Positions 1 to 64,000 of a stretch of DNA of 64,000 nucleotides are shown here, in pieces. The translations under genes were made by a program, and so were the position numbers. Positions within the stretch are counted from its first letter, which is position 1, and the number at the start of each line of letters is the position of its first letter. The stretch is from Dickeya poaceiphila (GTDB lineage Bacteria; Pseudomonadota; Gammaproteobacteria; Enterobacterales; Enterobacteriaceae): positions 3,286,001 to 3,350,000 of the forward strand of contig NZ_CP042220.2 of the NCBI RefSeq assembly GCF_007858975.2. The letters are read 5' to 3'. The notes under the pieces were generated by a model. It searched no databases. It was given only the letters and a program-made list of their open reading frames with translations, and was not told where the DNA came from.

Positions 1-705
1 GTTACAACAGGAAACCATCTGTATTCAGGTTAGCCAGCATCCCTTACCAGCCTTCCCGACGAAAAATCACACACGCCTGAGAGCGGACTGCAATGAAAAA
101 GAAAAAAATCAATTATAAAACAAACACATTAATACTTCCCCCTTCCACCAAACAAGGGAAATAAACAACGTGACATGGCCTGTAAGAAATTCTGCTTATG
201 TATGCACCGGTTTTTTTAGCGGGATAGTTCAATCAGTTGAGGGAAAAAAACACCATAGTATTTAACAATTTAGTAACTTTAATGCAAATTTGCTAAAAAT
301 AGGATTGCATAATTTTTTTTGCGACATTAAGTTAACTGAACTTAAGTTTGCTTAATTACTCTTTGATTTAGTATCACTGGCAACGTTAAATAAGAATGCA
401 CTCACCTTTGCAGGAATAACTATTTGCTAAAGCTCACGTCAGTCAGTTTTAAACTATGAATTTATTATTAAATCACCAGCAGTTACCTGGTGAAAAGCGC
501 CTTCATCATATCCAAATCTTATTATAGATTCTTGGTATATTTTGGAGCACGACTTATCTGCATCGAAGAAAAAACGTAACACTAACATTTTAACGGTCTC
601 TCTGATTACTTTGTTTTTATTAATTTCCAGCCGTTAATATTTCTCTGTTAAAGATGAAAATATGCCAACAGGATCTCAGTGGTTCACAATTTATTGGAGA
701 AGGAA
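1..705. other. AT-rich non-coding leader of the metabolite operon
   Basis: No convincing gene is seen in these 700 bases. The stretch from about 100 to 660 is clearly more AT-rich than the operon behind it, with many A and T runs. Such a leader is typical of horizontally acquired operons silenced by H-NS, but that is inference. The promoter of the 13-gene operon should lie here, since no other gap in the operon exceeds about 41 bp. I could not pick a convincing -35/-10 pair. Confidence 0.5.
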
Positions 706-1266
706 GTGAACATCAAAAGAAGCACCGTTATAAAATTCGATGAAAAGACATGTTATAACTTCAATGTCACGTCAGAAAGGGATGAAATTAACGCAAAAAG
801 ATTGCAAGATTTTATCGACAACACACTGAGACCATTTGACCGCAACACGCCTGAAGGCCATGTCACTGCGACAGCCTTTATTATTGATCCGTCGTGTCAT
901 CATGCGCTGATGTTACGCCACAAGAAACTGAACATGTGGTTACCGCCAGGGGGGCACTGTGATAATCAAGCGGATGCGTTGTTAACGGCAGTACGCGAGA
1001 CCTATGAGGAAACAGGTCTTTCGAATATTGAAATCATTAACAATGACATTTATGACATTGATATTCATATTATCCCCAAAAATACGCGTGAACCCCAACA
1101 TTACCATTATGACGTACGCTTCCTTTTCTTTGCTGATATAACGTCACCTTTGAAAATTAACGATGAAGAAGCATCACATGTTGAGTGGGTAAATCTCGAA
1201 CAGCTGGATAAATTTACTCAGCTTCCTTCTGTTTTAATTTTAAGAGATAAAATGGAGGTAATATGA
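706..1266 (+). CDS. NUDIX hydrolase, first gene of metabolite cluster
   Basis: A 186-residue NUDIX-fold pyrophosphohydrolase with the hallmark GGHCD turn followed by RETYEETGL, which carries the metal-binding EE pair. The first Glu of the classical box is Ala here. Such enzymes cleave nucleoside diphosphates linked to another moiety; the substrate cannot be read from sequence. I chose the GTG at 706 because GGAG ends six bases upstream; an in-frame GTG at 679 lacks a good ribosome-binding site. Its stop overlaps the next start by four bases (ATGA), so the two are probably translationally coupled. It opens the operon and may prepare or clear a nucleotide-linked intermediate. Confidence 0.8.
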   Translation: MNIKRSTVIKFDEKTCYNFNVTSERDEINAKRLQDFIDNTLRPFDRNTPEGHVTATAFIIDPSCHHALMLRHKKLNMWLPPGGHCDNQADALLTAVRETYEETGLSNIEIINNDIYDIDIHIIPKNTREPQHYHYDVRFLFFADITSPLKINDEEASHVEWVNLEQLDKFTQLPSVLILRDKMEVI

Positions 1267-2255
1267 AAATCGGCTTTGTTGGTTTTGGTGCACAGGCGCG
1301 AGAAAACCTGATACCTGCCTGCAATACTATTTATGGTGTGGAGATAGCCGCCATCTGTGATAGTGACCCGGCAAAGTGCCGTGAGGCAGCAAAATTATTC
1401 AATTTTGACGAATCAAGAGTATTCACTCATCACGGTGAGATGATGGATAAGTGTCGGCCTGATGCGGTGATTGTTTCCTGTTATCCTACCGAGCACTATA
1501 AAATTGCCTGTGATGCCATTGAACGCGGCATCCCGGTCTTGCTTGAAAAACCGGTAGCATCAAGCTACGAAGATGTTATTCGTCTGGCGGAAATGGCCAA
1601 GCGCCGAGGTGTTGTCACTGCATCTGGCATGAACTTCCGTTTTGCCGAAATTACTGAGCGTATCCAGAATATTTATGACGACAGCATTCAAATGATTAGT
1701 CTGCGTCAGATGGCCAATAAACCCGTATCGGCTTTATGGGACTATGATGATTTATTCAAATCATTTTTACATGCCCAAACCATCCACGGACTGGATCTGC
1801 TGATTCATCTGTGCGGCCCGGTAAAAAGATTATCTGTCGCGGACAACAGCACCGACAACAGTATTATATTTAGTGTATTACTGGAATTTGCGAATAATTG
1901 TCATGGTACGCTAATCACCAGCAATACCTCCCCTCACTTTACATTTGATCTTGATGTACTTGCCGATAATCGGCTGCATATAAAAAGCACCTCACTCAAC
2001 AGCCTGAGCGTAGCCGATTTAGGCAAGACCTATTTACAAGGTGAGACCAAGCGTTGGTGTGATACCTGGGCGGCGAGTCCACTTTCATCAGGTTATGCAC
2101 GCGCGGGATACACCGGAGAAATATTGGACTTCATTACAGCCATACAATCAGGTGAACGTGATTCACAAACCGCTTTTTCAACACTCATTGAAACGTATCG
2201 CTGTATGGATGCTATTGAAAAAAGTTGTAAGCAACCTGCGACCGTTAACATTTAA
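1263..2255 (+). CDS. Gfo/Idh/MocA-family NAD(P)-dependent oxidoreductase
   Basis: A 330-residue two-domain dehydrogenase. The N-terminal Rossmann motif GFVGFGAQ is at residues 4-11 and the conserved EKP signature at 95-97 follows the second half of the nucleotide fold. Family members oxidise a sugar or cyclitol hydroxyl to a ketone, usually with NAD. A DegT-type aminotransferase lies directly downstream, which is the classical pairing for making an amino sugar: oxidise, then transaminate. The ribosome-binding site GGAGG sits just before the ATG inside the preceding gene. The exact substrate is unknown. Confidence 0.88.
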   Translation: MKIGFVGFGAQARENLIPACNTIYGVEIAAICDSDPAKCREAAKLFNFDESRVFTHHGEMMDKCRPDAVIVSCYPTEHYKIACDAIERGIPVLLEKPVASSYEDVIRLAEMAKRRGVVTASGMNFRFAEITERIQNIYDDSIQMISLRQMANKPVSALWDYDDLFKSFLHAQTIHGLDLLIHLCGPVKRLSVADNSTDNSIIFSVLLEFANNCHGTLITSNTSPHFTFDLDVLADNRLHIKSTSLNSLSVADLGKTYLQGETKRWCDTWAASPLSSGYARAGYTGEILDFITAIQSGERDSQTAFSTLIETYRCMDAIEKSCKQPATVNI

Positions 2256-2296
2256 TCAGGTTTGCTTTTAATCAGGTTTATTTAAGGACGAGTACT

Positions 2297-3421
2297 ATGA
2301 TTAATAAATCCTACCAGAATCTGCACATCAATTTTGATCAAAGTGACTATGACGCGGTGGTTAATTCTTTTAATACCACCAGCTTTTCAGGAAAGTCTCC
2401 CATTATTGGCGAATATGAACAGGTCATTAGTGATTATTTCGGTACCCAAAAAGCGCTGGCCTGCAACAATGGTACGGTAGCGATTGAACTGGCTATCCGT
2501 GGCCTGGGGCTAGAGCCAGGTGATGCCATCGCCCTTCCGCCCACTGCTCCCATCATGACGATTTTACCGCTCATCACTACCGGATGTGTGCCGGTTTTTT
2601 GTGACGTCGGTCCGCTCACGTTCAGCCCGGATCTCAACCACCTGAAGCAGCTAGTACAACGGCATCCAATAAAAGCGCTGATTGTCGTACCGATGTGGGG
2701 TTACCCACTGCAAATGAAAGCCGTTGCCGATTTTTGTCAGGCGCAGGGGATTAAGCTCATCGAAGACTGTGCCCATGCTTTTGGTACCCGTTCAGACGGC
2801 GGTTACCTCGGTACGTTTGGCGATGTTTCCTGTTTTTCAACCCATGAGCGCAAGCTGGTCAGCACCGGTGAAGGCGGGTTCTGTCTTACCAACAATGAAA
2901 ATATTTACGAGCGGATGCTGAGCTGGCAACACCACGGGCTTAAAGCCTCCAGTCGCAGCAGCGGTTATATTTTGGGCGAAGACATCGGCACCAACGCAAA
3001 ATTGCCGCCTCTTTGCGCCGCGCTGGGCATCAATCAATTCAAAAAACTCGATCAGAAAATTGCTGACCGCCGGCTTCGTGCCAGCAAAGTCCGTCATGCA
3101 CTCTCAGAAATCCCCAGCATAAAAGAGTTCCCCCGCTATCAGGGCGAGGAAGTGAATGGCTATTCACTGGTTTATTACCACCTGAATGGTTCCAGCGTGG
3201 AGCAAGGCATTCAGATGCTAAATCAAGGCGTGATGTCTGACACCACACGCTACAAATACAAACCGCTTTATCAAGAGCCAGCGTTTAGGCAATACGCCGA
3301 ACCTTGCCCCAATGCGGAACAGATTATCGACACCATCTTCACTGTCCCCTGCCATGAAGGCTTGGATGACAGCGATATTGATTACATTGCCAGTGTCGTC
3401 AGCAGCAATTTTCTTCGCTGA
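2297..3421 (+). CDS. DegT/DnrJ/EryC1-family aminotransferase, copy 1 (active-site intact)
   Basis: A 374-residue PLP-dependent sugar-type aminotransferase. The PLP pyridine-binding Asp is D157 in IEDCAH, and the Schiff-base Lys is K186 in STHERKLVST just before the invariant TGEGG. Length and layout match the DegT family, whose members transaminate keto sugars using glutamate or glutamine. It follows the Gfo/Idh gene by 41 bp and precedes a second homologue by 8 bp. The three DegT homologues are recognisably related to one another (shared TGEGG region, and a shared PMWGYP stretch in copies 1 and 3), suggesting duplication within the cluster. Substrate unknown. Confidence 0.9.
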   Translation: MINKSYQNLHINFDQSDYDAVVNSFNTTSFSGKSPIIGEYEQVISDYFGTQKALACNNGTVAIELAIRGLGLEPGDAIALPPTAPIMTILPLITTGCVPVFCDVGPLTFSPDLNHLKQLVQRHPIKALIVVPMWGYPLQMKAVADFCQAQGIKLIEDCAHAFGTRSDGGYLGTFGDVSCFSTHERKLVSTGEGGFCLTNNENIYERMLSWQHHGLKASSRSSGYILGEDIGTNAKLPPLCAALGINQFKKLDQKIADRRLRASKVRHALSEIPSIKEFPRYQGEEVNGYSLVYYHLNGSSVEQGIQMLNQGVMSDTTRYKYKPLYQEPAFRQYAEPCPNAEQIIDTIFTVPCHEGLDDSDIDYIASVVSSNFLR

Positions 3422-3429
3422 GGCTGATT

Positions 3430-4425
3430 ATGTGCAACGCGACTTTAACCGACTCGTGCGCCACGTCGCAGCTTAAACGCGAACTCGATGCCGTCATGTC
3501 TGTTGCCGTAGGTGACATGGACAATGCACTCGCTGCCGTGTCCGCTTTTGAGGCAGCACTGGCTGAGTTTGCGTGCTTTTCACGCTGCGTAACGACATCG
3601 TCCGAAACGGGGACGGTGAGCGTGATGATCGGCGCACTTGATTTCCAGCCCGGTGACGAAGTCATCGTCAGCCCAGATGTCTCCGACTGGGTTATTTCAG
3701 CCTTGCTACATGCAGGAATAGCGCTGGCGCTGATTGATTATGCCCCCGACAGCTTGCGACTTAATCTTGCGACATTAAGAAAAAAAGTGAACAGCCGTAC
3801 CCGTGCAGTGCTGATTTCATCGCATTTTGACTGCCGACAGGATTTCTCTGCACTCCATGATTTATGCAGAGAACAACACCTGTTTTCGTTGCTTGAAATA
3901 ACTCCGCTACTGACGTTGAACCCGCAGCTACCTCAGCGCTGTGCCGGATTTGATATGGCTTTCCTGTCGCTTCGTGAAGGCAGCTCCGCAATGTCTACCG
4001 GCGAGGGCGGCGCAATATTTTATCGCCGCCAGGATTGGGGTACGCGAGCGAAAAGCTATTCACAGTTTTCCGATCTGGACGGCATTCATTTAGGTGTTAA
4101 TCATAAGCTTAGCGGCATCCAGTGCGCATTGGGCCAGGTGAGGCTTAACACTCTGGGTCTCCAGCGCCGCGCCGTGCAAGCGCAGATAGACCGGGCGAAG
4201 ACTGACTGTGAACGCGTTTCCGTTCCACAACTTCCTGATTTGCAAAACAACTCGTTCTCTATCGTGGTAATAGACAAAGAACGTGCCACCACGTGCGGCA
4301 TAAGCTGGCAGCCTCTTCCTATACTCAATCGTTTGCTTGAACCGTTGTTCTGGCAAGCGCCTGAGGCAGTAAAAATGCAGCAAAAATGGGCTGTTATGTC
4401 TCTTCAGGAGGAAGCCGCGCAATGA
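3430..4425 (+). CDS. DegT-family homologue lacking PLP-binding residues (copy 2, probable pseudoenzyme)
   Basis: A 331-residue protein with the DegT fold outline, including the TGEGG motif at 190-194. The residue four positions before TGEGG, Lys in copies 1 and 3, is Ser186 here. The residue matching the PLP Asp is Ile157 (LLEITPL against LIEDCAH). It is also about 40 residues shorter than its neighbours. The frame is open and tightly packed, and its TGA overlaps the next ATG, so it does not look like a decaying pseudogene. A non-catalytic partner of copy 1 or copy 3 in a heterodimer is my inference; DegT enzymes work as dimers with shared active sites. Confidence 0.85.
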   Translation: MCNATLTDSCATSQLKRELDAVMSVAVGDMDNALAAVSAFEAALAEFACFSRCVTTSSETGTVSVMIGALDFQPGDEVIVSPDVSDWVISALLHAGIALALIDYAPDSLRLNLATLRKKVNSRTRAVLISSHFDCRQDFSALHDLCREQHLFSLLEITPLLTLNPQLPQRCAGFDMAFLSLREGSSAMSTGEGGAIFYRRQDWGTRAKSYSQFSDLDGIHLGVNHKLSGIQCALGQVRLNTLGLQRRAVQAQIDRAKTDCERVSVPQLPDLQNNSFSIVVIDKERATTCGISWQPLPILNRLLEPLFWQAPEAVKMQQKWAVMSLQEEAAQ

Positions 4426-5531
4426 CGACCCTGGAGCACATTAAAGAAAGCTTTTATCCATCCGGCGCCGGAGAAGAAGCGCTGATGTTAGACGCACTGA
4501 AAAAAGGGATTCGCGGCGACTCAGAGGTGGTGAGTACCTATGAACAACAGTTGAAAAGACATTTTGGTGCATCAGAAGCTATCGCAACCTCTTCGGGATA
4601 TGGTTCTCTGGTGGTGGCGTTAAGTGCCATGGGGCTAAAACCCGGCGATAACGTTTTATTAACCCCGACCTGCCCGCTTTGTACCGTCTATGCCCTCACG
4701 TTTCTGCGGCTGGAACCCGTGTTTTGTGACATCAGCCCTGATGATTTTACCATCGACCTGGCGATGGCTGAGCAGCTTATCAATGACCGGACAAAAGCCA
4801 TTATCGATATCCCGATGTGGGGTTATCCGGTAGATGCGCAACGTGTCGGTGAATTCGCCCACAGCAAAGGACTTTTCTACCTGTTGGATATTGCGCTGGC
4901 GCATAAGGCCACATGGCGTGGTCAGTTACTGTGGAAATGGGCCGATATGGCAACGTTTTCAACACACCACAGTAAAACGCTGGTCACGGGCGAAGGCGGC
5001 GCGGTCCTGACTGACAACCGTGAACTGGCACACAGAGCCAGAGCCTTTACGCAGTGTCACTTCAACGAGGCGCAACCGGTTCTTAATTTTTCGCTCAGCG
5101 GATTGCAAGCCGCTCTCGGCATTGCCAGGCTACAGCGCCTGGAACAGGACGTACAGCACCGGCTGGACACCATGCAGACGATAAGTCAGCGGCTTCGCAA
5201 TCCTTTTCTGCACCCCTTGCCTGTTCTTGCTGGCGGTGAACCTGCCGGCACGCGCTTGCTGATTCGTTCCTTAACCGGGTGCAATAAAAGTCTACTCGCC
5301 TTTCAGATCCAGTCGGGCATTCCTTCTGACATCGCCCTTTATAACTGTAAAGCGCTGTATCAGTACCCGGTTTTACATGAACGGCACGCTTCTTGTCCGA
5401 ATGCAGAGCGAATGCTCTCTTCCATCACCACTATTCCCGTTCATCCGGAAATTGGAATGCCTGAGATTGATACCATCGTCAACGTTCTGAACCGTTTCCA
5501 GCCTTCAGATATCAAGGAGGAGCAGTTATGA
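4422..5531 (+). CDS. DegT/DnrJ/EryC1-family aminotransferase, copy 3 (active-site intact)
   Basis: A 369-residue DegT-type aminotransferase. The PLP Asp is D156 and the catalytic Lys is K185 in STHHSKTLVTGEGG. I use the ATG at 4422, which overlaps the upstream stop as ATGA and has AGGAGGA nine bases before it. A longer in-frame start at 4386 would lie inside the previous gene without a ribosome-binding site. Two catalytically complete aminotransferases in one operon suggest either two amination steps or one heteromeric enzyme involving copy 2. Its stop overlaps the FAD enzyme start by four bases. Confidence 0.88.
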   Translation: MTTLEHIKESFYPSGAGEEALMLDALKKGIRGDSEVVSTYEQQLKRHFGASEAIATSSGYGSLVVALSAMGLKPGDNVLLTPTCPLCTVYALTFLRLEPVFCDISPDDFTIDLAMAEQLINDRTKAIIDIPMWGYPVDAQRVGEFAHSKGLFYLLDIALAHKATWRGQLLWKWADMATFSTHHSKTLVTGEGGAVLTDNRELAHRARAFTQCHFNEAQPVLNFSLSGLQAALGIARLQRLEQDVQHRLDTMQTISQRLRNPFLHPLPVLAGGEPAGTRLLIRSLTGCNKSLLAFQIQSGIPSDIALYNCKALYQYPVLHERHASCPNAERMLSSITTIPVHPEIGMPEIDTIVNVLNRFQPSDIKEEQL

Positions 5532-6868
5532 CTCAACACACCTGTTCCGCTAATAAAGCGGTAGTGATTGGTGCCAGTATTGCTGGTTGCCTGACTGCAT
5601 CTGTACTTTCAAGACATTTCCAGCAGGTGATTCTGCTGGATTTTGATCGCTTTCATGAGAACCCTGAACCTCGCCAGACCGTGCCGCAGGAACATCACGT
5701 ACATTTGTTACTCCAGCGTGGCTTGCAGATTATGGAATCACTTTATCCGGGTCTTAAGTCGCAGCTACTTGAGGCCGGTGCTCAAGAGATAGATTTATCA
5801 CACGGCGTTAAAAGCTACGCCGGAGTTGGCTGGAAACAACGCTGGCCTACCGGAATTACCGCACACTACTGTTCAAGAACACTGCTGGAGCACGTAATCA
5901 GGCGCAGAGCTATTCAGCTTGCGAACGTCAGCGTTCTTGACGGCACCAGGGTGAAACAACTCATTCACGAGGACGGCAAGGTTAAAGGAGTGATTGTCAG
6001 TGAATCCGGCAACGATCAGCAGATACTCGCGGATCTGGTTGTGGATGCCTCCGGCAGAGGCTCTAAAGCATCTTCCTGGTTGAAACAGGCGGGATACGGT
6101 GAAGTAGAACGAGAAGAGGTCGCCAACCAGCTTGGTTATGTCTCCCGTGTCTACAAGCGCGATAACACCCGTCAAACCGGCTGGAAAGTGCTGCTGGTCA
6201 CACCGAATTTACCGAAAACCCGCACCATGGCGGTTATCAGTCCGGTTGAAGGCGACAGATATATTGTTACCGCCGGTGGCTGGTTTGGCGACAGCCCTAA
6301 ACCCAACGAAGCCGATTTTATGCGTTTTCTGGCGGAACTACCGGTAACGGATATTCATGATGAGGTGCAAAAACTAGAGCCGTTGGGTGATTTTCACCAA
6401 TTTAAAATGCCCTCCAGCCTTCGTCGTCGCTATGACTTACTACCAACATGGCCAGAAGGCTTTTTGGTAATCGGCGATGCGCTTTGCAGCATTAACCCCA
6501 TATACAGTCAAGGAATGAGCGTTTCCGCCCTTCAGATCGAAGCGTTAGCGCAACAAATTCCCGGCTACCTTAACGGAACACTGTCAGCCCGGCTGGTTTT
6601 TAAGAAGCTCGTGGCTGCAACCGCCGTATCCTGGGAACTGGCCAAGAAAAGTGATGAGAGCCTGCAACCCACGGAAGCTATCACTACCTTTAAGCACCGG
6701 CTGACGTCGCATTATCTCAATCTGGTTCAGGCCGCCTCTTTTCATCGGCGCGATGTTGCCATCACCATGCTTAAAATTATGAATCTACTAGAGAAACAAG
6801 AGTCGGTGTTTCGCCTGCCCATCGTTCTGGCATCACTCTCCAGCGCGATAGCGCGCACCATACGGTAA
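5528..6868 (+). CDS. FAD-dependent oxidoreductase/monooxygenase
   Basis: A 446-residue flavoprotein. The N-terminal dinucleotide-binding motif is GASIAG (GxSxxG type) at about residues 15-20. A VPQEHHVHLLLQRG segment follows, typical of epoxidase and geranylgeranyl-reductase-like flavoenzymes. The C-terminal half has the GD motif in FLVIGDALCSINP, contacting the FAD ribityl chain. The family includes monooxygenases, epoxidases and saturases of natural-product pathways. No halogenase-type WxWxIP motif was seen. It sits between the aminotransferases and a HAD enzyme, so it probably tailors the core molecule. The reaction is not predictable. Confidence 0.83.
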   Translation: MTQHTCSANKAVVIGASIAGCLTASVLSRHFQQVILLDFDRFHENPEPRQTVPQEHHVHLLLQRGLQIMESLYPGLKSQLLEAGAQEIDLSHGVKSYAGVGWKQRWPTGITAHYCSRTLLEHVIRRRAIQLANVSVLDGTRVKQLIHEDGKVKGVIVSESGNDQQILADLVVDASGRGSKASSWLKQAGYGEVEREEVANQLGYVSRVYKRDNTRQTGWKVLLVTPNLPKTRTMAVISPVEGDRYIVTAGGWFGDSPKPNEADFMRFLAELPVTDIHDEVQKLEPLGDFHQFKMPSSLRRRYDLLPTWPEGFLVIGDALCSINPIYSQGMSVSALQIEALAQQIPGYLNGTLSARLVFKKLVAATAVSWELAKKSDESLQPTEAITTFKHRLTSHYLNLVQAASFHRRDVAITMLKIMNLLEKQESVFRLPIVLASLSSAIARTIR

Positions 6869-6880
6869 GGAATTATCTCA

Positions 6881-7558
6881 ATGAATTATCGCAGCAAAAT
6901 CAATCACGTTATTTTCGACTGGAATGGCACTCTGGTAGACGATCTCGCTCTGGCGGTAAAAGGCGTGAATGCCGTAAGAGATTCGCAAATGCTACCGCCG
7001 CTCAATGCAGATCTGTATCGCCAGCACTTTGGCTTTCCTATCCGTTCTTTTTATCAGGCATTGGGCATTGATTGCGAGTCGGTACAGTTCGACGATCTGA
7101 TTAAAACTTATCTCAACATCTTCAACAATGAGATTGGTTTTTGTCCACTGCATCATGGCGCACTTAGCATGATGCAAGACTTGAAAGCCCGTAACATCAG
7201 CATTTCCGTACTCTCGGCAAGCCAGCATCAAACTTTGCAGCACAATCTTGATAATGCTGGCATTAGTCACTTAGTTGATCATGTCTATGGGCTAACAAAT
7301 ACTCAGGCCATGGGCAAGCAGGAGATTGCTCAGCAGCTCGATAGGGCTCTGGGTAAACCTGGCAACACCGCACTGATGATTGGTGATACCGATCATGACA
7401 TTGAGATTGCCAGACTGTGCGGCTGGCAGATGGCGTCGGTTTCTCATGGACATCAAACGGATGAACGCCTGCGCGCGATCCATGCTCAGGTATTTGATGA
7501 TTTGCCTGCGGTACACCGCGCCTGGTTTACCCCTCATCGGGAGGAACTGACATGTTAA
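6881..7558 (+). CDS. HAD-superfamily hydrolase with DWNGT motif I
   Basis: A 225-residue HAD protein of the phosphoglycolate-phosphatase-like type. Motif I is FDWNGTLVDD at 12-21, motif II is the Ser in SASQ, and motif IV is GDTDHD. The nucleophile position D13 is kept, but the usual second Asp (general acid/base) is Asn15. Some HAD subfamilies carry this change; it makes ordinary phosphatase activity less certain. An aminotransferase, Gfo/Idh and HAD combination resembles the NtdABC kanosamine logic of Bacillus (3-oxidation, transamination, dephosphorylation of glucose-6-phosphate); this is analogy, not proven orthology. Confidence 0.82.
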   Translation: MNYRSKINHVIFDWNGTLVDDLALAVKGVNAVRDSQMLPPLNADLYRQHFGFPIRSFYQALGIDCESVQFDDLIKTYLNIFNNEIGFCPLHHGALSMMQDLKARNISISVLSASQHQTLQHNLDNAGISHLVDHVYGLTNTQAMGKQEIAQQLDRALGKPGNTALMIGDTDHDIEIARLCGWQMASVSHGHQTDERLRAIHAQVFDDLPAVHRAWFTPHREELTC

Positions 7559-8685
7559 ATTCGGCCCATGTTTTTAACGTTATGCTGGCGATGATTCTGC
7601 TCAGCATCTGCATTCGCCTGCTTCTGAAATTCTATTACCGGGATGGCGAGCGCATATTGCCCAAGCTGAAACTGGCGCCGGCTGAGAAAGGACATATCAC
7701 CTATTACAAACGTTATGACACCATGCTGGCACCCTTACCTTTTATCTATTGCTGGCTGGAAATATTCGCGTCAGTGCTGTTTTTCCGCTGGTCAGATTAT
7801 CACCCTGTGGCCGGATTACTGCTTGCGATTATTACCGCTGGCCGACTGCGTGCATTACAAGAGATTGGACATAATGCACTGCATGTTGCGCTGTGTCGTT
7901 CTAAAAAGTTTCAATGGTTTTTGTCGAACGTCTTTTTCCAGTTTCCTGCCTTAAAAAGGGACATGGATTCACGCTTTAATACCCATGTGCGTGATCACCA
8001 TCCTAATGCGGATATTCCAGGGAAAGACCCTAATCTGCGGCGCGTCAGTGCCGCAGGAATGGTTCCCGGTATTACCCGTTCCCAGTTCATTTGGGCACTG
8101 CTTTATCCTGTGCGCCCAAAGGGGATAATTAACAATATCCGTGGAAATATACATGACACGCTTTACGAGAATTCGACGGTAAATATTGCATTGCTTCGGG
8201 CAGTCGCAACGCTGAGTATTGTGGGCGTTTACTGGTTTCTTGGCGGTGTTGCCGCCGTAATAGTGGGCTGGCTGGTGCCGATTTTCACGGTTTACCCGCT
8301 GTTTGCATGGTGGTCATTGCTGTCAAAGCATCGCTGGCATACGACCTATGATCCTAAAAGAGATCGATTAGCGCACGATTATGAACACGGGCGCGCTACC
8401 GATTTTTCAGGTCTGCTCGGCAGCATTCAGCGTTATCTGATATATCCCATATCCGACGCCTACCATCTGGCACACCATATTTATCCCAATGTCCGTTATC
8501 AATATCTGCCTGCCGTGGACTGGGCGCTTAAAGTGAATGAACCCCGATATACACAATATATTTCCACAGGGATGATTTTGGGTTCGCAACACCAACCGGC
8601 TGCGCTCTCCGAACTTTATCATCGCCTTGTCAAACCGAATCACCATGCCGTTAGCGAAATGGACACAGGAGTCTCTCATGAATAA
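7552..8685 (+). CDS. Membrane fatty-acid-desaturase-family di-iron enzyme
   Basis: A 377-residue membrane protein with the three His clusters of the desaturase/hydroxylase family: H107-xxx-H111, H145-xxx-H149-H150 and H305-xx-H308-H309. Hydrophobic segments lie near residues 5-28, 60-98 and 210-255. Such enzymes use oxygen and a di-iron centre to desaturate or hydroxylate an acyl chain or a small hydrophobic substrate. The start overlaps the upstream stop by seven bases. Its presence suggests that the product carries a lipid-like part or that an unactivated C-H bond is oxidised. No electron-donor gene is present, so housekeeping ferredoxin or flavodoxin must serve. Confidence 0.87.
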   Translation: MLNSAHVFNVMLAMILLSICIRLLLKFYYRDGERILPKLKLAPAEKGHITYYKRYDTMLAPLPFIYCWLEIFASVLFFRWSDYHPVAGLLLAIITAGRLRALQEIGHNALHVALCRSKKFQWFLSNVFFQFPALKRDMDSRFNTHVRDHHPNADIPGKDPNLRRVSAAGMVPGITRSQFIWALLYPVRPKGIINNIRGNIHDTLYENSTVNIALLRAVATLSIVGVYWFLGGVAAVIVGWLVPIFTVYPLFAWWSLLSKHRWHTTYDPKRDRLAHDYEHGRATDFSGLLGSIQRYLIYPISDAYHLAHHIYPNVRYQYLPAVDWALKVNEPRYTQYISTGMILGSQHQPAALSELYHRLVKPNHHAVSEMDTGVSHE

Positions 8686-9562
8686 AACGCCCCGCATTGG
8701 CATTATCTGTGGCAGTGGTATGGACAAGCTGTCGATTATTGCATCTCCTGAGCGCGTGGAAATCACTACCGCTTTCGGTGACCCTTCCGGACATATCACC
8801 TTGGGTGAAATTGCCGGTGTGCCTGTCGCCATCGTTAATCGTCACGGCATTGGACATACTCGTCTACCGTCAGAAATTAACGTCAGAGCCAATGTCGCCG
8901 CGCTTAAAATGCTGGGGGTTACTCAGGTTCTCTCTTTCAGCGCAGTAGGCAGCCTGACTCAAGCCGCACCGCCTGGCACCTTTGTGGCCATTGATCAGTT
9001 TATTGATCGCACATACCGCCGCGTGAATACCTTTTTTGGCTCCGGCGTGGTTGCCCACGTGCCATTCGGCGAGCCGGTGTGCGGCAATAACCATACCCAC
9101 ATCGTTAACGCCCTGGAAGCGCAATCCATCCCTCATTTGTCTGAAGGTCTGTATGTCGTGATGGAAGGACCACACTTTTCAACCCGCGCCGAATCTCTTT
9201 TTCACCAGCAAATCGGCGGTACGGTCATCGGCATGACGGCGATGCCAGAACCCAAACTCTGTCGAGAAGCTGAGCTATGCTACAACATGATAGCCATGGT
9301 GACAGATTACGACTGCTGGCACAGCACCCATGACGATGTGAATGCCGCCATGGTAAGCCAGCAGATGAAAGAAAATATCCAGATGGCCGAGGCGCTATTG
9401 ACCCACATCATTCCGTCTCTTGCACAGCACGATTCACCCTGCCCGAAAGGATGCCAACATGCGCTGGATGGCGCCATTATGACCAGCCCCAACCTGATGA
9501 CCGCGGACACCATTCAACGCTATTCCCCATTACTGGACCGCGTGTTGAAGCCAGGTCAATGA
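8678..9562 (+). CDS. S-methyl-5'-thioadenosine phosphorylase-like purine nucleoside phosphorylase
   Basis: A 294-residue member of the PNP/MTAP family. Motifs visible are the N-terminal GIICGSGMD, EGPHFSTRAE, and the base-recognition loop TDYDCWH, whose Asp residues fix adenine specificity in MTA phosphorylases. MTAP converts MTA and phosphate to adenine and 5-methylthioribose-1-phosphate. I use the ATG at 8678, which has AGGAG about six bases before it and overlaps the desaturase stop by eight bases; an earlier in-frame start lies deep inside the desaturase gene. Methionine salvage genes elsewhere in this window could consume the product. A related nucleoside substrate in the pathway is the alternative. 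Confidence 0.88.
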   Translation: MNKTPRIGIICGSGMDKLSIIASPERVEITTAFGDPSGHITLGEIAGVPVAIVNRHGIGHTRLPSEINVRANVAALKMLGVTQVLSFSAVGSLTQAAPPGTFVAIDQFIDRTYRRVNTFFGSGVVAHVPFGEPVCGNNHTHIVNALEAQSIPHLSEGLYVVMEGPHFSTRAESLFHQQIGGTVIGMTAMPEPKLCREAELCYNMIAMVTDYDCWHSTHDDVNAAMVSQQMKENIQMAEALLTHIIPSLAQHDSPCPKGCQHALDGAIMTSPNLMTADTIQRYSPLLDRVLKPGQ

Positions 9563-9593
9563 TATCAGCCCATCAGGAAAAGGATAAACGTAC

Positions 9594-10259
9594 ATGAAAA
9601 CGAACGCGGGATTGCTGTTTGATTTGGATGGAACACTACTGGATACCGACAGCCTGCATCTGAATGCATTCAATATGTTACTGGCCGATTTTGGCAAATC
9701 CGTCACCATTGACTATTACAATCAGAAAATCATGGGCGCCCCCATGGAGACTATCACTCGCGATCTTTTTCCGCAGATGCCGTCGCAGGAACGTCATGAA
9801 CTGGGGGAACGTAAGGAAGCCTTGTTTCGTGAACAACTTACCGGACCGCTTGAAGGCCGCCCTGGCGTCACGGCGTTTTTCGAGAAAGCCAAACGCTATG
9901 GCGTCGGTATCTGCATCGTGACCAATGCGCCACGCGAAAGTGCAGAAATGATGTTACGTGGTTTACACCTGCTAGACGCCGTTGATCACCTGCTGATTGG
10001 CGCGGAGTTGCCCCACAGCAAGCCAAACCCTTACCCCTATCAGGAAGCGATGCGCCGATTGGGGATCACGCCGGATAAAGCGCTGGCGTTTGAAGATTCA
10101 GGTCCCGGCGTACAATCGGCCTCCGCCGCAGGTATCTTCACTTTTGGTTTGAAAGGTGCGCTCGACGAAAATGCGCTGCTGAAGTATGGCGCCTCAGCAG
10201 CGATTGCAGATTTCACTGATCCGCTGCTGGCCAGCCGCTTTAGCAACATTGTAGGTTGA
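9594..10259 (+). CDS. HAD-superfamily hydrolase, beta-phosphoglucomutase-like subfamily
   Basis: A 221-residue HAD protein with a helical cap. Motif I is DLDGTLLDTD, motif II is VTNAP, motif III is SKPNP with the conserved Lys, and motif IV is AFEDS. All catalytic residues are present, unlike the first HAD of the cluster. The subfamily includes sugar-phosphate phosphatases and phosphoglucomutases. Downstream of a phosphorylase releasing a pentose-1-phosphate, a phosphatase or mutase role is reasonable, but the substrate is unknown. It sits 31 bp after the phosphorylase and 13 bp before the next gene. Confidence 0.85.
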   Translation: MKTNAGLLFDLDGTLLDTDSLHLNAFNMLLADFGKSVTIDYYNQKIMGAPMETITRDLFPQMPSQERHELGERKEALFREQLTGPLEGRPGVTAFFEKAKRYGVGICIVTNAPRESAEMMLRGLHLLDAVDHLLIGAELPHSKPNPYPYQEAMRRLGITPDKALAFEDSGPGVQSASAAGIFTFGLKGALDENALLKYGASAAIADFTDPLLASRFSNIVG

Positions 10260-10272
10260 GGTAAACAACATC

Positions 10273-11178
10273 ATGACATCGATTGTGATTTCAGCACCAA
10301 CCGGTGATGGTTCAAGGGCACGTGTAAAAGCCTATAGCTCATTCGAGCCGTACGAGTTGGAAGAGTACCTGCGGCAACTTGCCGTGCATCTTCCCGATGT
10401 TGCCATTGAGATTGAACGCATGTCTACGGCTGCACTGAGAAACCGACTGGAGGCCGAAAAGGACAACCCTCAGGTCGATATGATTCTGGGTTGGGCCGAT
10501 ACCGCCGCCAAGACCGTTGCGCTCAGCGATAAGCTATTTTCACCTCAGGGTGATGCGGATGGATACCTTCGTATCACCGGATTCTCCACAGCCATTGTGG
10601 TCGATCCTGACCTTCTCAAACAGTTAAACGTCAATATCGAAACCTGGCGGGATTTGGCTCATCCAGCCCTGCGCGGTCGGATAGCCTTTCCCAATCCAGC
10701 ACAGTCAGGCGCCGGATTTTTAGCGCTCACTACGCTGCTACAAGCTTACGGTGAAAGCGACGGCTGGCCCTTGTTATCAGATATTTACCGCAATGTGCAG
10801 GTTCGGCCTGACTCAGCGTGGGAACCCGCCCGCCTGACGGGAGAAGGCGAGATTGCAGCAGGTGTTACGGTTAAAATCGCCGCATTTAATCGCAAACGCG
10901 AATTGCCCCGTCTGAAGATTATCGAACCGCCGAGAGCGACGGGAACAGAATCGGAAGTGTATGCCGGCTTCATCACCTCTGCGCACCGGGAGGCGGTTTC
11001 AGAGATACTGGAATGGCTCCAGACTGAAGCAGCGAACAGAATTTACACCTCGTTTAATAAGCTTATCCTTACAAAAAACGATGACAGCTATCTCACCATT
11101 GACGCCGGTCAGGCGGTATTACATCGCACTCGCTGGCTCACTCAACTTGAATCTCTCACAAATGGAATGTCACTATGA
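10273..11178 (+). CDS. ABC solute-binding-protein-fold protein without signal peptide
   Basis: A 301-residue protein resembling family-1 extracellular binding proteins (iron(III), 2-aminoethylphosphonate or thiamine type), e.g. WRDLAHPALRGRIAFPNPA and the following GxGFLA region. The N-terminus begins MTSIVISAPTGDG with no hydrophobic leader or lipobox, so it should stay in the cytoplasm. No permease or ATPase gene accompanies it. It is therefore either an intracellular ligand carrier or sensor, or an enzyme built on a binding-protein fold. The 4-bp overlap with the next gene (ATGA) places it firmly in the operon. Confidence 0.72.
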   Translation: MTSIVISAPTGDGSRARVKAYSSFEPYELEEYLRQLAVHLPDVAIEIERMSTAALRNRLEAEKDNPQVDMILGWADTAAKTVALSDKLFSPQGDADGYLRITGFSTAIVVDPDLLKQLNVNIETWRDLAHPALRGRIAFPNPAQSGAGFLALTTLLQAYGESDGWPLLSDIYRNVQVRPDSAWEPARLTGEGEIAAGVTVKIAAFNRKRELPRLKIIEPPRATGTESEVYAGFITSAHREAVSEILEWLQTEAANRIYTSFNKLILTKNDDSYLTIDAGQAVLHRTRWLTQLESLTNGMSL

Positions 11179-11780
11179 AGCACGCTTTGTATACCCCTGT
11201 AGCCACCACCGCCACCATTAATCAGCAACAGATACTGGCTAATGACTGGGGAACGTTAACCAAATACGACATGACTTACGTCAGATCAGACGGTTCAGAG
11301 CAGCGTTTTACACGCGAAGCGTATGACCGTGGACATGGCGCGACCATTCTGCTGTATAACCGTGATGATAAAACCATCATCCTCACCAGCCAATTCCGTA
11401 TGCCTGCCTTTCTAATTGGCCACCACTATGAGTTGATTGAAGCCTGCGCCGGGCTGTTGGACGAGCGCGATCCTGTTCTGGCGATAAAAACCGAGGCTGA
11501 AGAAGAGACGGGCTACAAGCTCAGCGAAGTCACTAAAATTGGCGAAATTTTTATGAGCCCAGGTTCGGTTACAGAGCGCCTGCACTTTTTCATTGCGCCC
11601 TTCACCCGTGACATGCGTGTCAACGACGGCGGCGGAATAGCTGCGGAAGGCGAAGATATTAAAGTGCTTGAGGTTCCTATTAAAGAGGCGCTTGAGATGA
11701 TTGATGCAGGAACCATTATTGATGCCAAAACCATTATCCTGATTCAGCATTTAGTGATTAAAGGCATCTGTACACCATAA
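11175..11780 (+). CDS. NudK-like NUDIX pyrophosphatase
   Basis: A 201-residue protein that closely follows E. coli NudK in layout: a YDRGHGATILLYN strand, LIEACAGLLD, then the NUDIX helix EAEEETGY and the FMSPGSVTERLHFFIA loop. NudK hydrolyses GDP-mannose and related nucleotide sugars to the sugar-1-phosphate and NMP. In the helix, Thr replaces the usual Arg; NudK has Lys there. Whether it acts on GDP-mannose or on an intermediate of this pathway is unknown. It starts inside the upstream gene and lies 28 bp before the exporter. Confidence 0.85.
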   Translation: MKHALYTPVATTATINQQQILANDWGTLTKYDMTYVRSDGSEQRFTREAYDRGHGATILLYNRDDKTIILTSQFRMPAFLIGHHYELIEACAGLLDERDPVLAIKTEAEEETGYKLSEVTKIGEIFMSPGSVTERLHFFIAPFTRDMRVNDGGGIAAEGEDIKVLEVPIKEALEMIDAGTIIDAKTIILIQHLVIKGICTP

Positions 11781-11808
11781 TTCATTACGCTCTGAAAGGA
11801 ATTCATGT

Positions 11809-12996
11809 ATGGCTGAACAGAGTCTGGAAAAGTCGCGCTTTAAGCGCGACCACTACACGCTTTACCTGTATATCATGTCTGTTGTTTGCGGTATTCATCA
11901 GGCTATTTTAGGGTCTATTACACCTTTTCTGCGTGATGAACTCACTATGTCTAAAGTCATCATTGGCTGGCATTTCAGTCTTTATGCAATAGGCATGTTT
12001 GTTTCAGGTTTTATTATTACGCATGTCGCCTCAAAAGCATCGCCTAAAAAGATCCTTCTGAGCAGTTCCTGGGCAGTGGCGGTTACTGTCGCGGTATTTG
12101 CCTTACCGCTAGGTATTGCCGGCAACCTGATTCTGTCGCTCGTGCTTGGCCTGTCTGGCGGAGCAATGCAGATTGCCATTCAGGAAGCGTTGGCCCGGCA
12201 TCACACGGAAAACAGCGGCATAGCGATTACCGAAGGGTGCATTTTTTCCGCGATTGGCGTATTTATTGGCCCGTTAGTGATTGGTTATTCCGTAGAGTCT
12301 GGTGCAGGCTGGCGTATCGCCATGTTTCTGCCGCTCATTGCCTTACTGCCCTTGCTGTGCGTCATTCCCCAAAATATTCCAACGACGCCACCACGAGCCA
12401 CTATCACCCCCCATACTTCTGGCGCCAACATTACGCGTTTGCCACTTGTCGCTTACCTGATGTTCGGGATGATTTTTCTTGGCATCGCTGCTGAATGGGG
12501 AATCGGCTTTTGGGGCGCACAATTTCTGGAAGAACAGCTTTCACTCTCGGCAGCAAACAGTGTGGCGATGATGGCGGTTTTCTTTGGCGGTACGATTGCC
12601 GGGCGAATTGTGGTAAGCCGCTTGCTGGTTCGTTATAACATTCAGGCCATTCTTTTATGGACGATTATTCTCAGTGGTATGAGTATGCTATTGCTTTGGC
12701 TGGTGCCGGATATTACCGCTGCGGTTATTGGTCTTACTGTGGCTGGCGCCTGTCTTGGCAATTTTTTCCCGCTGATTCTCTCTATCGCAACATGGCAGCC
12801 GCCAGAATTACTCTCGAAAATTTCTGCTGGCGCGACCCAGTCAGTGGGGCTGGCCCTGCTTTTAGCACCGTTATTCCTCGGTAAGCTTGGGGAAGATATT
12901 GGTCTGATACCCGCGATGGGCGCATTGATTGTTATTCCTCCCGTCATGCTGATTGTCGATGTAATCTCTCGGAGATTGTCGAAACACCAGGGGTAG
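11809..12996 (+). CDS. MFS transporter, probable exporter of the cluster product
   Basis: A 395-residue major facilitator protein with about twelve hydrophobic segments and a short hydrophilic centre near residues 190-210. It begins with a charged stretch and enters the membrane near residue 20. As the last gene of the operon it probably exports the finished product and may confer self-resistance, a common arrangement in biosynthetic clusters; import of a precursor is the alternative. The gene ends 10 bp before the thrW-derived repeat at 13007. No clear terminator hairpin was seen after it. Confidence 0.85.
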   Translation: MAEQSLEKSRFKRDHYTLYLYIMSVVCGIHQAILGSITPFLRDELTMSKVIIGWHFSLYAIGMFVSGFIITHVASKASPKKILLSSSWAVAVTVAVFALPLGIAGNLILSLVLGLSGGAMQIAIQEALARHHTENSGIAITEGCIFSAIGVFIGPLVIGYSVESGAGWRIAMFLPLIALLPLLCVIPQNIPTTPPRATITPHTSGANITRLPLVAYLMFGMIFLGIAAEWGIGFWGAQFLEEQLSLSAANSVAMMAVFFGGTIAGRIVVSRLLVRYNIQAILLWTIILSGMSMLLLWLVPDITAAVIGLTVAGACLGNFFPLILSIATWQPPELLSKISAGATQSVGLALLLAPLFLGKLGEDIGLIPAMGALIVIPPVMLIVDVISRRLSKHQG

Positions 12997-13006
12997 GGAA
13001 AAGATT

Positions 13007-13045
13007 CGATAATAGGAGTCGAACCTACGACCTTCGCATTACGAA
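13007..13045 (-). repeat. Left attachment repeat: 39-bp fragment of thrW tRNA
   Basis: These 39 bases are identical to 39609-39647, the 3' half of the intact tRNA-Thr gene (anticodon region, T arm and most of the acceptor 3' strand). The match breaks exactly at both ends. Together the copies bound a 26.6-kb element and are the expected att core of a P4-type integrase. Confidence 0.93.
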
Positions 13046-13175
13046 CTCAATAGACCAATGTTTTCCTCTGTTTACACTCTTCAAGAATTTATTTTTTATT
13101 ATTAAAAATCAAATGATTAATCAATTTTTTGGCTTCCACTCGTTCGCTGTCGTTTCCCCTGATATCATGCTAAGT

Positions 13176-13195
13176 GTGTACCCGATAGTGTACCC
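13176..13195. promoter_or_regulatory. Paired GTGTACCC repeats before integrase
   Basis: GTGTACCC occurs at 13176-13183 and again at 13188-13195, a 12-bp period just upstream of the integrase start. The position and spacing suit arm-type integrase or excisionase binding sites, or autoregulation of int. This is inference from position only. Confidence 0.35.
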
Positions 13196-13210
13196 CAGAA
13201 AGGACCTATT

Positions 13211-14530
13211 ATGGCAATCATCATCACTCAGGATCGACAGTTGGCATCCCTTTCAGTCACTGAAGAAGAGAAAGAAAATGTTGTCTCAGTCAAATCAAAA
13301 GCAGGCGGAGGACTCTACGTCCGCATACGCTATGGCAGCGAGAGTAAAAGCTGGATTTATCGTTACAGGATTGCACAAAAGCAAATCAAACTGACATTGG
13401 GTAGCTACCCTGCTATGAGCCTGGCTCAGGCTCGTCAGGCCCATGCCGACGCAGCTGAATTGGTGAAGAAGGGCATTGATCCTCGTTACGTCAAAAAAAA
13501 TGAGAAACAGCAAAACGAGCAAATGCCAATATTCGCTGACTTGTGGCAAAACTGGTTGGCATTCAGAACTGAGAGTAAACCCATCAGTGCCCGCACCATT
13601 ACTGACTATGAAGGCACCTATCGCCGCCATCTTGAAAAGGCGTTGGGTAATATGCGCGTTAACGATCTTTCACGCTCTGTGATTTTCGAGCATCTCAGCC
13701 GCGTGAGAAAGGAAAGCGCAGAAGGGGTTCGCAAAGGATTAATCATCCTGAATCTGACCCTTGATCATGCCACGTTACAAGGGCTGATTGAACATAACCC
13801 TGCTCGTCTGCTCAAACCTGCCATGTTTGGTGCATCAATGGGTAAACCTCGTGAACGTTGGTTGCCACAAGACGAACTCCACATGCTTTGGAAAGCACTC
13901 GATGAAGCCTCTGTTGGTGGTGGCTCCATTGCAGCAGGTGGCAGAGGAATAGCATCCAGCGTGGTAATGTCATTATCCGTTGCGAATGCACTTCGCTTGA
14001 TCATATTCACGGGTGTTCGTCGCTCAGAAGCAGCAGAAATGCGCTGGGATCAAATCAACGGTGATCGCTGGACTATTCCAGCTACAAAAAATGGCAAAAG
14101 CCATATTGTCACACTACATCCCCGCGCCCTATCCCTTATTCAAGAACAGCGCGTGATCGCGGAAGGGGCATATGTTTTCGGTTCCACCAGCAAGCCAGGA
14201 TTTCCTATAACCGGTGATGCCCTTACTCGTGCTCTGGAGCGTGTAAGATCTAAATATCTTGCGGAACTTGCGCCCTTCTCTCCTCATGACTTACGTCGTA
14301 GCGTGGCCACGGGTTGTGCGGAATATCTGGATGCACCAGAACGCTTGATAGAGCTTCTGCTGAACCACGTACCTAAAGATCGATTAATTCGGACTTATCA
14401 AGTTGGGCAACAAGCGGACAAACTGAAAAAGCTATTTCTACGCTGGGGGGATTTTATTCAACAAGAAATCATTACCTCCTCGGTATCGAGGCCAGATAAT
14501 GTCGTTAAAGTTCAGTTTGGTGGTAAATAA
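13211..14530 (+). CDS. P4-type tyrosine site-specific integrase
   Basis: A 439-residue tyrosine recombinase with an N-terminal arm-binding DUF4102-like region (about residues 1-100, including LTLGSYPAMSLAQAR), a core-binding domain, and a C-terminal catalytic domain. Catalytic residues visible are the Arg in FTGVRRSEA, H-x-x-R in SPHDLRRS and the nucleophilic Tyr in RTYQ. It would insert and excise the element at thrW, the same target as the CP4-6 prophage of E. coli. It lies 166 bp from the tRNA-distal att copy and is transcribed into the element. AAGGA precedes the ATG. Confidence 0.95.
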   Translation: MAIIITQDRQLASLSVTEEEKENVVSVKSKAGGGLYVRIRYGSESKSWIYRYRIAQKQIKLTLGSYPAMSLAQARQAHADAAELVKKGIDPRYVKKNEKQQNEQMPIFADLWQNWLAFRTESKPISARTITDYEGTYRRHLEKALGNMRVNDLSRSVIFEHLSRVRKESAEGVRKGLIILNLTLDHATLQGLIEHNPARLLKPAMFGASMGKPRERWLPQDELHMLWKALDEASVGGGSIAAGGRGIASSVVMSLSVANALRLIIFTGVRRSEAAEMRWDQINGDRWTIPATKNGKSHIVTLHPRALSLIQEQRVIAEGAYVFGSTSKPGFPITGDALTRALERVRSKYLAELAPFSPHDLRRSVATGCAEYLDAPERLIELLLNHVPKDRLIRTYQVGQQADKLKKLFLRWGDFIQQEIITSSVSRPDNVVKVQFGGK

Positions 14531-14544
14531 AAACCACATAAGGG

Positions 14545-14581
14545 GCATGGCTCTTAATACAGTGAACAGCAAGAGCCATGC
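14545..14581. terminator. Bidirectional hairpin between int and darG
   Basis: An 11-bp perfect stem (14545-14555 with 14571-14581) around a 15-base loop lies between the convergent int and darG genes. No strong T run follows in either direction. Confidence 0.5.
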
Positions 14582-14609
14582 GATGCGAGTCATTAAGCAA
14601 AGACTGAAC

Positions 14610-15659
14610 CTAAGCAGCGGTTGAGGTTAACCACCCCTTGCGATGCAACGTATCTACCGCTAAAGATATCTGGCGTGGTGTGAACTGCCGCTTTCTTTCA
14701 TTCCAGGCATAGATAAAATCAGTAACATCTTCAGGGGACGTCAGCGATTCATGTTGCATTGTCCAGTGAACCGTTGAAAGGAGTTCCAGACCAAAAGGCG
14801 ACTCAAAACCTTCCACCAAATCCGAGACTTTCTGAAAGCGGCGGTAAGTCTCTTCTTGTTGCTCAAGAAACGCTTTTGCCTCTTCTGCCACTCCGGGAAC
14901 CAGCGAGAGTTGCTTATCAGGCATATCACCGCCATCTGAATACCCAGAGATCATATGCCCTTCAATCGCGTTAAGCACATGCCGTAGGTTTTCCGCATAA
15001 GGCCCATAATGCGCTTTCTGGTACTTAAGACGTAATGGTTCCCCAGATTCTTGCATGAAATACATAAGTTTATGTAATTCCAGCAAAGAGATGAACGGAT
15101 CTAACAACCCATTAAGATAACGCTGCATCAGTTCAACCAGCGCGGCTCGCCCTGCTGTCATCTTTGGCACTTCTGTTTTATGTACCATGCGTTCCGAGGA
15201 CGGTGCACCGGTGGGATCGTAAATCGCAATTTGTACGGACTCAAGCGGTTGAACGGCAGACTCAATCAGGGGCTTAACATCTTGCCAGTCCAGACCGCCT
15301 AAGCCACTCCCCAATGGGGGAATGGCAATGGAGCGAATATCATGTTGCCGGATAACGGCGACCAAATCGTCCAACCCGGCGGCAATATCTTCAAGACGAC
15401 TTTTCCCTTTCCAGTGGCGTTTGGTCGGAAAGTTAATGATATAACGAGGGTTTGTTAACTGCCCGGTCTCAAAGACGAACATTTTGCCTGGAACAACTTG
15501 TTTTGCTTTACAGGATGCAGCATAAGCTTTGAAGTTATCCGGGTAGGCGTTTTTGAATTGCAATGCAATGCCTCGCCCCATTACGCCGACGCAGTTGACG
15601 GTATTGATGATAGCCTCAGTCTCTGCCTGGAGGATGTCGCCCTGTCTGTATTCAATCAT
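14610..15659 (-). CDS. darG: DarG-like macro-domain antitoxin (DNA ADP-ribosylglycohydrolase)
   Basis: A 349-residue protein. Residues 1-155 form a macrodomain with the ADP-ribose-binding motifs NTVNCVGVMGRGIA and PPLGSGLGGLDW. The C-terminal 190 residues match the helical part of DarG that binds the toxin. DarG removes ADP-ribose from thymidines in single-stranded DNA and so reverses the action of DarT. It starts 13 bp after the toxin gene, with TGAGGA as ribosome-binding site, giving the usual toxin-first order. DarTG systems are known anti-phage toxin-antitoxin modules. Confidence 0.9.
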   Translation of the reverse strand: MIEYRQGDILQAETEAIINTVNCVGVMGRGIALQFKNAYPDNFKAYAASCKAKQVVPGKMFVFETGQLTNPRYIINFPTKRHWKGKSRLEDIAAGLDDLVAVIRQHDIRSIAIPPLGSGLGGLDWQDVKPLIESAVQPLESVQIAIYDPTGAPSSERMVHKTEVPKMTAGRAALVELMQRYLNGLLDPFISLLELHKLMYFMQESGEPLRLKYQKAHYGPYAENLRHVLNAIEGHMISGYSDGGDMPDKQLSLVPGVAEEAKAFLEQQEETYRRFQKVSDLVEGFESPFGLELLSTVHWTMQHESLTSPEDVTDFIYAWNERKRQFTPRQISLAVDTLHRKGWLTSTAA

Positions 15660-15672
15660 TATGAAATCCTCA

Positions 15673-16320
15673 TCAGTAGTACCATTCTCGTTTCACCTCA
15701 ACAGGAGGACGATGCCCACCAAGCGGGATCATGTTAGCAACCTGCTGATAAATCAAAGGTGAATGAACACCGATGCGCTCAATTAAATGCCAAGGGAAAC
15801 AGCGCTCAATCAAAAACTCAGCCTGTTTCGCCTCTTTAGTTCCATTACCGCCGCTCCACTGATTGCTTTGTATCGCTTCCCAGTTCAGTTCTCCAAGCTG
15901 GGATTGTTGACAACGATCTTCGAAGTAAAGTGAACCGGCATTAGATAACGTAAACGCCCAGCGTTGGCGATGTTGCTCCGCCCATGCAATGGTTGTATAG
16001 AGGTCAGCTTCAAGATGCAAAATAGGTTCCTGACCACCACGGTAAGCCAACTCTGGATGATTGGCTCTGTATATCAGGTATAGCATGACAGAGCGGGGAC
16101 AAAAATAAAAAGGTACACATTGTCCCACATACAGATTGGGATGGTTTGTAAGCGTCAACTCATGGAGCCGACGCTGTTTAATGCTACTCATTCCTATCAT
16201 TGTACCGGCACCATGACGAACCGAGATTTGCTCGTCAGACAACAACCCTTCGGCAATGATTGAATGAAGCCGATCAATGTGAAGGATGTGGTAAATCTTG
16301 GGACGTTCAGGGATCGGCAT
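15673..16320 (-). CDS. darT: DarT-like DNA thymidine ADP-ribosyltransferase toxin
   Basis: A 215-residue DarT (DUF4433) toxin that uses NAD to ADP-ribosylate thymidine in specific ssDNA motifs and blocks replication. Visible features are the N-terminal YHILHIDRL NAD-binding segment, the Arg pair at 50-51, and the catalytic Glu168 in KQAEFL, matching the R51/E160 pair of characterised DarT enzymes. I use the ATG at 16320, which follows AAGGAG by nine bases; a longer frame upstream to 16395 has no such site. All key residues are present, so it is probably active and held by DarG. Confidence 0.9.
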   Translation of the reverse strand: MPIPERPKIYHILHIDRLHSIIAEGLLSDEQISVRHGAGTMIGMSSIKQRRLHELTLTNHPNLYVGQCVPFYFCPRSVMLYLIYRANHPELAYRGGQEPILHLEADLYTTIAWAEQHRQRWAFTLSNAGSLYFEDRCQQSQLGELNWEAIQSNQWSGGNGTKEAKQAEFLIERCFPWHLIERIGVHSPLIYQQVANMIPLGGHRPPVEVKREWYY

Positions 16321-16424
16321 ACAAACCAGCTCCTTGTAGCAATTCAATGCTAATCTGCCGCAATAATAACAAATTTTGAGGACGGGAATAGGCATGAGTC
16401 CTAAGCTTACCAGAAACGAAATGA

Positions 16425-17258
16425 CTACCTCGCCGCCAACATCCCCGGATAATGTTTGGCGATAATGTCGTTCATCTGATCAATCAAGTCAGGGCGTTTA
16501 AAGATGAGATGCCCGGTGCCTTTCTGAAAGTAACGCACACTAAAATACGCATCTTCATATTCTTGCTGATGAGGATTATCGCGGATATGGTTCATTAGCC
16601 GGATGGTCACATCGCCCCGGTTATCAGGAATGGGTTTGCCATCCAGCAAGGACAGCATCCGCTCCAGATCGGCCAGTTGATCGCGTCGCCAGCCCCAGTT
16701 CAGGCCAAAGCCCCAACGGTGGTATGTCACCAGATTGCTGATGATGATTTTCTTGCCAAAGTAGCAGGGATGGTTGGTTTTATAATCCCACGATAGCCCT
16801 TTGAATACATTAATTACGCCACGCTCGAATACCTCCCGCTTGCTCTGGTGAAGCTGTTCAAACGTGCTGAGGATATTGGCTTCGCTGATGGTCGGCAGGT
16901 CGCCCTCGTCCAGATTCTTATGCCACTGGCTGCGGGCTTGTGCGTCCATCAGTGACAACATGCCGGATTTCAGCATCAGGTCGCGCCAGATATGGCTGTC
17001 CAGCGTGCGGATAATGGCTGGCATCGCCTTGTCAGGCGTTTCTGTCAGCCAGCAATCGTAGCGATGCCCGGGTTTTAATGCCCAGTCTTCAACGGTGCCG
17101 CCACCGATAGTCGCCGTTAGCGTTGAAATGGCCTGTAACCGGGTAATGAGCTGTTCTATCTGTTGCAGCGCGACATCACGTCCAGTGACGATACGCGCAA
17201 TGTTGGTCGAGCCAATCAGCTCGGTGTGGTCGGTTAACACCTCGGGTTCAGTTTTCAT
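16425..17258 (-). CDS. DUF4942 protein of CP4-type islands
   Basis: A 277-residue protein closely related to the DUF4942 proteins that follow the CbeA/CbtA genes in E. coli cryptic prophages, with the diagnostic stretches SQWHKNLDEGDLPTISEANI and LSWDYKTNHPCYFGKKI. Its function is unknown; it may be a DNA-modifying or replication-associated accessory protein. I use the internal ATG at 17258 (MKTEPEVL), which matches the N-terminus of family members better than the longer frame starting at 17312. A hairpin separates it from the toxin gene. Confidence 0.85.
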   Translation of the reverse strand: MKTEPEVLTDHTELIGSTNIARIVTGRDVALQQIEQLITRLQAISTLTATIGGGTVEDWALKPGHRYDCWLTETPDKAMPAIIRTLDSHIWRDLMLKSGMLSLMDAQARSQWHKNLDEGDLPTISEANILSTFEQLHQSKREVFERGVINVFKGLSWDYKTNHPCYFGKKIIISNLVTYHRWGFGLNWGWRRDQLADLERMLSLLDGKPIPDNRGDVTIRLMNHIRDNPHQQEYEDAYFSVRYFQKGTGHLIFKRPDLIDQMNDIIAKHYPGMLAAR

Positions 17259-17283
17259 AGTGTGTTGTCCATACATAACAGCC

Positions 17284-17313
17284 AATGCGCCAGCCGGTAA
17301 GGGCTGGCGCATT
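17284..17313 (-). terminator. Hairpin after cbtA
   Basis: A perfect 12-bp stem (17284-17295 with 17302-17313) with a six-base loop lies between cbtA and the DUF4942 gene. No T run follows on the minus strand, so termination may be partial. Confidence 0.45.
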
Positions 17314-17375
17314 ATGCATCGGGGGGAAGGATAAGTCGGTTTGGCGTTGTGTGACTGGAAAGCAGCTCGCAGTCT

Positions 17376-17696
17376 TTATGGTTTGAGCAGGCCGGTGGCG
17401 CGTCTGGCGCGGAGAATATCGACCGCGTTCAGAAACGGTTTTTGCTCCTGCCAGCTAAAACCGCTGCGGTCGATGCGCACCAGCTCATAGCGCTCCACCA
17501 GAAAGTTCACGGCGTCCGGCAGCGAGATCCCGGCGTCGAGGTAGGCCTGGATCTCGGCTTCTTCACAAAACGGCGTGTCGTTTAGCGTCAGCCCGTAGTG
17601 CTTGTCCAGCAGGTAAGTTAATAACTGTTGCCAGACATTTACAGGTGACAGGCATGACGATGCCTCCCGCGCCGGGGATGGGTATGGTGTTTGCAT
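17376..17696 (-). CDS. cbtA: CbtA/YkfI-family toxin (type IV toxin-antitoxin)
   Basis: A 106-residue toxin matching YeeV/YkfI/YpjF through [25 protein letters not shown] and [11 protein letters not shown]. These proteins bind FtsZ and MreB and block their polymerisation. E. coli homologues are about 124 residues. This one stops right after ATGLLKP and lacks the last 17 or so residues, so toxicity may be altered. It lies 25 bp downstream of the antitoxin gene in the usual antitoxin-toxin order. Confidence 0.92.
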
Positions 17697-17721
17697 GGAT
17701 AGGCTCTCTTAAGATAAACGC

Positions 17722-18123
17722 TTAAGGTGAAGGGAATGCGGTTGTCGGTGTGGCCGCCGTGGTCGGGTAAATCGTGATATAGACGTAGCCAGCACTACCC
17801 AGGGTATCGGCCTCGCAGGTCAGTACGCCGTCATGCAGCGTGACGCGTTGCTGTCGGTAGGGATCGAGCTCACCGGTCACAAGCTTTTGCTCCAGTTGTT
17901 TCACTATCAATGGGAAGCGGTGTTCCAGATGGCAGGCCACGGTTGCACTGAAAGTGCCGGTCACACCGGCACGGTCGGCGAGAAAATGCAGGCGACACCC
18001 CTCCTGTACCAGCCGGGCTCCAAAGCGCGGTCTCAGGGTGTGTTCAAGTCCCCATTCCGGGGCATCCGATAATGACAAGGTTCTTTTCTCCTGACAGGTT
18101 GATGGAATGACGGTAAAAGGCAT
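17722..18123 (-). CDS. cbeA: CbeA/YeeU-family antitoxin
   Basis: A 133-residue protein matching YeeU/YfjZ/YafW: GLEHTLRPRFGARLVQEGCR, LHFLADRAGVTGTF and the YVYITIYPT end. Known homologues counter CbtA by stabilising FtsZ and MreB filaments rather than binding the toxin. The start codon overlaps the upstream radC-like stop as TAATG, so the pair is translationally coupled. Confidence 0.92.
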   Translation of the reverse strand: MPFTVIPSTCQEKRTLSLSDAPEWGLEHTLRPRFGARLVQEGCRLHFLADRAGVTGTFSATVACHLEHRFPLIVKQLEQKLVTGELDPYRQQRVTLHDGVLTCEADTLGSAGYVYITIYPTTAATPTTAFPSP

Positions 18124-18596
18124 TACAGCCAGCCGCGTTCGGCGAACGACACCACCTGATTGCCGCCAATGACCAGATGATCCAGCGTGCGGATATCCAC
18201 CAGCTCAAGAGCGCTTTTCAGCCGTTCGGTGAGCGCCCGGTCCGGCGTGCTCGGTTCGGCATGGCCGGAGGGGTGGTTGTGCGCCAGGATCACCGCCGCT
18301 GCGTTGTGGCGCAGGGCCGCCTTGACGATTTCTCTGATGGGAATATCGACATGGTTGATGCTGCCCAGCGCCATGATTTCCCGGTCTATCAGGTGATGCT
18401 GGTTATCGAGAAACAGCACCATGAACACCTCCCGTTCCAGCGGAGCCAGATGCAGTTGCAGCCACATTCGGGTATAGGATGAGGCGGTAAACGGCTCACC
18501 CGGCTGGCGCAGGTGGCGCTCCAGCAGGCGCTGGGCACGGCGTATAATCCGTTGTTCGTGCTCAGACAACGGCGAACTCGGTGATAATTCAGACAT
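18123..18596 (-). CDS. RadC-like JAB/MPN-domain protein (YkfG/YeeS family)
   Basis: A 157-residue JAMM-fold protein with the metal-binding signature HNHPSGHAEPSTPD and an upstream Glu-containing strand. RadC-like proteins of this short type accompany CbeA/CbtA modules in E. coli prophages; their biochemical role is unsettled and a DNA-repair function is doubtful. I use the ATG at 18596 (MSELSPSS) rather than the longer frame to 18662, because the longer start would lie inside a terminator hairpin. Confidence 0.88.
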   Translation of the reverse strand: MSELSPSSPLSEHEQRIIRRAQRLLERHLRQPGEPFTASSYTRMWLQLHLAPLEREVFMVLFLDNQHHLIDREIMALGSINHVDIPIREIVKAALRHNAAAVILAHNHPSGHAEPSTPDRALTERLKSALELVDIRTLDHLVIGGNQVVSFAERGWL

Positions 18597-18619
18597 AACG
18601 TGATCCCTAAAAACAAAAT

Positions 18620-18645
18620 GCCCCTGTTGCATGAGCAACAGGGGC
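18620..18645 (-). terminator. Rho-independent terminator after the secreted-protein pair
   Basis: A perfect 11-bp stem with an ATGA loop is followed on the minus strand by ATTTTGTTTTTA. It separates the two secreted-protein genes from the radC-cbeA-cbtA unit. Confidence 0.8.
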
Positions 18646-18669
18646 ACCATCGGAGTAGGCAAGTAACGT

Positions 18670-19137
18670 TTAAGCGGCAGTATTGATACAGTGGCGAATA
18701 CCCTCCAGCTCCTGCTGTGTATTTTTAAGCCCAGGATTAAAGTGGCCTACTTTTTGGTCATTAACGTAAACATCAAACGTTGCGGCATGACTTAACGCGG
18801 TAATAAATCTCTCCCATGCATTATCTGCGTTACGCCACCCCAGAGAAGAAGGGAGCGGAAATTGCCGAGAGTCCACCACCACAGTTATAACTGTTTTCTC
18901 GTCATGCGAATCCGCCCCTCTACCATCAGGCAGCGTGATAATTACATTGTGTTGTAATACATTTTGGTTGTCTGGATTAGTCGTACAGTTGAGATTAAAA
19001 ACGACCTTTTCCGGGCTGGTAATGATGTATTCTGAAACGCCCATCCCAAAGCCGCTGGTCCACATATTTGGTATGGCCTGAGCCGTTGTTGCAATACAAG
19101 ATAATGCAAACAGCAGCGCGTGATGTTTATATTTCAT
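18670..19137 (-). CDS. Secreted protein of unknown function
   Basis: A 155-residue protein with a clear signal peptide: a short basic start, a hydrophobic core, and a probable cleavage after AQA near residue 22. The mature part is mostly beta-like with two Cys residues (one in LNCTT, one near the C-terminus in RHC) that could pair in the periplasm. I do not recognise the family. It lies 28 bp after another secreted-protein gene, in a unit closed by a strong terminator. Confidence 0.75.
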   Translation of the reverse strand: MKYKHHALLFALSCIATTAQAIPNMWTSGFGMGVSEYIITSPEKVVFNLNCTTNPDNQNVLQHNVIITLPDGRGADSHDEKTVITVVVDSRQFPLPSSLGWRNADNAWERFITALSHAATFDVYVNDQKVGHFNPGLKNTQQELEGIRHCINTAA

Positions 19138-19165
19138 ATTTCCCCCAGATTTGAAAAAACTAATA

Positions 19166-19732
19166 TCAACAATTTCCGTTACGACGACAGAGTTCTTTCA
19201 TACTCTGTTGTGCTACCCATTGCTGTAACTGACGCTCCCTTTCTGATTGTCGGGCTTTAATGGCTGCCAGTTGTTTTTTATCAATGCACTGTTCAGGAAG
19301 GACCATTAACACCTGAGGGGTTGTTTTTTGATTGATGAGCTCAAGCTGGGCTTGAGTATCTATAACGCTGAAATAGCAGCCTTTGCCGTTATCTTCTCCC
19401 TGATACACCACATCAAGGTCAGAATTATAACCACTGGCCGTTTTGAGATTCAGGCGGCGAACAGTTTTGCTTTTTTTGTCAGCCAGGAACAACGCTGTAT
19501 CGTAGTCCCTGCGGATTAAAAATGTATGAGTCCACGGATAATAACCAATCATGGCGGCATTAAAACCCAATGCATTCATCATCCTGTCATCGTCATAACC
19601 GTCAGCGGAAGTCCAGCCGCTCTCTTTCATTGCCATCCAGTGTTTCACATGACCCGTAATATCGTAGGCATGAGCGTTGCCAGTTAATATCAGGCTACCG
19701 GCCAGTATCATCGTACCCAGTATTTTCTTCAT
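19166..19732 (-). CDS. Secreted protein of unknown function
   Basis: A 188-residue protein with a typical signal peptide (MKK start, hydrophobic core, cleavage likely after NAHA near residue 22). The C-terminus carries a Lys/Arg/Gln-rich helical stretch (KARQSERERQLQQ) and a closing RRNGNC. AAGGAT precedes the ATG. The family is not recognised. Together with the gene behind it, it forms a small exported pair inside the island, possibly an envelope-acting accessory function. Confidence 0.75.
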   Translation of the reverse strand: MKKILGTMILAGSLILTGNAHAYDITGHVKHWMAMKESGWTSADGYDDDRMMNALGFNAAMIGYYPWTHTFLIRRDYDTALFLADKKSKTVRRLNLKTASGYNSDLDVVYQGEDNGKGCYFSVIDTQAQLELINQKTTPQVLMVLPEQCIDKKQLAAIKARQSERERQLQQWVAQQSMKELCRRNGNC

Positions 19733-19799
19733 TTTGACATCCTTAAAATGTATTAACTTTTATTATCATCTACAGATATACCCCAATAAGGATTCAGAC

Positions 19800-20510
19800 T
19801 TAACTGGCTGAGTCCTCATTGATTTTTTCAGATGGTGCCAGTGATAGAACTGTACGAATAAAGCCAAAGTGCGGAAGTGCCTGGATAAAACCCGCTTGTG
19901 TGGTTAAGTGGCTCAGGCGCTTTCGTGGGATAAAGGTGGTGTTCAATACCGTTACAGCATGAATGGCCGTCAGAAGGTGAACAGTGATATGCCCGTTCAG
20001 TTCGCCGGTCAGATACCAGCGACCATCAAGGGATATCAGGCGGTACGGTGCCAGTCCGTCACAGCGTTCCCCGTCGGCCAGAAGCAGAACCCGCTGAAAC
20101 GCGATAATGGCACTAACCAGCCGATAAAACACCAGTGCGCTGCCAGGGGACATTGCCTGTGGTGGCTGCCAAACCAGACAGGGCATCCCTCCGGCAGTCA
20201 GTAACGTACCTGCCAGACGCCGGTCCAGCCCTGGAAATATATCGGCAAGTCCCGCCCGGTGTGCAAAAGTCAGGGCATCCAGCTCCCCCTGTACTCCACC
20301 ACCCATGGTACGCAGGCGGCAATGCCCCTGACTGTATTCCAGGTCCAGATACATCAATCGCTCGCGAAAGTCCCGCCGCAAGGTGCGGATTGACACGCCA
20401 AACTCGGCAGCAAGCCGGGCCATATTCAGCGTTTCACCGGCAACCAGGCGGCTGATTATCAGTGACAACCTGACAGCCAGCCGGTCATGGCGGCGCTCTG
20501 CCTGTGTCAT
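19800..20510 (-). CDS. HTH plus WYL-domain transcriptional regulator
   Basis: A 236-residue regulator. The N-terminal DeoR-like helix-turn-helix is LNMARLAAEFGVSIRTLRRDF (about residues 28-49). The C-terminal part contains the WYL-type strand YRLISLDGRWYLTGEL. WYL regulators bind nucleic-acid or nucleotide ligands and often repress phage-defence or mobile-element genes. Related genes occur at the same place, next to YfjP-like GTPases, in CP4-type prophages. A GGAG eight bases before the ATG supports the start. Confidence 0.83.
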   Translation of the reverse strand: MTQAERRHDRLAVRLSLIISRLVAGETLNMARLAAEFGVSIRTLRRDFRERLMYLDLEYSQGHCRLRTMGGGVQGELDALTFAHRAGLADIFPGLDRRLAGTLLTAGGMPCLVWQPPQAMSPGSALVFYRLVSAIIAFQRVLLLADGERCDGLAPYRLISLDGRWYLTGELNGHITVHLLTAIHAVTVLNTTFIPRKRLSHLTTQAGFIQALPHFGFIRTVLSLAPSEKINEDSAS

Positions 20511-20711
20511 ATGTAAATCTCCGTGATGATTAACCGACAGAATATGAAGGTGATTCTAAAGAGGGGGCCGGACAGGATATGGACAGTTAAACGACTATTT
20601 TTCACTTGCAGATAAACACAGATATCATGCAGGTTTCCGTTGATGTTGGTGAAGAAACAGACCATCAAACCAAAGTGAAACGGACAGGGTGTGTCCAATT
20701 TTAACTCGCAG

Positions 20712-21545
20712 TTAACATGCTCCCCCCTGACACTGCGTCAGCAGACTTTCCGCCAGCACCCACAGCGCCCGGTTGAGCCGCACATCGTTGTCGATACTGC
20801 TGACGGCACGGGTGCGGGCCCGTTTCCCCTGCGGATTGCGACCGGGCAGCCCGCCCTTTATCAGGTTCTCCTGAATACGCTGGAAAGTAGTCCACAGGTC
20901 TTGCCGGTCGTCCTGCCAGCGGCGCGGCGTCAGGATTTGCGCTGCCGTCACCGGCTGATGCGCCTCACCAAAACGGTACGTCAGCGCGGCGTTTGCCAGC
21001 GCAGATTGCGCCGGAGGCGGTAACAGCAGCGACTGCATGGCGTCGCGCTTTTCCTCGATGCGCTCAAAGGTATCCAGCACCTCATACGCGCCTTCAATCA
21101 CTCGGCCCACCACATCGCCTTTATGGGGCACCCGCACCTCACCAAAACTTTCGCCGCAAATCAGCCCGTTCTGGCACACCTGCCGGAACAGCCCCGGCAG
21201 CATCTGGTACGAGCTGGAGCCATCATGACTGTTGAGCAGGATGATTTCCGGCACCTGATGGCCGGTGATTTGCCCTTCCCGACGCAGGCGCAGCATGTGT
21301 TTGGTGTGCTCGCGGCGGCTGTCGTCGCGCACACGGGTCTGGCAGGCAAAGAACGGCTGGAAGCCTTCACGTTGCAAATTATCCAGAAGGGTAATCGTCG
21401 GAATGTAAGTGTATCGGTCGCTGCGGGACTCATGCTTTTCCTCACTGAACACACTGGGTACGGTGCGAAACAGCTCTTCGCGGGTTAACGGACGGTCACG
21501 GCGGATAAGGTTTGCTGCGCCAAAGCGCGAGGCCAGACGGGTCAT
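20712..21545 (-). CDS. DUF932 family protein (YfjQ-like)
   Basis: A 277-residue DUF932 protein. It resembles E. coli YfjQ and the plasmid protein YubP through LNSHDGSSSYQMLPGLFR and NGLICGESFGEVRVPH. Function unknown; often encoded on plasmids and prophages beside anti-restriction or GTPase genes. I use the ATG at 21545 (MTRLASRFG), preceded by AAGGAG; the longer frame to 21650 has no ribosome-binding site and would overlap the GTPase gene. Confidence 0.85.
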   Translation of the reverse strand: MTRLASRFGAANLIRRDRPLTREELFRTVPSVFSEEKHESRSDRYTYIPTITLLDNLQREGFQPFFACQTRVRDDSRREHTKHMLRLRREGQITGHQVPEIILLNSHDGSSSYQMLPGLFRQVCQNGLICGESFGEVRVPHKGDVVGRVIEGAYEVLDTFERIEEKRDAMQSLLLPPPAQSALANAALTYRFGEAHQPVTAAQILTPRRWQDDRQDLWTTFQRIQENLIKGGLPGRNPQGKRARTRAVSSIDNDVRLNRALWVLAESLLTQCQGGAC

Positions 21546-21565
21546 GGCAGACTCCTTGAGATGGC

Positions 21566-21602
21566 TGAAAATAAAAAGCCCGGACGCACAGGCGACCGGG
21601 CT
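21566..21602 (-). terminator. Rho-independent terminator after the GTPase gene
   Basis: A seven-bp GC-rich stem AGCCCGG/CCGGGCT (21577-21583 with 21596-21602) is followed on the minus strand by TTTTTATTTT. It ends the GTPase transcript just before the DUF932 start. Confidence 0.78.
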
Positions 21603-21631
21603 CGGAAAACGAAAATGGATGGGTAATCGAC

Positions 21632-22498
21632 TTAGAAGAACACCGACCACAGGGCGCGGGCCACGGACACCACGGTATCGCGCAGCGTCTGGATAAGCGT
21701 GCGCACCGTGGCCGGTATCAGCGACAGACGGCTGACGGTATCGAGCGTGCTGCCCACCGTATTGGCAAAATCATCGCGGGCTTTTTGAGTGACGCGTTCA
21801 CTACGAAGGGGTGGCTGTAGCTGTGTAACCAGCGGGCTGCTGGCTTCGCGCGGCAGGCTTGCCACCATCAGCGCCGCCATGTGCGACAACCCCCAGCGCA
21901 GCCGCACCGAAACCGCACAGACCGGATGCACCGGCAAAAACAGGGTATGCAGCAGGGCGATTTTGCGCGCAAGGCTCTGCTTCTGTGTGACAGACAACGT
22001 CTTCACGCCGCCCTCAGTGGGTTCAATCTTGTCCGCCTGACTGACCACAAACAACACCTTGTGCCGCCAGGCTTCGCCAATCACCTGATAGTAAAAGTGC
22101 TCGTCCACCGCCAGCGCCCGGTCATCGGCCTTAACCAGCCACAGCACCAGATCGAGATGCGGAAGTTGCTGGCGATACATCGCGGCATACTCCGCATCTC
22201 GCCGTTCACTTTCACCGACACCGGGCAGGTCTACCAGCGTCATACAACGCTCACCCACGTTAAGGCGAAAGCGCAGCGGTTCACGGGTACAGGCCGACAC
22301 ATCACTGACCGGCGACACCTCACCGGCAAACAACGCATTACACAGGCTACTCTTGCCCGCACCGGTCTTGCCCATGATGCCGATAACCGGCTCGTAATCG
22401 GTTAACTGCCGGATATGCTGCCAGATTTGCGCTGTCACCCACTCCGGCAACCCCGACAACGCCTGACGCAACGGCGCAGGCCCATCCTGATGATTCAT
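21632..22498 (-). CDS. YfjP/YkfA-family GTPase
   Basis: A 288-residue Era-like small GTPase. The P-loop is GKTGAGKSS at about 43-51, G3 is DLPG, and the base-specificity motif appears as SQADK. The C-terminal 80 residues hold amphipathic and hydrophobic segments ending in VARALWSVFF, compatible with membrane association. Homologues (YfjP, YkfA, YeeP) are carried by every E. coli CP4-type prophage; the function is unknown. Confidence 0.88.
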   Translation of the reverse strand: MNHQDGPAPLRQALSGLPEWVTAQIWQHIRQLTDYEPVIGIMGKTGAGKSSLCNALFAGEVSPVSDVSACTREPLRFRLNVGERCMTLVDLPGVGESERRDAEYAAMYRQQLPHLDLVLWLVKADDRALAVDEHFYYQVIGEAWRHKVLFVVSQADKIEPTEGGVKTLSVTQKQSLARKIALLHTLFLPVHPVCAVSVRLRWGLSHMAALMVASLPREASSPLVTQLQPPLRSERVTQKARDDFANTVGSTLDTVSRLSLIPATVRTLIQTLRDTVVSVARALWSVFF

Positions 22499-22525
22499 AT
22501 CATGTCCTCGGTAAACAGAAACACA

Positions 22526-22553
22526 AACGGCAGCACCGTGAGGCGCTGCCGTT
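22526..22553 (-). terminator. Second hairpin downstream of the AAA+ gene
   Basis: A nine-bp stem (22526-22534 with 22545-22553) is followed on the minus strand by TTTGTGTTTC, giving a plausible terminator between the AAA+ gene and the GTPase gene. Confidence 0.55.
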
Positions 22554-22658
22554 AAAGGGAAAGTTCGGGGAGATGATATCTATCTGAAATAATTTAAAAA
22601 AATGGAGTGTGCCGTTCCAGAGCGGGGGGCTGGCGATGAGCCGTTTAATTATCGAGTT

Positions 22659-22682
22659 AGGTGATCGCCTGAGCGATCACCT
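22659..22682. terminator. Perfect stem-loop 43 bp after the AAA+ stop
   Basis: A perfect 10-bp stem with a four-base loop. The T-poor minus-strand flank argues for an RNA 3'-end stabiliser or partial terminator rather than a strong one. Confidence 0.5.
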
Positions 22683-22724
22683 TTAATACGGTGGCAATTA
22701 CACAGAATGACGCACAGCCTCCAG

Positions 22725-25700
22725 TTAGTTGCTATTGGTAAGTGCAACCCCGACACTTTTTGCAAAGTCATACATCCAATCCAATTCTTCTTTTAGCAAA
22801 GATATAATTGCATTCTCCCTGAGCTCATTTACGGTCGTAATACTCTTGATGAATCCACTGCTGGAAATTTGATGCTGTTTTTCAAGCTCGATTTTTTTGC
22901 TTTCGAACTCTTTTTCTTTCTCTTTAATCCTCTCGCTTAACTTATCTTTAATGGAGGTGTAACGCTTGATTTGCTGCGTAGCAGCTTCAATCGTGCGGGA
23001 CGTGCTAGCAGGGTTCCTGATAAGATTAAGTAACACATCCAGGTCGATATTTTGGCTTAGAATGCTCTGTTGGGAAGGAACCAGGCCTGTATTTGAGGCT
23101 ATAACGCTTAAATAGTTCGCATTGTCTTTATTGTTTTCGATAATAATAGCTTGTAATCTCTCCGGTAATCTAGGGTTGTTCATATACTCCGGAACAAAAA
23201 ATGTAGTATCCACCATTCGAATAATCGAAGTAATGAACGAATTCATGTCTGTTTTTCTGGATTTAAGGCTAAAGGCTTTATCTATTTTTCCAAAATTAAA
23301 TTTACTGATTAAAGAGTTACATAACAAATCATCATGATATTTTGTTTTTGAAGCCAATTTATTAAAAAGAGTCTCATGAAGGTTTTCATTTCTACAAAGC
23401 TGCTTTTTGACACATTCATCATGCTCACCTGATGATGTCTTATAACTTCTTGAATATAAAGTCTGTTGTACTTGTTGTGAAATATTAGGATTAGCTGCCA
23501 AGTTTTCGTCGATTCTGATTTGATTCATCGCCAGTAACATATCGCACACATTTTCTGGCACTGCCATATTCTGTGCCAGCATAGTCAGCACATCTCTATC
23601 CTTATGCTCTACCGCCATCAATTGCACCTCTTCGCAGAGTGCCGTATTCCGCATTAGGCTTTGCTGAGTCTCCTTCAACCCATTTTCATACAGATAAACC
23701 TGTACTGTTGGCACTAGCGCAGAATTGGATGCTAGTGCATCACGCACGGCAGGACTCCCTTCACTGGCTAGGATCTGCTGAGTCTCTGCCGTTAATTTCG
23801 GGTTCACCGCCAGAGTCGCCAGCGCCGCTTCATTCGTCACTTTCTGAGCAAACCGACGCTGCACCAGCGCGGAAAGATTGCGCCGCTCCGCCAGCGCCAG
23901 TAAAGCGTGAACATCGCCTTTGTCGAGCTGTGCCAGCAGCGCGCTGTCATCATTGCTGCCGCCAGCGCTCTCCTGCGCCGATGCGTCGGGTTGCTTCTGC
24001 GCCTCTTCCAGGGCATCCACCACCGCGCTGTCATTGTCCTGCGCCAGTTGCTGTTTTACCTCTTCGGCCAGCGCCGGGTTTTTCGCCAGCGCGATACGCA
24101 CCACAGATTTATTGTCCTTGAGCAACACCGCCTGCTGTGCGCCAGTGAGCACCGGGTTAAACGCCACGGCGGCTCTTAGTGCATCATTTTGCTCGTAGAG
24201 ATACTCTTCACGCTGCGCTTCCGGGCAGTTGGCGTGACGTAACACCGCTTGCTGCAACGCACTGTTTTTACGCGATAATATTGTATCCAGCACGCTCTCC
24301 ACGCAGTGCGCTTTCTCCGCCAGTTGCAGCAAAATCTCATCATTAAGCTTGTTCTTCTGAATCAGCGACAGCAGCAGGTTAGTTGGCGCGTTATGGTGTA
24401 CGCAGGCCAGCGCCAGCGACGTTTTATCGTGAACCTCGCCGGTTTCCGCCGGGGCAATACAGGCCGACAGAATACGCGCGGTGCAATACGGGTTGCTGTA
24501 TACCGCGTGGCGCACTTCTGCATAACTGTCTTTCGCCAGTTTTTCGAGCAGATCTTCGCTACACTCTTCTGCCTGTGCCACCCGCAAACGCTCGTGCGGG
24601 TTGGTGTCATCCGCCAGTCGGATCATCTCCGCCAGGCTGAGCCCATCGATATGCGACGCCGCTTTCAGCTTCATCTTCTCGAACAGCGCTTCATACTGGC
24701 CCACCTGGTCACGCAGGGTCTCACGCAGCGGAACCGTGCGCTCCAGCGCCCGGCACAGGCGGGAATAATCGATATTCACGCCAGCCAGGAAGGCGCTCTC
24801 GCGGGCATCATTCACCGCGTTTTGAATATCCGCTCCGGCAAAATTACGGCACAGCACCGCCAGTTGCTGTTGCTGTTCTGCCGTGAAGGTGTGCCAGGCC
24901 GCTTTCAGGTGGATACTGAGAATGGCTTTACGCTCAGCCAGATACGGGAAGCCGACGTAAAAGACATCGTCGAAACGCCCCTTACGTAGCAACTCCGGCG
25001 GCAGTGCGGTAACGTTATTGGCCGTTGCCACCACAAACACCGCGCTGGTTTTCTCCTGCATCCAGGTCAGGAAGTAGCCCAACAGCCGGGATGTCACTTC
25101 CGATGCATTAGAAGACCCGATACCGACGAACGCTTTTTCCAGTTCATCCACCCACAGTACGCAGGGGCTGATGGTCTCAGCCATCGCCAGCGCCCGGCGC
25201 ATATTGTGCTCACTCTCCCCGACGTATTTACCCAGCAGGGAGCCGATGTCCAGACGCAGCAGCGGCAGCCCGAACAGGTTGGCGACCGCTTTGGCGGTAA
25301 GAGATTTACCGCAGCCCGGCATCCCCGCCACCAGCACCCCTTTCGGTGCCTGCAACCCGGCCTCCTCCGCCTCCGGCAGGCGCTGCAAAATGGCGGCTTT
25401 ACGCTCCAGCCATTTTTTCAGGTTCTCCAGCCCGCCAATGTCCGTCAGGTTCTCCCGAACCTTGACCATTTCCAGCACGCCACTTTTACCGATGATCTGC
25501 TCTTTTTCCTGGAGCAGCGCGGCGAGCGCTTTCTCGTCAAGCTCACCGTGTTTTTCCAGAGCAACGGCCAGAGACTGGCTAATCTGGCTGGCGGTCAGGC
25601 CGGTCAGCGTGGTGCTGATCCTGTTAAGCAGCGCGTCAGACACGGTTAACTGACGTTCGCGGGCGAACTGCTCCGCCTGCTGGCGAATAGCATCGCGACG

Positions 25701-26156
25701 CGGAAGCGGCAATTCAACCAGAGTAATCAGCGGTTCAATCAGTGAGGGAATGTCCACGCGGTCATCCACGCAAACCACGCAGCACTCACCGCTGTGGTGA
25801 CGGCGGATACGCAGCAACAGTTGCTGCAGACGCGCGGCCACCAGCGGCGAGGAGTCCAGCACGGTTCTGATATTGCGGAACACCAGGATGGTATTTTCCA
25901 GATCATCATCCAGCAATCCGGCTAGCATCTGATCGGCCTGTGGGGGGGCTGAAATACCGGCAACCACCAGCGGATGACGATCGTCGAAATCCACCCAGCC
26001 CCAGGCCAGGTTCCATTCCCGCAGCCGAAAACCGGTCTCTTTGGCCACCGCGCTTAACAACGTATCGATACGATCATCTTCGCCGCTGTGCAGATAAAAA
26101 CCCGCATGTCCGGCGCGGATCCAGGTTATCAGCCGGGTCGTTAACAGACTGTCCAT
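22725..26156 (-). CDS. Large Ycf46-like AAA+ ATPase with helical LRV-type repeats
   Basis: A 1143-residue protein. Residues 1-230 resemble the N-domain of Ycf46-like ATPases. The AAA+ module has Walker A GMPGCGKS at 278-285, Walker B with D337-E338, and an Arg-rich RKGRF sensor segment. From about 510 to 890 runs a series of roughly 24-residue helical repeats (patterns such as VRxALAxNPxL), like LRV or HEAT repeats that bind proteins or nucleic acid. The C-terminus has a charged coiled-coil ([14 protein letters not shown]). It starts 9 bp after the gene for a nuclease-like/membrane-active protein, so the two form an operon. I do not recognise this pair as a named defence system. Confidence 0.85.
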
Positions 26157-26165
26157 TCTTCCCCC

Positions 26166-27755
26166 TTACCAAAAACTGCTCAGGAAACTGCCCACGGAAC
26201 TGACGAAGCTCGAGACGCCCCGGCCAATCGCAGACACGCTATCGGCAACCGCAGAGACCGCTGCTTTGGCAACCGATTTCCCGGCCTTGTAGACTTTATC
26301 CACCACTGTACTGCCCAGCATGCCGCCAATGACGCCGCCCGCCAGCCCCCCCAAAAAGGAGCCCGCCGGGCCGAAAACAGTGCCGATAGCCGCGCCAATT
26401 CCGACGCCCGCCTCCGCCGCTGCGATGCCTGCCACGGTAGTAACGGTGGTGTTGGCGACGCGATCCAGCGCCTCTTCTTTGGAGATATTGCCTTTCGCTA
26501 GGTCGTAGAGGTTCTTGAGGTTATCCACCGCCACAGAACCGATCATCGCAATACGTCCGGCTGGGGTGTTTTTCATCACGCTGCCCAAAAAGCCCCGGCG
26601 GGAGGCTACCAGCAGCGCCCCCGAAGTGGCAACGGTCAGCATGGTGCTGCCTGCGGTCTTGAGTGAGTCTTCAACAAATTCCTGCACATCTTCTCCCGCC
26701 GATGCGTTTTCCTTGCCGGTGAGGCTGTTCCACAGGCGACGGGCCAGAATACGCCCTCCCTGGAAACAAACCCCGAGGCCCGCCGCCATCAGCGCGGTTT
26801 TGCCAATCTGTTTGCCAACGGTGATGGCATCCGCGTTATGCCAGTCCATCTCGCTGATCTGTTTCTCTTTATGCGCCTTCTCGCACTGGCGGATCGCCTC
26901 TTCTTTCGATAAGGGCGTGGACGCTACGCCTTCATAATCAATGGATTCCACCGCTTTGCGTTGCATCTCCGCAGCGTGGCCTTCCGGCACCAGGGAACCC
27001 TGGCCGCGATAGTCGCCGTGCTCGAACAGTTTTTCCGTGCTGCCCGCATCCGCGCCATATTTCGCCTGGTAGCGGCGCACGACTTTGCCACCGCCGTCTT
27101 TGATCTGAATATCAACGGAGTTTTTGCTGAATGCCTTACCCGGTTTCACCACCAGTTCGGCCCGCGCCGAGGAACCAGCTGCCTTCGCGTTGATATTGAA
27201 GGTGTTGACGTGGTGCACCTCGGCGATAAACCCATCAAGGTTACGCGCCATGCTGATCTGCCCGTCGTTGCGGGTGATAGTGTTGTGCAGCAGATCATTG
27301 GCATGGGTCAGAGCATTATCAATCGATTGTGCATAGTCCCCGATGCTGAGCACGCCATGGCGCCGGGCGGAATGCTGCATCTCTTTGCCCAGCCAGTTGT
27401 CACGACTTTTGCCCTTCTGTCGCGTGGCTTTCAGGGACGCTTTTAATTCTTGCTGACGTTTTACGGTTTCAACGATTTCATTCGCATCGTGGGTGAGCGC
27501 ATCGTCATTCGGCCACAGCTCTGCATGCTGGCGAAACTGCGCCTGTAGCCAGACAACAGGCGAGTCATCCGGTGCATGACTCGCCTGTTTCGTAAACTGC
27601 CGCAGTAGTTGCGCTGTCGCCTGCGGATCACCGCCCACATCGCGCCATGCAACGGACATATCATCTGCCAGCTGTTCCTGATGCCCCTCATCAATGAGAT
27701 CTAACGGCGCAGGCGTGGTGCGAATTTGTTCATTAATCACGTCATTTTCAGCCAT
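26166..27755 (-). CDS. Nuclease-like domain plus glycine-rich membrane-active protein
   Basis: A 529-residue protein. The N-terminal 160 residues are helical and charged. Residues 170-235 look like a restriction-endonuclease fold: Glu179 in IAEVHH, Asp215 in SVDIQI, and Gln230-x-Lys232 in YQAKYG, the E/D/QxK layout of Mrr-like nucleases. The C-terminal 200 residues alternate Gly/Ala-rich hydrophobic segments (GIGAAIGTVFGPAGS, LAGGVIGGMLGS) as in glycine-zipper pore formers. I use the second ATG (27755); the first, at 27764, touches the ribosome-binding site. It lies directly upstream of the AAA+ ATPase, suggesting an effector controlled by it. Confidence 0.7.
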   Translation of the reverse strand: MAENDVINEQIRTTPAPLDLIDEGHQEQLADDMSVAWRDVGGDPQATAQLLRQFTKQASHAPDDSPVVWLQAQFRQHAELWPNDDALTHDANEIVETVKRQQELKASLKATRQKGKSRDNWLGKEMQHSARRHGVLSIGDYAQSIDNALTHANDLLHNTITRNDGQISMARNLDGFIAEVHHVNTFNINAKAAGSSARAELVVKPGKAFSKNSVDIQIKDGGGKVVRRYQAKYGADAGSTEKLFEHGDYRGQGSLVPEGHAAEMQRKAVESIDYEGVASTPLSKEEAIRQCEKAHKEKQISEMDWHNADAITVGKQIGKTALMAAGLGVCFQGGRILARRLWNSLTGKENASAGEDVQEFVEDSLKTAGSTMLTVATSGALLVASRRGFLGSVMKNTPAGRIAMIGSVAVDNLKNLYDLAKGNISKEEALDRVANTTVTTVAGIAAAEAGVGIGAAIGTVFGPAGSFLGGLAGGVIGGMLGSTVVDKVYKAGKSVAKAAVSAVADSVSAIGRGVSSFVSSVGSFLSSFW

Positions 27756-28276
27756 GTGTAACATTCCTTATTTCAATTTTTATCTGGCGATGCGAAAACC
27801 GTCAGTGCGTCAGCCAGCAGCATCTGCAAGGTCATGTGCAACGATTCGAGAGATAGAATGTCGGTTGAGCAGCCAATAGCACCCCTTGGACAATAACTAG
27901 CGCTCTTCGGCAATCTTGTCGGTGATCTTTAGGCTGCCATCACTGCTTTGCTCATTGATGACCTAGCCTAAATAGCTGCGCCTAATACCGCTACACCTAC
28001 CGTTTACGGACATGTGGCATTTTGCGTAAGGGGCAACACATTCGAGGCCCGATGCAGCACAGCCAGACAGAGAAAACCTTACCCTACAAAGGCTAACCGA
28101 AAGTGGAGCACTATTCCGCGCAGCTATTTAGCAGTACGTCATTTCTCTTTATAGAAAAACGAGCATATGCGGTGTTTAGCAATAATTTAGTGGAGTTGAC
28201 CAAAATGGTGTGACAGCGCATTTTCACTCTCATATTCCGCCACCGAATGTTTAATGGAAAATTGTGGAATGCCTTC
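27756..28276. other. Intergenic region with degraded coding remnant
   Basis: No intact gene is seen. On the minus strand near 27895-27960 a short open stretch reads as INEQSSDGSLKITDKIAEER before a stop and is closed upstream by another stop, so it looks like the tail of a lost gene. The rest shows no recognisable structure. The upstream signals for the nuclease-like/AAA+ operon should lie in its left part. Confidence 0.4.
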
Positions 28277-28479
28277 TGTAAGTATCCCGGTAAACCGAAC
28301 CATTCACTTTTAGAGATCTTCCGACATACTGATTATGTCCCGTTGAGGAGATCTCCATGCGCAAAGCCCGATTTACCGAACACCAGATCATCGTCGTTCT
28401 GAAGTCCGTTGAAGCCGGACGGACCGTCAAAGACGTTTGCCGCGAAGCGGGAATATCCGAGGCTTCGTATTACATCTAT

Positions 28480-28695
28480 GGACTACCTCCATTTTGCAAG
28501 TACAGAATCTGGTTTTGGGTTGTTGCTTACATCTATCCGGCATCAGGAAAACTAACCTGTGCCCAAATGGGTAATCCGCACACAATCGCCTCAACAACTG
28601 GACGGCCTCTGAGGCCAATATAATAGCCAGGTTCCGATTGTGCAGGTGCAACCTGTCACCATTTTTCAGTACACTGCAACTCGTCTGGCTGGGTA
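28480..28695 (-). ncRNA. Candidate bridge RNA region of the IS1111-type element
   Basis: This is the long non-coding end downstream of the recombinase gene. In the IS110 family a structured bridge RNA that pairs with donor and target DNA is encoded in a non-coding end, and in IS1111-type elements in the end behind the recombinase. The assignment rests on position and length; I did not fold the RNA. Confidence 0.4.
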
Positions 28696-29718
28696 CTAAC
28701 TTCCAACTGCCTGATACTCGGTGTCGTTTCTCAGCATCGACCAGATTATTCTCGCGTTCTTGTTAGCGACCGCCACGGTCGTTTTATTAAACCCGCGCCG
28801 TTCCTTTAACTGGTTAACCCACTGATGCAGGCTGCCATCATTGTTATTCGTAGCAACTCTGACGACAGCGCGGGCACCATGAATAAAAAGTGTCCGCAAA
28901 TGCTTGTCGCCTTTTTTCGTCATATTCATCAGTACCTGCTTGTTGCCACTCGAGTGCTGTCGTGGAACCAGACCAAGCCATGCGGCAAAGTGGCGACCAT
29001 TTTTAAATTCAGTTCCTTTGCCAATCGCGGCAACAACAGCCGTGGCTGTTTTAGGACCAATGCCTTTAACTTTGGCAATGCGCTGGCAGGCTTCTGATTG
29101 CCTGAACACAGCCTCAATTTCTTTGTCAAAAAAGTTTATACGACGACTCAGATCGTTAAAGAGATCATATAGTTCTGCAATCGTCCTGCGCATTCTAACG
29201 CTAAGACCATTTTCAGCATCTTCAAGGATAAGCGGAACGGCACGACGAACTCTTGAGACTGCCGCGCCGATTGTTATTCCCCGATCAAGCAGCAGCCCTC
29301 GGATTTGACAGACTGTAGCAGTACGATGATTAACAATACGCTGTCTTGCACGGTGTAGAGCCTGAATATCCTGCTGTTCAAGGTTTTTCGGTGGAACAAA
29401 CTGCATCGTAGGTTGCATCAGAGCCACAGCTATCGCCTGCGCATCGTTACCGTCATTTTTTTGCCCACGGACAAAAGGTTTTACATATTGGGGGCTGATG
29501 ACTTTTACGTTATGACCCAATTTCGCAAACTCACGCTGCCAGTAAAATGCGCCTGTGGATGCTTCTATACCGATCAGGCACGCCGGAATATTCGCCACCA
29601 TCTGGAGTAATTCTTTTCGGCCGGTACGTTTTGAATAAACCGGCTTACCAGCCTGGTTTAACCCGCAGAGCTGAAAGACATTTTTCGCCAGATCAATACC
29701 CAGAAATACGATATTCAT
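28696..29718 (-). CDS. IS110-family DEDD recombinase (IS1111 type)
   Basis: A 340-residue transposase. The N-terminal RuvC-like domain has IDLAK with D9, Glu in GIEAST, and the DGNDAQ motif. The C-terminal domain has PLVPRQHSSGNKQ, containing the Ser proposed as nucleophile. I use the ATG at 29718 (MNIVFLGID), which matches the family N-terminus; a longer frame runs to 29778 through the inverted repeat. The gene is complete and should be active. Confidence 0.93.
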   Translation of the reverse strand: MNIVFLGIDLAKNVFQLCGLNQAGKPVYSKRTGRKELLQMVANIPACLIGIEASTGAFYWQREFAKLGHNVKVISPQYVKPFVRGQKNDGNDAQAIAVALMQPTMQFVPPKNLEQQDIQALHRARQRIVNHRTATVCQIRGLLLDRGITIGAAVSRVRRAVPLILEDAENGLSVRMRRTIAELYDLFNDLSRRINFFDKEIEAVFRQSEACQRIAKVKGIGPKTATAVVAAIGKGTEFKNGRHFAAWLGLVPRQHSSGNKQVLMNMTKKGDKHLRTLFIHGARAVVRVATNNNDGSLHQWVNQLKERRGFNKTTVAVANKNARIIWSMLRNDTEYQAVGS

Positions 29719-29920
29719 GGTGATTCTCCTGCTGAACATATTTCGTACAGTTAACCGCAGAGGGAAGAGGTAGTCCATCCCATTAACTGGAAAGCAAAGT
29801 TTGGCGGTATGGAAGCCTCTGATATCAAAAAGATGAAAGATCTGGAGGACGAAAACCGGCGTCTGAAACAGATGTTCGCCGATCTGAGTCTGGAGTGCCG
29901 CGCACTCAAGGATGTCATTG

Positions 29921-29927
29921 AAAAAAA
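29921..29927 (+). promoter_or_regulatory. Programmed -1 frameshift slippery run of IS3 orfAB
   Basis: Seven A residues lie just before the orfA stop. Shifting back one base continues as KALKPAIKRELVSYL into orfB without a stop, giving the fused transposase typical of the family. Confidence 0.7.
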
Positions 29928-29984
29928 GCTTTAAAACCCGCGATAAAGCGTGAGCTCGTCAGTTATCTGACCACACAGTTTGCG

Positions 29985-30779
29985 ATGAGCATCCGCCAGG
30001 CATGCAGGGCGTTATCGTTGAGCAGGACGGTCTATTTTTATCAGCCTGACACCCGGCGTGATGAGCCGGTGATTCAGGTATTGACTGAAATGGCGGAACG
30101 CTATCCGCGCTACGGCTTCAAGAAGTTGTTCCAGAAGTTACGCAGGCAGGGGCATGCATGGAACCATAAACGCGTTCATCGTATTTACTGCCTGTTAAAA
30201 CTGAATTTTCGTCGTAAAGAAAAGCAACGTTTGCCCATGCGTAACCCCGCACCGCTGGTGACGCTGGAAGCACTTAACCAGAGCTGGTCGATAGATTTTA
30301 TGCATGATGCGCTGGTCTGCGGCAGGCGCTTTCGGACCTTTAATGTGGTAGATGACTTTAATCGCGAGGCTCTCGCGATAGAAATCGATCTGAATATCCC
30401 GGCGCAGCGGGTGGTCAGGGTATTGGACAGGATCGTGGCAAACCGTGGTTATCCGCTGAAACTGCGGATGGACAACGGACCAGAACTGGTCTCGCTGGCG
30501 CTGGCACAGTGGGCAGAAGAGCATGGTGTATTGCTGGAGTTTATTAAGCCGGGCAAGCCGACGCAAAATGCCTTTATCGAACGTTTTAACCGGACGTACC
30601 GGACAGAAATCCTGGATTTTTATCTGTTCAGGACGCTGAATGAAGCAAGGGAAATCACAGAGCGCTGGCTGACGGAATACAACAGCGAGCGGCCTCATGA
30701 ATCCCTGAATAACCTGACGCCGGAAGAATACCGGCTGATGACTGAAAAACCGGATATCTCAAAAAGTGCATGGAACTAA
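29985..30779 (+). CDS. IS3-family transposase OrfB (DDE integrase core)
   Basis: A 264-residue segment from the first ATG of orfB: an HTH_21-type N-terminus followed by the rve core with DFMHDAL, DDFNREAL, DNGPE and the Glu in AFIERFNRTYR, that is D, D and E of the catalytic triad. The natural product is the OrfAB fusion made by -1 frameshifting, starting further upstream. Complete, but the element is probably inactive because orfA is interrupted. Confidence 0.9.
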   Translation: MSIRQACRALSLSRTVYFYQPDTRRDEPVIQVLTEMAERYPRYGFKKLFQKLRRQGHAWNHKRVHRIYCLLKLNFRRKEKQRLPMRNPAPLVTLEALNQSWSIDFMHDALVCGRRFRTFNVVDDFNREALAIEIDLNIPAQRVVRVLDRIVANRGYPLKLRMDNGPELVSLALAQWAEEHGVLLEFIKPGKPTQNAFIERFNRTYRTEILDFYLFRTLNEAREITERWLTEYNSERPHESLNNLTPEEYRLMTEKPDISKSAWN

Positions 30780-30795
30780 AACGGGTGTACTTACA

Positions 30796-31342
30796 CTTCC
30801 ATCTGCAAAAGTCTCGAAAAACAGTACGCCCAGAAACATTAAATTTCTTGGTTAATTGCTGTCGGGTTACATATTCCTGTTGGTGAAACAGGAATATTGT
30901 TTCCGTCAGAAGGTCCGCTAACTTTTTATATGTCCTGATTGACTTGCCCACATTGAATCCTTTGCTTGCAGAAAAAACCGCAGTTTAATGCCAGTAGGTA
31001 GATATTATCCTACTGAATTTTAAGTAAAAAACAAATTTTTAGGCAAATCACCCCATATTATCAATGAAGACACTATTAACATAGTGGTGTATTAATCAAT
31101 TGAAATAAACAATAGGATAGACAACATCGAGCGGACAATTTCGCAATTCGACAACCAGCTCGATAGCCGCGCGGGTGAGATGTCAGCGTCATACAGCAGC
31201 GGCGATCCCGCAGATGGCCATACACTTGGCGTACAACGACAGGATCTGGTTATTCATGCCGGGATTCTATTTCTGAATAGAGCAGGATTTTGAGTCAGGG
31301 TCAGTACCTGCAAGTATGTACTCATACTGGACGCAAAAAAAG
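30796..31342. other. Gap between two insertion sequences with a gene remnant
   Basis: The only coding-like stretch is on the plus strand near 31105-31290, reading INNRIDNIERTISQFDNQLD and onward to a stop after NRAGF. It has no start codon and is closed upstream by stops, so it is the tail of a gene whose front was lost. The coiled-coil-like content does not identify a family. No other structure is apparent. Confidence 0.4.
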
Positions 31343-32637
31343 GAGAGCGTTCAGAATTCTGTGTCACGTTAAAAATTCTACAACGTCATCACGTTATTTA
31401 GTCGCCCTTCAAAATAAATGGCCAACTGTGACAATGTCAAATTCCAGCTCTGGATGGGCATTGTCCATTTTTCCTGTGCGTTCATCAGCCCCAGATAAAG
31501 CAGCTTCAACAGACTGTTTTCATTCGGGAAAGCACCTTTGGTTTTGGTCAGCTTCCTGAACTGTCTGTGCACCGATTCGATAGCATTTGTGGTGTAAATG
31601 ACTTTGCGGATATTTGCCGGATAGCGGAAGTACGCTGACAGATTGTCCCACTTGCGTCGCCACGACTGGAGCACCACCGGATACTGCAACCCCCATTTCG
31701 CTTCCAGCTCATCCAGTGCCATTTCGGCCGCTTCTTTTGACACTGCACGGTAGACTGGCTTCAGGTCGGTCATGAAGGCTTTATGGTGCTTTGAGGCCAC
31801 ATATTTAATCGAATTGCGTATCTGATGAATGACGCACAACTGCACTTCCGTCTGCGGATAAATGCTGTTTATTGCCTCTGGGAAGCCGGTCAGCCCGTCC
31901 ACGCAGGCAATCAGAATGTCTTTAACACCGCGATTTTGCAGGTCGCTTAATACCGACAGCCAGAAGTTAGCCCCCTCACTTTCTGACAGATACAGGCCCA
32001 GAACTTCCTTTTTACCTTCCAGATTCAGGGCCAGCACGGTGTAAACCGCTTTGCTCTGATAGCGGCCATCTTCCCGAATTTTATAGTGAATAGCGTCCAG
32101 CCAGACGAAGGGATAAACCTGCTCCAGCGGGCGCTGTTGCCACTGTTTTAGTTCAGGGATGACTTTATCGGTTACTGCACTGATGGTGGCAGTGGACACG
32201 CTGAAGGCATATAAATCTTCGATCTCCCGGCTAATGTCCTGATAGCTCATCCCCAGTGCAAACAGGCGAATGATCTTGTGTTCGATCTCGTCGGATAACG
32301 TGGTCTGATGTTTTTTCACCAACTGGGGTTCAAAAGTGCCATTACGATCGCGCGGAGTCGCCAGCTCGAAGCTGCCCGTCGGGGCTTTAATGGTCTTTTT
32401 GCCGGAGCCATTTTTACGGTTAGCTTCAATGTCCTGAGCCAGATGAGAGTCCAGTTCCGCAGACAGGGCAGCTTCCGTTAACTGTTTGATTAAAGGCGTT
32501 AAGATACCATCTTTGCCCGTTAATGCCTGACCGGACTGGAGGGCTTTAAGCGCTTTATCGAAATCGAAGGGCTGGGACATATGTCATTCCTTTTTGATTG
32601 TATATTACTGGAATGACACAGAATTTCTAACACTCCC
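31343..32637 (-). mobile_element. IS256-family insertion sequence
   Basis: A 1295-bp element with imperfect inverted ends (shared TTCTGTGTCA inner part, about 24 bp with five mismatches). It is flanked by a perfect 8-bp repeat AAAAAAAG at 31335-31342 and 32638-32645, the expected target duplication. It contains one complete transposase. Confidence 0.9.
31378..32580 (-). CDS. IS256-family transposase
   Basis: A 400-residue Mutator-type transposase with the DDE core: Asp in VWLDAIHYKIRE, Asp in ACVDGLTGFPEAI, the C/D-x2-H stretch LCVIHQIRNS, and Glu in TTNAIESVHRQFRK. Full length for the family (about 400 residues) and undamaged. It is the only gene of its element. Confidence 0.95.
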   Translation of the reverse strand: MSQPFDFDKALKALQSGQALTGKDGILTPLIKQLTEAALSAELDSHLAQDIEANRKNGSGKKTIKAPTGSFELATPRDRNGTFEPQLVKKHQTTLSDEIEHKIIRLFALGMSYQDISREIEDLYAFSVSTATISAVTDKVIPELKQWQQRPLEQVYPFVWLDAIHYKIREDGRYQSKAVYTVLALNLEGKKEVLGLYLSESEGANFWLSVLSDLQNRGVKDILIACVDGLTGFPEAINSIYPQTEVQLCVIHQIRNSIKYVASKHHKAFMTDLKPVYRAVSKEAAEMALDELEAKWGLQYPVVLQSWRRKWDNLSAYFRYPANIRKVIYTTNAIESVHRQFRKLTKTKGAFPNENSLLKLLYLGLMNAQEKWTMPIQSWNLTLSQLAIYFEGRLNNVMTL

Positions 32638-32677
32638 AAAAAAAGCCACGCATTTATCATGCGTGGCTATATGAATA

Positions 32678-33901
32678 TTAAGAATTAGAACGCTTCGGAG
32701 ATCTCGTAAACTGTACCAAAGTACCCCTATGCTCGTTCGCCTGCTCTTCACGCCGCTCGACCATCATGGATTTCAATCTTGTTAGATGTACAACAGCAGC
32801 CTTCTTACCAGACACATACCCCTCGGGCAAACCTACCATCATTTCAACATCAATAGCGGACAATCCCACAAAGGCCGGCAGCCTTTCAACAGAAATAATT
32901 CCTGAAGAGGCCAGCAATTCTATTGTACGTTTCAACAAACGTGGTTTCTCAGGATCACGATAGTCATCACCTGGCTCCGACCTCACCCCCCAACGCGCAG
33001 AAAGACGCTTGTAGAGGTTCTGCTTCTCTTCTTCAGTAATAATATTTAGTGCATATAACCGCATTATACTTGCTGCGACAGAAATACCATACCGCTGCTT
33101 AGTCAAAAGCAGACTATCCAATGTGACTGGTGTTCTGATTTCTTCAGCGAATGCTTTTGCAGGCAACAGTAACGCTCCTGCAAATTTATGAGCTTGGCTT
33201 TCCTTTAGTTTATAACGTTCAGCCTCAAGTTCGTTGCCAACATAGCGATGAAGAATCAGATGCCCGATCTCATGCGCGAGGTCGAACCTGCTACGAAAAG
33301 CATTACCTTTATCTGAAGAGAGCAAGACAAAAGGAACACCTAAAGTTTCACTCCATGCGGATAACCCTTCAATTTGTGCAACCCCCGTTTCTTCTCTAAT
33401 AACGATGATGCCGTTACTCTCCGCAGCTAACGCAAGATCAGGTATTTCCTTTGTACCAAGATTCCATAGAGCACGACACTCATTGGCTGCATCCTCGATA
33501 TCAGCATCACTGATTTCATCGATATTTATAAAACTGCGGTGTGGTAATTTTAGTTCGGGCAGATCTACAAACTCAGTCAGCTTAGTAACCAACTCATTAA
33601 CCCAATGGATACGAGTCTCTAACATCGCCCGTGCGGCTACGTGGGCTGAAGCGTTACTTCTGAACAAAGGCTTTGACATACCAGACAGCAGAGGGCGCGT
33701 AAACCATTCAGGTGTGACATTTACGACTGAAGCCAGACGTTCTAAGGCTTCAGACTCGGGAGCCTGCTGACCAGAACGCCATTTGCTGATGGTTGCTGGC
33801 GATACACCAACCATCGTAGCTAGTTGAGTTTGGGATAGCCGCCGAGCTGCTAGAACTTGCACTAGCCTATCCGGTTGAAATTCAGTAATTCCTCGGCTCA
33901 T
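32678..33901 (-). CDS. XRE HTH plus ImmA/IrrE metallopeptidase
   Basis: A 407-residue protein. Residues 8-65 form an XRE-type helix-turn-helix (LSQTQLATMVGVSPATISKW). The central part is an ImmA/IrrE-type zinc peptidase with HEIGH at 210-214 followed by LILH. The last 120 residues are helical and unassigned. Such proteins cleave or derepress phage-type repressors, and also act in toxin-antitoxin-like defence pairs. Its ATG overlaps the stop of the upstream gene (ATGA), so the two are co-translated. Confidence 0.88.
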   Translation of the reverse strand: MSRGITEFQPDRLVQVLAARRLSQTQLATMVGVSPATISKWRSGQQAPESEALERLASVVNVTPEWFTRPLLSGMSKPLFRSNASAHVAARAMLETRIHWVNELVTKLTEFVDLPELKLPHRSFINIDEISDADIEDAANECRALWNLGTKEIPDLALAAESNGIIVIREETGVAQIEGLSAWSETLGVPFVLLSSDKGNAFRSRFDLAHEIGHLILHRYVGNELEAERYKLKESQAHKFAGALLLPAKAFAEEIRTPVTLDSLLLTKQRYGISVAASIMRLYALNIITEEEKQNLYKRLSARWGVRSEPGDDYRDPEKPRLLKRTIELLASSGIISVERLPAFVGLSAIDVEMMVGLPEGYVSGKKAAVVHLTRLKSMMVERREEQANEHRGTLVQFTRSPKRSNS

Positions 33902-34545
33902 ACATCATCATCCTCTGTTCCGTCTTTCTTGATAACGCCCTTTTTCAATCCAGGGAACGCGTTATCCTCTTGAGACGGAGCAACATCATATCGGGTTAGA
34001 AAAAGCTCAAGCGGCTCGTGGAAAACCCAGCTCTTCCCATCAGAACTTGGAACAACCAGCTCTATCAACAGCGGAGCTTCTGGCTGGGTCTGTAATGAAC
34101 CTGAAAAGCGGCATACTATGAACAGCGTAGCTTTTGGCACATCATTACCGTCGGAGAATAAATCCGGTTGCACTATTTTTTCCACAAATAAGTTCTCGGC
34201 AATGAGTGCTTGCTTACGTTTGCTGCGAAAAAGTCTCTTCCACTGGTTATCGTTGTAGCTTTCACGAGCAATTGTGAAGATACCGATATGGCCTTCTACG
34301 ATACGGTTACCAGACAATTTACCAGGGTTACAACCATTCGCCTCGAATACTTCATGGATGGTTTCATTCAAATTCAAATAACGTTCCAAGCCAAGTGCAG
34401 TTGCCCTGTGGCCTTGGTTTTTCTTTTGTGCAGAATCATAAGAACGCTTTGACGCCGCATAGATTGCGTCGGAAAGGGCCATGAGAAGTTGTTTGGGAAC
34501 ATGCTGAACGATGAGATCTGCCACTTTAGATTTTTTCACGACCAT
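33898..34545 (-). CDS. Unknown partner of the XRE-ImmA/IrrE protein
   Basis: A 215-residue soluble protein with no signal peptide and no family I recognise. The N-terminal 70 residues look helical and basic, the centre beta-rich (TLFIVCRFSG, LLIELVVPSSDG), the C-terminus acidic and disordered (KKDGTEDDDV). It is the first gene of a two-gene unit and overlaps the peptidase gene by four bases. The pairing suggests a toxin-antitoxin or defence module; RosmerTA-type systems also combine HTH-ImmA/IrrE proteins with a small partner, but I cannot confirm homology. Confidence 0.72.
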   Translation of the reverse strand: MVVKKSKVADLIVQHVPKQLLMALSDAIYAASKRSYDSAQKKNQGHRATALGLERYLNLNETIHEVFEANGCNPGKLSGNRIVEGHIGIFTIARESYNDNQWKRLFRSKRKQALIAENLFVEKIVQPDLFSDGNDVPKATLFIVCRFSGSLQTQPEAPLLIELVVPSSDGKSWVFHEPLELFLTRYDVAPSQEDNAFPGLKKGVIKKDGTEDDDV

Positions 34546-35026
34546 TTCCTATCACTGTCACCGATAGCCGTGATTTTACATCCATATTTTTTCGTGTGTC
34601 TACGTTTTGTCGTTAAAAAATTTCTCTTATGTACAAAAATCACGTGTTACGAATGAAAGTGAATGCCGATTACCCAGTTGAACGAACACACTGACCTCTG
34701 GGCGAAAGTGATACGGTTTGAGCCATGACTGGCCAGAATCTCCGTTTATTGTGCCATTTAGTTTTAATATATTGATTTTTATAATTATATTTTCATCTTG
34801 CCGTTACTCGTAAAGGCAGGTTATCCAAGAAGAAGCATTGAAAATCACCCGTACCACGTTTCAGAGCAAACTGGATCGCAACCGCCGTGACTCAAATGAC
34901 CGGCCTGTCTGAAGATGACCTAGTGCAGATTTACCATTAATAGCAGGCTCGGGCTTACTGACGTTCTTTAAAGTCAGACCATTAACCCGCCTTCCAATAA
35001 AAAGGCGGGAAATGTAAAAAATAAAC
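34546..35026. other. AT-rich gap with prophage-type gene debris
   Basis: The part near 34560-34660 should hold the promoter of the XRE-peptidase pair. On the plus strand, from about 34840 to 34940, two overlapping frames read LKITRTTFQSKLDRNRRDS and TAVTQMTGLSEDDLVQIYH before stops, which looks like one small gene disabled by a frameshift. I cannot name its family. No other feature is seen. Confidence 0.4.
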
Positions 35027-35650
35027 TCAGTTATTGCTACAGCCAAATGATCTATTCCCGTCATCAAAGATCTTACTTTTCACTTTAGTGAGATAATCAA
35101 TCCGGTTCAGTAAGTCGCTGGGGTAAATGCCATTGAGAATATCGTCACGGTTCAGGGTATATTTACCATTAATGGGGTATTGCACCAGGTGCTGTCCCTC
35201 TTCGGGAGTCAGGTTTAACGCGCTACACCATGCCGAGGTAATCATGGTTCTTAGCGTATCTTCATCCAGATTGAAATCTCCCAGGTGGTAATAAGCATCT
35301 TTGTTCAGGAACAGAAATACATGATAATGACGTTTACCATTCTGGGTAAATTCCCTTACCCATGCATACCGCAGCGTGTTAGGATGCACCCGTTTACCCT
35401 CTCTGTACTTGCGCTGCTCATTTGCTATTAATTTTGCTTTTAGTGAATTAGTAAATCTTGATATAGCACCTGAATCAGTATTAGCGATACAGGAAATGGT
35501 ATCACCATTATCCAGAATAGCCGGGTCATGAAGATCCACCCGTACTGCCAGTGTACGGTTGTGTTCTTTAACAGCCTTATTAATAACGTCGATAATTCTT
35601 TCTTTGTATGATTTAACATGACTTCCATACTCGCTATCGTAGAGATTCAT
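35027..35650 (-). CDS. Inovirus Gp2/YagK-YfjJ-type replication protein
   Basis: A 207-residue protein of the YagK/YfjJ family related to the inovirus Gp2 nicking endonuclease. It has the HUH-like HYHVFLFLN strand and the EFTQNGKRH lead-in. Such proteins resemble rolling-circle initiators and accompany YfjI and AlpA genes in CP4-type elements. An active-site Tyr cannot be pinned with confidence. A role in replicating the excised element is inference. It ends in a 481-bp degraded gap. Confidence 0.8.
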   Translation of the reverse strand: MNLYDSEYGSHVKSYKERIIDVINKAVKEHNRTLAVRVDLHDPAILDNGDTISCIANTDSGAISRFTNSLKAKLIANEQRKYREGKRVHPNTLRYAWVREFTQNGKRHYHVFLFLNKDAYYHLGDFNLDEDTLRTMITSAWCSALNLTPEEGQHLVQYPINGKYTLNRDDILNGIYPSDLLNRIDYLTKVKSKIFDDGNRSFGCSNN

Positions 35651-35877
35651 AATAAATTATTCCTCGATGGATAACAGTCATCGCATTACTGGCTATGTCT
35701 TATTAACGTGGCGGATATACAGATATTGCTAATGACAATATAATAACTATCCGACACTCTATTTCAGACAAAGAATAGCCGCAACCTACGATGACTGTTC
35801 AAAAATCACTCTGCAATTAGTTGCAATAATGACTCTTTAATAAAACGATGATTATCGTTTTAAATTTGAATTATCCG

Positions 35878-37287
35878 TTACATAAAATTAACGACAGGTT
35901 GTATAAAAAGTGTTTTCCCTCTTTTCTCTGCCCGTATTTTCTTTTGCGAGTAAAGCGTACTGAGTAGTTCATTCACTTTACTCCGGTTTCTGAACCGGTT
36001 CGGACCATATTGCAGAATGGTTGTCTTCCTGATATATGGCACGAAACACTTATAGCAATAATCTTTTATCCACGCGTAAAGTTCATCCGCTTCGGAACTG
36101 ACCAGCAGCAGGGGCTCTGGCTTAGAAAAAATCCTTACATACTCATCCACATACCAGGCGCTTATCGCTGCGGCTGATTCCACCGCATTAAGGGATATGT
36201 CGCCTTCATCACCGTTGAAATAATGCAGCAGTGCAGCAATCCTTGCCATGTTCTCTGCTATCTTGGACGCATAATCCTTAAAATCAGACAGGAAACCAAT
36301 CAGGCCCATTTCCGACTCGACTTTGTTATAAAATTCGATCCAGCGTTTTTCTGCTTCAGGAGAGAAGTGCAGGCATTGACGCTCATTTTCGGCGTTTTTA
36401 GCTATGCTCTCATTACCGATATCTATCAGTCGCTGATGAAATATCGGCAGATGCTCACTTGAGACAACCGGGCTGGTAATTTTTCTGTAGCCTTGTGTTG
36501 AGCTGGGCTGGCACACCAGACACCGTGCGAAGAAGCCTATCCCTTTTGCCATATCGCCTTTCCGCTCGATGTAGCCCTTAAAAACATCAGGCTGAACCAT
36601 CAATCCCAACGTCATTCTGGCATCTTTGATTAATTTAGCTGGCTCGCTTTTCCTTTCCACGGAAAACATTCCGCCATCCCACATTTTATTGATGAAAGGC
36701 AGTTCATTCAGCGTGTAGCCATTAAAGATAATGCCAGCTTCATCAGACATAAGACCAATAGACCTCCAACGTCCGCAGAGATGGTCTTTTATTGCCGCAG
36801 GTGTGGCATCGTTGAAAATCTGCTTGAACCTGACCGGCATTTTCGGGGTATCCGTAAGGAGTGCTTTCAGTCGTTCATCCGTTGTAGAATGATCTTTGTC
36901 GCGGAGAATTTCTGATTTAAGTTTTGAAATCAGTGCTTTCTTTGCAATATTAAAAGCCGTATCCTCATTCCGCCAGATAATCAGGTCTTGGGTATATTTT
37001 TCAAACCATTCCTCTTCCAGTTGATATAATGGGTTCATCAGTAGTTTGTCCACCGTACTTTTTCTCTCACCAGATTCCGCCAGCGTCAATAAAAAAAGCG
37101 ATACTGGTCCGCACAAATTACTTTGTCGGCACACATCAATCAGGTTCTGGCAGGCAAGAGAAATAGCCCCCAGTATCGCTGTGACAATCAAAGCCTGGGG
37201 AGCCTGCGTATGCTGCTCCACTTCATAAACCGCGTTTTTGATGATCGGCGGAAACACATGCACGGGAAAAGGGCGACTACACAGCAT
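35878..37287 (-). CDS. YfjI/DUF3987 family protein, primase-helicase-like
   Basis: A 469-residue DUF3987 protein. The segment LFLLTLAESGERKST near residue 90 is a degenerate P-loop, and LMSDEAGIIFNGY fits the following strand. YfjI-like proteins are common in CP4-type prophages and satellites and are thought to act in replication, though none is well characterised. Shorter than some family members, which carry an N-terminal primase part. It lies between the Gp2-like and alpA-like genes in the same direction. Confidence 0.83.
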   Translation of the reverse strand: MLCSRPFPVHVFPPIIKNAVYEVEQHTQAPQALIVTAILGAISLACQNLIDVCRQSNLCGPVSLFLLTLAESGERKSTVDKLLMNPLYQLEEEWFEKYTQDLIIWRNEDTAFNIAKKALISKLKSEILRDKDHSTTDERLKALLTDTPKMPVRFKQIFNDATPAAIKDHLCGRWRSIGLMSDEAGIIFNGYTLNELPFINKMWDGGMFSVERKSEPAKLIKDARMTLGLMVQPDVFKGYIERKGDMAKGIGFFARCLVCQPSSTQGYRKITSPVVSSEHLPIFHQRLIDIGNESIAKNAENERQCLHFSPEAEKRWIEFYNKVESEMGLIGFLSDFKDYASKIAENMARIAALLHYFNGDEGDISLNAVESAAAISAWYVDEYVRIFSKPEPLLLVSSEADELYAWIKDYCYKCFVPYIRKTTILQYGPNRFRNRSKVNELLSTLYSQKKIRAEKRGKTLFIQPVVNFM

Positions 37288-37416
37288 AGATACCTCTTAT
37301 TCAGTTAACGTTGAAAACGATCTCCCTCACCTTGCTATTCCGCTATTAATAGCGGAAATAGCAGGATGAACATGGGTATTTCAGGAAAAAAAGATAAATG
37401 CAAAAAAAGCCTGATG

Positions 37417-37653
37417 CTAACGCTCATTGATCCAACAAAGCAGATCACTTAAGAGCCATCCACAGGATTTAGCGCCAAGCGATTTGCGCAACGGAAACTT
37501 ACCTACCTGCTCCAGTTTCCACGCGGTAGAGCGGGAAATGGACGTAATACGTTGTCGCTCCCGTTCACGCACGAGACGATCACCTTTCTCACCGTAATTA
37601 CGCAGGACTTGCAAACGTTGTTCTGGGGTTGGGGAAATAAATGTTGTACTCAT
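37417..37653 (-). CDS. AlpA-family transcriptional regulator
   Basis: A 78-residue regulator with an excisionase-like winged HTH, RERERQRITSISRSTAWKLE, and a C-terminal WLLSDLLCWINER helix. E. coli AlpA activates the excision integrase of CP4-57. By analogy this one may control excision of the thrW element, though the integrase gene is 23 kb away at the other end. Confidence 0.85.
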   Translation of the reverse strand: MSTTFISPTPEQRLQVLRNYGEKGDRLVRERERQRITSISRSTAWKLEQVGKFPLRKSLGAKSCGWLLSDLLCWINER

Positions 37654-37759
37654 ACTGCCTCCTTTGTTTCGACAAGTGCAGCATGAATCAGTGCGAGTGT
37701 GGAGAAAAGCTGAGGAGCTCTTGCTAAAGGCTTAATAAGCCTTTAGCAAGAGCTATTTA

Positions 37760-38773
37760 TCACTTTACTTTCATAATGTTAGCAGCAATTTCGGGGGTAA
37801 AGACGATACACCATTCTCTTGGTGATGACTTGACAAGATCGTTCAATATTCGAGCTACATTAGATGGTGTTTTAGGAATATTTTTACTTTTGCAATGAAG
37901 CGTGATTAAGCAAGCGGCTATCCTGGAATGCTGGGGCTGTATTTTGTAAGGCTTATCTCTTTTCTCAAATGTTTCTTCAAGGACTTTTTTTATGGTTGTT
38001 TGCCCAACATTGATTCCATTACTTGAAAGAGCTGTACTAACATTTGAGTAAGTCACATGACCATTAACACTGAAAATCTTATTTATAAGAAGAACCATTG
38101 CGATTCGGTTATAAGGTGGGTCATACCTTTCCATTTCACTATTTTCATTGTAAGAAAAACATTCTTTTATTATTTTAAAATCAGAACTAGAAATATATAA
38201 CTGTTCAAATGAAATATAAACATCGGTGTTAAACAGAAGATAATCCCTTTTATCTCTACCAAAAACATCAACTTCACCGGGGATTGAAACCCATTCATCA
38301 TTAGCATTTTTAAGGTTGTAATTATCCCTTACCAAATGGGTGATACCAGTCGGTTGTAACCACCAATAACCACTAGCATATCCATTGTAAACGTATTTGA
38401 AACTGCTACTCCCGCTAAAATCTATATATTCTTTAATCTCAGACTCTTTTTTACAGGGTATATATTTTCTTATTTTGTCCTGAGGACTCCTCTCATCTTG
38501 ATAAAAATCTCTACCAAAAGCAATCTCACTTGTATCATAGCGATTCTCTTCTTTATTAGGATAACGGTTAATCCTGCAATACACAGAACGAAGATAAACA
38601 TATATGTTTATTTTACCACTCAACCATACATCTATTATCTCTTCGATTTTTACATGGGATTTCTTAGAGAAATCATCAACGCGATAGAAATCATCAGAAA
38701 TATCAAGCCGTTCAGCATCGCTGGAATAAAGCAAAGAATTAATAGCATCATGGAAATCAGAATTTTCTTTCAT
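37760..38773 (-). CDS. Hypothetical island protein
   Basis: A 337-residue protein not recognised. It is AT-rich and Tyr/Asn/Ser-rich compared with its neighbours. Residues 230-330 look like a winged-helix region (VTYSNVSTALSSNGINVGQTTIKKVLEETF), so a DNA-binding or replication role is possible. No signal peptide or membrane segment. It is the last intact gene before the debris next to thrW. Base composition suggests acquisition from another source. Confidence 0.65.
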   Translation of the reverse strand: MKENSDFHDAINSLLYSSDAERLDISDDFYRVDDFSKKSHVKIEEIIDVWLSGKINIYVYLRSVYCRINRYPNKEENRYDTSEIAFGRDFYQDERSPQDKIRKYIPCKKESEIKEYIDFSGSSSFKYVYNGYASGYWWLQPTGITHLVRDNYNLKNANDEWVSIPGEVDVFGRDKRDYLLFNTDVYISFEQLYISSSDFKIIKECFSYNENSEMERYDPPYNRIAMVLLINKIFSVNGHVTYSNVSTALSSNGINVGQTTIKKVLEETFEKRDKPYKIQPQHSRIAACLITLHCKSKNIPKTPSNVARILNDLVKSSPREWCIVFTPEIAANIMKVK

Positions 38774-39170
38774 TTATCACCGCCAACATATTGTCATTAC
38801 CAAAAATTCTATCAGGATAAGCCGTTATGTTTAAATTTATTTAAAAAAAATCAAAAAGAATCTTCCATCACTTTACATCAACAAGAATACAGCGTGACAC
38901 ATCAATCTATGCCAATAAGATGACCTAATCAATATAGGCTACTTAAAGCTGTATCTGGCTTTGCGGGCTGTTCCTATTCAAACTTAAATCAGGATTGAAA
39001 GAATGGGGCTTTCAGCATGACAAAAAACAGCACATAACCAGATTACTAAAGCACAAATCTACCTGCCGTTACCAGATCAACCGCTATTGAAACGGGTATT
39101 TCTGTGCAACAAATTGAGCAGCAACTCAAAAAAATCAGACACAGGCGAAAGCCGTCGGCCTCGCCCGTTG
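38774..39170. other. Degraded spacer near the right end of the element
   Basis: AT-rich bases with several short open stretches but no start signal or recognisable family. The promoter of the hypothetical 337-residue gene probably lies at 38774-38860. Confidence 0.4.
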
Positions 39171-39500
39171 TTAATCTGACATTATGTCGCTCACCAGTTG
39201 CATCATGGGGCTGTAGTTTCCTGATACGCCCGCCTGAATTGCCTTGAAGTAAAACGCCTTATGCTTATTCCACAGGCTGTAATCCAGCAATCCCTTCCCT
39301 GCCAGCACCGGGCAGTGCGCGACAGCAAAGAGGATAAGGCTCGCCTGTTGCTGCTCATTCAGCAGATAGGCAGAGCGGGCAACGAACGGTTATCGTCGCG
39401 TGACAGCGCATCCCAATCGAGCCCTGAGGAAACAAAACTGGCAGGCCCAAACTCGTTGGATGCTACAAAGCAAGCATCGCAAAATGAGATGGTGGGAATT
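39171..39500 (-). pseudogene. Frameshifted gene remnant beside thrW
   Basis: On the minus strand one frame reads FVSSGLDWDALSRDDNR and a second continues as ARSAYLLNEQQQASLILFAV to AIQAGVSGNYSPMMQLVSD and a stop at 39171. Joined, these look like the C-terminal 100 residues of a protein with one frameshift near 39370-39390. The ending AIxAGVxGxYxPM recalls the tail of Fic-type proteins, but without the HPFx motif this is only a guess. Confidence 0.45.
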
Positions 39501-39602
39501 TTGTGAAAAACCACGGAGATAACCTATACATTGTAATTTGTGTACCCGAGAACAAGAAAAGGAGATTTCAGAGAGGGATGATATCGTAACTTACTGATTT
39601 TA

Positions 39603-39678
39603 TGGTGCCGATAATAGGAGTCGAACCTACGACCTTCGCATTACGAATGCGCTGCTCTACCAACTGAGCTATATCGGC
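39603..39678 (-). tRNA. thrW: tRNA-Thr (anticodon CGU)
   Basis: A complete 76-base cloverleaf with encoded CCA. Acceptor GCCGATA pairs with TATCGGC, the D arm is AGCTCAGTTGGTAGAGC, the anticodon loop TTCGTAA gives CGU, and the T arm contains GGTTCGACTCC. Its position after proA matches thrW of E. coli. Its 3' half, facing the island, is the integration site. Confidence 0.97.
39609..39647 (-). repeat. Right attachment repeat inside thrW
   Basis: Identical over 39 bases to 13007-13045. The intact tRNA lies at this end, so this copy keeps thrW functional. Confidence 0.93.
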
Positions 39679-39830
39679 CCTGAGAGCGTCCCGCGAGTGC
39701 GTGACGTGAACTACGGGGTGACAAACTAGTGAAATCGTACTGGCAAGTCAATACTTGCGCGTATCGTCTGATGGTTTTCTAAGCGCATTGCCCGGCAGGC
39801 GATCACTCGATCTGCCGGGCATTGGCAGCG

Positions 39831-41087
39831 TTATGCGCGAACCAGATCGTCGCCGTAACCAATCCATTTATAGGTGGTGAGCGCTTCAAGTCCCATTGGG
39901 CCGCGTGCGTGCAGTTTCTGGGTGCTGACCGCCACTTCCGCGCCAAGGCCGAACTGGCCGCCGTCGGTAAAACGGGTGCTGGCGTTGACATACACCGCTG
40001 AAGAATCCACTTCACGCACGAAACGTTCGGCATTAGTGATGGAACGCGTCAGAATCGCGTCAGAATGCTGGGTACCGTGCTGGCGAATATGGGCAATCGC
40101 CGCCGCCATGTCCTCGACCAGCGTGACGTTGAGATCGTTGGAGAGCCATTCATCATCGTAATCCTGCTCGTTGACGGCGATAACCGTGGCTGGGCCAGTT
40201 GCCAGATAAGGCATCGCGTTGTCACTGGCGTGCAGTGTGACATTCGCCTGCGCCATTTTTTCACTGAGCAGCGGCAGAAAACGTGCGGCAATCGCCTGAT
40301 GCACCAGCAGGGTTTCCAGGCTATTGCAAGCACTGGGGCGCTGCACTTTAGCACTTTCAATCACCGTCAGCGCTTTTTCAAAATCAATGCTGTCGTCGGC
40401 AAACATATGGCATACGCCGATACCGCCGGTGATCACCGGAATGGTGGACTGCTCGCGGCACAACTTGTGCAGACCGGCACCACCGCGAGGGATCAGCATG
40501 TCAACATAACGATCAAGTTTCAGTAGTTGATTGACCAACTCTCGATCCGGGCTTTCAATCGCCTGAATCGCCGCAGCGGGCAGCCCACATTCGGTCAGCG
40601 CCTGTTGGATTACTTTTACGGTAGCAGCATTGGTGCGATACGTCTCTTTACCGCCGCGTAAAATCACGGCATTGCCGGTTTTCAGGCACAGGCTGGCGAC
40701 ATCCACCGTCACGTTTGGCCGGGCTTCATAAATCACCCCCACCACGCCAAGCGGTACACGGCGGCGCTCCAGCTTCAGGCCGTTATCCAGAATGCGGCCA
40801 TCAATCACTTCGCCAACCGGATCGTTCAGGCGGCAGACCTGACGCACATCATCGGCAATAGCGCTTAAACGCGCTGGCGTCAGCAACAGGCGATCCTGCA
40901 ATGCTGCGCTCATGCCGTTTTCTCTGGCTTGCGCCAGATCCTGCTCGTTGGCGGAAAGAATGGCATCACACTGGGCTTCCAGCAAATCCGCTATCGTCAT
41001 CAACGCCTTATTTTTCTGGCTGGTGCTGAGCGCCGCCAGCTGATAAGAGGCCGTTCTGGCCGCTTGCCCCATTTGCTCAAGCATCAT
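39831..41087 (-). CDS. proA: Gamma-glutamyl phosphate reductase
   Basis: A 418-residue enzyme that reduces gamma-glutamyl phosphate with NADPH to glutamate-5-semialdehyde, the second step of proline synthesis. The aldehyde-dehydrogenase-like catalytic Cys is in [14 protein letters not shown], and [17 protein letters not shown] closes the domain. Length equals the usual 417-418. It lies 7 bp after proB in one operon and upstream of thrW, as in E. coli. Confidence 0.97.
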
Positions 41088-41094
41088 GTGTTCC

Positions 41095-42198
41095 TCAAAT
41101 AATGATCATGTCGTCGCGGTGAACGGCGACCGGGCCGTATTCATACCCCAGAATGTCAGCAATCTCCTGCGAGTGGTGGCCGGCAATCATACGCAGCGCA
41201 TCGCTGTTATAGCGGGTGACGGCATGGGCCAGGTCACGCCCGTTCAGGCTGCGGATACGAATCACCTCGCCACGAGAGAAATTGCCCGCCACCTCGCGGA
41301 TGCCTTTGGGCAACAGTGAGCTGCCGCGCTCCAGCATGGCGGCCAGTGCGCCGTCATCCACGGTGATTTCACCGGCAGGCGGCGCACCGAAAATCCAGCG
41401 TTTACGGCTTTCCAACGGGGTTTCCAGCGCATGAAAACGCGTACCGACCGACACATCGTTAATCACATCACCGATAACGCCAGCCCGGTTGCCTGCGGCA
41501 ATCACCACCTCAATGCCTGAGCGGCACGCCACATCAGCGGCCTGCAGTTTGGTGGACATGCCGCCCGTGCCGAGGCCGGAGACGCTGCCGCCGGCAATCT
41601 GGCGCAGTTCGTCGGTCACGCCCTGCACTTCGCGGATGAGCTCGGCATCCGGGTTAGTGCGCGGGTCAGCGGTAAACAGCCCGGCTTGATCGGTCAACAG
41701 CAATAGTTTGTCGGCATCTGCCAGCATGGCGGCCAGGGCCGACAGGTTATCGTTATCGCCGACTTTAATTTCAGCCGTAGCAACCGCATCATTCTCATTA
41801 ATCACCGGCACAATGTGGTTGTCGAGCAAGGCACGCATGGTATCGCGGGCATTAAGGAAACGTTCCCTGTCTTCCAGATCAGCGCGGGTCAGCAGCATCT
41901 GCCCGATGTGAATGCCATAAATGGAAAATAGCTGCTCCCACAATTGAATCAACCGGCTCTGCCCGACTGCCGCCAGCAACTGTTTGGTGGCAATGGTGGG
42001 TGGCAGTTCCGGATATCCCAGATGCTCGCGGCCAGCGGCAATCGCCCCGGAAGTCACAATCACAATACGATGCCCTGCGGCATGTTGTTGGGCGCATTGG
42101 CGCACCAATTCGACAATATGGGCACGGTTGAGACGGCGTGAACCGCCGGTCAGCACGCTGGTGCCCAGTTTTACAACCAAGGTCTGGCTGCCACTCAT
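41095..42198 (-). CDS. proB: Glutamate 5-kinase
   Basis: A 367-residue enzyme that phosphorylates glutamate with ATP, the first and proline-inhibited step of proline synthesis. The amino-acid-kinase domain shows [27 protein letters not shown] and [12 protein letters not shown]; the C-terminal PUA domain covers about residues 275-360. Length equals that of the E. coli enzyme. It forms an operon with proA; crl lies 133 bp upstream. Confidence 0.97.
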
Positions 42199-42330
42199 AA
42201 TTTTCTGCCGTTGTGTTAACGATTAAAGTTGAACGATAAGTAAGACGAACGAAAAAACCTGTTACAAGGGGAGAACGTCAAGCCAGCGGCGAAACGCCTC
42301 ACCCCAGCTCCGGCGCGATGCCGGAGAGCA

Positions 42331-42690
42331 TCATGGTCGTGCGGAGAGGGAAAAAGGCGGGTCGAGTTGTTCTACCAACGCCTGCAGGCGGGTGTGGAAA
42401 TCTTCACGGGTAGCCAGCACTTTCTCATGTACCTCAGTATCTTTGATAGTTTCTTCGCGCCAGTTGCCAGCCTTGTCAAACAGACCGATGTGGTAGGTAT
42501 AAAACAGGGTTTGTTCCTGCCACTCCAGACTAAGCCACCAGCCCCAAAACTCTCGCTTTTCCGGCGCAGGTTTTACATTGACACAAACCGCCAGGCAATC
42601 AAAGAAAAAACGGTTTTCCTGACATTGATCTTCACGCAAATAAGGCCCCAACGAGGCAAAGCTCTTTATGAGCCTGCTTTTCACTATCAT
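42331..42690 (-). CDS. crl: Sigma-S assembly factor Crl
   Basis: A 119-residue Crl protein that binds the stationary-phase sigma factor RpoS and promotes holoenzyme assembly. The conserved core [18 protein letters not shown] and EFWGWW is intact. I use the ATG at 42690, preceded by a GAGGGGGG purine run; a longer frame to 42720 has no better site. The N- and C-termini are shorter than in E. coli (133 residues). phoE, which separates crl from proB in E. coli, is absent. Confidence 0.95.
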
Positions 42691-42872
42691 GACCCCCCCT
42701 CTAAACCCAACGACTTCCAAGCATTCACGACGACGGAAATGGTTAAACCCTGCCGGACTTCTGGCGAGGGTTCAAGTTTTTTTGTTTCCACCGTTTCAGG
42801 GCGCGAGCCATATCACACCAGGGCGCATCAAATTAATGATAGAAAATCAACAAGCTGTATTCACCTCTTTGA

Positions 42873-44138
42873 TTAGCGCAGTTGTCGATGCAACCAATCG
42901 GTCATCTGTTGTAGCGCCAGATGAAACGTCTGATACACCGGTGAGAAATTCAGCGCCAACAATTTGCCCTGTTGTGACGAATTGACAATCAGCATCGACT
43001 CTTCCGGAGGGCTAATCAGGTCGTCCTTCCAGTAGCCGGAGAGCATCGGCGTCGGACAACGCCGCCCCAGTAATCCCTGCGTTTTAAGGGAATAGCGTCC
43101 CATTTCCACCAGCAACGCCGCATCCGAGGAATAGGTCATACCAAGGCGGCTTGCCAGCACATCCATAAACATATCCGGCACCTGCTGCTGACGCTGCGCA
43201 TCCGACAGCAGGTGATGCACAATAGGACCCAGACAAGCGACTGCACGCAACCGGTTTGCTTCCAGATAAGCCAGCCGCACCGCGATATTCGCCCCAAAGC
43301 GAAAACCAAAAGCACCGACGCGAGTGTGATCGACCCATGGCACATCTGGCAGCGCACGCAGTACCTGCTGATGCAGAAAGCTGGAATCCTGATCCAGTTT
43401 CCAACGCGAAGAGAACCCTACCGACGGCATATCCACCGTCAACATCGCAAATCCGGTCGGCGCGAGATAATCCTGAAACAGGCGATGATAATCGCATTGC
43501 AGCATATCCAGACTGCCGCATATCAGTACCGTCGGGAACGGTGCCTGCCCCTGCGCCGGCAGATGCAGGAACGCCGTCAACTGCCCGCCGCCCTCCACCG
43601 GAAACGTCAGGGTTTTGAGTTCATAAGACAGGTGGGTAGCCGCTTCTTCATAAGCACGATTAGCCAATACCTGGGCCTGTTCTGCCAGATCATCGCCTTT
43701 AAGGTGGGGATAAGCAGCAATACTGTACAGATTAGCAGCATTCAACCAGCACTGACCGGTCTGCTCGCTCTTATGGGGGTGCTGGCCAGCCTGCTGCTGC
43801 CAGCGCATACCTTGCGATACCCATTCATATATCCAGTTACCGCCGCGATAACCAATGACCGTATCCAGATGCTGGTCGTCGCTGCGCGCTGCCTGACTGG
43901 CGGCAATACGCGACAGCACCTCTTCAATCTCCCACGGATGTACGCCGCGCCAAATCCACAACAGCCGGTTGAGCATCCGGTACCAGTTACGGGGGTTTTC
44001 TCCCTCCAGCGCTGACTGCATGGCCGCAGCACCGGCCACATGACGGGAACGCTGAATCAGCGTGGAGGTTTCCTGATGCTTGACTGAGGGTTTAAACAGC
44101 GTTTCGGACAGGTTAGCCTGAACCACAGCGGCCTCCAT
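42873..44138 (-). CDS. frsA: FrsA, fermentation-respiration switch / alpha-beta hydrolase
   Basis: A 421-residue protein that aligns over its length with E. coli FrsA, from [10 protein letters not shown] to the C-terminal TDWLHRQL. The alpha/beta-hydrolase part includes [15 protein letters not shown] and [16 protein letters not shown]. FrsA binds unphosphorylated enzyme IIA-Glc and influences the fermentation/respiration balance; its hydrolase chemistry is disputed. I use the ATG at 44138; upstream in-frame codons extend to 44207 without support. Confidence 0.95.
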
Positions 44139-44237
44139 GGACGAATCAACGAAAGAACAGTAATGGTTTGTGAGAAAAGTGTACCGAACCACAGCCGCGA
44201 AAACCAAACATGTCGCGCAATTCCATTCACAGAAACA

Positions 44238-44264
44238 GACACGCCCGGCATAACCGGGCGTGTC
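44238..44264 (-). terminator. Terminator after gpt
   Basis: A perfect 11-bp GC-rich stem with a five-base loop lies 22 bp past the gpt stop and is followed on the minus strand by TGTTTCTG. Confidence 0.75.
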
Positions 44265-44285
44265 AAAAATAATGATGTTATCGGA

Positions 44286-44744
44286 TTAACAATCAACCAA
44301 AGGCGGTACAAATACCACGCCCATGTCCCACGGCTGTTCAATCCAGGTATCTTGTGGGATATCCACTACGTAGTCGTCCACCAGCGGTTTGCCAGCAGGT
44401 TTGGCGAAGATAGTGATGAAGTGAGCTTTCGGATACATTTCGCGGATAGCTTTGGCGGTGCCGCCGGTATCCACCAAATCATCAATTACGATGTAGCCTT
44501 CACCGTCACCTTCAGCGCGTTTGAGCACTTTCAGCTCACGCTGACTGTCATGATCGTAGCTGGAGATACACACGGTATCGACATTACGAATACCCAGTTC
44601 GCGGGCCAGCAGCGCTCCCGGAACCAAGCCGCCACGGCTCACGGCAATAATGCCTTTCCACTGTTCGGCTGGCAGCAAGCGTTGAGCCATTTTGCGGGCA
44701 TGGATTTGCAACATATCCCAGGTGACGATGTACTTTTCACTCAT
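44286..44744 (-). CDS. gpt: Xanthine-guanine phosphoribosyltransferase
   Basis: A 152-residue enzyme that salvages guanine and xanthine to GMP and XMP using PRPP. The PRPP motif [12 protein letters not shown] is intact and length equals E. coli Gpt. The start [10 protein letters not shown] at 44744 matches the E. coli N-terminus; six extra upstream codons are not used. Confidence 0.97.
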
Positions 44745-44976
44745 AAAACATATCCCAGCCAACAGTGAAGTCGGCTTAATCAGAGTCAGAAGGGGAAAAT
44801 AAGGTTGCGCGAGATTATAGATAGCTGGTCGGACAAAAACCAGTATTTATGCATAACCCCATCAAATGGTAACTCACCGTAATTAATTAAGTCGCCGTAA
44901 TGTGAAAAAGTTATTAGACGCGATGTTACGAATGCGTTACAAACAAAGGGAGCAAAAAACAGCCAGGAGAACACCC

Positions 44977-45177
44977 ATGACGATTTTTGACAGCTTCTTC
45001 CTTGCACAACTGGACGTGTTCGCCCCTTTCTTCGCTATCATCATACTGATGTTGTTCTGCTTCGAACTGAGCGTCAGTTTACGTTTGTTATTACGACGAC
45101 AGCCAGCCCTGATCCCCATTCAGGTACGCCGCAACGATGACGCTTCCGATGCGTACCGCCCTAACGATTACAGGTAG
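44977..45177 (+). CDS. Small single-span membrane protein
   Basis: A 66-residue protein with one hydrophobic segment (about residues 10-40, FAPFFAIIILMLFCFELSV) and a basic cytoplasmic tail. AGGAGA lies six bases before the ATG, which makes the start convincing. It sits between gpt and pepD, transcribed like pepD. I do not recognise the family. Confidence 0.65.
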   Translation: MTIFDSFFLAQLDVFAPFFAIIILMLFCFELSVSLRLLLRRQPALIPIQVRRNDDASDAYRPNDYR

Positions 45178-45480
45178 TCATAGCGAATAATGGGAAGGGA
45201 GCTATCTCTCTTCCCCAGCCCCCTCGATTAATCTGCACATTCGATCAAGGCTTACCCGCATCAGACCTGCTATTCATAATCCTTATGCTGTGACCATTCT
45301 CCCCGATCATGGGAAAGTGGTATTCTGTAGCAGGCTGTATGCCGTAATGATGTGGGCCGCTAATCCAACGTCTCGTCAGCACATAGCCTACGTGCCTGCG
45401 TCTTCAGGCGATCAATAACGATGTTGCTCTGGCATCACGTGCCGTTTGTCGCGTGAGTGCTTAACTGGAGAGGTTAAATA
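45178..45480. other. pepD upstream region
   Basis: About 300 non-coding bases that should contain the pepD promoter. I see no strong hairpin or operator match. A GGAGAGG ribosome-binding site is present just before the GTG start of pepD. Confidence 0.4.
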
Positions 45481-46941
45481 GTGTCTGCCTTGTCTCAACT
45501 CTCCCCACAACCGCTGTGGGATATTTTCGCCAAAATCTGTTCTATTCCGCACCCGTCCTACCATGAAGAAGCGCTGGCCGCTTACATTATGTCCTGGGCG
45601 CAAGAACGCGGCCTTCATACAGAACGCGATCAGGTGGGCAATATCCTGCTGCGCAAACCCGCGACACGCGGCATGGAAAACCGTAAACCCGTGGTGATTC
45701 AGGCGCATCTGGACATGGTGCCGCAGAAAAACAACGACACCGTACACGACTTCACCACCGACCCTATCCAGCCCTATATCGATGGCGAGTGGATCAAAGC
45801 GCGTGGCACGACGCTTGGCGCAGACAACGGTATCGGCATGGCCTCCGCACTGGCCGTCTTGTCTGACGACAGCGTAGAGCACGGGCCGCTGGAAGTACTG
45901 CTGACCATGACGGAAGAAGCCGGCATGGACGGCGCGTTCGGCCTGCAACCCAACTGGCTGCAAGGCGACATCCTGATCAATACCGATTCCGAAGAGGAAG
46001 GCGAAATTTACATGGGTTGCGCCGGCGGTATCGATTTTCTGACCCGTTTGCCGCTGCAGCGCGAAGCGGTTCCGGCTGGTTACCAGACAGTGAAGCTGGT
46101 GATCAAAGGGCTGAAAGGCGGTCATTCTGGTTGTGATATCCACCTGGGGCTTGGCAACGTCAATAAACTGCTGGCGCGTTTTCTGGCACAACACGCCGTG
46201 GAACTAGACCTGCGGGTCATCGACCTGCACGGCGGTACGCTGCGTAACGCCATTCCGCGTGAAGGCGCCATTACTCTGGCGGTGTCAGCCGATAAGGCCG
46301 ATGCGCTGAAGGCCGCCGCGCAAGCTTATCTGGCGGTACTGAAGCATGAACTCGCGGCAGTGGAAAAGAATCTCACTCTGCTGCTGGAAACGGCAGACAG
46401 CACAGCGGCAGCGCTGACCACCGCCAGCCGTGACCGTTTCATCGCCCTGCTGAACAGCACGCCGAACGGTGTGATCCGCATGAGCGACGACGTGAAAGGC
46501 GTAGTGGAAACCTCGCTGAACGTCGGCGTGGTCGGCATGACTGACACGCAGGCAGAAATCCATTGCCTGATTCGTTCACTGGTCGATAGCGGTAAAGAGT
46601 ATGTCGTGAGTATGCTCACCTCGCTGGGTGAACTGGCAGGCGCCGACACCCAGGCCAAGGGCGGTTACCCTGGCTGGCAGCCGGACGCACAATCACCGGT
46701 TATGCATCTGGTGCGTGAAACTTACCAGAAGCTGTTCAACAAAACCCCCAACATCATGGTGATCCACGCCGGGCTGGAGTGTGGTTTGTTCAAAAAACCG
46801 TATCCGAACATGGACATGGTTTCGATTGGGCCGACCATCACCGGTCCTCACTCACCGGATGAACAGGTGCATATCGCCAGCGTCGGCCAGTACTGGAAAT
46901 TGCTGACCGCGCTGTTGAAAGCCATTCCGGAACGCGCGTAA
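45481..46941 (+). CDS. pepD: Beta-Ala-His dipeptidase / peptidase D
   Basis: A 486-residue M20-family metallodipeptidase (aminoacyl-histidine dipeptidase), one residue longer than E. coli PepD. Metal ligands are visible in HLDMVPQKN, ADNGIGMA, TEEAGMDGA and the later HAGLECGLF. It cleaves a broad set of dipeptides, including carnosine, in the cytoplasm. The start is GTG with GGAGAGG upstream. A strong hairpin follows the stop. Confidence 0.97.
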   Translation: MSALSQLSPQPLWDIFAKICSIPHPSYHEEALAAYIMSWAQERGLHTERDQVGNILLRKPATRGMENRKPVVIQAHLDMVPQKNNDTVHDFTTDPIQPYIDGEWIKARGTTLGADNGIGMASALAVLSDDSVEHGPLEVLLTMTEEAGMDGAFGLQPNWLQGDILINTDSEEEGEIYMGCAGGIDFLTRLPLQREAVPAGYQTVKLVIKGLKGGHSGCDIHLGLGNVNKLLARFLAQHAVELDLRVIDLHGGTLRNAIPREGAITLAVSADKADALKAAAQAYLAVLKHELAAVEKNLTLLLETADSTAAALTTASRDRFIALLNSTPNGVIRMSDDVKGVVETSLNVGVVGMTDTQAEIHCLIRSLVDSGKEYVVSMLTSLGELAGADTQAKGGYPGWQPDAQSPVMHLVRETYQKLFNKTPNIMVIHAGLECGLFKKPYPNMDMVSIGPTITGPHSPDEQVHIASVGQYWKLLTALLKAIPERA

Positions 46942-46949
46942 CCCGCACC

Positions 46950-46977
46950 GGCGATGCCCGCACGGTCGGGCATCGCC
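46950..46977 (+). terminator. Hairpin after pepD
   Basis: A perfect 11-bp stem (46950-46960 with 46967-46977) with a six-base loop lies directly after the pepD stop, between convergent pepD and dinB. No strong T run. Confidence 0.6.
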
Positions 46978-47050
46978 GCCAGATGTAGATCCTTTTGTCG
47001 TACCATGTCGTACTATGTCTCACCACGACAACATCATGCCCATGACGACA

Positions 47051-48109
47051 TCAGTCCCACTGAAACACCAGTTGCCGTTCAAGCTGCGGGTCTATCAACG
47101 ACACCTGCAACCCCACCAGCCGAACACCTCGCGCCTCGCGCCGTTGCTCCCAACTCTCCCGCGCCAGCCTCAGTAAATCCAGTTTATTCAGCACCGGCCA
47201 GACATGCTCCTGTGTCGTCTGACGAAAATCATCAAACTTCAGTTTTACCCCTTGTCGGGCAATATGCAGATCCGGGCGGACACGCCGCAAGCGCCGCTCC
47301 AGCTCATCGTACAATCGCTCAATTAACGCTTCGCAGGCGGTCCAGTCGTGAATATCCTGCGCCAGCGTTTTTTCAACGCCGACTGATTTACGCAGGCGAT
47401 CCGGCGATATCTGGCGCTCGTCAATACCATGGCAGCGTTCCCACAGCACCCGGCCAAATTTACCGAACTCTCGCAGCAGTTCGGTCAGTGGATAGCGACG
47501 CACATCAGCACAGGTGTGCAACCCGCATTCCGCCAGCCGTTTAGCGGTCACCTTACCGACGCCGGGGATCTTTTCCAGCGGCAACGCCAGCAGAAATGCC
47601 TCCATTTGCGCAGGCGAAATCACACATTTCCCGTTGGGTTTGTTTTGTTCAGAAGCGACTTTGGCGAGAAACTTGATTGGCGCAACGCCAGCCGAAGCAG
47701 TCAGTTGCAACTCATTAAAGATAGTCTGACGGATTTCCTGCGCCATCAGGGTGGCAGACCCACCACAGTGCTGGCTATCAGTCACATCAAGATAGGCTTC
47801 ATCCAGCGACAACGGCTCAATCAGCGAAGTGTAACGGGAAAAGATCGCCCTGATTTGGCTGGAAGTCGCTTTGTAAAGCTCCATTCTGCCGGGCAACAGC
47901 GTCAAATGCGGACACAGTCTCAACGCGGTAGCGGTCGCCATAGCACTGCGTACGCCATAACGACGGGCCGGATAGTTGGCGGTGCAAATCACGCCGCGGC
48001 GATCAGCACTGCCGCCAATCGCCAACGGAATATCGCGCAAGCGCGGGTTATCCCGCATCTCTATTGCGGCATAAAAGCAATCCATATCAACGTGAATGAT
48101 TTTGCGCAT
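47051..48109 (-). CDS. dinB: DNA polymerase IV
   Basis: A 352-residue Y-family translesion polymerase. The palm begins [12 protein letters not shown], with the catalytic acidic pair in LDEAYLDVT; the helix-hairpin-helix region follows at [12 protein letters not shown]. It lacks the 3' exonuclease and is SOS induced in relatives. I use the ATG at 48109 ([10 protein letters not shown]), matching E. coli DinB; a longer frame to 48160 is not supported. No clear LexA box was picked out. Confidence 0.96.
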
Positions 48110-48437
48110 CGCCCCTCCAGATAACTGTATAAACATACAGCAACATTTTATGACAGGCAACTCCTTCGCTTCTGCAAAGCCATAGCATCAAATCGGCGGC
48201 AAACTCTCGACGGGAATTTAACTGATCGGAATAGTCTACTTTTTTATTCTTTTTTCCTTCCTGAATAAAACGGATACGGTGATAATGTGGTTGTGCGACT
48301 TGACATCAGCCTATCCCCCGCTACGGGGCATAGCCTAATGGCAGGACAAAGCCTGACAGATAAGGAATGCGGGGCGTCACCGCCACACACCGTATCAGAC
48401 ATACCCAAAATAACAGCGCTAATAATCAGGATTAACA
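48110..48437. other. Divergent intergenic region between dinB and yafK
   Basis: Contains the divergent promoters of dinB and yafK. I looked for a LexA CTG-N10-CAG box upstream of dinB and did not find one that I can defend. No further gene is seen. Confidence 0.4.
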
Positions 48438-49169
48438 ATGCACAAAGTCGCGTTTTCGCTTGCGATGTTGTTTCTTTTGCCTTCCGTCGCCATCAGCAAC
48501 AGCTACGCCGATCAAGTCTCACCGGCAGTGACCGAAGCAAAACAGCAGGTTGCCGGTTCACCGGTGTATATTCAGATCTTCAAGGAAGAACGGGTACTGG
48601 AGCTTTATGCCCGCACCGGCAACGAATACAAACTGGTACAGAGCTACCCTATCTGCAAATATTCCGGCGGTCTTGGTCCCAAAATGACCGAGGGCGATTT
48701 TAAAAGCCCGGAAGGATTTTATCAGGTTGATCTCAAACAGCTTAAACCTGACAGCCACTATTACCGCGCCATCAATGTCGGTTTCCCGAACGAGTATGAT
48801 CGCGCACACGGTTACTCTGGTCGCTACCTGATGATTCACGGCGAGTGCGTGTCTATCGGCTGCTATGCCATGACCAACACGTATATTGCCGAGATTTACA
48901 CTTACGTGGAGAAAGCGCTGCGCAACGGGCAGCAGAAAGTAGAACTGGCGATTTATCCGTTCCGCATGACTGAGCAAAACATGAAGCGCCACAGCCGCTC
49001 CAACTACTATAAATTCTGGAGCCAGTTGCAGCCGGGTTATGCCTACTTCAACAGAACCCATCAACCACCGGCGGTGTCGGTGCTCAACGGGCAGTACGTG
49101 GTTAACCAGTCCTCGCCCGTCGGTCAGCCTCAACCCCAGTCAAACTATACGCTCGCCAAAACAAAATAA
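48438..49169 (+). CDS. yafK: L,D-transpeptidase-fold amidase YafK (DpaA/LdtF)
   Basis: A 243-residue periplasmic protein with a signal peptide (cleavage near SYA, residues 22-24). The YkuD fold contains SPVYIQIFKEER, KYSGGLGPKMTEGDFKSPEG and the catalytic HGECVSIGCYAM. The E. coli homologue cleaves the Braun lipoprotein-peptidoglycan bond rather than making it. Its last 30 bases overlap the convergent end of yafJ, so the two 3' ends share sequence in opposite strands. Confidence 0.93.
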   Translation: MHKVAFSLAMLFLLPSVAISNSYADQVSPAVTEAKQQVAGSPVYIQIFKEERVLELYARTGNEYKLVQSYPICKYSGGLGPKMTEGDFKSPEGFYQVDLKQLKPDSHYYRAINVGFPNEYDRAHGYSGRYLMIHGECVSIGCYAMTNTYIAEIYTYVEKALRNGQQKVELAIYPFRMTEQNMKRHSRSNYYKFWSQLQPGYAYFNRTHQPPAVSVLNGQYVVNQSSPVGQPQPQSNYTLAKTK

Positions 49170-49907
49170 GACGAACTCGCCTGGCAAAATCGGGTGCCAG
49201 GTTTCGTTGCCGGTCAATGGCTGAGTCGCCAGCACTGTGACCACATCGTTGGGTGTGGTCTGCCGCTGAAAATCGATCTCTACATCATCATCCAGCAAGG
49301 TGGCTTTGCCAAACGGTGCCCGCCGGGTTATCCAGTGCAGCTTAGTGGAACTGAATCCCATGACGAACTGCCCGTCTGACAGCAGCATATTGAATACGCC
49401 CTTTTTGCGTAACTGATCCGCAAGCGTGGCGACGTAACGAAACACCGCAGGCCAGTTGGACGGCGTACGCGGGTAGCGTTGCGACAACTGGTGCAGCAGC
49501 CAGCAAAACGCGTATTCGCTATCCGTTTCCCCGACAGGACGGAAATGACCGGTTTTCAGGCTGCGGTAGCCTTTGAGCTGACCATTATGGGCAAAGGTCC
49601 AGTTGCGGCCCCACAGTTCACGGGTAAACGGGTGGGTATTTTCCAGCGCCACCTTGCCACGATTAGCCTGGCGGATGTGAGAAACCACCGCACAGGATTT
49701 AATAGGATAGTTCTGCACCAATTCGGCAATCGGCGAGTTGAAGCTGGGCAGCGGATCTTTGAAGGTACGGCAGCCGTTTCCCTCGTAGAACGTAATCCCC
49801 CAGCCATCACGATGCGGTCCGGTTCGACCGCCTCGCTGCATCAGGCCGGTAAAACTGAAACAGATATCCGTTGGGACGTTGGCACTCATCCCAAGCAGTT
49901 CACACAT
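49140..49907 (-). CDS. yafJ: Class II glutamine amidotransferase YafJ
   Basis: A 255-residue Ntn-type glutaminase domain protein beginning MCELLGMSANVP, so Cys2 is the N-terminal nucleophile after Met removal. Other conserved stretches are GRTGPHRDGWGI, HIRQANRG and FAHNGQLKGY. Length equals the E. coli protein. Its acceptor substrate is not established. A near-duplicate of TTAAAGGAACC stands twice before the start (49911-49921 and 49931-49941, reverse strand), the nearer copy giving the ribosome-binding site. Confidence 0.93.
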   Translation of the reverse strand: MCELLGMSANVPTDICFSFTGLMQRGGRTGPHRDGWGITFYEGNGCRTFKDPLPSFNSPIAELVQNYPIKSCAVVSHIRQANRGKVALENTHPFTRELWGRNWTFAHNGQLKGYRSLKTGHFRPVGETDSEYAFCWLLHQLSQRYPRTPSNWPAVFRYVATLADQLRKKGVFNMLLSDGQFVMGFSSTKLHWITRRAPFGKATLLDDDVEIDFQRQTTPNDVVTVLATQPLTGNETWHPILPGEFVLFCFGERIV

Positions 49908-49964
49908 GTCCGGTTCCTTTAACTACGTCTGGTTCCTTTAATCACTGTGCGTAACGGCAGGCGA

Positions 49965-50546
49965 TCAGTTGCCGGCCATTTCCTTCTCAATTAGTTGAAT
50001 CAGAATGTGGATCGCCTTGATATGCACTTCCTGAATACGGTCGGCATAACCGAAGTGCGGCACACGAATTTCCACATCCGCGGTGCCGGCCATCTTGCCG
50101 CCGTCCTTGCCGGTCAGCGTAATGACTTTCATACGCTTAGCGCGCGCAGCGCTAATCGCCTTGATGATGTTGCCGGAATTGCCTGAAGTGGAAATACCCA
50201 GCAATACATCCCCTTCGCGCCCCAGCGACTCGACATAACGGGAGAACACGAAATCATAGCCGAAATCGTTGCTGACGCAGGACAGATGGCTCGGATCAGA
50301 AATGGCGATAGCCGGGTAACCAGGGCGGTTTTCGCGATAACGACCGGTCAGCTCTTCTGCGAAATGCATAGCGTCACAATGAGAACCGCCGTTACCGCAG
50401 GAAAGTACCTTTCCACCGGCTTTGAAAGCATCCGCCAGCAAAACAGCCGCATCCTGAATCGCCTGAATATTGGCATCATCACTTAAAAATGTGTTCAGCG
50501 TGGACGCAGCCTCTTTCAGCTCATTACGGATTAAGTCCTGGTACAT
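49965..50546 (-). CDS. gmhA: Sedoheptulose-7-phosphate isomerase
   Basis: A 193-residue SIS-domain enzyme (LpcA) that converts sedoheptulose-7-phosphate to heptose-7-phosphate, the first step of LPS inner-core heptose synthesis. Conserved features are [30 protein letters not shown] and the final [15 protein letters not shown]. Loss would give a deep-rough LPS. Confidence 0.96.
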
Positions 50547-50886
50547 GGAATCCTCTCATTCAATAACATCATGATGTTTAGGCTAAGTCCTCTGGTGATA
50601 TATGGACCGCTGCGTGCGGTGTTGCCAGTCTGTGCCAGCAATCCAACCATGAAGAAATACAACCTGTATTGCCCTGCAGTGTAGCGGATCGCCCAAACCA
50701 CGAGAAGCAGACAATTGCCAAACGGCGGCATCATGCGTCAGTGGTTTCATTCTGGCGTAACTTTGTGAGTCAAGTTGTAATTGTGTTGTAAATAAATTGA
50801 TAAAAATATTTTGCTGAACTAAAACCTCACTATACCAACAGGTCAGACCACCAATGCACTGATTACACGGACTGGAGAATAAAATC
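50547..50886. other. Divergent intergenic region gmhA-fadE
   Basis: About 340 bases with divergent promoters and a FadR-like operator near the fadE side. No further gene is seen. Confidence 0.5.
50837..50853 (+). promoter_or_regulatory. FadR-like operator upstream of fadE
   Basis: The 17 bases contain AGGTCAGACCA, close to the FadR half-sites TGGT-N3-ACCA. It lies 34 bp before the fadE ATG. FadR represses fadE in E. coli until long-chain acyl-CoA binds. Confidence 0.65.
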
Positions 50887-53331
50887 ATGGTTGCAGTCAG
50901 TATCCTGATTGTCTTGATGCTTATCGGCGCGCTGTTCTACCACCAGCTTTCACTGCGGTTGAGCAGCACATTACTTGCACTCTGGGTTGTCGCTATGGCA
51001 GCGCTGAATTTGTGGTCAGTCTGGCTGCTGATTCCGCTGGGCCTGTTACTATTGCCGGTACTGGCAACGTCATGGCGACAGCGATTTATCTCCGCGCCGG
51101 CGCTGAAGGCATTCCGTCGCGTGATGCCGCCGATGTCAAAAACGGAAAAAGAAGCGATCGATGCCGGTACCATCTGGTGGGAAAGCGAATTATTTCGCGG
51201 CGCACCCGACTGGCATACCCTGCACGCCTACCCTCGTCCGATGTTGACACCGGAAGAACAGGCGTTTCTGGACGGGCCGGTAGAAGAGGCCTGCCGTCTG
51301 GCAAATGACTTTGAAATCACCCACGAGCGCGCCGACTTGCCGCCGGTGCTGTGGGATTTTCTGAAACAGCACCGCTTCTTTGCCATGATCATCAAAAAAG
51401 AGTACGGCGGACTGGAATTTTCCGCTTACGCACAGGCGATGGTGCTGCAAAAACTGGCTGGCGTATCCAGCATTATGGCGATCACCGTCGGCGTACCCAA
51501 CTCGCTCGGCCCAGGTGAACTGCTACAACACTACGGCACCGACGACCAGAAGAATCACTACCTGCCGCGACTGGCGAGTGGCGAAGAAATACCGTGTTTT
51601 GCACTGACCAGCCCGGAAGCCGGGTCCGATGCCGGCGCTATCCCCGATCTGGGCGTGGTGTGCTACGGTCACTGGCAGGGTCAACAAGTGCTGGGGATGC
51701 GACTGACCTGGAACAAGCGCTATATCACGCTGGCTCCCATCGCCACCGTGCTAGGGCTGGCATTCCGACTGTATGACCCGGATCACCTGTTGGGTGATCG
51801 GGATGATATCGGTATTACCTGTGCGTTAATCCCCACCCGAACCGATGGCGTCAAGATTGGTCGCCGCCACTTCCCGATTAATATTCCGTTCCAGAACGGC
51901 CCGACTCAGGGTGAAAATATTTTCGTTCCACTGGACTACATTATCGGCGGGCCAAACATGGCGGGTCAGGGGTGGCGGATGTTGATGGAATGCCTGTCAG
52001 TCGGACGCGGCATCACCCTGCCCTCAAACGCGACCGGCGGCCTGAAAAGCGTAGCGCTGGCAACCGGCGCCTATGCCCGCATTCGTCGCCAGTTCAAACT
52101 GCCGATTGGCAAAATGGAAGGGATTGAAGAGCCGCTGGCGCGTATAGCCGGCAACACCTACGTTATGGATGCCGCTGCAACGCTTATCACCAGCGGCATC
52201 ATGCAAGGCGCACGGCCATCGGTGCTGTCGGCTATCGTCAAGTATCACTGCACCCATCGCGGTCAACGCGGTATCATCGACGCGATGGATATCACCGGCG
52301 GCAAAGGCATCTGCCTTGGCCCATCCAATTTTGTTGCCCGTCACTATCAGGGCGCGCCAATCGCCATTACCGTTGAAGGCGCCAATATTCTGACTCGCAG
52401 CCTGATGATCTTCGGGCAAGGCGCTATTCGCTGCCACCCGTATGTGCTGGCAGAAATGAGCGCCGCGCAAGACAACAACCTGAAATCCTTTGACCGGGCG
52501 CTGTTCGGTCACCTGGGGCATATCGGCAGCAATGTTATGCGCAGCCTGTGGCTGGGGCTGACTAACGGGCGTACCAGCCGTGCGCCGGTCAGCGATGCTA
52601 CCCGCCGATACTACCAGCGACTGAACCGGGTGAGCGCCAATCTGGCGTTGTTGTCGGATGTGTCTATGGGGGTGTTGGGCGGCAGCCTGAAACGCCGCGA
52701 GCGCCTTTCCGCGCGACTGGGAGACGTGCTGAGCCAGTTGTATCTGGCCTCTGCCACGCTCAAGCGCTACGACGAAGAAGGTCGCCAGCAAGACGATTTG
52801 CCGCTGGTACACTGGGGAGTACAGGATTGTCTGCATCAGGCGGAGCAGGCCATCAGCGATCTGCTGCGTAACTTCCCCAACAAACTGGTGGCACGGTTAC
52901 TGCAAGTGGTGATTTTCCCGCTCGGACACGCCAGCCAGGCCCCAACCGACCAGTTGGACCACCAACTGGCGCGCTTGTTGCAAGTACCGTCGGCAACCCG
53001 CAGCCGCTTAGGACGTGGTCTGTACCTGAAAGCCGGAGCGCATCACCCGGCGGCGCAGTTGGAACAATCGCTGCTGGATATTCTGGCTGCCGAGCCAATT
53101 CATCAGCGTCTCTCACAATCAGCAGGTCATCCGTTGCCTTTCATGCGACTGGATACACTGGCAGAACATGGGCTGGCAGAAGGGGTGATTACACAGGAAG
53201 AAGCCAGCATCTTAATACAGGCGGAAGCCAGTCGGTTGCGCTCCATCAACGTAGATGACTTTGCACCGGACGCGCTGAGCGCCCACAAGGTGGTGGCAGA
53301 GCAACGGTTACCCGCCGATACGGTCGCCTGA
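50887..53331 (+). CDS. fadE: Acyl-CoA dehydrogenase FadE
   Basis: An 814-residue enzyme, the same length as E. coli FadE. Two N-terminal hydrophobic segments (residues 1-60) anchor it. The acyl-CoA dehydrogenase core shows [18 protein letters not shown] and [17 protein letters not shown]. It catalyses the first, FAD-dependent oxidation of beta-oxidation. GGAG lies nine bases before the ATG and a FadR-like operator further upstream. A strong terminator follows. Confidence 0.97.
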
Positions 53332-53337
53332 AACAGG

Positions 53338-53371
53338 CAGGGCGCCTTAGTCTTTCTGACAAGGCGCCCTG
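53338..53371 (+). terminator. Terminator after fadE
   Basis: A perfect 11-bp GC-rich stem (53338-53348 with 53361-53371) starts seven bases after the fadE stop and is followed by TTTGC. It also serves as a boundary to the convergent mtnK. Confidence 0.75.
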
Positions 53372-53393
53372 TTTGCACTATTCGCTTTCAGGT

Positions 53394-54596
53394 TCAGGCA
53401 CCGCTTTGACGTACCCGTGCCAGTAATGCTTCAGGGCTGTCGATGTGTGCGGCAGCCAGAATCAACGTCCTGCCAAGTTCAATGGCATGACGCTGACAGG
53501 ATTGACGAGCAGCATCATCGGCAATCGCATCGAGATCAGCGACATGCGCCAGCCCGATGGTGCGGCGAATCAGTTCAGTGCCGCAGTAACCAACCGTATC
53601 ATGCCATACCTGCTGCAGAAACTGCTCAACATAGCCTTCCACCGCCAGCGCCGGGTCACGGCTCTTTTCGCGGCTCAGTCCTGCAAAGCGGTTAGCGAAG
53701 GTGTGCCATAACGTCACGATATCCTCCAGACGCCGTTCCCGTGCGCCAGCAGCCTCACGCGGCGGCAGCAACCCCGGCAGCCCACAGTAATTTAGCAACA
53801 GGTTGCCCAGCACCGTACCGATATCAAACCCGATTGGGCCGTAAAAACCGAATTCGGCGTCGATCACTTTCAGGCGATTTTCCGCCACAAAAATTGACCC
53901 GCTGTGGATATCGCCATGCAATAACGCTTGCGCTTTACTCAAAAAAGCGTGCTTGAGCGCGGCGACGGCACATCTGAGCGGCAGGTCATCGCGTAGCGCC
54001 AGTACATCAGGCAACAGCGCCGGATCAAACTGATTGCGCTCATGTTCCCTGTACGGATCGGTGAAGAACAGATCTTCGGTGATCTGACATAACTCCGGAT
54101 TGGTGAAGTGGCTCACCGCCGCTTTTTTGTCATGAGGAGACTGGTAAAAATCCGAGTTGTGAAACAACGCCTGTGCCAGATATTCCCCCAGTTGCGCCGC
54201 CGCTTGCGGGTAGTCGTGTCCTTTCACCAGTTCGCGCCGCCAAATCTCATGGTCGGACAGATCTTCCTGCACCATCACCGCCAGCACCGGATCATGGTGC
54301 AGCACCATGACTGTGTATTGCGGGCAATACTGCGCGTGCGCCAGCAAGGTTTCCGCTTCGATGCGAGCGCGGTCCAGCGTCAGCGGCCAGGACTCACCGA
54401 CACAGCGAACATACGGCAGCGCCTGCTTGACGATCACCCGGCTGATGCCTTGTTTATCACGGATCTTGAACACCAGATTCAGGTTACCGTCACCGATTTC
54501 ATCGGCAGTTATCAACGACTGCGGGTCCGCAACCCCGCCATATTGACGCGCGTACTGCACGGCATCGTCAGCGTTAAAAGTACGGTAAAGCGACAT
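53394..54596 (-). CDS. mtnK: 5-methylthioribose kinase
   Basis: A 400-residue kinase of the aminoglycoside-phosphotransferase fold. It phosphorylates 5-methylthioribose, made from MTA by the nucleosidase Pfs, to MTR-1-phosphate. Catalytic motifs are [12 protein letters not shown] and [18 protein letters not shown] use the ATG at 54596 with GAGG six bases upstream; an in-frame TTG lies two codons earlier. It diverges from mtnA across an ERIC element. Confidence 0.95.
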
Positions 54597-54659
54597 GGCC
54601 AACCTCGTTATCTACCTAGTGTGTGATGAATGTGTTTGCTTGTTATCAACGCCGAGCTT

Positions 54660-54786
54660 TATACCCAAAATAATTCGAGTTGCAGGAAGGCGGCAACCGA
54701 GCGAATCCCCAGGAGCTTACTCAAGTAAGTGACTGGGGTGAGAGAGGGCAGCCAACACACCTGCAACTTGAAGTATGAAGGGTATA
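54660..54786. repeat. ERIC (intergenic repeat unit) element
   Basis: A 127-bp imperfect palindrome starting TATACCC and ending GGGTATA. It contains the hallmark ERIC cores GAATCCCCAGGAGCTTAC and AAGTAAGTGACTGGGGTGAG. It lies between the divergent mtnK and mtnA genes, 8 bp from a predicted MetJ operator. Confidence 0.95.
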
Positions 54787-54793
54787 GACATAA

Positions 54794-54817
54794 AAGCGTT
54801 TGGACGTCTATACTTCT
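54794..54817 (+). promoter_or_regulatory. Three tandem MetJ boxes upstream of mtnA
   Basis: Adjacent 8-mers AAGCGTTT, GGACGTCT and ATACTTCT match the met box AGACGTCT at 5, 7 and 6 of 8 positions. They stand 61 bp before mtnA. MetJ-SAM binds tandem boxes cooperatively, so repression by SAM is expected. Confidence 0.65.
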
Positions 54818-54878
54818 GTAAAGCATATTGGCAGAATAAGAACCCTGATGCAATAACGCAACACGGATTTAACCACCC

Positions 54879-55910
54879 ATGCAAACCGTTAACACCACCA
54901 GCCTCAACATCGTTGACAACCAGTTGTGGATTCTGGACCAACAGGCATTGCCGCAGGAAAAAATCTGGTGCCCCTGCCCGGATGTCGATGCGCTGGTCAA
55001 CCACATTCGCACTCTGCGAGTACGCGGCGCACCGCTGATTGGCCTTTCCGCCAGCCTGTTGCTGGCACTGCTGGCGGAGCAAGGCCTGTCGCGGACTCAG
55101 CTGGCACAGGCGCTGGATACGCTGCGCGCTGCGCGCCCGACCGCCGTCAACCTGATGAACAATCTGGATCGCATGAAGCAGGCGCTGGCAACTGATGACT
55201 TCGTCAACGCCATGGCGCAGGAAGCGCTACGGCTGATTGAGGAAGATAAAGCGCTGTGTGAACGCATCGCAGATAACGGTGCTGCGCTGGTGAAACCGGG
55301 CAGCCGGCTGTTAACCCACTGCAACACCGGCGGGCTGGCGACGGCGGGGGTCGGCACCGCGATTGGCGTCATACTGCGTGCTCACCAGCAGGGCAAGGTG
55401 GAGAAAGTCTGGGTGGATGAAACCCGTCCGTTGTTGCAGGGCGGACGACTGACCGCCTGGGAACTGGGTGAATTGGGTATTCCCTATCACCTGATTTGTG
55501 ACTCAATGGCCGCATCGCTGATGGCGCAAGGCCAGGTTGACGCTATCTGGGTCGGTGCGGATCGCATCGCCGCTAACGGCGATGTCGCCAACAAGATTGG
55601 TACTTACAGTCTGGCCGTGCTGGCGCATTACCACGGTATTCCGTTTTACGTCGCCGCCCCACACACCACCCACGATCCGCACTGCCCGGACGGTAACGCC
55701 ATTCCGATTGAGCAACGCACCGCCAGCGAAGTCACAGGTGTGGCTGGTAGTTTTGGTCACTGCCAGTGGGCGCCGCACAACGCCCCGGTATACAACCCGG
55801 CATTCGATGTCACGCCAGCCGCACTTATCAGCGGCTGGGTGCTGGATAGCAGTGTTGTCACCCCGGAACAGGTCAGAGCCGGTATTTTTCAGCACCCGCT
55901 GGCGGGATAA
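54879..55910 (+). CDS. mtnA: Methylthioribose-1-phosphate isomerase
   Basis: A 343-residue enzyme of the eIF-2B-like isomerase family that converts MTR-1-phosphate to methylthioribulose-1-phosphate. Signature stretches are [12 protein letters not shown], the catalytic Cys in [12 protein letters not shown], and [21 protein letters not shown] with the catalytic Asp. It stands behind a predicted MetJ operator and probably forms its own unit, closed by a hairpin shared with mtnD. Confidence 0.96.
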
Positions 55911-55932
55911 AACGCCAGATAATAAAAACAGA

Positions 55933-55968
55933 ACAGGCCGTGCGCAGGTACATACCGCCGCGGCCTGT
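55933..55968. terminator. Bidirectional hairpin between mtnA and mtnD
   Basis: An eight-bp stem ACAGGCCG/CGGCCTGT, extended by GC pairs, lies between the convergent stops. An A-rich run precedes it, giving T residues after the stem for mtnD transcription. Confidence 0.6.
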
Positions 55969-55975
55969 GACATGA

Positions 55976-56518
55976 TCACGCCAGTTTCGGGTACGCATCG
56001 GCAATGGCATCGCCGGTGAACTGCGCAATCCAGCCATCCGGGTTGTTGAACAGGCGAATCGCGGTGAAATGCGGTTCCGACCCCATATCGAACCAGTGCG
56101 GCACACCGGCAGGCACTGACAGCAGGTCATTCTTTTCACACAGAATCTGGAAAATCTGGCCATTCACGTGCAGACAGAACAACCCGGCGCCTTCCACAAA
56201 GAAACGCACTTCATCTTCACCGTGGGTATGCTCCGACAGGAATTTGCTGCGCATTGCCTCTTTTTGCGGGTTATCGGCCCGTATACTGACCACATCCCAA
56301 CTCTGGTAACCTTTTTCCGCCACCAGTTTGTCAATCTCATGCTGATACGCGGCCAGCACTTCCTCGGAAGAAGGCGCGGAACTCAGGTCCCTGTCCGCCT
56401 GCCAGCGTTCAAAGCGCACATCGATAGCGCTCAGTTGCTGTTTGATAGCGTCTGCATCGCGGCTTTGCCAGACCGGCTGACGGGCGTCCGTATCGCTGAA
56501 AATAGTTAAGGCACTCAT
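55976..56518 (-). CDS. mtnD: Acireductone dioxygenase
   Basis: A 180-residue cupin that cleaves the acireductone intermediate to the methionine keto acid precursor and formate (Fe form). Metal ligands are in [11 protein letters not shown] and the later FCLH. Length equals the Klebsiella enzyme. It is the third gene of the mtnB-mtnC-mtnD unit on this strand, 37 bp after mtnC. Confidence 0.95.
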
Positions 56519-56555
56519 GACGGATTCTCCTGACAGTAATTAGCACAACAGGCGG

Positions 56556-57248
56556 TTAATTAGCCTGATAAGCATTCAGCTCAATCTGATCAAAACGGTT
56601 TACCTGACGATGCCGACTCTCGGCATCGGCTTCATCCCGGATCAACTGGCAGGTATGCCAGTCCGCCTGCGCGGCGGCATCCAGTTCCTGACGAATGTCG
56701 GACAGAAACAGCAACTCGCTGGCTGGCAGCCCAATCAACCCGGCGATGTTTTGGTAAGATGCCACCTCGCGCTTGGCGCCAACGCCGGTGTCGAAATAAC
56801 CGGTAAACAGTGGCCGTAAATCACCCGCGTCGCTATGACCAAACAACAGATGTTGTGCTTCCACCGACCCGGACGAATACACATACAGCGCGATGCCCTG
56901 CCCACGCCAGGCGCGCAATTGTGGTGCCACATCGTCATAAACATGGCCGCGAAAATCGCCGTTACGGTAGCCGCTGCGCCAGATAATCCCCTGCAACAGC
57001 TTTAGCGCCGGTGATTTGCGATCTTCATCCATAAACTGATTGAACGCGGCCAGCAGTTGCGCGGACGAGGCTTCCGGTTGCCCCAGTTCGTGGCGCGCCA
57101 ACGTCAGCGCGGCGGCAATTTCCGGCTCATGATCCGCCTGCGCCACCGCCCCGGCCAGACGCGCACGCGCATACGGAAACAACACATGGTGCACAAAGCG
57201 AATATCGCTGGTGGTGCCTTCAATATCGGTGACAATCGCTTTGATCAT
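56556..57248 (-). CDS. mtnC: Enolase-phosphatase E1
   Basis: A 230-residue HAD enzyme that enolises and dephosphorylates diketo-methylthiopentane-1-phosphate. Motif I is [14 protein letters not shown], motif II is YSSGSVEAQ, and the metal Asp is in [13 protein letters not shown]. Full length. It overlaps the mtnB stop by four bases. Confidence 0.96.
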
Positions 57249-57859
57249 TTGGCCTCCAGTAAACGTCGTTGCAATTCACACTGGAACAGGAACTCCAGCC
57301 CCTCCAGATGACGGCGAGCCTCTTTAACATCATTGCCCCAGCAGTACAGGCCATGCCCACGCACCAGAAAACCGTAGCGCAATGACGTGCTCGCATGATA
57401 GGCGGCAACCTGCTCCGCCAGCGCCGGAATATCCTGAGAGTTATCGAAAATCGGTATTGCTACCGAATCCAGGTGGGTACGCTGGCCACTCAGCGACTTT
57501 TGCATTTCATAGCCCTGTAGCACCAGTGCGTCGCTTTTTTCCACCCGTGACAGTACGGTGGCATTGACCGAATGCGTATGCAGCACCGCGCCCACCATCG
57601 GGAACACGCGATAAAGCAGCGTATGCAGCCCGGTTTCTGCCGACGGCGTGCGACCGCTCGGTACATGATTAGTGTCGATATCAACCAGCAGAAAGTCTTC
57701 CGCGCTCAGGCTGCCTTTATCTTTGCCGGATTCGGTAATCAGACACTGCCGTTCATCCAGACGGACGGACATATTGCCGCCCGTCGCCGGGCACCACCCT
57801 TTCTCGCCAATCCAGTGGCAGGCCGCCACCAATGCGGCCAGTTGTGGAATCTCACTCAT
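57245..57859 (-). CDS. mtnB: Methylthioribulose-1-phosphate dehydratase
   Basis: A 204-residue class II aldolase-fold dehydratase. The zinc ligands appear in [11 protein letters not shown] and the later RGHGLYCWG. It makes diketo-methylthiopentane-1-phosphate from MtnA's product. First gene of mtnBCD, transcribed away from mtnE across a predicted MetJ operator. Confidence 0.95.
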
Positions 57860-57957
57860 AAATCATCCTGTACAGGTGAAGGCGTCTCGCGGTTGTCAAA
57901 CCCACTTAATGAGCCTGCTTATTATGTTTGGTTATAGCTTAGCCAATTACGGAATTT

Positions 57958-57981
57958 AGCCGTTTAAACGTCCAAGCGTCT
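57958..57981. promoter_or_regulatory. Three tandem MetJ boxes between mtnB and mtnE
   Basis: Adjacent 8-mers AGCCGTTT, AAACGTCC and AAGCGTCT each match AGACGTCT at 6 of 8 positions. They lie 71 bp before mtnE and about 99 bp before mtnB, so one site could control both directions. Confidence 0.65.
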
Positions 57982-58051
57982 TGATTGCCAAATACTAGCA
58001 TCCTGTATATAGTGGCAGCAATAACAGGCTTGCAGGAGTCCTTTTTCAGCC

Positions 58052-59209
58052 ATGAGCGCCGCACTGATCCCCGACAGCAAACTTCCTTCCCTCGGCACCA
58101 CCATTTTTACCCAGATGAGCGCACTGGCGCAGCAGCACCAGGCTATCAACCTGTCGCAAGGCTTTCCGGATTTTGATGGTCCCGACTACCTGAAACAACG
58201 TCTGGCTTATCATGTCAGCCTGGGGGCAAACCAGTACGCGCCGATGACTGGCGTGGCGCCGCTGCGTCAGGCGATTGCGGAAAAAACCGCAACGCTCTAC
58301 GGCTGGCAGCCGGACGCCGATAGCGAAGTTACGGTCACGGCTGGTGCCACCGAGGCGTTATTTGCCGCTATCAGCGCGCTGGTGCGGCCAGGCGATGAAG
58401 TTGTCTGCTTTGATCCCAGCTACGACAGTTACGCCCCGGCGGTGCAACTGGCCGGCGGCGTACTGAAACGGATCGCCCTGCAACCGCCGGCGTTTCGCGT
58501 AGACTGGGCCGCCTTTAGCGCCTTGCTGAGTGATCGCACCCGGCTGGTGATAGTCAACACGCCGCACAATCCCTCTGCCACCGTCTGGCAGCAGGACGAT
58601 TTCCGCCAGCTCTGGCAAGCGATTGCCAGCCGTCACATCTATGTGTTGAGCGATGAAGTCTACGAACATATCTGCTTTGCCGCCGACGGTCACGCCAGCG
58701 TACTGGCACATCCGCAATTGCGCCAGCGCTCCATCGCGGTGTCATCCTTCGGCAAAACCTATCACATGACCGGCTGGAAAGTGGGCTATTGCGTGGCACC
58801 GGCACCGCTCAGCGCCGAACTGCGTAAGGTCCATCAGTACCTGACGTTTTCCGTCAATACGCCGGCCCAGTTGGCGCTTGCCGATATGCTGCAACACCAA
58901 CCGCAGCACTGGCGTGAACTGCCGGACTTTTATCGCGCCAAACGCGACCGGTTTGTTAACGCGCTGGCGGCCAGTCGGCTGGAAATCCTGCCTTGTGAAG
59001 GCACTTACTTCCTGCTGGCGGACTATCGCGCTATTTCCAGTCAGGACGACGTCAGTTTCTGCCGCTGGCTGACCGAGCATGTCGGCGTGGCGGCGATTCC
59101 GCTGTCTGTTTTCTGTGCAGCCCCCTTCCCTCATACGCTGATTCGGTTATGCTTTGCCAAACAGGAATCAACCCTTGATGCTGCTGCGGAGCGTTTATGT
59201 CAACTTTAA
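58052..59209 (+). CDS. mtnE: Methionine aminotransferase
   Basis: A 385-residue class I/II PLP aminotransferase (YbdL type) that makes methionine from the keto acid, the last step of salvage. The PLP Lys is in SFGKTYHMTGWKVGY; the substrate-binding LSQGFPDFDGP is near the N-terminus. GGAG precedes the ATG. Its end overlaps yafV by 13 bases, so the two are coupled. Confidence 0.94.
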   Translation: MSAALIPDSKLPSLGTTIFTQMSALAQQHQAINLSQGFPDFDGPDYLKQRLAYHVSLGANQYAPMTGVAPLRQAIAEKTATLYGWQPDADSEVTVTAGATEALFAAISALVRPGDEVVCFDPSYDSYAPAVQLAGGVLKRIALQPPAFRVDWAAFSALLSDRTRLVIVNTPHNPSATVWQQDDFRQLWQAIASRHIYVLSDEVYEHICFAADGHASVLAHPQLRQRSIAVSSFGKTYHMTGWKVGYCVAPAPLSAELRKVHQYLTFSVNTPAQLALADMLQHQPQHWRELPDFYRAKRDRFVNALAASRLEILPCEGTYFLLADYRAISSQDDVSFCRWLTEHVGVAAIPLSVFCAAPFPHTLIRLCFAKQESTLDAAAERLCQL

Positions 59210-59964
59210 AGGTTACCTTGTTACAACAACCGTTGGTGTGGATGGATGGTCCCGCCAACCTCAGCCATTTTGACGGCCTGTTAAGCGAGATTACCGACCG
59301 TGACCTGATCGTGCTGCCAGAAATGTTCACCACCGGTTTTGCGATGGAAGCGGCCAAAAGCAGTCTGGAACAGCCAGTGGTAGAAACCTGGCTGAAACAG
59401 TGGGCGCAGCGTAACAATGCGTTGGTTGGCGGCAGTGTGGCGGTGCAGACCGACAAGGGCGCGGTCAACCGTTTTCTGCTGGTTGACCCACAGGGGCGAG
59501 TGTACCAGTACGACAAGCGCCACCTGTTCCGTATGGCGAACGAACATGAGTATTACCTGCCCGGTCAGACGCGGGAAATCGTGGAATGGCGAGGCTGGCG
59601 TATTCTGCCGCTGATCTGCTATGACCTGCGTTTCCCGGTGTGGTCGCGCAATCGTCAGGATTACGATCTGGCGCTGTACGTCGCCAGTTGGCCGGCACCG
59701 CGCGCCCAGCACTGGAAAACCCTGCTGGCGGCACGAGCGATTGAAAATCAGGCTTATGTGGCGGGCTGCAACCGCGTCGGCACCGACGGCAACGGGCACA
59801 GCTATCAGGGCGACAGCCTGATTATCGACCCACAAGGCACGGTGCTGGCTTGTGCGCCTGAACATCAACCTGCCCGCCTCGACGCGGAGTTGTCGCTGGA
59901 GGCATTGCAAAGCTACCGTGAAACCTTCCCCGCCTGGCGCGACGCCGATAAGTTCAGCGTATAA
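59197..59964 (+). CDS. yafV: Nitrilase-family omega-amidase YafV
   Basis: A 255-residue carbon-nitrogen hydrolase. The catalytic triad is Glu in VLPEMFTTGF, Lys in YDKRHLF, and Cys in LICYDLRFPVW. The omega-amidase hydrolyses alpha-ketoglutaramate and related amides, the co-product when glutamine is amino donor for MtnE. Coupling to mtnE therefore makes biochemical sense. An inverted repeat follows the stop. Confidence 0.94.
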   Translation: MSTLKVTLLQQPLVWMDGPANLSHFDGLLSEITDRDLIVLPEMFTTGFAMEAAKSSLEQPVVETWLKQWAQRNNALVGGSVAVQTDKGAVNRFLLVDPQGRVYQYDKRHLFRMANEHEYYLPGQTREIVEWRGWRILPLICYDLRFPVWSRNRQDYDLALYVASWPAPRAQHWKTLLAARAIENQAYVAGCNRVGTDGNGHSYQGDSLIIDPQGTVLACAPEHQPARLDAELSLEALQSYRETFPAWRDADKFSV

Positions 59965-59965
59965 A

Positions 59966-59999
59966 TATCAGCCATACGGCACGTGTCGTATGGCTGATA
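59966..59999 (+). terminator. Long inverted repeat after yafV
   Basis: A perfect 12-bp stem (59966-59977 with 59988-59999) and a 10-base loop begin two bases after the yafV stop. There is no T run, so it may act as a 3'-end stabiliser rather than a strong terminator. Confidence 0.5.
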
Positions 60000-60119
60000 A
60001 ACAAGACGAGAAGAAACATGTCAAATCGACTACCCCATCAAATTGACTGTTTTCTCAAATAAACCCTTCTTTTGAATCAACCCTTTTTTAAATCAACCCG
60101 TTTTTAAATCAATATAGTA

Positions 60120-61268
60120 TTACTGATAACGCTCCGTGTGGCGCATCCCACGAGCCGACGTCAACCGGATGGCCTGTAGCGGATTGTCAGTAATGATATT
60201 GGTGAAACCGCTCGTCAACTGTAAATCGAGCGACTCTCGTTCATCCTGCGTTTCATTGCCGAAATAGCGGGTTCTGGTCAGGTAATCCGACAATCTGGCG
60301 CAACAGGTCGCATTGGAGCGAACATAATACGCGCCACCGCCACGCGACAAATTATATTCCGGTACCGGCACGAATGCGCCCATCGGGCGCTTGTAACGTT
60401 TCTCCTGCGCCACAAAACTGGAGGTAGGGTCAGGGTAATTGGGACTCTTGTTGCCAATTTCGACCCAGGGAATATTAGGATTGTCGTATGCCCCCCTTAT
60501 CCACTCTTCTACCCGGCAATGGTGTACATCGACGCCAGCGTTACAAAAGACATTGGTAAAATTCACCGCAATATCGTCAAGGTTGCCGGCATACACTGTC
60601 GGCACAAAATGAACGCCTGCCGGTAAGCCATTAGATTGTGACGGATTGCTGGAATATAAGGATGAACTGGCTTTCAGCACAACCTGGTTTTCCATATTCA
60701 GGTCCTTGACTATTGAAGCACAACGCGAAACCGCCTCAGCCGTTTTTATATCAAGCACCACCAGTAATTGTGGCGCTTTTACTTTTATATAGCGTAATGC
60801 TTCAAGTACGTTGAGAGGATGAAAGCGGGTACCACTGAAATTCCTGTCACGCAGATAGCTATGCGCCAGCTGGTTATCTGTCATGGTCCGAAAATCCGGG
60901 TCCCATCCTGATGGAGGATTTCTATCTTGAAATATATTAAATAAAGGAAGGTGATAAAGCATTCTCCCCGCATTCTGATCATGAAACAGCCACGGCGTTC
61001 CCTGGGATGACTGTTTCACATCAAGCTCAATGGCTTCAATATTATTATTCACGGTTGCATCAATAGAACACTGCGAATTTTCAGGGCAACCATCAGAAAC
61101 CACGCCACGGTGAGCGATAATGCCCACTGTCGTTTGTCCATTCGCATAAGGATATTGGAACGCTTCCAAAATGTGCGCAGGGTTCCAGTTTTCTGCGGCC
61201 TGCACATTACCAGCAACAAAAACAACCCCAGTGATTATATAAAAAAATAACGACCGAATATAACTCAT
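60120..61268 (-). CDS. Secreted glycerophosphodiester phosphodiesterase-family protein
   Basis: A 382-residue protein with a signal peptide (cleavage after VQA, near residue 24). The GDPD core shows GIIAHRG, CPENSQCS, AIELDVKQ and LFHDQNAGRML, covering the general acid/base His pair and metal-binding Glu/Asp. Several Cys residues in the C-terminal half (e.g. FCNAG, ATCCARL) fit a disulfide-bonded exported enzyme. It differs from GlpQ in length and C-terminal sequence; related secreted proteins occur in fungi and plant-associated bacteria. Flanking DNA is AT-rich, hinting at transfer. Confidence 0.78.
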   Translation of the reverse strand: MSYIRSLFFYIITGVVFVAGNVQAAENWNPAHILEAFQYPYANGQTTVGIIAHRGVVSDGCPENSQCSIDATVNNNIEAIELDVKQSSQGTPWLFHDQNAGRMLYHLPLFNIFQDRNPPSGWDPDFRTMTDNQLAHSYLRDRNFSGTRFHPLNVLEALRYIKVKAPQLLVVLDIKTAEAVSRCASIVKDLNMENQVVLKASSSLYSSNPSQSNGLPAGVHFVPTVYAGNLDDIAVNFTNVFCNAGVDVHHCRVEEWIRGAYDNPNIPWVEIGNKSPNYPDPTSSFVAQEKRYKRPMGAFVPVPEYNLSRGGGAYYVRSNATCCARLSDYLTRTRYFGNETQDERESLDLQLTSGFTNIITDNPLQAIRLTSARGMRHTERYQ

Positions 61269-61876
61269 AGTTTATTTCCTCAAGAGAAATAGTAATACTG
61301 ACCCTATGTAAAAGACACTATTCATACGCAAGACAAAAAATTAACCGCCATCAAAAAGCAGATAGGAATCAGAAGATTTAAATTACGCAAAACTCGCGCA
61401 ATAAAATCCTATTACTAAATCAGCAACAGATTTATGTCAGAAAAATAATAATTAGATGATAACAACCGCACACATTCATTAAATAAAAAAACCAATAGAG
61501 TTAATATCATAAAAAAATATTCACAGTTTCACCCCGGTAATAATAAAAAATCAACGAAGAAATGAGTTATATCAATTAACAAATAAGAAATTAAAAAATG
61601 ATATACCGATTAAGATGTGTAAAAATTCCATTTAATACATTTATCTTGACCATGCTGGCAGACATAGAGGGGGAAATAACTTACCTACAATGGGTTAACT
61701 GAATTAATACAGTCTATTTAATTCGTTATTCACTTTTTCTTCATACTAAAATAATGTGAATTGCAGACAACACACCTGAGACCTGAATGATGACGGGTAG
61801 ATACCCGTCATACTGAATATGCAGCATGGTGGAAGATAATCACTTTCATCTGGTCATTTGACCTTCGCCGTACGTG
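61269..61876. other. AT-rich intergenic region
   Basis: About 600 bases, strongly AT-rich from 61310 to 61760, with no gene. It should hold the promoter of the secreted phosphodiesterase. A perfect 10-bp inverted repeat with 2-base spacing lies at 61790-61811. Confidence 0.5.
61790..61811. repeat. Short perfect inverted repeat, possible ERIC end remnant
   Basis: ATGACGGGTA and its complement TACCCGTCAT are separated by two bases. The flanks resemble ERIC ends meeting tail to tail. It lies after the amidohydrolase stop and could also help terminate that transcript. Confidence 0.45.
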
Positions 61877-63127
61877 TCAGCGGTATCCCCACACCGTTTG
61901 CAATAACGCCCGCAGCGCCTGTGCCACATCATCAGTCAATACCGACTCGTCGGGATGATGGCTGATACCGCCCTTGCAACGCATAAACAGCATACCCACC
62001 GGCCAACGTTCGGCGATAGCGATGGCATCATGTCCGGCACCACTTGGTAGCAGCAGGTTCTCACCTTGTACCTGCATCACCGCTGCCGACAACCGCTGTA
62101 GCAGCTTGTCGTCACAACGCGTAGCAGCGATGCGGTAATACTCTTCGGCACTGAAGATACAACCGCGTTGCATGGCGATGTCTTGTGCCAGCGTCAGCAG
62201 CCGTTGCAGCAGGGCATCCAACGGCGTATCGTCCGGACCGCGAATATCCAGCGTCAGCCGCACTTCGCCGGGAATCACGTTAGCCGCGCCGGGCAGGCAC
62301 TGCAACGTGCCGACAGTCGCCACCAGATAGGGGTCGCTGTCGCGCGTTATCTGCTCCGCCTGAGTCATCCATGTCGCTGCCGCTGCCAACGCATCCTGCC
62401 GTTGCGACATCGGCACCGTACCGGCATGACCGGCATGACCAGTAAACGTGCAGTTCAGCCGCCGTGCGCCGTTAATGGCAGTCACCACACCCAACGCCAG
62501 CCCGGCCTGTTCCAGACACGGTCCTTGTTCGATATGCAATTCCAGATAGGCCAGAATGTCCGTCACCGGACGGGCCGCCTGCGCGATAGCATCCGGGTTC
62601 AAACCAGCCTGCGTCAGCGCCTGTGCGACGGTAATGCCGTCGGCATCCGGGCGCGGCAGCCAACCGTCAGGCCAGGTGCCGGTTAATCCGCGGCTACCCA
62701 GCAATGTGACGCCAAAACGGGTGCCTTCTTCATCACCAAACCCGACCACTTCCAGCGCTACCGGCAAGCGAATTCCACGCTGATGCAGAAATGACACGGT
62801 TTCAATCGCCGCCAGCACCCCCAGCATCCCATCGTAACGCCCGGCGTTGCGGACAGTGTCAAGATGCGAACCCAGCAGCAGCGCCGGTGCACCCGGCGTG
62901 CGGCTCTCATAGCGGCCACAGATGTTGCCTACGCTATCCTGCCACACGCTCATCCCGGCTTCCCGCATCCACTCGCCGACCTGCTGATTGGCTTGCAGAT
63001 GCTGAGGCGACAGGTAAACACGGGTAAGCTGACCGACGGTTTCACTGATGTCCGCCAGTTGATCGCAACGCGCCATCACCCGCCGGGCTGCCGCCTGCGC
63101 ATTGAGGTCCGTCATCACGTTGTCCAT
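61877..63127 (-). CDS. Allantoate amidohydrolase-type M20 amidase (HpxK/AllC-like)
   Basis: A 416-residue M20-family enzyme. The metal ligands appear in LGSHLDTVRNAGRYDG, FGDEEGTRFG and ELHIEQGP, as in allantoate amidohydrolases and N-carbamoyl amino acid hydrolases. The start ATG at 63127 overlaps the upstream stop as TGATG with GAGG before it. Coupling to a ureidoglycine aminotransferase-like gene argues for allantoate or a related ureide as substrate. HpxK of Klebsiella is the best functional parallel. Confidence 0.88.
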   Translation of the reverse strand: MDNVMTDLNAQAAARRVMARCDQLADISETVGQLTRVYLSPQHLQANQQVGEWMREAGMSVWQDSVGNICGRYESRTPGAPALLLGSHLDTVRNAGRYDGMLGVLAAIETVSFLHQRGIRLPVALEVVGFGDEEGTRFGVTLLGSRGLTGTWPDGWLPRPDADGITVAQALTQAGLNPDAIAQAARPVTDILAYLELHIEQGPCLEQAGLALGVVTAINGARRLNCTFTGHAGHAGTVPMSQRQDALAAAATWMTQAEQITRDSDPYLVATVGTLQCLPGAANVIPGEVRLTLDIRGPDDTPLDALLQRLLTLAQDIAMQRGCIFSAEEYYRIAATRCDDKLLQRLSAAVMQVQGENLLLPSGAGHDAIAIAERWPVGMLFMRCKGGISHHPDESVLTDDVAQALRALLQTVWGYR

Positions 63128-64000
63128 CAGCACCTCGCACATGTCGGCGCCTGCGCGGTATCGTATACATTCCAGGCCGCCTGCAACGCCGCCCCCTGTA
63201 CAGAATGGAAGCCAAGGCGGTTCAGTACCGCTTCCAGCGCGGTCAGTGTTTGCATCACGCAGTCTTTACGTGCGTTATACCCCATGGTGCCGATACGCCA
63301 GATCTTGCCCTGCAACGGCCCGAACGAGGTGCCGATTTCGATGGCGAAATCCTCCAGCAGTAGTTTGCGTACCTGCTCGCCGTGAATGCCAGACGGGATC
63401 ACCACACCCAGCACGTTACTCATCTTGTTGGCGATGTCGCCGTAAGGCTGTAATCCCATACCTTCAATACCGGCCAGTAGCGCCTTGCCGTGCAATTGAT
63501 GACGGGCGATACAGGCATCCAGCCCTTCTTCCAGAATGATGCGGACGCACTCGCGGGCGGCAAATAACATGCTGGTGGCTTCGGTATGGTGGTTCAACCG
63601 CTCCGGTCCCCAGTAATCCATGATCATGCCGAGGTCGAAGTAGTTGGAGTAAATCATTTCGTCGTCACCGTCCTGATGGTCGGTGGTGCGAATCCCCTGC
63701 TCCACGCATTTGCGCTGACGAATCACCGCTTCCATACGCGAACTGAGCGTCACCGGCGAGCTGCCGGACGGGCCGCCGAGACATTTCTGCAACCCGGCGG
63801 AAACCGCATCCAGCCCCCAGGCATCGGTTTCCAGCGGGTTGCCGCCGAACGACGCGGTGGCATCGGTGTAAAACAGCACGTCATGGCGACGGCAGATATC
63901 TCCCAGCTCGGCCAGCGGCTGTAGCATGGTGGTAGAGGTATCGCCTTGTACGGTGAGCAACAGGCGCGGTTTCACCCGTTTGATGGCGTCTTCTATCTGA
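63127..64000 (-). CDS. PucG/HpxJ-like ureidoglycine-glyoxylate aminotransferase (partial)
   Basis: The C-terminal 290 residues of a class V PLP aminotransferase; the start lies beyond the right edge of the window. The PLP Asp is in FYTDATASFGG and the Schiff-base Lys in LQKCLGGPSGSSP. Similarity to PucG and alanine-glyoxylate aminotransferases, and coupling to the amidohydrolase, suggest transfer of the ureidoglycine amino group to glyoxylate in purine catabolism. Serine or alanine-glyoxylate activity is the alternative. The frame is open to the edge without a stop. Confidence 0.87.
   Translation of the reverse strand, partial: QIEDAIKRVKPRLLLTVQGDTSTTMLQPLAELGDICRRHDVLFYTDATASFGGNPLETDAWGLDAVSAGLQKCLGGPSGSSPVTLSSRMEAVIRQRKCVEQGIRTTDHQDGDDEMIYSNYFDLGMIMDYWGPERLNHHTEATSMLFAARECVRIILEEGLDACIARHQLHGKALLAGIEGMGLQPYGDIANKMSNVLGVVIPSGIHGEQVRKLLLEDFAIEIGTSFGPLQGKIWRIGTMGYNARKDCVMQTLTALEAVLNRLGFHSVQGAALQAAWNVYDTAQAPTCARC

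Follow-up and report, generated by a model that had tools for sequence, protein, structure and literature searches.

The window examined here, a 64,000-nucleotide stretch of the Dickeya poaceiphila genome, carries a mobile operon of thirteen genes that, in our preferred reading, directs the synthesis and export of a small amino compound, with an aminonucleoside-type route as the most likely one (probability about 0.45). The product appears to be a small nitrogen-containing molecule whose early assembly steps possibly resemble those of the antibiotic puromycin. An initial annotation, made from the sequence alone, had described the genes as a cluster for a small aminated, oxidised and possibly lipid-bearing metabolite, an interpretation that is partly supported by the analysis below.

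Organization of the operon

According to the ORF listing and family profile searches, the thirteen genes (g1–g13; Table 1) form one plus-strand operon at positions 706–12996. With the chosen starts, the spacings from g1 to g13 are −4, 41, 8, −4, −4, 12, −7, −8, 31, 13, −4 and 28 bp, i.e. there are four 4-bp overlaps and the largest gap is 41 bp, confirming the compact layout reported initially. The family names given at that time (NUDIX, Gfo/Idh, three DegT, FAD, two HAD, di-iron, MTAP-like, SBP fold, NudK-like and MFS) were recovered by profile searches and, as had also been stated, family searches found no glycosyltransferase, NRPS or PKS gene among the thirteen. The GTG start of g1 is preceded by a Shine-Dalgarno sequence (ggagaagg) stronger than that of the mechanical start at 679. 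No closed ORF of at least 80 aa in the ORF listing begins in the AT-rich upstream region, and the nearest upstream gene is a divergent LysR gene beyond the window edge. Comparison of two related copies yielded dN/dS values of 0.02–0.22 across all thirteen genes, indicative of purifying selection.

Table 1. Features of the operon and its flanks (window coordinates)
Feature	Position	Strand	Assignment	Basis
Upstream region	1..678	+	AT-rich; presumed promoter region	
g1	679..1266, start most likely GTG 706	+	NUDIX hydrolase	PF00293 52.8 bits; RExxEETG intact
g2	1263..2255	+	Gfo/Idh/MocA oxidoreductase, proposed 3-(3'-)dehydrogenase	PF01408 79 bits
g3	2297..3421	+	DegT aminotransferase	PF01041 237 bits; catalytic Lys present (STHERK)
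g4	3430..4425	+	DegT homologue, PLP lysine absent, shortened at the C-terminus	PF01041 77.5 bits
g5	4422..5531	+	DegT aminotransferase	PF01041 199 bits; catalytic Lys present (STHHSK)
g6	5528..6868	+	FAD monooxygenase, Lsd18/LasC/MonCI epoxidase type	phmmer, PDB 8up4 2.1e-62
g7	6881..7558	+	HAD hydrolase	PF13419 75 bits; motif I DWNGT
g8	7552..8685	+	Membrane di-iron oxygenase, FA_desaturase superfamily	PF00487 73 bits
g9	8678..9562	+	MTA-phosphorylase-like purine nucleoside phosphorylase	PF01048 125 bits
g10	9594..10259	+	HAD sugar-phosphatase/beta-phosphoglucomutase-like	TIGR02009 112 bits (below cut-off 153)
g11	10273..11178	+	Periplasmic-binding-protein fold	SBP_bac_11 50 bits; PDB relatives include AfuA, P5PA
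g12	11175..11780	+	NudK-like NUDIX pyrophosphatase	NudK 187 bits (cut-off 234); TIGR00052 136 (above 79.55)
g13	11809..12996	+	MFS transporter, presumed exporter	PF07690 74 bits
Direct repeat	13007..13045	+	39 bp, repeats part of tRNA-Thr gene	Other copy 39609-39647

Distribution and mobility

All thirteen genes recur in identical order in four other genomes: on a Pantoea ananatis plasmid (L029), in Pectobacterium aroidearum (L034) and in two genomes of one enterobacterial genus (L030 and L031, the latter identical with L035). Because the same genes keep the same order in other genomes, their arrangement exceeds chance. All six overlaps are kept at equal lengths in P. ananatis, some are retained in L030, L031 and L034, and a MAG contig holds five operon genes and part of a sixth. 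On megaplasmids of the betaproteobacterium Mycetohabitans, 12 of the 13 families occur together, reordered and without the middle DegT gene, g4. In the copies found, the genes stay together rather than being scattered in relatives, which supports the initial view of a single biosynthetic unit that is inherited as a whole and includes an MFS transporter, the presumed exporter.

The replicons carrying the 12–13-gene set comprise a plasmid, megaplasmids and chromosomal contigs, and the hosts are a P. ananatis isolated from onion, a member of Pectobacterium, a genus of fungal endosymbionts and further enterobacteria. Within Dickeya, the genus of the window, distribution is patchy, with the operon in one of nine genomes. 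This is a real, horizontally moved biosynthetic operon. The direct repeat at 13007 marks the end of an integrase island that starts just past the operon (integrase at 13211–14530).

The P. ananatis copy appears to be in print already, without a function: section 16 of PMC9933511 lists such a cluster for strains PNA 07-10, 07-1 and 05-1. Its gene names galE, ybjJ, nudK, carbohydrate phosphatase and mtnP fit galE, g13, g12, g10 and g9 of the P. ananatis locus, and gph, two arnB, perA and iolG fit g7, two DegTs, g3 and g2, a match via annotation names, not sequence. The same section associates 58 of 60 shared genes, the alt cluster included, with foliar disease of A. fistulosum x A. cepa. Name-matched genes are reported there to be linked to onion disease in P. 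ananatis strains, with their function absent from that section (PMC9933511).

The genomic neighbourhood invites another reading, in which the operon would supply a partner for a coronafacate/cispentacin-like polyketide cluster upstream in the Dickeya genome. This cluster comprises AmcE-, AmcF- and AmcH-model matches over cut-off, a crotonyl-CoA reductase and two large PKS with TE; its end lies about 2.6 kb upstream of g1, and the LysR gene sits in the interval. Yet no PKS/NRPS gene lies beside the L029, L030 and L034 copies (3–6 kb before, 1–13 kb after), nor does L031 have an ORF of PKS/NRPS size within 6.5 kb upstream or 1.1 kb downstream, making such a partnership very unlikely. In Mycetohabitans (L044), a large NRPS/PKS gene is found about 7 kb before the cluster, with unrelated genes between. 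The Dickeya polyketide cluster lies outside the window and was hence invisible to the initial annotation.

Amination genes

At the family level, g1, g2 and g3 represent the Gfo/Idh, DegT and NUDIX module of puromycin/ADG-type clusters. The order Gfo/Idh-DegT-NUDIX is seen in both Mycetohabitans and Rhizobium sp. BT04 and is permuted in the Dickeya window, where the NUDIX gene comes first. The NUDIX of the Rhizobium trio is 43% identical to g1, and its DegT groups with g3, which keeps the catalytic lysine in 6/6 copies, at a support of 98/95, a join that is unsure because the Rhizobium row sits on a long branch (1.65). The DegT at the trio position in Mycetohabitans falls outside the g3 group and is 40% identical to g5 and 37% to g3. 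A g2 profile built from seven relatives, two of them Mycetohabitans, retrieved PDB 3m2t at 447.8 bits.

The best-scoring models point to a possible but less likely alternative, a kanosamine/perosamine-like NDP-amino-sugar route. Here, a UDP- or GDP-hexose would be oxidised at C3 by g2 and aminated by g3 and g5/g4, g12/g1 would split the pyrophosphate, the HADs would dephosphorylate and g6/g8 oxidise, g13 would export the amino-sugar and g9 would recycle or add adenine. The top NCBIfam model of g2 is indeed UDP-GlcNAc 3-dehydrogenase, the best named models of g3 are PseC/LegC, i.e. NDP-sugar aminotransferases, with perosamine synthetase as its closest PDB relative, and g12 matches NudK, a GDP-mannose pyrophosphatase; moreover, galE lies 10 bp downstream of the P. 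ananatis copy. However, equivalog-model scores fall far under their cut-offs (g2: 61.9 bits vs 450), galE directly follows the operon in just one of the four other complete enterobacterial copies (L031 judged by ORF positions), and NDP-sugar dehydratase, nucleotidyltransferase and glycosyltransferase are all absent from the thirteen genes. The route also leaves unexplained the adenine-type phosphorylase g9, kept in 6/6 aligned copies.

Regarding the three DegT proteins named initially, three homologues are present, but they amount to two enzymes plus one protein, g4, without the PLP lysine in 6/6 copies; g5 keeps its catalytic lysine in all six. Given this absence and the fusion of g4 and g5 into a single frame in Pectobacterium (L034), g4 is probably a non-catalytic partner of g5. 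Its dN/dS of 0.11 denotes purifying selection, and the operon would offer a natural case of an aminotransferase retained alongside a catalytically dead partner. The missing active-site lysine had been overlooked in the initial annotation.

Oxygenases and phosphorylase

An aminated, oxidised product, as first suggested, fits the gene families. By sequence, the flavoenzyme g6 belongs to the Lsd18/MonCI type of polyether epoxidases, with full-length homology (215 bits, residues 3–395 of 446; about 1e-54 against MonCI by phmmer) and putative alkene epoxidation. For g8, the histidine boxes HNA[LV]H, HxxxHH and HLAH[HS] are conserved in 6/6 aligned copies, and the nearest match of this putative 'desaturase' is the amino-acid (L-arginine) hydroxylase GntB, albeit below threshold (93.4 bits vs 380), compared with 19 bits, likewise below cut-off, for the sole fatty-acid desaturase model among those listed. 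With no acyl-transfer gene among the thirteen either, the lipid-bearing part of the earlier proposal finds no support.

The phosphorylase g9 scores just under the MTAP model TIGR01694 (273.2 vs 274.85) and under PRK08931 (338.6 vs 437). Its motif TD[YF]DCW, which we take to be the adenine site, is kept in 6/6 aligned copies; a serine aligns with a leucine of human MTAP, presumably a residue of the 5'-methylthio pocket, a position that varies in archaeal MTAPs as well. As an MTAP-like enzyme, g9 might just recycle MTA, and the near-cut-off MTAP score together with the L-arginine hydroxylase match of g8 could be read as a SAM-derived product: an operon enzyme would use SAM as C4 amino donor and release MTA for salvage by g9, and the DegTs and oxygenases would tailor an amino-acid-like product by GntB-like hydroxylation. 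We consider this improbable, since a known SAM-using family, an ATP-grasp and an amino-acid ligase are absent from the thirteen genes, and mtnK-, mtnA-, mtnD-, mtnC- and mtnB-like ORFs (assigned by eye) at 53–58 kb of the window would already provide methionine salvage.

Phosphatases and binding protein

Motif I of g7 has Asn at the usual acid/base Asp, in 5/5 enterobacterial copies inspected and in Mycetohabitans too; lacking this Asp, g7 may be no phosphatase. By contrast with this motif, g10 carries the canonical DLDGT.

For g11, the binding-protein fold named earlier stands, but a hydrophobic leader is absent from 6/6 aligned copies inspected by eye, though the phosphate-binding signature is kept. 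In alignments read by hand, Thr52, Ser145, Gly146 and Ser181, invariant in 6/6, align with phosphate-binding residues of AfuA and P5PA, and four of the five in P5PA (Thr37, Ser147, Gly148, Thr149 and Ser183) are matched, Thr149 being replaced by Ala147. The AfuA ring residues His205 and Asp206 correspond to Ile202 (Thr in Mycetohabitans) and Ala203, while Glu229 is retained as Glu226. By profile, the top-scoring solved relative is neither AfuA nor P5PA, but 8x1a, named an iron-binding protein. We propose that g11 is a cytosolic binder of, or enzyme acting on, a phosphorylated intermediate. A binding-protein fold next to HADs, a Gfo/Idh and a transporter could also mean that the operon serves the uptake or breakdown of an aminated sugar phosphate; yet an ABC permease/ATPase is missing among the thirteen genes, g11 is without a signal peptide, the pair of oxygenases and the inactive DegT partner are hard to fit with catabolism, and a 12-family set is retained across classes, leaving this the least probable of the readings weighed.

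A putative aminonucleoside route

From the observed gene content, order, conservation, catalytic-residue status and patchy distribution, we infer the substrates and every chemical step of the preferred aminonucleoside route as follows. First, g2 would act on a purine nucleoside triphosphate, oxidising its 3'-OH, g1 would trim the oxidised triphosphate to the monophosphate and g3 would transaminate the 3'-ketone, as proposed for the Pur10/Pur7/Pur4 and AdgB/D/C sets. After removal of the phosphate by g10 or g7, g9 would phosphorolyse the adenine nucleoside to amino-ribose 1-phosphate or, in reverse, join adenine and a sugar 1-phosphate. The skeleton could then be hydroxylated or desaturated, epoxidised or oxidised by g8 and g6, and receive a second amine from g5 paired with non-catalytic g4. 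Meanwhile, g11 would hold a phosphorylated intermediate in the cytosol, g12 would clear a nucleotide or nucleotide-sugar by-product or protect the producer, and g13 would export the product.

This route is favoured by the 13/13 synteny and the Mycetohabitans 12-family set with its adgB-adgC-adgD-like order, the grouping of g3 with the Rhizobium DegT, the adenine-site motif of g9, the invariant phosphate-binding residues of g11, and the lysine loss, fusion and purifying selection of g4/g5. Against it count the sugar-type best models of g2 and g3, the galE gene of P. ananatis pointing to NDP-sugars, the permuted trio, the unsure Rhizobium join, the g5-like Mycetohabitans DegT, the doubts about g9 and g7 and the iron-binding relative of g11. 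A Pur3-type gene, presumably of the inositol monophosphatase family, also argues against it by its absence from the thirteen genes, which include two HADs instead.

A more specific version, which we hold to be doubtful, is a new Gram-negative natural-product class in which the purine would be a handle discarded along the way: adenosine would be aminated at C3' by a module of the puromycin type and cut by the dedicated phosphorylase to give a base-free amino-sugar derivative. The 3-amino-3-deoxyribose phosphate, shuttled by the cytosolic binding protein, would then pass to the di-iron oxygenase, the polyether-type epoxidase and the second aminotransferase with its dead paralogue. Should the product be an antimetabolite of the nucleoside or sugar type, it would represent an orphan compound family with candidate roles in competition or plant interaction, one that cluster detection based on core enzymes may overlook.

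Comparison with known systems

The kanosamine/AHBA and perosamine-type pathways (rifL/rifK/rifM, ntdABC) share Gfo/Idh, DegT and HAD enzymes with the operon, but their core sets are not known to include a NUDIX protein, an MTAP, an epoxidase or a di-iron enzyme, and they act on hexose derivatives. A 25-mer of adgB was found in 0/392 genomes searched. According to PMC9239236, adgB-adgC-adgD of Photorhabdus luminescens are homologues of pur10-pur4-pur7 and, with adgE, yield 3'-amino-3'-deoxyguanosine in E. coli. The adgA-E cluster is likewise enterobacterial, combines an MFS gene with these homologues, a family-level likeness, and has the module order of Mycetohabitans; as described there, it comprises only five genes, one for a pur3-type phosphatase, and, unlike the Dickeya operon, is without epoxidase, di-iron enzyme, MTAP, SBP, HADs, NudK and second DegT (PMC9239236). 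The A201A and cystocin clusters contain the same Gfo/Idh-DegT-NUDIX set, and these actinobacterial modules, together with that of puromycin, share ATP 3'-dehydrogenase, aminotransferase, NUDIX and phosphatase (PMC11641026), whereas their genes for aminoacyl/peptidyl nucleoside assembly are missing from the operon.

Gene order and conservation

The operon (Table) is tightly packed, with intergenic distances of -8 to 41 bp and four 4-bp overlaps, and its G+C content is 49.7%, lower than the 54.8% of the window's core region. Searches of Pfam and NCBIfam return the same families as the initial annotation: NUDIX (g1), Gfo/Idh (g2), three DegT proteins (g3-g5), FAD monooxygenase (g6), HAD (g7), di-iron oxygenase (g8), MTAP-like phosphorylase (g9), HAD (g10), a substrate-binding-protein (SBP) fold (g11), NudK-like NUDIX (g12) and MFS (g13). 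Synteny of these families across Enterobacterales, which that annotation had proposed to check, is borne out: the full set occurs in unchanged order in Pantoea ananatis PNA 97-1R, where it is plasmid-borne (L029, NZ_CP020945.2; 47-85% amino acid identity to the window's proteins by tblastn), in L030 and L031, which are two genomes from a single enterobacterial genus (L031 being the same place as L035, named Enterobacteriaceae bacterium LSJC7), and in Pectobacterium aroidearum L6 (L034), where g4 and g5 share one frame. A contig of the metagenome-assembled genome bran_bin.7 (L036) carries g3-g7 and the start of g8, where it ends. All 13 genes are under purifying selection (dN/dS 0.02-0.22 between genome G017 and LSJC7; dS is saturated for 12 of the 13 in the comparison with P. 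ananatis), and the thirteen genes are a conserved unit. The P. ananatis copy is followed by a galE-like gene (L029:17728-18747), 10 bp beyond its MFS gene; no counterpart was seen to follow any other copy opened.

More distant relatives extend this picture. Matches to g6, g8 and g11 come from four megaplasmid records of Mycetohabitans; the two opened (L044, L052) hold counterparts of 12 of the 13 genes, g4 being absent, in the order Gfo/Idh-DegT-NUDIX-DegT-FAD-HAD-desaturase-mtnP-nudK-SBP-MFS-HAD, with 28-53% identity to the window's genes in L044. Because the set has been kept together through rearrangement, in enterobacteria as well as in a betaproteobacterium, there is strong evidence that it encodes a single pathway. 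Another organism may carry the cluster, as suggested by the PDB entry 3m2t ('probable dehydrogenase'), which scores 447.8 bits against a Gfo/Idh profile including the Mycetohabitans rows, far above the next chain (85.8 bits); we take its source to be Chromobacterium violaceum. Of this set, Rhizobium sp. BT04 shows the Gfo/Idh-DegT-NUDIX trio alone, possibly as a separate amino-nucleoside or amino-sugar cluster. This trio (L045:6805-9489) lies on a plasmid, and HAD, MFS, glycosyltransferase and nucleotidyltransferase genes run divergently beside it.

Rarity and genomic surroundings

The operon is rare. By g8 profile, it is present in one of nine genomes of the window's genus, and 1/369 genomes of the class matched; at 1e-15 the same profile matched 2/394 genomes of the order, only the window's own being a true copy (the match in G160 is a desaturase of 25% identity in a different context). 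A g11 search at 1e-10 matched 67 of 295 family genomes, with at least 60% identity in three, and the g1 profile matched 7/246 genomes, including three true copies. These fractions are rough, as the genome samples overlap and the g8 order search evidently drew neither G017 nor G163. Searching genome contigs gave three loci for g8 and no relatives of g11, and a near-match search of 20,395 E. coli records gave none. Megablast against plasmids likewise returned nothing, though tblastn recovers the P. ananatis copy, since the copies are too diverged at the DNA level. The contexts in Pseudomonas FeN3W, S. clavuligerus, Microvirga, Streptomyces T12, NBC_01527, S. longwoodensis, Kitasatospora and Shinella were set aside.

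Table. Coordinates of the operon and neighbouring features (window positions unless prefixed; G000, the window's genome; L056 and L057, stretches to its left)
Feature	Position	Strand	Remark
Thirteen-gene operon	706-12996	+	From ORF listing
39-bp direct repeat of part of tRNA-Thr	13007-13045		Just after g13
Integrase island	13007-39647		Bounded by the 39-bp tRNA-Thr repeat
Intact tRNA-Thr	39603-39678		Carries the other repeat copy (ending 39647)
Polyketide cluster	G000:C1:3261349-3285443 (L057:15349-20000 + L056:1-19443)		Left of the window

As the repeat after g13 bounds the integrase island, the operon lies just outside it. By Pfam, the island contains an integrase, a DarT/DarG toxin-antitoxin pair and DUF4942; RadC-like, GTPase-like, AAA and transposase-like ORFs were named by eye. 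The tRNA-Thr site next to proA is an integration hot spot, occupied by another integrase gene in the sister species G1119. No junction for the left island end was found when the 80 kb left of the window were set against two relatives, with a single 20-kb stretch taken from each. This left side comprises a LysR gene, the polyketide cluster and an ICE-like backbone with ORFs resembling parA, dnaB, parB and topB, named from reading the sequences. The last oxidoreductase gene of the polyketide cluster ends ~2.6 kb before g1, with the divergent LysR gene in between. Hits to the AmcE, AmcF and AmcH (cispentacin) and crotonyl-CoA carboxylase/reductase models exceed the NCBIfam cut-offs in this cluster, which also encodes two PKS proteins, one of 2701 aa and a second of 2126 aa that ends the pair and includes a thioesterase; its layout recalls the coronafacic acid clusters described on Pectobacterium ICEs (PMC4814525). 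In the stretches covered, none of the remaining enterobacterial copies had such a cluster beside it (L031 judged by ORF sizes only).

In P. ananatis, a published cluster (virB, uspA, galE, ybjJ, nudK, carbohydrate phosphatase, mtnP, gph, arnB twice, perA and iolG) is listed for PNA 07-10, 07-1 and 05-1 and lacking from PNA 15-3 and PANS 99-14 (PMC9933511); it fits the P. ananatis locus found here, a match by names and order alone. Foliar disease on A. fistulosum x A. cepa was associated with 58 of 60 shared genes, including the alt cluster, and section 16 of that paper gives the listed cluster no function (PMC9933511). The disease association could be due to plasmid linkage. Our literature search found no paper assigning a function to the operon, nor one naming at least four of the six families searched together.

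Protein features and proposed chemistry

Three DegT homologues had been annotated; the families hold, but the PLP lysine, present in g3 (STHERK) and g5 (STHHSK) in 6/6 copies each, is absent from g4 in all six. C-terminally short and fast-evolving (47-52% identity to the window's g4), g4 is yet under constraint and, in Pectobacterium aroidearum, fused as a dead DegT to the active g5 in one 654-aa frame (L034:6006-7970). We read g4 as a probable non-catalytic partner of g5; Mycetohabitans lacks it.

Likewise, the annotated binding-protein fold of g11 holds, but g11 lacks a leader and starts straight at the mature domain. Its solved relatives include AfuA and P5PA (the top chain by profile being 8x1a, named iron-binding protein). 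AfuA is described as binding hexose and heptose phosphates (PMC4546632) and P5PA as binding pyridoxal phosphate (PMC8427247). In HMMER alignments inspected manually, g11 has invariant counterparts (Thr52, Ser145, Gly146, Ser181) for four of the five residues with which P5PA binds phosphate, the fifth being Ala147; Thr52, invariant in 6/6 copies, aligns with Thr37/Ser37 of P5PA/AfuA. The ring-binding His205/Asp206 of AfuA are lost, while Glu229 is kept. AlphaFold models from four-row alignments (mean pLDDT 44 for g11, 38 for g8) were set aside.

As for the remaining enzymes, g6 groups with the epoxidases Lsd18/LasC, at 215 bits, and MonCI, at 190 bits, g7 has DWNGT as motif I in 5/5 copies, and g8 keeps the di-iron superfamily histidine boxes in all six aligned copies; its best named model, GntB, scores far under the cut-off, and a PDB sequence search gave a single chance-level match (E 0.25). 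g9 keeps the adenine-site motif and scores just under the MTAP cut-off.

An adenine-type phosphorylase together with a phosphate-binding protein fits a nucleotide-derived sugar phosphate. The pathway we favour, with a probability of roughly 0.45, would start from an aminonucleotide and release an amino-sugar phosphate; g5, together with g4, would then aminate a second time, g6 and g8 would oxidise, and the product would be exported. Two points count against this route: the DegT of the Mycetohabitans trio resembles g3 no more closely than it does g5, and a Pur3-type phosphatase is absent among the 13 genes. Its chief rival, an NDP-amino-sugar route, is supported by the best-model scores and by the galE that follows the P. 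ananatis operon after 10 bp; we consider it the less probable of the two and rather unlikely. A lipid or capsule sugar was rejected, as acyl- and glycosyltransferase genes are absent among the 13; the earlier suggestion of a 'possibly lipid-bearing' product is not supported.

Comparison with known systems

The combination of Gfo/Idh, DegT, NUDIX and phosphatase has been tied to the 3'-amino-3'-deoxynucleosides puromycin, A201A and cystocin (PMC11641026), and adgB-E, genes from an enterobacterium, were reported to yield 3'-amino-3'-deoxyguanosine upon expression in E. coli (PMC9239236). The adgB-C-D order equals the Gfo-DegT-NUDIX order of Mycetohabitans and Rhizobium, whereas the window is permuted (NUDIX-Gfo-DegT). 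PNP-1 (PMC4010436), cluster 675 of P. agglomerans B025670 (PMC7744662) and the 4'-thiothymidine cluster of Photorhabdus (PMC12691670) were rejected as the same cluster, each having another gene content as described there. The operon is real, mobile, biosynthetic and uncharacterised, and we see in it a variation on amino-sugar/aminonucleoside chemistry, not a system of an altogether new category.
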